DNA of 20,006 bases from a virus, in IMG/VR virus record IMGVR_UViG_3300021368_002089, positions 1 to 20,006 of that record; one strand, given 5' to 3'. Under the pieces are notes generated by a model. It was given only the letters and a program-made list of their open reading frames with translations. It was not told the DNA's origin and ran no database searches. Below, in pieces: positions 1-20,006 of the stretch. Position 1 is the stretch's first letter. Every line of letters starts with the position of its first letter. The position numbers and the translations under genes are program-made.

Positions 1-3000
1 AAATTTTGATTAAGATTATTGACTAGATTTACATTATTTGTTCTAACTACTCCAAGATTGACGTTATTATCTGGAAGTTGAACTGTTCTAGACCACGAAT
101 CAACTTCTGGGAATATGTCAACTACACCATCATATACTACAATTTGGAATGGGTTAACATTTTCAACCTTGGTAGCAAATGCCTGCTCTAACCAATCAAT
201 CTCATCATAATTAAGAGTTAATGCTTCACCTGTTTTTTGTATATTGTCATCAATTAATTCAAGAGGAGTAGAAGAGAATTTATCCCCCTCTAAATCTATG
301 TCAAACATAGATACATTGTCTTTTGTTCCTAATAAAGAATCTGAAGAGTTAGATGCAATATTTGGATTCAATGTTCTAGTTTGCTCATCTATTAAAGTAG
401 TTGAGAATAAATCACCGGCATCTGATGCATCTGCAAAATCATCTACAAAGAATCCACTCTTAAATCTATCGTTTCCGTCAGCATCTCTAATTTGCAAGGT
501 TTGAGCATTTACCTCAAGTAAAGAGAGTGTAGTAACTCTCTCAAGATTATCAATACGATTTTCAAGATCTCCAATATCTCTCATCGTATATCTTCTGCTA
601 TCAGTTAAAGTAATCTCAGCATCTAATGGATTATAAAGATATGCTGGATATTCAATAACTCCCAGTTCCAAGAAGTTATTACCCAAATCTTGTGGTGGTT
701 TTGGATTTTTGGCAGATTCTCCTTTTTTGACAATAAATTTACCATTCTTGTCTAAGAAAACTTTGTCAATCCTTGGTAAATAGAATGTTTGATCAACAAC
801 AGATTGCTCATCAGGTGCTAAGAGTCTAAAACTAAGACTATTGAATGTATTAGATCTAGTAACAAAATCAAATGGAGATGCAGTTGCACCTGTTGGATTA
901 AAAACTGCTACTCTAGGTCTAAAATCAAGAGTATCAGATGCCCTTATTGCCCCTCTTCTTCGTCTTCTAATATTAGGAATATCACTTGTAAATCTTTCCT
1001 TATCATAACTATCAACAGTAAATACGTCTCCATCATCATTTGATGGAACGGTATAATGATCAAAAACAATCATCAAACGTCTTGATGGTGCTTTTACACC
1101 TTTATTTCTCCTAATTCTGGAATAATCATAATATTCACTTTTTTGTCCTCTACGAAGTTTATATGAAGTTGTTATATCTGAATAATTTCCAGGAGTGATT
1201 GAATCTAATGTGGTTGTGATATTAGATTCTTCGAATTTTATTGTTTCTCCTATAGTAAAAGTCTTATTGTTTAAATAAACAACTCCCAAATCATTTCCAC
1301 TACTAGTAGCTGCATCGGCAGGTATAGTAGTATTATTAGCAACAACTCTTGCTACGGCACCACTGGTAGATCCAATAATATTTTCACCAATTACTGCATT
1401 TGTTCCAACATTTGCTACGACCGGGAATGTGAAGACATCAAGAGTAGGATTTCCTGTATCTAAAGATTCATAAATTGCAATTACTTTAGCAACATCCGGA
1501 TAATTCAAAGATATAGTGTTATCTTGAACTCTCAATCCAAAATATTTGACATAGGACAGTCCATCATTTTTTGTAGTTGCTATACCCGATCCAGATTCTG
1601 TTAATTTAGAACCACTTACCAAAATAATTCTACTTCTATCATAAGTTTTAGTTTTACTCTGAATTCCAGTCTTAAGAGCAGTTACATTAACAACATTATT
1701 AGATGAGTTTGTCAATCCCTTTATAGTTACTACACTTGAAGTCTGACTAAAAGCATCTGATGATAGAGGTGCGATTACACCACTACTGTTAGTCAAGGCA
1801 AATCTCTCTTGATCGAAATTGACCCAAGATGAATTAGTTGGTGTTCCAGTAAGGTCGGAAGTATTTACTGTAAGGGTATTGCCTGATATAGACTTTCCTG
1901 TTATTTGATCGATAAAATACAACTGTGAAGATGATAAGTCTAATGCAGATGTATTATCTTCTGGTAGTTCAGCAAACAATGCACCATTTCCTCTAATGAT
2001 AGGTGCACCCAATCTTGCTCTGGTTACAAGATTGGAACCAGACACAAGAGTACCATCAAAAACACCAGCAACAGAAGCAATTGCCTCCAATTCCAACGAA
2101 GTTCCACCTGCTCCAACTACTTTAACTTTATTGAAAGTTTCTACTAATTGACCTTCTTTCTGATATCTAACAATAGTACTAGTAGAAATACCTGTAAATG
2201 GGATAGGTCCCATTGTCATCGTAGAAACACCTGCAGAAGCAACTTGAATCTTTACATTTCTGTTGCTAACAGGAATATTGAATGATTCTAAAATTGAGTT
2301 GGCAGTAAAATCTGTTCCGGTTGAGTGTGGGTTGGTTTGTTTTACTGATTTAATATTTTGTGTATTATATGCTAATGTGGATACAACAGTTCTACGAGAA
2401 TTTTTCCCATTGATAACCAATTCTTCACCTTTTGCAAAATTGCCAGAAGTTTGTCTGACAAAGAAACGTGAACCAACATTATTTCCAGTTACAAATCCAG
2501 TTGCACCACTGCTTCTACCGTATACACGATCTGATTCTGTAACTGTAAGTTCATTATTTACAACAATGTCAGTATATGTTTGAATGTCAAAAAGTCTTAA
2601 ATCAAAACTGGTTGCATCGTCTGTATATGCAGCATCAGTAAGATTGAAGGAATATACTCTTGCTTGTCCAATTACAACTCCACCTTGATTGAGTTGTCCA
2701 TATAAATCAATAGTTTTTCTGAATGCAGGAACATTAGTTACTGTATTAACTCTCAGAAGATTCCCCATATTGAAAGGAACCGATACGTTCTTTATAGTAT
2801 CAGTGTCTCTGGGTTTTTCTACATCAAGAGTGCTTCCTACACCCTTTGCAATATCATAACCACTAACGTATGCTTTACCCTCAGATATTTTTATGGATGC
2901 CAAATCATCTGATGGTACATTTCCCTCATCAGTTTTTTCAGTATCAAGAAAATTTCCGTTATTACCTAATCTATCGTTTAAAGAATCTTCTACATTAATG

Positions 3001-3947
3001 TCAAATGGTCTTACTGTATAGTTACCAGACTCATCAAAAGTTCTCTCTGCAAAATAATCACGAATTAAGTTATAACTTGTCTTGGTTGTAACTTTCTTTA
3101 GTTTACCCTCTCTAACTCTCAATAATTCTACAAAATTAGTATCATTTGTATCATCTAAACTTCTTTTCGACAAAGATAAAGTTATTCTTAATCTATCTGC
3201 TCCAGGAGATGCAAAGTTAGAGAATCCCTTTGCATTGTCATACAATGACTCGTCTTCTTTTGCATTAACAATAGTTTCTGAAATCTGAAGACCAATTCTA
3301 TACGATGGAGTGTTAGTGTAATAATCTAAAAGAATTGTTTCTTGAGCAACTTTTACAAAGTAACCTCTAATAAAATAAACTCCCTCTCCAACAGAAGCTG
3401 CAGAACCTATAGCAGTTGATTCTGAAGAAATTGAAGATGCAAAAGGAGAACCTGCAACTATAGTAGTATTACCATATACTATATTTTCTGTGCTTGAAAG
3501 TGTTTCTCCGTCTGCAAATTGTGTAAACTCAAAATTTTCATCTGATCCCAAATACTTAACATATAATGTGATATATTCTACATCGTCACTTTCGGTTGGA
3601 AGAACAACTTTCTGTACTTTTGCTGTAATTCCAGAAATATCTCCTGTTATAGTTTTTCCAACTAACTTGTCAACATACAAAGAAACATCAACACCAGATT
3701 GAACCTCATTTAATTTTACTGCGTAAAATTGTCCATCAAATACGATGTTTCCTGGGATTACTACAGATCCCTCTTTGAACATATGTGTTCCAAACTCTTG
3801 CACTTGATTCTGAAGAATCGATTGCAAAGTAGTTAATTCCCTAGACTGAACGGGATATCCTGGTTTAAATAAAACTTTTAAAAAGTTTTTTGATGAATCA
3901 AAATCATCATAATATGGGCTGATGTTTAAATTTGTTTTTTGCGACAT
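1..3947 (-). CDS. DUF4815-type virion structural protein, 3' end cut by window edge
   Basis: An open frame of 1315 codons runs from the ATG at 3947 to the left edge with no stop; I checked every in-frame triplet by eye, so the C-terminus lies outside the window. The N-terminus (MSQKTNLNISPYYDDFD, then PGYPVQSRELTTLQ and FGTHMFKEGSVVIPG) is the signature I know from DUF4815 proteins of T4-like marine phages. Later landmarks are a five-arginine run at residues 994-998 followed by DTLDFRPRV (about 1005-1013), a probable short coiled coil near 1119-1145 (DIGDLENRIDNLERVTTLSL), then IRDADGNDRFKSGFFVDDF. Family members are virion proteins, probably peripheral baseplate; the exact role is not known to me. 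The gene follows gp8 after 6 bases, the place of gp9/gp10 in T4, but I see no T4 gp9 or gp10 similarity. The ribosome site is weak (AAAGAAAA). Confidence 0.88.
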   Translation of the reverse strand, partial: MSQKTNLNISPYYDDFDSSKNFLKVLFKPGYPVQSRELTTLQSILQNQVQEFGTHMFKEGSVVIPGNIVFDGQFYAVKLNEVQSGVDVSLYVDKLVGKTITGDISGITAKVQKVVLPTESDDVEYITLYVKYLGSDENFEFTQFADGETLSSTENIVYGNTTIVAGSPFASSISSESTAIGSAASVGEGVYFIRGYFVKVAQETILLDYYTNTPSYRIGLQISETIVNAKEDESLYDNAKGFSNFASPGADRLRITLSLSKRSLDDTNDTNFVELLRVREGKLKKVTTKTSYNLIRDYFAERTFDESGNYTVRPFDINVEDSLNDRLGNNGNFLDTEKTDEGNVPSDDLASIKISEGKAYVSGYDIAKGVGSTLDVEKPRDTDTIKNVSVPFNMGNLLRVNTVTNVPAFRKTIDLYGQLNQGGVVIGQARVYSFNLTDAAYTDDATSFDLRLFDIQTYTDIVVNNELTVTESDRVYGRSSGATGFVTGNNVGSRFFVRQTSGNFAKGEELVINGKNSRRTVVSTLAYNTQNIKSVKQTNPHSTGTDFTANSILESFNIPVSNRNVKIQVASAGVSTMTMGPIPFTGISTSTIVRYQKEGQLVETFNKVKVVGAGGTSLELEAIASVAGVFDGTLVSGSNLVTRARLGAPIIRGNGALFAELPEDNTSALDLSSSQLYFIDQITGKSISGNTLTVNTSDLTGTPTNSSWVNFDQERFALTNSSGVIAPLSSDAFSQTSSVVTIKGLTNSSNNVVNVTALKTGIQSKTKTYDRSRIILVSGSKLTESGSGIATTKNDGLSYVKYFGLRVQDNTISLNYPDVAKVIAIYESLDTGNPTLDVFTFPVVANVGTNAVIGENIIGSTSGAVARVVANNTTIPADAATSSGNDLGVVYLNNKTFTIGETIKFEESNITTTLDSITPGNYSDITTSYKLRRGQKSEYYDYSRIRRNKGVKAPSRRLMIVFDHYTVPSNDDGDVFTVDSYDKERFTSDIPNIRRRRRGAIRASDTLDFRPRVAVFNPTGATASPFDFVTRSNTFNSLSFRLLAPDEQSVVDQTFYLPRIDKVFLDKNGKFIVKKGESAKNPKPPQDLGNNFLELGVIEYPAYLYNPLDAEITLTDSRRYTMRDIGDLENRIDNLERVTTLSLLEVNAQTLQIRDADGNDRFKSGFFVDDFADASDAGDLFSTTLIDEQTRTLNPNIASNSSDSLLGTKDNVSMFDIDLEGDKFSSTPLELIDDNIQKTGEALTLNYDEIDWLEQAFATKVENVNPFQIVVYDGVVDIFPEVDSWSRTVQLPDNNVNLGVVRTNNVNLVNNLNQN

Positions 3948-3953
3948 TTTTCT

Positions 3954-5537
3954 TTAGAATTCCAGAATAATTTTAACGTCTTCTTTTTGTCTAGAGTCTC
4001 TTGTGACAAGAGAACGATTATCGATGTAAATAACATCTCCCGTGTTTTTATTTATCTCTGGATCAGAAACACCTCCAGAAAAAGTAACTCCCAAACTAAC
4101 CTGTTTGTCTCCAATTGTTGTTGTAATTCCACTAAATGCTATATCAACTCCAGCAGAGATATTGCCCTCAATATTTGCAGTTGTTGAAGCAAAACTAACA
4201 ATATTTGCAGTTGAACTTGTATTTACAGAATCAGTTTGATCCGTAGTATTTGCAAATGCTCTTGATCTATCCTGATAATACTTTAAAACTTTTGTTTCAG
4301 TATCATATGATGCAATATATCCTCTTGCTTCACCATTTGCGGTAGTTTGAGATATTGCTGCTCCTACAACTGGTGTTCCTGTATAGGATTGAACTAACTT
4401 AATTGCACCTAAAGAAGAATATTCATTAGCAGTATAAATTGTTTTTGAATTATACTTTTCTGGATTTTTTACAATTCCAATTTGAGCAAATTTTGTGTCA
4501 GTTGGAAAATCTTTTGTCGAATCATCAAATCTTGAATATACAAGAACTCTATCAGAACCCAGTTCGGTATACACATCATATCCATGTCCTCTAGATGGAG
4601 GAATGATTGGAATGAGTTTTGCTTGATCTCCTGCAGGAATTGTAGTATTGGAAGCATGTTGGAAATCTACGATTCCAAATGTATATCCAGATCCACCAGC
4701 AACAACAGTTGCTTTTGTAATAGATCCACTTGTATCAACTTCAATATTTACTTTTGCTCCGGTTCCATCACCCTTAATATCATAAGTTCCTGTAGTATAA
4801 ACACCCTTTCCACCATCAGCAATATAGACAGTTTTAATTTGATTGTTATTTACAGTAGAATCTCCAGCGTCTCTTATACTTTGTATTTGAAAGTCTGTTG
4901 AAGTTGCCCAATCATTTGGAAGAACGATATATTCGGTAGAATCAAATTTAATAATATCACTTGGTGAGATAGTAAACAAGTATTTCCAAATATACCCATC
5001 ATTGCTTACTCCAGCAGCTGAAGGTTCCAAATCAGTAAAAGTTGGTTCATCCTGAGAATTATTTCCAGTGAGATTTGATCCTAAACTTTCAATAGGACCA
5101 TGAGAACCGTTTTGAAGACAAATATAAACTCTAAAATCTTTATTCACAACAAAATAATTACTATCATAAAGCCTTGCAGACTGTGCATTTGGTGACTTAT
5201 TTGATCCACTATAATCATGTCGATACATATCGTATCGAGTATTCACTGTCCAAGTAACTTTTCTTACGACTCTTCTTACATTGGAACTGTTTAATTTTTT
5301 TCCAAATAATGCAGTATTTCTATAATGACTCAAATACTGTTGATTATCGACCGGACTTGGAGGCGTTGACGGAGTGTCCCCCCAAGTCGTGGTTCGTCCA
5401 AATCCAACAGGACTTCCAGTCTCTCCTGGATTAGAAAGACCAAGAAAAACATAATATGAGTTATTTGCGTCCAATACAGAATCTACAAAATTATTAGCAT
5501 TCGCAATTCTAAATTGGTCTGTTACTATAGCAGCCAT
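3954..5537 (-). CDS. 8: Baseplate wedge protein gp8
   Basis: A 527-residue homologue of T4 gp8 (334 residues), which forms a dimer in each baseplate wedge and binds gp7, gp10 and gp6. Matching landmarks as I recall T4 gp8: the N-terminal IVTDQFRIANANNF with FGRTTTW (residues 46-52), NDGYIWKYLFTISP followed by TEYIVLP (179-207), FAQIGIVKNP (350-359), and the C-terminal GDVIYIDNRS ... VKIILEF (500-527). The extra length lies in two places. About residues 235-300 carry one GSGY-type beta module (AGGSGYTFG). About residues 366-495 separate the KNP segment from the C-terminal strand and include GEARGYIASYDTETKVLKYY (402-421). The start ATG at 5537 has no clear Shine-Dalgarno; it is preceded by TAAT and lies 18 bases below a TATAAATA late promoter. 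The stop is 6 bases before the DUF4815 gene, so the two are probably co-transcribed. Confidence 0.93.
   Translation of the reverse strand: MAAIVTDQFRIANANNFVDSVLDANNSYYVFLGLSNPGETGSPVGFGRTTTWGDTPSTPPSPVDNQQYLSHYRNTALFGKKLNSSNVRRVVRKVTWTVNTRYDMYRHDYSGSNKSPNAQSARLYDSNYFVVNKDFRVYICLQNGSHGPIESLGSNLTGNNSQDEPTFTDLEPSAAGVSNDGYIWKYLFTISPSDIIKFDSTEYIVLPNDWATSTDFQIQSIRDAGDSTVNNNQIKTVYIADGGKGVYTTGTYDIKGDGTGAKVNIEVDTSGSITKATVVAGGSGYTFGIVDFQHASNTTIPAGDQAKLIPIIPPSRGHGYDVYTELGSDRVLVYSRFDDSTKDFPTDTKFAQIGIVKNPEKYNSKTIYTANEYSSLGAIKLVQSYTGTPVVGAAISQTTANGEARGYIASYDTETKVLKYYQDRSRAFANTTDQTDSVNTSSTANIVSFASTTANIEGNISAGVDIAFSGITTTIGDKQVSLGVTFSGGVSDPEINKNTGDVIYIDNRSLVTRDSRQKEDVKIILEF
4049..4056 (-). promoter_or_regulatory. 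Possible weak late promoter (GATAAATA) within the end of gene 8
   Basis: The minus strand reads GATAAATA here, one base off the perfect late motif TATAAATA, inside the C-terminal coding region of gp8. It lies 102 bases upstream of the DUF4815 start at 3947. Being coding DNA, it could be chance; it is listed because all four NATAAATA octamers found on the minus strand lie shortly before a gene start. Confidence 0.25.
4677..4769 (-). repeat. GSGY-type module in gp8 (residues 257-287)
   Basis: One copy of the module G-x-I-x(2)-h-x-h-x(3)-G-x-G-Y, here GSITKATVVAGGSGYTFG, preceded by a DGTGAKVNIEV strand. The same unit occurs about thirteen times in the neighbouring giant gp7-like protein. It lies in one of the two gp8 stretches that have no T4 counterpart. 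Confidence 0.7.
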
Positions 5538-5554
5538 ATTACACAGTTTTTAGA

Positions 5555-5562
5555 TATTTATA
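5555..5562 (-). promoter_or_regulatory. T4-type late promoter upstream of gene 8
   Basis: The minus strand reads ATATAAATATC, a perfect TATAAATA octamer, the -10 element read by the gp55 late sigma factor of T4-like phages. It lies in the 29-base gap between the stop of the giant gene (5567) and the gp8 ATG (5537). With T4-like spacing, transcription would start near 5549, leaving a leader of about 12 bases. It would allow gp8 and the DUF4815 protein to be made without reading through the 12-kb gene. Confidence 0.8.
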
Positions 5563-5566
5563 TTGT

Positions 5567-8500
5567 TTAGTTAACTGTTTCTGGAAGTGCTCCAGTTTTT
5601 CTAAGTCCTTCACCCCTTCTTTGGATTGTTGGGAAGGTTGATAAACCAACATCAACAGTTTTTCCAGTAATTCCAATAGAAATTGGATTATTTGATCTAG
5701 TTATACTAGTAAATAATCCCCAAGAGAACTCACCAACAAAATCTCCCGTTGAAGAAATACCTGACAGATTCGTGCTTGAATCAACATTACAAGTTACAAT
5801 ACCAACATTACCACTAACACTTATCTCACCAATATAATAAACATTATCCAAGAATGTTGTTCCAATACCAACAACAGCAGAATTAGATTCAATGATAGAT
5901 GTAACTCCAGTACCAATGTGAGTATTTCTGATCATTATTGGATATCCAACCTGAAGGTCACCTCCAAAAGTTGCTCCCCTATCGAGGAAGAACTTGAGTG
6001 CGGATGGATGTCCACCCCATCCACTAACTGCTTCAATACCAGTTATGATTCCAGAGAATCCTTTGACATCTGCAATAACTCCAAGAGATTCTGTAGTTGG
6101 GTCTGGTAAAGGAACAATAGTATTTGGAGCAGAACTGTAACCAAGTCCAGGATTTGTTATTGTTGTTCCGGTAAGCACTCCACCAGCTCCTACCGTTGCT
6201 GTTGCAGTAGCAGTTGTACCAATACCAACACCAACTCTAAATGGGTTCTGGAACTTAATGTTTACTGTAGATCCAGTATATCCACTTCCTCCATTTGCAA
6301 TTGTAAGTGCATTGACAGATCCATTACCATCAATAGTTGCAGTTATATTTGCAGGTGATGGTTCTGTTGCTTGATCAACAAGTAATGCTGTAAGTGCATT
6401 ATAATTTGGAGGTGGAGTTCCCATATTGTAAGTGAAGTTACTTACATCATCTACGAAGATTCTATTATCTGAGGAATCAATATCAAAAATAACTTTTGCT
6501 GTTGGGTATACCTGAGCAATTGTTGATTTTCTTGTTTTAGGAACAATTCTACCGTTAATTTCTTGATCACGTTTTTGTTTTGTCCAATAAAGTGGTTTGT
6601 CGTTAACTTCATCAATTCCATCACCCAAGTAGAGGTTAGTTTCGAATTTATCTGATGATGTAACATCAAAGACTATTCTTGGATTTTGAGTTTTTGTTGT
6701 ACTAATAAGATCATCTCTGAATAACTGGACAGTATCTCCTTCTTCAATTGTAGGAATAATGTTATCTACAAATACATCATCCAATCCCCTTGTTCCTCTA
6801 TAGAAGAATATATCAATAACGTCAGTTGATTTGGGAGCAACAGAGAACGCAAATGAGGTTCCACCATCAAATGTATAGGCATCTCCTGGTTCTTGAATAA
6901 CACCGTTTATAATGACAAGAAGTGCATTTTGGAGTTCTATTCTGGAGTTTTCTGGTTTTTCAAAACTCAACAAAGATCCATTGTAGAAGAGTGGGAATCT
7001 AACTCTAACTCCATCCTGATAGTTTTTGATCGAGTCAATAAAGTCAAGTTCTCCGAATTGCCATGATCCAAAATTATCATTGAATACTTGCAACACTTCA
7101 AACTGCAACTCTGATACTGGACTGGAAACATTAATGTCAGTTACAAGTCCTACTGGTGAGAATTTATCACCCTTTCTGAATGCATATCCATTTCTTGCAA
7201 TATTGAAAGAATTTACATTGAAGTAAGTTGATCCTACTCCAACAGTATTACTGGCACCAACAATAATGTCCAGCAATAATCCATCCCCAGTATCTACAGT
7301 TGCTCCAACACCAAGTCTAGAAATACCAGTTATTCCAAGTCCAGCATAAGATGGTTCCGATACAAGTATCTGTGGATTTGTATATCCAGTTCCACCATTA
7401 GTAATATTGAATATTACTGTACCACCTATACCTGCAGTTCCTGTGATTGCTGCATTGGAACCATTAGGGTCTGATATGGTTACATTTATAGGAGTCAAGT
7501 GATTATAACCAGATCCAAAAGTTCCACCTGTTATTCCCGTAGTAAGACCTGTTATAGTTCCACTACCATTAATAGTGGCAGTGACAGCAGCACCGGCCAG
7601 AGGTGCATATCCAAGTCCTCCAGTAAATCCGAGAGAAACAATTACACCTCCTCTTGGAATGTCATTCTGATTAACATCAGACTCAGAAATAATAACATTA
7701 CTGCTACCATCTGTTCTTATTCCGGAGAATCTAATACTACTTACTCCTGGAGAAGGAGAAAGTGTTTCGATAATGCTGAAGTTATTTGATGGATTGTTCT
7801 CTGTTGTTGGTGTTTGGAATATTCCATTAATGAATACAACACCATTTCCACCAGTTGTTCCGATACCAGAGGTATTCACCCCACTAACTGTAAGAGTATG
7901 AGTTCTCTCCTTTCCATCAAATGAAGAGGATACATCATCATAAACTTGGTTTGAAGAATAATCACTTCTGAGGAAAACTCTACCAGTAAAATCAGAAGTT
8001 TCAAATTTCAAGTTTCTTTCTGTTCTGGTAATGTTAGAGTTTCCTCTAGGTGGTGTAATGAAGTGAATACTGTCACCAACAATGTTATACGATCCTTTAT
8101 ATACCCTAGCAGCTGTTGCACTAGCATGATTTGTTGCCGCAGACCCAACAGAACCTCTCTCAACATTAACAAGAGGAATTGTGCCTGTATTGGTTATAGG
8201 ACCTGTAGATAAAGTACCAAGACCAACATTGATAATCTTCATATATTCGTCATCAACTTCCAATAACTCTAGTGGATTGACCGAACTAATATCATTGAGG
8301 GGGAATGTTGTTGCTGTAGTTGAAATATTGCCATTTAAACTTTTAGCAACATTTGTGAACAATAAAGGATACTGTGCAATATTATCCAATGTGATAATTG
8401 CCTTTTCATTTCTCTTCGACATTGCAAATTCATGTGCATTACCTTCACCAGAAGAAGTGAAAGTAACCGCAGTTCCAGCAGTTGCATGTGCTTTTGTAGT

Positions 8501-11500
8501 TGCAATTTGGAAAGTGTCCTCAGTTACAACAATCGCAAATACTTGTGTTGGAAGTTGTGCTTCAATAGATCCTTGTTTGTACATCATAGGAGTTGATCCA
8601 ACACCAACAAAAGTTGACCCTGGAGTGTATATCAACTCTTCAGTATTACTGAAGAAGTGATCTTTGATAGTGAATACTCCGGTAGATTGATTGAGAGTTG
8701 TAGAATCTTCAGGATCAACAGTCTTTGCGAAAATTGGAGTAGTATTTGATCTAAGTACAAAGTCAGTTCTATTAATTCTATCTCCATTTATTGCGAGATA
8801 TTGTGAAGTATTTAAATCTTCGATAGAATTGCCAAATACTAAAGATGGTGGTTCATTGATAAAATCGACACTGGTGTAGAAACACTCACTGAATGCCTTT
8901 ATTTCTGTATCTCCATTGTGATTTGCATCTGGGTAGAATTTGACCAGAACATTATCACCACTAAACTCACCACCAAAGGTTCCAATACCTAAAGTACTAC
9001 CTATTGAGATGAAAGAAGATTGTTGAGTGAATACATTGGTTCCGTCATGAACCATCATTAACTGATGAACTGACTTGGTAGTATCTCCAATACTAACTTC
9101 CACTAAGGATCTTGATGAATCAAAAATGTTCTTGTCTAAAGTTAGGAATGCTGTTGAAACTCCAGCAGTTGTGGTTGTAAATCCAGTTTCATATGTTGCA
9201 GATCTTTCTGCACCAATTGGTTGTGTTGGCAGTCTATACCTAAACGTTCCTACACCAACTGCAGTTGTTCCAAATCCAACAGTTCTTGTTCTAAGGACAA
9301 CATCCTCAGCAGAATCATTAAGATATGTCAGACTGACTATTCCAGAATTTACAGTAGCACCAAAGGAACCGATAAAGTTACTAGAACCAGAAATTGCAGT
9401 AGTGTCAAAGTAATATTCTGCAAGATTAGTATCATCTCCATCATGTGTTAAATATAATTCAACAAAATTAGTTTCACCACTCACTTCTTTAGTAACGAGT
9501 GCATTTACATATAGTGCAGTAAACTTATCAGTTGAAAAACCGATGACTGATTCTGTAGTATTAATAAGAACTGTTTGAGCACGACTAGTTAAATCTATGA
9601 ATCCTATAGATGATGTTCCAATTCCGATAGTAGAATTGTTAAATTTCTTCTCAATAAACTTAATATCATATTCAGTATCATATGGATCTTCTGGAGTAAA
9701 TCTTAAGAAAGTAACTCCAAACTCATCTGTTTCTAAACTAAAATCACCATATTGTTCATCATTTTCGGTTGTAAATCCGAGACCTACATTTACCAAAGAT
9801 TGTTTTTCCAGAACAAGTTTGTTACTACTAACAGAATCATTTAAAAACACTAAATTTGTCAATTGAATATGATTTTTTCCACTGATATCACTTACTTTAA
9901 ATATGTAATTATTATAGAGACTAGAATCATCAACTTGTAAAATATCCTTATATTCAAAAGGTTCGTCATCGGAACTGGAGAATTGATCTTGTATATCATC
10001 AACTCTCAATACTTTATTTGACTTGGCTTCAGTGTAATTTGTAAGTCTCTTTTGACTCAATCTTATAAATTTAGATCTATTACTTAAAACATCAATATCT
10101 TTAGCATAATCAAAGTTGTTGATAGTATCAACTCTCTTTTCATCAATATAATCTCTAATAATTGTTGATATTTCTTCAGTTGATGTAATTCCAACTCTTT
10201 CATCAGAGTCAGATATGACTTCAGTATCTGCAAAGTTTTTGATACCAATGCTATGAACTAAACTATTGACTGGTGTTCTGATATCTTTCCATTGCTGTCT
10301 ACTCTTAATAGAATATGAAAGATTTTGATAATAATCATTATCAGGTAAAACTTGATAATCTTCATTCAGTTTTCCAGTTTGTTTCTCCCAACCCTCTTCT
10401 TTTCTGTTGGAGAATTTGATTTCATAAATTCCATCATAATTTGTGAGAGTTTCAACAGTTGCAATGTTTCCAGATGTTTTTCCTGTAATTATTTCACCAA
10501 CAGAAAGTTGATATGAACCAAATACTTTAATCAAACCAGTATTATCAAATCCAATGACTTCTAAGTCTCTCTCTATACCGTCAGATAAGAGTTTTTCACC
10601 AACTTCAAAATTGGATATTATTAGTTCAATACCGAATGCTGGATACTTTGTTTTATTAACTACAGTAGCATATGAAGATGTAATAGTCTGTGCTATTCCC
10701 GTTTGAGTTGTTAATCCAGCCAGATTAAATGTAACTTGATCATCATTAAGACCAGGTGTCAGTTTATTTTCATATTTTGATACTGTAAAGAATTTAAACC
10801 CATAATCACTAGCATTAAATCCAGTGCCATTCGAACTATACTTCGTAATTCCCTCAACAAATACCTCATCATTTACAGCAAAAACATCTGTACTAAATCC
10901 GGCAGAAGGAGTCGTTAGTATACATGTAAATATACCAGTATTATCAGATAAAACTTGCTTAACACTAACACCATTAGTATTATTAATTGCAAAAATTTCT
11001 GCAGATTGATCAGATATTCCTTTTGGTGGAACATCAATCAATACCTTATTAATTGAACTACCAGATAATATTGGTCTCAATAAACCACTATCCAATTTCG
11101 TTCTAGTATTGTTGTTTACGACTATTAATGTTGGTTCTCCAACATATCCAACTCCACCATTCGTAACTGTGATAATACCTACAGTGTTTGTATCTTTTAA
11201 TGTAATTTTTGGTGATATGAAAGCTTCTGGTTGGAGAGTTTTATCGGAGGAATATTCAAACCCTTCATTTACGATTTTTGTTTCTATTACTTTGCCAATA
11301 GTATTAGTCTCCAACGTTGCAAATAAATTTTTACCGTTAGACTTATCAACACCAGTAAACATCGGAAGTTTCTTATATCCAACTCCAGAAGAAATTAAGT
11401 GTATTTTATCTACTGCTCCAGATGCAGAAGTTGATTTAGTAGTGTACTCTAAAGCATCACACTCGGAAGAAGTGTAGGAAAGTTTTTCTGGAATGTTCTC

Positions 11501-14500
11501 CAAAGCAATTTTAAAAGTTGTGAGTCCAACTTCTGAAATTTCATATTCTTTGTTGTATACACTATCTACAAATAATATTTCAGAATAATTTTTAACTTCT
11601 TTATCTGATGTGCTGATGAAACCAGTTTTTTCTAAAGAGTAATAAAGTCTATCTGGGAAATTGGATCCATGAGAAAGAGTGAAGGTTGCATTTGCAGATC
11701 CAACTGTACCAGAACTAGATGTATTAAATGTGCTACTATTTCCAACGGAAACAAATTCATTCTTAAATTCTCTATCGTAGAATACTTTAAATTCATATCC
11801 AGTCAAAGAAGAATCAGAAAGGTCAAAAACAAGATTGTTATTTTTTATAGATTTAATTCTTGGATTGATTTCAGAAATAGTTTGAGATGCACCACCAGTA
11901 GATCCAAAACTTACGATTACTGGAGGATTGCTATTGGTATTTACTAAAGTTTCACACAATTGAATATTATCTTTTGTGTAATTATAAACATAATATGATC
12001 CTGTTTGAAGTCCTGATATTACTGTATCTGCATCATAATATACCTTATCACCAGTTTGGAAATCATGTGAAGGAAAATTAATAGTCGACATATCAGCATT
12101 GACTGATACGGATGAGAATCCTATGGGATTAACTTGAATATTTTCAGTGTTAGAATTTCTATTTAATCTAATAGCAGTAGAAGTACCAATACCTACAGAG
12201 AGATTTGGTTTTACATTGAGTGTTACAAGGTCACCCTCAGACAATCCGTGTGCCGAAGAAATTGAAACAACAGAATTAATTCTTCTAAACACACCACCAA
12301 CGTTATCATATCGTTTTAAGAAGGAATAGTCATCAGTATTATCACCATTCACTCTAAAGTAAACTTCATCACCAGTTAAAGTTGTTTTTATACCAATAGT
12401 GTTTGGAGACTTGTTAACTGCATATACAAAGGTTGGTAAATTGAAAGGTGTTCCTGTTGGAGAGGTAGAAATTGAAATTGCACTATTAGATCCTTTATCA
12501 AATTCGAGTTTCTGATTAGTTTTGAATGGATGATTTGGTAAAGATATTCTTTGAGTCGGAACAGATCCGGTAATAGTCTCATTACCAAAACTGTATGTAA
12601 CTTCTATTCCAATTCCACTAGTTATTCCAATACCAACCGATTCAATTGGATTGAAATAAACACGATCCGAAATCTTTGATTCAAAGAAATCAACTTTTTT
12701 ATCAACTAAAAATTTAACCTGATTAAAGGTTACTGCCATTCCTACGGTATGTGCCGTGCCTGTAAGTCCTCTTTTGACTCTAATAACATTTTTATCTGGA
12801 TATAGATTTAGAATTTCTAAAGTTTCTGTTCCAATACCAATAGTCGAATTTACATCAGGACTGATTATAACACCTGAAGGTATATTTGTTACATAAATTT
12901 CTGTGCCTCCCGATCCAACAGAAATTTCTGTAGTTAAACCAACATTAGGAATTGATACTAGTTCAATTTTATGATATCCATTTAATTTAGAAGATTCGTC
13001 AGGAACATTTCTGATATCATTTGTATCAGTACTATCATATTGTTTTGTTATGGAATCTACCTTGACATAATCATTATTGGATAATTTACTACCAGAAGTT
13101 CCGGATACGACTAGTTCAACTTTTTCATCATTTCTCCAAATAAATTTAACTGGAGCAGCATCTAGTGTAGTCTCAACACTATCAACTGTTTTTCCTTTCA
13201 ACGAGGAAATATTAGCAGTCAGTCCTCCACCACTAGTTCCCGTATTATCAAACTTTAGTTTCTCACCTACTTTGTAACCTTCACCAGAATTTAAGATATT
13301 GATTGAAGATACCGAACCTTCACTAATTGAATCGACAACAATCTTTTGTCTCTTGATTTCATTACTTTCAATGATAAAATCGTTATCTGCAGTTGGTTCC
13401 GCAATTCTATATCCAAAAGTATTTCTTGACAGAGATGAATTATTAAAATCAAAGGTTTGATCCAAAGATCTATTCTCTTCTAATGTATTTGATCTATATT
13501 CATCTCCAATAAAATATGGAAATGTCGGATCTCCTGTGGTTGGATTTACTGTTGCATAATATGCATAAACTCCATTTGGAAAGTCTACTGTTTTTGCAAA
13601 TCTTCCATTATACTTATCGAGATCACCATTAACAGAATCATACTTATAGTCTTCTACAAAGAAACCAAGAGGGAATGAAGAAAGTGGTGGTCTATCTTCA
13701 ATATTAGATGCATCTTTGAGATAACCAGAAGTCATGGTTTTGATCCCAGAGTTAATATCTGTAGGATCTAAAGGTGCATAAGAACCGTAAATTGGGTTTC
13801 CATCATATGCCCATCCAATAATTCCTGAAAGATTACTAGAAGTATCATTGAATGAGTTTCTTAAAATATTAAAATAACCATTTACAGAATATGAAAGATT
13901 ATCATCTACATCTTTTAATTGTTCTGTTTGCTGCTCGAACGAAAGTTTATCTACATAATTGACTGAAAGTGATCTTATAGATGTATCAAAAATTTCTCCA
14001 GAACCATTTGGAATTACGTTTACTACAGTTGTATTTGAATATCCAATGCCAGGATTTACAATATTAACGGCAGTAATTTTTCCATTGCCAATTTCTGCTC
14101 TAAGTTTTGCACCACTCCCACTTCCTGTTGGGTCAAATACCTCTAACTCTGGAACTGAAAAATATTCTCTTCCACCAAACTGTAAATTTACGGAATTAAT
14201 GATACCAGAATTAATAATTGGTTTTACTTGTCCTTCTTTACCAGTTTTTACAGTAAGTGTTGGTTTCTTTTCTAAGTTTAGAACTTCAGAACCATATTTA
14301 GTTCCTGCTTCATAAACATAAATCTCTTCAATACTACCCTTTACGACAGGTGTTAGAATTATATTATTAACCTGTGTTGTGGTTCCAAGTCCTACACTAT
14401 TGTAGTTTAGGGTTAATTGTAAATCAGGATACTTGAACTGTTGGAAACCAGTTCCAGTAGAAGTGAATTTTATAAAGTTTTCTTGATCAAAGTTTGTTGT

Positions 14501-17500
14501 AATGGTTGCACCAACACCGGCATCACACAATCTGAATGAATCGGTTGAGTCGGTTAAAACAAAATATTGAGTTGACTCTGATAGACCAGAAATTGTTTGT
14601 GGCTGAGTGCTTCCTAATCCAACCACAGCAGAGTATTCTACAACTTCACCATTAGAGAATCCATGGTTGGTAAAATTAATAGAGAAATCTGAAGTAGAAA
14701 TTCCTGCTGGTTTTACTAACAGTTTTCTATTTGTAAAAGATCCACTATCAAGAACTCTAACTTCCGATAAAGTTTTCTTTGCCTCTCCAGTTTGAAACTT
14801 TTGAGTTCCATTTAAAGCAGTAGTTCCAAAAGAAATTGTATTAATTCCTGATGTATAGTCTTGAATTGTATTGAATAATTTTATGGTTGTGTCATTATCT
14901 ACCTTTACAATATATGTTGCATTATCAATCAAAGATGATAAACCTAATCCAATACTGACACTTTCATTACTTAAGTTTTTATAAACAACTTCATCACCAC
15001 TTTGTAAGTTGTGATTTTCGATAAAAGTCAGTTGTGAGGTAGTTGTACTAATTCCACCACCATCTGTAGTTGCTCTTGCATCGAAAAAGATATCTCTCTT
15101 TCTTAAAATGGTAATTGGATCAAAACTTCCACCAGATCCATTTAAACCACTAGAAGTTATAGAAAGAATTTCATTAATATCAAAATCTTGTTTATCTACA
15201 ATAACTTCTTTAATTTCTCCCTTTACAACTGGTTGAACTAATGCAGTAGTTCCAGATCCTGCAGATACTTCAATAAATGGAGGATTGATTACATCAAAAT
15301 TAGATCCACCAGATAATACCTCGACATTTTCAATAGGTCCGTAATAGACCTTATCAAAAGTTTTATAGTTGGAAATTTCAACACCATTAATCAACATTCC
15401 GGTTGTTCCTGGAGTTGTCTTCTCTCCAGTACCATTTGCAATATTTTGATTGAGATTAAATTTCTTAAATATCTTCTGTGGGTCTATTGTCTCTGATCTT
15501 TGTTCATATAAAACAAATGTATGTGTTTCTAAAGTAGTCGTTGCAGACTCAAATTCAATTGCATTTGTATCACCAGTAAGAAAAGATAAAGCAGTAAAAA
15601 GTTTAATTTTCTTTGGATTTGAAGAAGAAACTTTTACGAAATAAAAATCATCAACAAGTCCTTTCAACCTCTGTCCAGTTGGAGTATATTTGACTCTATC
15701 ACCACTAACAAATGGAACATTAGTGTCAAATAAAATTGAGGTATATAATCCTGTGTCTATATTAACATCCTGGAGACTACCAGAAGTGGATGAAATGGAT
15801 GCTTTATTTAATTGTCTGGATATACGATATGCATAATCAGTGATAAGATTAGATCCTCTTACTCCCGATGAAGGCAATGAATTGGATGCAACATAAGCAA
15901 AATCACCATCTACATATAGATTTTGTATATCTGATATAATTTTTTCATTTCCATATTTGAAATTAACAGAAGTACTAGATGCTTTGTTAATCTTTCTTCT
16001 TATTGAATAGGTATCGGGAGAACTTACAAAAACAGTGTTGTCAAAATTTGCAAGTTCTACTGTTTTAGATCCTGCAGCAATCTCAGCTGAGACATATGGT
16101 TCACTAGAAGTTGCAGTTGGATAAACTATAGTTCCTGAGAGATCAATAAACTCTACAAGGTCACCCTTTTTCAATTGAGATCTATCAATCTGAGAAAATA
16201 AATCAACGTTCGCACTATCAATTTTTTTAATTTTTGCCGAAGAACTAGTATTATAAATCCACGAATTTGCAAAAATTTCTTTATATGTTTTATTTTGTTC
16301 TGGGTTCTTGATTAATGTTCCAACATTTTTTACGGTTATTTCTTGACCTTCATCAACAAAAATATTTTTAGACTTCTGTACGAAGTTGGACAAGACTCCA
16401 GTTAATCTAAGAACTACTTTCTTAGTTGTGTCTCCCTCTTCATATGCAAAATAAGTATCGTCAGAGTGAATATTGTCAGTTGCGTTGATATCACTAGTTA
16501 CACCAGAACATTCTAAGAACTGATTAACACTCTTATTTGTATAGGTGATTGTATTGTCACCAGAATACATTGTTCCAGATTCTGGGAATCCAATTGTAGA
16601 ATCTACTGATATTACAGAAGAACCAACACTAACTTTTTCTAAAACTTTTGATGAAGGAGTAATCTGAAAATTTCCTTGTACGGAACTGTTTTCATCAAAT
16701 CCTACAAACAAAGAAACTTTGAAGAACTGTTTTTGATTTCTAGTAAATGATTCTACTGCAGATATTGATGCATTTACAAAAGCATCAGTTGTTTTTGTCA
16801 AAGTTTGACCAACAAGTTTTGTTGGATCACCAGAGATAACTTCAGCAACACATACTTCCCTTCTGATGAAGTTCGCATCAGAAGGTTTTGTTACATAATC
16901 TTCTAAGTTGATTATACTTGGAGTTTCTCCATACAATACGTTAAAGAGTATTCTAAAGGAATCATCAGTTCCTTTAGACTCATAAAAAGACCTTGCTTCT
17001 TTTATAAAGTTCCCTACATTTATTTCAGAACTTAACTCTCTATTTTCAAATCCAGGTGTAAATGTAGATTTGATTTTATTATAAAATTCCTTTAAAAATA
17101 ATGAACTAAGATTTTGTATGGTCGTACCACTATTATGAGATGAAGTAGTTGATGTGGAAAATACCAATTCTTCATCATTCAAATTCTCACGATAACTAGT
17201 AATACCAGAAAATCCACGAACACAACCAGTAAAAGTATTTGTTGTTAGACCAGTGTATGTTATAATCTCATCATTAATTTTCAGTAATCCATATTGATTT
17301 GGAAATCCTTTTGTAGTTGGTACTGTTATAGTAGTATCAACAGTATTAATATTAGAAGATAATGTTGTAGAACCTACAATTACTTCCGGAGTGAGATTGT
17401 CTACCTTAAGGTATTGATCTAAATTTTCTACTATATCAACAGGACCACCTTGATATTCTTGAGAAATATAATATTGCTTAAGAAAATCTACTGCCTTTGG

Positions 17501-17584
17501 ACTTTCGTCCAAGACAAACTCTGGCAATTGATTGGAAACTATATCCTGAATCTTTACTCTTGATTCAATTCCAGTCTGTATCAT
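5567..17584 (-). CDS. 7: Giant gp7-like baseplate wedge protein (4005 aa)
   Basis: The position between gp6 and gp8 is that of T4 gene 7 (1032 residues), whose product links wedge proteins gp6, gp8, gp10 and gp53. Residues 155-290 match the T4 gp7 C-terminal core as I recall it: ARSFYESKGTDDSFRILFNV then KLVGQTL. A second core piece, YYQNLSYSIKS..W...V..LVHSIG, lies at 2418-2447. T4 has only a few tens of residues between these pieces; here there are about 2,100. The N-terminus (VDFLKQYYISQEYQGG) resembles the segment just before the T4 core, so the first ~740 residues of T4 gp7 have no visible match. The rest is Gly/Ser/Thr/Asn-rich beta modules: GSGY, FCCH-like, GFP/RG, three tandem ~100-residue units, and a YHYH-type domain (1253-1365). 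It ends with FPTIQRRGEGLRKTGAL. No signal peptide or membrane segment is evident. The start ATG is one base after the gp6 stop, with GAGAG four bases upstream. Six copies per baseplate, as in T4, would be a very large mass. Confidence 0.85.
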   Translation of the reverse strand: MIQTGIESRVKIQDIVSNQLPEFVLDESPKAVDFLKQYYISQEYQGGPVDIVENLDQYLKVDNLTPEVIVGSTTLSSNINTVDTTITVPTTKGFPNQYGLLKINDEIITYTGLTTNTFTGCVRGFSGITSYRENLNDEELVFSTSTTSSHNSGTTIQNLSSLFLKEFYNKIKSTFTPGFENRELSSEINVGNFIKEARSFYESKGTDDSFRILFNVLYGETPSIINLEDYVTKPSDANFIRREVCVAEVISGDPTKLVGQTLTKTTDAFVNASISAVESFTRNQKQFFKVSLFVGFDENSSVQGNFQITPSSKVLEKVSVGSSVISVDSTIGFPESGTMYSGDNTITYTNKSVNQFLECSGVTSDINATDNIHSDDTYFAYEEGDTTKKVVLRLTGVLSNFVQKSKNIFVDEGQEITVKNVGTLIKNPEQNKTYKEIFANSWIYNTSSSAKIKKIDSANVDLFSQIDRSQLKKGDLVEFIDLSGTIVYPTATSSEPYVSAEIAAGSKTVELANFDNTVFVSSPDTYSIRRKINKASSTSVNFKYGNEKIISDIQNLYVDGDFAYVASNSLPSSGVRGSNLITDYAYRISRQLNKASISSTSGSLQDVNIDTGLYTSILFDTNVPFVSGDRVKYTPTGQRLKGLVDDFYFVKVSSSNPKKIKLFTALSFLTGDTNAIEFESATTTLETHTFVLYEQRSETIDPQKIFKKFNLNQNIANGTGEKTTPGTTGMLINGVEISNYKTFDKVYYGPIENVEVLSGGSNFDVINPPFIEVSAGSGTTALVQPVVKGEIKEVIVDKQDFDINEILSITSSGLNGSGGSFDPITILRKRDIFFDARATTDGGGISTTTSQLTFIENHNLQSGDEVVYKNLSNESVSIGLGLSSLIDNATYIVKVDNDTTIKLFNTIQDYTSGINTISFGTTALNGTQKFQTGEAKKTLSEVRVLDSGSFTNRKLLVKPAGISTSDFSINFTNHGFSNGEVVEYSAVVGLGSTQPQTISGLSESTQYFVLTDSTDSFRLCDAGVGATITTNFDQENFIKFTSTGTGFQQFKYPDLQLTLNYNSVGLGTTTQVNNIILTPVVKGSIEEIYVYEAGTKYGSEVLNLEKKPTLTVKTGKEGQVKPIINSGIINSVNLQFGGREYFSVPELEVFDPTGSGSGAKLRAEIGNGKITAVNIVNPGIGYSNTTVVNVIPNGSGEIFDTSIRSLSVNYVDKLSFEQQTEQLKDVDDNLSYSVNGYFNILRNSFNDTSSNLSGIIGWAYDGNPIYGSYAPLDPTDINSGIKTMTSGYLKDASNIEDRPPLSSFPLGFFVEDYKYDSVNGDLDKYNGRFAKTVDFPNGVYAYYATVNPTTGDPTFPYFIGDEYRSNTLEENRSLDQTFDFNNSSLSRNTFGYRIAEPTADNDFIIESNEIKRQKIVVDSISEGSVSSINILNSGEGYKVGEKLKFDNTGTSGGGLTANISSLKGKTVDSVETTLDAAPVKFIWRNDEKVELVVSGTSGSKLSNNDYVKVDSITKQYDSTDTNDIRNVPDESSKLNGYHKIELVSIPNVGLTTEISVGSGGTEIYVTNIPSGVIISPDVNSTIGIGTETLEILNLYPDKNVIRVKRGLTGTAHTVGMAVTFNQVKFLVDKKVDFFESKISDRVYFNPIESVGIGITSGIGIEVTYSFGNETITGSVPTQRISLPNHPFKTNQKLEFDKGSNSAISISTSPTGTPFNLPTFVYAVNKSPNTIGIKTTLTGDEVYFRVNGDNTDDYSFLKRYDNVGGVFRRINSVVSISSAHGLSEGDLVTLNVKPNLSVGIGTSTAIRLNRNSNTENIQVNPIGFSSVSVNADMSTINFPSHDFQTGDKVYYDADTVISGLQTGSYYVYNYTKDNIQLCETLVNTNSNPPVIVSFGSTGGASQTISEINPRIKSIKNNNLVFDLSDSSLTGYEFKVFYDREFKNEFVSVGNSSTFNTSSSGTVGSANATFTLSHGSNFPDRLYYSLEKTGFISTSDKEVKNYSEILFVDSVYNKEYEISEVGLTTFKIALENIPEKLSYTSSECDALEYTTKSTSASGAVDKIHLISSGVGYKKLPMFTGVDKSNGKNLFATLETNTIGKVIETKIVNEGFEYSSDKTLQPEAFISPKITLKDTNTVGIITVTNGGVGYVGEPTLIVVNNNTRTKLDSGLLRPILSGSSINKVLIDVPPKGISDQSAEIFAINNTNGVSVKQVLSDNTGIFTCILTTPSAGFSTDVFAVNDEVFVEGITKYSSNGTGFNASDYGFKFFTVSKYENKLTPGLNDDQVTFNLAGLTTQTGIAQTITSSYATVVNKTKYPAFGIELIISNFEVGEKLLSDGIERDLEVIGFDNTGLIKVFGSYQLSVGEIITGKTSGNIATVETLTNYDGIYEIKFSNRKEEGWEKQTGKLNEDYQVLPDNDYYQNLSYSIKSRQQWKDIRTPVNSLVHSIGIKNFADTEVISDSDERVGITSTEEISTIIRDYIDEKRVDTINNFDYAKDIDVLSNRSKFIRLSQKRLTNYTEAKSNKVLRVDDIQDQFSSSDDEPFEYKDILQVDDSSLYNNYIFKVSDISGKNHIQLTNLVFLNDSVSSNKLVLEKQSLVNVGLGFTTENDEQYGDFSLETDEFGVTFLRFTPEDPYDTEYDIKFIEKKFNNSTIGIGTSSIGFIDLTSRAQTVLINTTESVIGFSTDKFTALYVNALVTKEVSGETNFVELYLTHDGDDTNLAEYYFDTTAISGSSNFIGSFGATVNSGIVSLTYLNDSAEDVVLRTRTVGFGTTAVGVGTFRYRLPTQPIGAERSATYETGFTTTTAGVSTAFLTLDKNIFDSSRSLVEVSIGDTTKSVHQLMMVHDGTNVFTQQSSFISIGSTLGIGTFGGEFSGDNVLVKFYPDANHNGDTEIKAFSECFYTSVDFINEPPSLVFGNSIEDLNTSQYLAINGDRINRTDFVLRSNTTPIFAKTVDPEDSTTLNQSTGVFTIKDHFFSNTEELIYTPGSTFVGVGSTPMMYKQGSIEAQLPTQVFAIVVTEDTFQIATTKAHATAGTAVTFTSSGEGNAHEFAMSKRNEKAIITLDNIAQYPLLFTNVAKSLNGNISTTATTFPLNDISSVNPLELLEVDDEYMKIINVGLGTLSTGPITNTGTIPLVNVERGSVGSAATNHASATAARVYKGSYNIVGDSIHFITPPRGNSNITRTERNLKFETSDFTGRVFLRSDYSSNQVYDDVSSSFDGKERTHTLTVSGVNTSGIGTTGGNGVVFINGIFQTPTTENNPSNNFSIIETLSPSPGVSSIRFSGIRTDGSSNVIISESDVNQNDIPRGGVIVSLGFTGGLGYAPLAGAAVTATINGSGTITGLTTGITGGTFGSGYNHLTPINVTISDPNGSNAAITGTAGIGGTVIFNITNGGTGYTNPQILVSEPSYAGLGITGISRLGVGATVDTGDGLLLDIIVGASNTVGVGSTYFNVNSFNIARNGYAFRKGDKFSPVGLVTDINVSSPVSELQFEVLQVFNDNFGSWQFGELDFIDSIKNYQDGVRVRFPLFYNGSLLSFEKPENSRIELQNALLVIINGVIQEPGDAYTFDGGTSFAFSVAPKSTDVIDIFFYRGTRGLDDVFVDNIIPTIEEGDTVQLFRDDLISTTKTQNPRIVFDVTSSDKFETNLYLGDGIDEVNDKPLYWTKQKRDQEINGRIVPKTRKSTIAQVYPTAKVIFDIDSSDNRIFVDDVSNFTYNMGTPPPNYNALTALLVDQATEPSPANITATIDGNGSVNALTIANGGSGYTGSTVNIKFQNPFRVGVGIGTTATATATVGAGGVLTGTTITNPGLGYSSAPNTIVPLPDPTTESLGVIADVKGFSGIITGIEAVSGWGGHPSALKFFLDRGATFGGDLQVGYPIMIRNTHIGTGVTSIIESNSAVVGIGTTFLDNVYYIGEISVSGNVGIVTCNVDSSTNLSGISSTGDFVGEFSWGLFTSITRSNNPISIGITGKTVDVGLSTFPTIQRRGEGLRKTGALPETVN
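5570..5737 (-). other. C-terminal signature of the gp7-like protein (residues 3950-4005)
   Basis: GEFSWGLFTSI followed by FPTIQRRGEGLRKTGAL and five more residues. I recognise similar 'FPTIQRR-x-x-GLR-x-TGAL' endings in other large structural proteins of T4-like marine phages, which supports 5567 as the true end of the gene rather than a frameshift. Confidence 0.55.
6110..6358 (-). repeat. GSGY-type modules, fourth cluster (residues 3743-3825)
   Basis: Two tandem copies: TIDGNGSVNALTIANGGSGY, then GAGGVLTGTTITNPGLGYSS. They are the closest to each other of all copies and resemble the single copy in gp8. Confidence 0.65.
7361..7582 (-). repeat. GSGY-type modules, third cluster (residues 3335-3408)
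   Basis: Two tandem copies: a TINGSGTITGL strand leading to GTFGSGYNHLTP, then GIGGTVIFNITNGGTGYTNP. They directly follow the stretch NDIPRGGVIVSLGFTGGLGY (3307-3326), which I associate with T4-like marine phage structural proteins. Confidence 0.65.
8870..9919 (-). repeat. Three tandem ~100-residue modules in the gp7-like protein (residues 2556-2905)
   Basis: Three consecutive units share a pattern: a strand, a turn, an aromatic-Gly segment, then a hydrophobic 'L-x-F-x-P' strand and a final charged strand. Anchors are YGDFSLETDEFGVTFLRFTP ... EYDIKFIEKKF (copy 1), LTHDGDDTN ... IGSFGATVNSGIVSLTYL (copy 2) and MMVHDGTN ... IGTFGGEFSGDNVLVKFYP (copy 3). Copies 2 and 3 share HDG-x-N and G-x-FG. 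The copies are too diverged to show as DNA repeats. Confidence 0.6.
10205..10567 (-). other. gp7 core, second half (residues 2340-2460)
   Basis: LSVGEIITGKTSGNIATVET (2361-2380) is followed by DYYQNLSYSIKS (2417-2428), W2432 and LVHSIG (2442-2447). As I recall T4 gp7, its last 110 residues contain an equivalent YY-x-x-x-IKS ... W ... V-x-x-x-VHP-x-G stretch soon after the LVGQT segment. Here the two are about 2,100 residues apart in the same chain. Confidence 0.65.
11120..11425 (-). repeat. GSGY-type modules, second cluster (residues 2054-2155)
   Basis: Three copies in tandem: GAVDKIHLISSGVGYKKLP, GKVIETKIVNEGFEYSSD and NTVGIITVTNGGVGYVGEP. The spacing of roughly 35-40 residues is regular. 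Confidence 0.6.
11945..12553 (-). repeat. FCCH-like modules, three copies (residues 1678-1735, 1771-1800, 1832-1880)
   Basis: Anchors are SLPNHPFKTNQKLEF ... FVYAVNKSPNTIGIK, then SISSAHGLSEGDLVTLNV (only the first half is clear), then NFPSHDFQTGDKVYY ... YYVYNYTKDNIQL. A seventh copy lies far downstream at residues 2970-3030 (8495-8677; KDHFFSNTEELIY ... FAIVVTEDTFQIA). Confidence 0.55.
13490..13828 (-). other. YHYH-type domain inside the gp7-like protein (residues 1253-1365)
   Basis: The order IGWAYDGNPIYGSYAPLD, then DLDKYNGRFAKTVDFPNGVY, then FPYFIGDEY is that of the YHYH domain family. The name-giving YHYH is YAYY here (residues 1340-1343), so both histidines are absent. The molecular role of the family is poorly known; in a virion it may be a surface module. 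Confidence 0.75.
14015..15340 (-). repeat. GSGY-type modules, first cluster (residues 749-1190)
   Basis: Several diverged copies of G-x-I-x-x-h-x-h-x-x-x-G-x-x-[YF]: GPIENVEVLSGGSNF, GSIEEIYVYEAGTKYGSE, GIINSVNLQFGGREYFSVP, and the clearest, GNGKITAVNIVNPGIGY preceded by GSGSGAKLRAEI. FCCH-like copies alternate with them. One more clear copy, GSVSSINILNSGEGYKVG, follows the YHYH domain (13244-13324). Confidence 0.6.
14525..15037 (-). repeat. FCCH-like modules, two neighbouring copies (residues 850-905 and 967-1020)
   Basis: Both follow the pattern x-HGh-x-x-G-[DE]-x-V-x-Y ... YxV-x(3-6)-h-L seen in phage proteins annotated with an E1-FCCH domain. Copy one: ENHNLQSGDEVVYKNL ... YIVKVDNDTTIKLF. 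Copy two: NFTNHGFSNGEVVEY ... YFVLTDSTDSFRL. Another copy lies upstream at residues 605-665 (15590-15772; FVSGDRVKY ... FYFVKVSSSNPKKIKLF). Confidence 0.6.
16715..17584 (-). other. gp7 core, first half (residues 1-290), with inserted module
   Basis: Residues 1-67 contain DESPKAVDFLKQYYISQEYQ, the type of N-terminal helix seen in many phage wedge proteins. Residues 155-290 carry LFLKEFYNKI, ARSFYESKGTDDSFRILFNV, LYGE, the YVTKPSDANF stretch and KLVGQTL, which follow the order of the T4 gp7 C-terminal region. Residues 72-131, between these two blocks, are a GFP/RG module and look like an insertion. Confidence 0.75.
17192..17371 (-). repeat. GFP/RG module, copy 1 (residues 72-131)
   Basis: The pattern is a short strand, GFP, a glycine turn, I-[ND]-[DE]-E-x-I-x-Y, then RG: TTITVPTTKGFPNQ ... 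LKINDEIITYTG ... GCVRGFSG. Related copies lie at residues 318-375 (16460-16633; DSTIGFPESGTMY ... ITYTN), 1549-1615 (12740-12940; IRVKRGLTGTAH) and 3081-3155 (8120-8344; LLEVDDEYMKI ... VERGSVGSAATNHA). Confidence 0.6.
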
Positions 17585-17585
17585 A

Positions 17586-19514
17586 TTACTCTCTGATTAA
17601 ACTTCCGTTGGAATAACTTGACGTATAGAAATCTCTGTTGAAAACAGTTCCAGATATTTCATCACCTGATGAAATAACATCCTTAATCATATTTATTTTA
17701 GTTTTTGAGATATCCAAATTGAGATAAAGATCTCTCAAACCAACAACGTCATTTGATTCTGGGAATGCCTGAATCTCTATAACGTTGTTTGGTTTTGATG
17801 TAGATGTAATATTTACCGTTCCTAAATTAATCTCACCATGAATATAATCAACTGTTCCCGCAGATTTTGCCACGACCCTAATTGATCCATCTGGAAGGTT
17901 TTTAACAATTGAAACAATTCCAGTTTTCTTATCTTGATTTGGAATATCTGTCAGATATACAGTGTCATTATCACCAGCAACTTTAAATCCTGTAGATTTT
18001 ATATTCCTTCCATTTTCTAAAACGTGGAATTGATTTCCGAAACACAGTTCATATTGTGCAAATTGGTTCAGTAATGCTACCAAGTTTCTCCTAATTTTAA
18101 CTCTAGATATATTTGACGTAATTGCAGTATCAGTACTGTCAATTGTTTTTAGTGCTTTACTATATCTAAACCTTCCACCAAACTTATTGAGATCGGCAGA
18201 CTTTGAGTAATTTGTAAGTGATTGGGATACTTTTGTCTTTAAACTATCCGGTGTGGTGACCATAGAGTCATTATAATAAACAAAAGAATCAAGTTCAACA
18301 TACAGAAGTTTAAGATCTACGATTTTTTGATTAATACCTGAAATTGAATACTGCTTCAATTCAGATAAGATTCTTGATTTATTAAAATCTGATACAAGGA
18401 AACCATTCTTTGGTTTAATTGAAATCTGAACTGTACCAAATTGTGGTGGATCTAACTCTTCACCACCAACAATTGATACAGAATCAGTATCTGAGTAAAT
18501 TCTTTTTATGATTGATTCATAGTCACGTCCAGTAACTGCCCTATTCTGTGATGAATAAGTTCTGGGAGCAAAATACTTAATTGAATTTAAATCTTCAATT
18601 TCACCACCATTACGTGATGCATTATTTGTTGTTATTGTAAAAGGTTGTGTTGAAAGGTTATTTCCATCAGAATCAACTATTTGACCGGCAAAAGAAAATG
18701 CTTTTGCACCGTTTCCTTCCTTACCACTTGTCGTCACATAATTTATGGTTATAATCTCACCTGTCTCAAGTTTTCTACCAATTAATCCATCACCGAACAG
18801 AAGTTCATATTTTTCGTCCTGAACTTCCTGAATCAAATAAGTATATGAAGTCGAAGTAGCATCAGTAATATTATCAATTAACTTATATTCTACTCCCAGA
18901 CCATTCTCATTTTCTTTTTTCACATATACTTTCATGGTTGATGTATCAATGAAAGAATTATTCAGAATAAATCTTTGATCCAATGAAGCATCTACGGTAA
19001 ATTTTTTGGTAATATATGTCCCTTCTAATATTTCTAAGTTACTAAACGTTGCCGTTCTTTGTTTAATATCAACACCACCAACAACAAAATCAGTTACTGT
19101 AGTTGGTAACTGAACATCTTCTATTATTGAGAATGTATATGCAGTGTCACTTATATCAGCAACGGTAACCAATCCTCTCTTTAATACAAATGTTGGTGTG
19201 GTTGTTCCCTGTGCACTTACTGTAAAGGTTACAGATGCCTTTGCAGCAGTTCTAGAACTCGGTACATACCCAATGTTCCTAGCAAGGGATACAACGTTCT
19301 CACGGAGGGTTGCAGAGTCCAAGAAGGACTCATTAACAACCATGTTAGAGTTGAATGCAGTTATATAAGTGTTGTATGCTAGAGTATCGAGCAATACAGA
19401 AAAGTTAGAACCTTCAAAGTCAAACCCAGAAAAATCTGAATTTGCACGAAGATAACTCTTTATTGACTCTTTTATTTGATCGAAATCTAGATCTGTAAAT
19501 TTTGTAAAAGGCAT
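17586..19514 (-). CDS. 6: Baseplate wedge protein gp6
   Basis: A 642-residue homologue of T4 gp6 (660 residues), the wedge protein whose dimers join neighbouring wedges into the inner baseplate ring; it is related to the baseplate J family. The N-terminus FDFEGSNFSVLLDTLAYNTY (31-50), NESFLDSATLRENVVSLARN (61-80) and IGYVPSSRTAA (81-91) align with T4 gp6 as I recall it. A J-like core is visible: FAPRTYSSQNRAVTGRDYES (315-334), then SIVGGEELDPPQFGTVQISI (347-366). The C-terminal part has the DVVGLRDLYLNLDISK segment (589-604) usual in this lineage. Length is normal and I see no inserted repeat modules, unlike gp7 and gp8. The start is one base after the gp25 stop (TAATATG). Only a distant AGAGG lies 12 bases upstream, so translation may depend on coupling to gp25. 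Confidence 0.95.
   Translation of the reverse strand: MPFTKFTDLDFDQIKESIKSYLRANSDFSGFDFEGSNFSVLLDTLAYNTYITAFNSNMVVNESFLDSATLRENVVSLARNIGYVPSSRTAAKASVTFTVSAQGTTTPTFVLKRGLVTVADISDTAYTFSIIEDVQLPTTVTDFVVGGVDIKQRTATFSNLEILEGTYITKKFTVDASLDQRFILNNSFIDTSTMKVYVKKENENGLGVEYKLIDNITDATSTSYTYLIQEVQDEKYELLFGDGLIGRKLETGEIITINYVTTSGKEGNGAKAFSFAGQIVDSDGNNLSTQPFTITTNNASRNGGEIEDLNSIKYFAPRTYSSQNRAVTGRDYESIIKRIYSDTDSVSIVGGEELDPPQFGTVQISIKPKNGFLVSDFNKSRILSELKQYSISGINQKIVDLKLLYVELDSFVYYNDSMVTTPDSLKTKVSQSLTNYSKSADLNKFGGRFRYSKALKTIDSTDTAITSNISRVKIRRNLVALLNQFAQYELCFGNQFHVLENGRNIKSTGFKVAGDNDTVYLTDIPNQDKKTGIVSIVKNLPDGSIRVVAKSAGTVDYIHGEINLGTVNITSTSKPNNVIEIQAFPESNDVVGLRDLYLNLDISKTKINMIKDVISSGDEISGTVFNRDFYTSSYSNGSLIRE
17690..17697 (-). 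promoter_or_regulatory. Possible weak late promoter (AATAAATA) within the end of gene 6
   Basis: The minus strand reads AATAAATA inside the gp6 coding region, 106 bases upstream of the gp7-like ATG at 17584. One base differs from the perfect octamer. It could add transcription for the giant gene but may be chance in AT-rich DNA. Confidence 0.25.
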
Positions 19515-19515
19515 A

Positions 19516-19917
19516 TTATCTGGTTGCCTCTAATAGGAACGAATATTCTTGTGTCGGAAACTCCTGTCCAATGATGTCAAAAATGACATTTACTTCAAAT
19601 TCATTTCTATCCGGTCTAGGAAATACTTGAATTTCTAAATTATCGACTCTTGGTTCGAAATTTTCAATTGAAGTTTGAATTTGATCAGCAATCACAGAGG
19701 CAGTACCAAAGTCAACGAAGTCAAATAAACTTCCTCTGATATCAGATCCAAATAATGGATTAAAAAACTTTTCGGTAGGTATCGTTTGGACAATATTTCT
19801 CACAGACCTACGTATCGCTGCCTCATTTTTGAGAACACGTAGGTCACCAGTAATAGGATGTGGATCAAATGATAAACTAATATCCTTAAATGCTCTAGAT
19901 ATCCTCCGATTTGCCAT
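19516..19917 (-). CDS. 25: Baseplate wedge protein gp25
   Basis: A 133-residue homologue of T4 gp25 (132 residues), of the GPW/gp25 family, the small protein that sits at the inner baseplate near gp6 and gp53 and serves as the start point for sheath polymerisation. Visible marks are the N-terminal FKDISLSFDPHPITGDLRVL, the helix NEAAIRRSVRNIVQT (31-45), the loop FNPLFGSDIRGSLFDF (52-67), and the conserved EPR tripeptide at 88-90 within NFEPRVDNLEI. The C-terminal half is the usual beta region. It is the first gene after a late promoter, and the ATG at 19917 is the only good start. No strong Shine-Dalgarno is seen. Confidence 0.95.
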   Translation of the reverse strand: MANRRISRAFKDISLSFDPHPITGDLRVLKNEAAIRRSVRNIVQTIPTEKFFNPLFGSDIRGSLFDFVDFGTASVIADQIQTSIENFEPRVDNLEIQVFPRPDRNEFEVNVIFDIIGQEFPTQEYSFLLEATR

Positions 19918-19939
19918 TTTGACTAGAGTTTTCTGACTT

Positions 19940-19947
19940 TATTTATA
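19940..19947 (-). promoter_or_regulatory. T4-type late promoter upstream of gene 25
   Basis: The minus strand reads GGGTATAAATAAAG, a perfect TATAAATA octamer, 22 bases before the gp25 ATG and 3 bases after the stop of the preceding frame. With T4-like spacing the start would be near 19934, giving a leader of about 17 bases. It would drive gp25, gp6 and the giant gp7-like gene. Confidence 0.82.
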
Positions 19948-19950
19948 CCC

Positions 19951-20006
19951 TCATTCCTGAAGATTTTCTTTTTTTCCGTTCAAATCATCATGCATGATCT
20001 CTTGGA
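19951..20006 (-). CDS. C-terminal tail of an unidentified upstream gene (partial)
   Basis: One minus-strand frame stays open from the right edge to a TGA at 19951-19953 and ends EIMHDDLNGKKENLQE. The other two frames stop within the first 30 bases. The hydrophilic ending and the stop just before the late promoter fit the end of a real gene on the same strand. Too little is present to name it. Confidence 0.4.
   Translation of the reverse strand, partial: QEIMHDDLNGKKENLQE
19987..19998. repeat. 12-base perfect palindrome
   Basis: ATCATGCATGAT is its own reverse complement. It falls in the probable coding tail of the upstream gene. The stem is short and has no U-run on either side, so I do not call it a terminator. 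Confidence 0.3.

Follow-up and report, generated by a model that had tools for sequence, protein, structure and literature searches.

In T4, gp7 is among the wedge proteins that connect the inner baseplate with the outer pins (PMC3004832), and through its core it joins two gp6 molecules in a heterotrimer (PMC6300606). According to a comparative paper, pelagi- and cyanomyophages lack gp7 and seem to have VrlC in its place (PMC7029224). The question raised by the locus described here is whether a giant protein encoded in a 20-kb virus contig is gp7 itself, with its core split by very long insertions. In the window (the whole stretch of 20,006 nucleotides that was analysed), all of the large genes lie on the minus strand in the T4 wedge order as follows: gp25 (19516..19917; Pfam GPW_gp25); gp6 (17586..19514; PHROG 219, E=7e-195, and Pfam Gp6-like); a gp7-type protein of 4,005 aa (5567..17584); gp8 (3954..5537; PHROG 438, E=6e-151, and Pfam Phage-Gp8); and a VrlC/DUF4815 protein that runs off the contig (3..3947; Pfam DUF4815, E=5e-55, and PHROG 358). 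The placement of the gp7-type gene between gp6 and gp8 was seen both in the open reading frames of the window and in relatives, in which VrlC is also named at the same gene position. The giant protein is encoded by a single open frame and was assigned to PHROG 2885, 'baseplate wedge subunit' (E=0). The range 10205-17584 given in the initial annotation lies within this frame but covers only aa 1-2460, and the frame goes on to 5567. Taken with the evidence below, the window protein is very probably the gp7 wedge protein of a T4-like marine phage of the cyanophage type, in which the chain leaves the core three times.

The identity of the core was examined with a gp7-core profile of 111 sequences from T4 relatives, Klebsiella phage KpS110, a Desulfovibrio phage, rhizobial phages, pelagiphages and uncultured phages, with no cyanophage among them. 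This profile matched T4 gp7 contiguously at 644-897 (E=3e-63) and tiled the window protein as three colinear pieces at aa 11-81 (profile 3-71, E=7e-11), aa 165-331 (profile 58-217, E=2e-15) and aa 2363-2455 (profile 192-282, E=1e-10), where the E-values of the pieces refer to a small protein set. The three pieces scored 32.1, 47.0 and 31.6 bits, compared with at most 6.9 bits for 200 shuffled copies and the reversed protein. The last piece is the gp7 match that the initial annotation had expected near residues 2340-2470. Both the Desulfovibrio phage and a Klebsiella phage protein of 283 aa have this core unbroken.

Furthermore, profiles confined to the individual blocks and likewise made without cyanophages each gave a single match in the window protein, block 1 at 189-231 (E=2.3e-7 over 1,615 ORFs) and block 2 at 2413-2455 (E=4.8e-6 over 1,615 ORFs). 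Outside the set of loci with two blocks, the block 2 profile matched five further ORFs only, which came from gp7 loci and were mostly broken or truncated. The occurrence of both blocks in the window protein lies far above the chance level. The motifs FYESKG, LVGQT, YYQNLS and LVHSIG are located at aa 200, 257, 2418 and 2442 of the window protein, all in one uninterrupted frame as had been claimed, and their equivalents in T4 gp7 at 734, 781, 861 and 881; the two blocks are indeed near neighbours in T4, with about 80 aa across the gap. A profile-profile comparison with T4 relatives alone found the two blocks in their expected order (E=3.7e-10 and 6.7e-4), and the best of 14 control windows taken from the insertion reached 0.014 in the same comparison. 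With a T4-only HMMER profile, block 2 of the window was marginal and too weak to stand alone, and it was resolved by the broader profiles. A PDB sequence search, whether with the single protein or with an alignment of aa 160-1355, gave no match.

Predicted structures were compared in addition. The model of aa 160-1355 of the window protein (pLDDT 85.6, pTM 0.70) consists of three helices followed by almost entirely beta structure. Residues 762-851 of T4 gp7, which make up most of Pfam domain V (766-861), aligned to aa 238-408 of this model (Z 8.4, rmsd 3.4 Å, 86 residues); the main insertion therefore extends from about aa 410 to 2395, and a module of about 65 aa lies inside domain V. A Foldseek search of the model against the PDB returned nothing at E<=0.001, with gp7 entries at ranks 2 and 3, and the best match in a viral structure library was the 'baseplate wedge initiator' of phage Bellamy, which belongs to the same family. 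The member from pelagiphage HTVC008M (1,016 aa) was predicted whole at a pLDDT of 59.6 and was weak in the core helices (about 40-60), the T4 counterparts of which pack against gp6. Among about 1,000 solved chains, its top two matches were the gp7 proteins of Klebsiella phage KP1/Lilla1 and of T4 (Z 9.2, 155-157 residues, 21% identity). Residues 190-810 of this model corresponded to gp7 721-895, so that halves about 430 aa apart fell on one contiguous stretch; the rmsd was 16 Å because the placement of the pieces is uncertain, and only their order therefore counts. No solved baseplate structures of these cyano- or pelagiphage-type phages were found.

The window protein can be divided as follows, with all coordinates on the minus strand. 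The N-terminal helical part (aa 1-70; 17375..17584), matched by the first piece of the core profile, is the counterpart of the helical domain at 643-689 in the Pfam layout of T4 gp7. It is followed by insertion 1 (aa ~71-164, ~95 aa; 17093..17374), which was delimited by the offset between the core profile pieces and holds a beta module of the RGfsG type at aa 77-140, identified with the module profile. The block 1 helices (FYESKG...LFNVLYGE) and the start of domain V (LVGQT...) occupy aa ~165-311 (16652..17092), corresponding to the second profile piece and, in the predicted model, to the three helices and the beta structure after them. A second copy of the insertion-1 module lies inside domain V (aa ~312-376; 16457..16651; module profile E=1.7e-19) and forms a separate small beta barrel in the model, and the strand or strands completing domain V were placed at aa ~377-409 (16358..16456) by the structure alignment to T4 gp7. 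The main insertion (aa ~410-2395, ~1,990 aa; 10400..16357) was defined by the core profile gap, the model and the module scan; it is situated at the junction of domain V and the C-terminal helix, and contains GxGY, FCCH-like and YHYH beta domains, the last at aa 1243-1349 (13538..13858; PF14240, E=4e-21). Block 2, comprising the closing core helices (YYQNLSYSIKS...LVHSIG; aa ~2396-2460; 10205..10399), is covered by the third profile piece. Beyond it, a C-terminal extension of 1,545 aa (aa 2461-4005; 5570..10204) was recognised from its BLASTP matches to P-SSM2, S-SRM01 and others and from its GxGY and FCCH-like modules, and an alignment of named phages revealed a length-variable slot within it at aa ~3338-3384 (7433..7573). 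Domain VI, which follows the core in T4 (920-1012), has a Pfam match in T4 and none in the window protein.

The module profile scan distinguished three recurring types in the inserted parts. In addition to the two RGfsG modules, there are about seven copies of an 'H-x-F...GD-x-V-x-Y' module, and the model of one copy is similar to the FCCH barrel found in E1 enzymes (Z 9.3, rmsd 2.2 Å, 77 residues); a stretch of the S-T4 protein scored 28.9 bits with Pfam E1_FCCH, just below the cut-off. About nine copies of the GxGY module are present, for example at aa 1121-1200 (13985-14224). The structure of this module from a pelagiphage relative matched residues 99-186 of the T4 tail sheath protein gp18 (Z 8.1, rmsd 2.5 Å, 27% identity). 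The corresponding sequence match was weak (12.4 bits, E=6.6e-6 for one comparison), with 6.5 bits for the best of 300 shuffles and 3.3 bits for the best other T4 tail protein. The gp8 protein of the window also bears one GxGY module (aa 229-286, E=2e-11), and the module has thus spread to a second wedge protein. The inserted domains gave structure matches to the phage tail tube, to E1 FCCH and to EF-Tu-like barrels, and no carbohydrate-binding fold occurred among the listed matches of the model of aa 160-1355. The initial annotation had described everything between the two blocks as repeated beta modules; about a third of the insertion consists of repeats recognisable by sequence and the remainder does not, whereas the beta character was borne out for the first ~950 aa, which are nearly all beta in the predicted model.

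Graded relatives of this architecture exist. Among 263 loci with both blocks, the second-site insertion was absent in 40, including T4, was 150-800 aa long in 95, comprising pelagiphages and others, and reached 2,013-2,611 aa in 128. The last group is of the cyanophage type, with a median of 2,060 aa and most members between 2,013 and 2,160 aa. The insertion measures 2,126 aa in P-SSM2 and about 420 aa in HTVC008M, and that of S-CREM2, outside the 263-locus count, is 1,541 aa long. At the first site, the insertion is absent in T4 relatives and about 90-105 aa long in pelagiphages and most cyanophages. Syn9 and S-TIM4 carry about 600 aa there instead of about 95, largely GxGY modules. The C-terminal extension varies from about 20 to 2,672 aa among the relatives. 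At the other extreme, the entire protein of KpS110 (Ackermannviridae) has 283 aa, and its blocks nearly touch. In a tree of the core, insertion length tracked relatedness, with a mean difference to the nearest neighbour of 83 aa compared with 1,011 aa after shuffling; the support of the deep branches was low (0.15-0.6), and no direction of insertion-length change is therefore claimed. The split gp7 is a family-wide trait. The earlier suggestion of a lineage-specific apparatus was too narrow, as the split is the rule in Kyanoviridae-type phages and shorter forms occur in pelagiphages, rhizobial phages and many uncultured phages. The central proposal, that some 2,100 residues separate the segments from which the gp7 core is assembled and that a giant beta region loops out between them, is backed by the profiles, the graded relatives and the structure comparison.

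Comparison with known systems delineates what is shared. The gp7 proteins of T4 (5iv5, 5hx2) and of Klebsiella phage KP1/Lilla1 (9f4a) have the same order of helical segment, block 1, domain V and closing helices as the window protein, and are likewise encoded between gp6 and gp8. However, T4 gp7 has about 640 aa before the core and none inside it, whereas the window protein, the core of which starts at aa 11, has almost nothing before the core, about 2,150 aa inside it and 1,545 aa after it. The large N-terminal domains are a feature of the T4 subtype and are lacking in both the window protein and the 283-aa Klebsiella member. The P-SSM2 gp7 (5,195 aa; PHROG 2885) belongs to the same family and shares the insertion sites and a similar insertion length; unlike the window protein, it has its variable C-terminal slot filled with about 1,100 additional aa. 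The core is likewise the same in HTVC008M gp055 and in Pfam PF23786, 'Phage baseplate wedge subunit'; HTVC008M has its insertions at the sites seen in the window protein, with a shorter main insertion, and the KpS110 member has no insertion.

The gp7 label in GenBank and the baseplate-wedge label in PHROGs are already known for several members. Most members from named phages are annotated as gp7 or as baseplate wedge initiator or subunit, including those of S-SRM01 (3,895 aa), ACG-2014f (4,225 aa), Bellamy (4,067 aa), S-CAM7 (4,314 aa) and S-T4 (4,749 aa), in addition to P-SSM2. The S-TIM4 member (6,603 aa) is annotated 'virion structural protein'. HTVC008M gp055 (L005:33435-36485) and its PHROG are labelled 'head closure Hc2'; the 283-aa Klebsiella homologue (L123:3515-4366) is in the same PHROG, and related Klebsiella records use this label, which is probably a wrong name that spreads. 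In S-SKS1 (NC_020851, L128; 4208-11205), the start of the gp7 gene is unannotated and the listed gene starts about 7 kb further on; the database record may contain a break in the frame. The searchable literature yielded no account of a split core, of where the insertions lie or of the graded relatives. The 1,937-aa S-CREM2 member has been detected in purified virions (91 unique peptides, 27% coverage; PMC10665884), and the S-TIM4 host-adaptation paper reports mutations in many baseplate and fibre genes.

It might be argued that gp7 is truly missing, with VrlC in its place, and that the giant protein is a structural or fibre protein of no relation to gp7 that bears the motifs by chance. The published statement of gp7 absence in pelagi- and cyanomyophages (PMC7029224) and the annotation of the 6,076-aa Syn9 member as 'structural protein, putative fiber' speak for this view. 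However, the full core profile matches in order, the gene neighbourhood is that of gp6 and gp8, graded relatives connect the long and short forms, gp7 is the top structural match of the HTVC008M model, and VrlC is present as a separate gene alongside the gp7 core, all of which make this explanation extremely improbable. It is very unlikely, too, that the chain is a polyprotein that is cut after synthesis to let the insertion work as separate pieces. The size of the protein would suit such processing, and the 27% proteomic coverage in S-CREM2 does not prove an intact chain, but the shorter members keep the same architecture and a non-exhaustive search of the region identified no cleavage site or protease. 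With respect to the origin of the insertion, a tandem duplication of domain V with modules added later between the copies was considered, given that the C-terminal piece of the core profile reaches domain V positions in HTVC008M, Syn9 and phiM7. In the stretch before block 2, however, the score of the domain V profile did not exceed that of control windows in the short-insert group (p=0.36) and exceeded it only a little in cyanophages; this origin of the split is thus unsupported by the domain V profile test and appears improbable.

As to function, the initial annotation had suggested a spike, skirt or host-contact apparatus carried by gp7 in place of separate fibre genes, and an insertion acting as the main adhesin deserves consideration. 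Many small beta domains, among them the YHYH domain, would be consistent with receptor binding, and the variable slot of P-SSM2 is filled with tail-fibre-like modules. Moreover, the baseplate proteins of Bacillus phages Deep-Blue and Vp4 hold inserted carbohydrate-binding modules (PMC11406892); like the window protein, these are structural baseplate proteins with foreign beta domains, although their inserts are much shorter and are recognised carbohydrate binders, whereas none was recognised as such in the window protein or among its listed structure matches. Unlike known receptor-binding tips, the insertion is nearly constant in length and is conserved slightly below the core (2.42 bits versus 2.7-3.1 bits). 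These properties resemble those of a structural domain and therefore favour a scaffold forming an outer baseplate tier over a fast-changing spike; they point to structural scaffolding rather than to hypervariable receptor binding as the role of the insertion, and leave the adhesin explanation rather doubtful. The idea that separate fibre genes have been replaced is not supported, as VrlC and fibre genes occur beside gp7 in relatives. That the loops touch the host directly is speculative. If any part of the chain makes such contact, the best candidate, also speculatively, is the slot near aa 3338-3384, where relatives have from 0 to about 1,100 extra aa and which is the place most likely to vary with the host. 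In P-SSM2, the slot content of about 1,100 aa (L001:28231-31572) matches tail-fibre PHROG 5342 (E=1e-101).

For the scaffold that is preferred here, the following arrangement is proposed. The helical segments and domain V of the window protein make up the core by which T4 gp7 takes part in the (gp6)2-gp7 heterotrimer, and the distant segments would fold together with gp6 in an uncut chain. The chain exits this core at three points, namely behind the first helices (~95 aa), within domain V (~65 aa) and, for by far the longest stretch, between domain V and the closing helices (~1,990 aa), and it continues for 1,545 aa beyond the core. The looped-out parts, as strings of small beta domains, probably stand in as peripheral baseplate structure for the ~640 aa that precede the core in T4 gp7, and may form an outer baseplate tier that carries neighbours such as VrlC. 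More tentatively, marine T4-like phages may have used the junction of domain V and the closing helices as a growth point for this whole outer tier, which would be a single covalent loop made in part from copies of a tail-sheath-type domain and would replace the pins and short fibres that T4 encodes separately; this is a possibility to which we give somewhat less than even weight.

In conclusion, usual searches miss gp7 in these phages because up to 2,600 residues interrupt its core. Contrary to the published comparison, gp7 goes back on the parts list of very abundant ocean phages, and its architecture indicates that a baseplate core can gain outer structure by loops instead of new genes.
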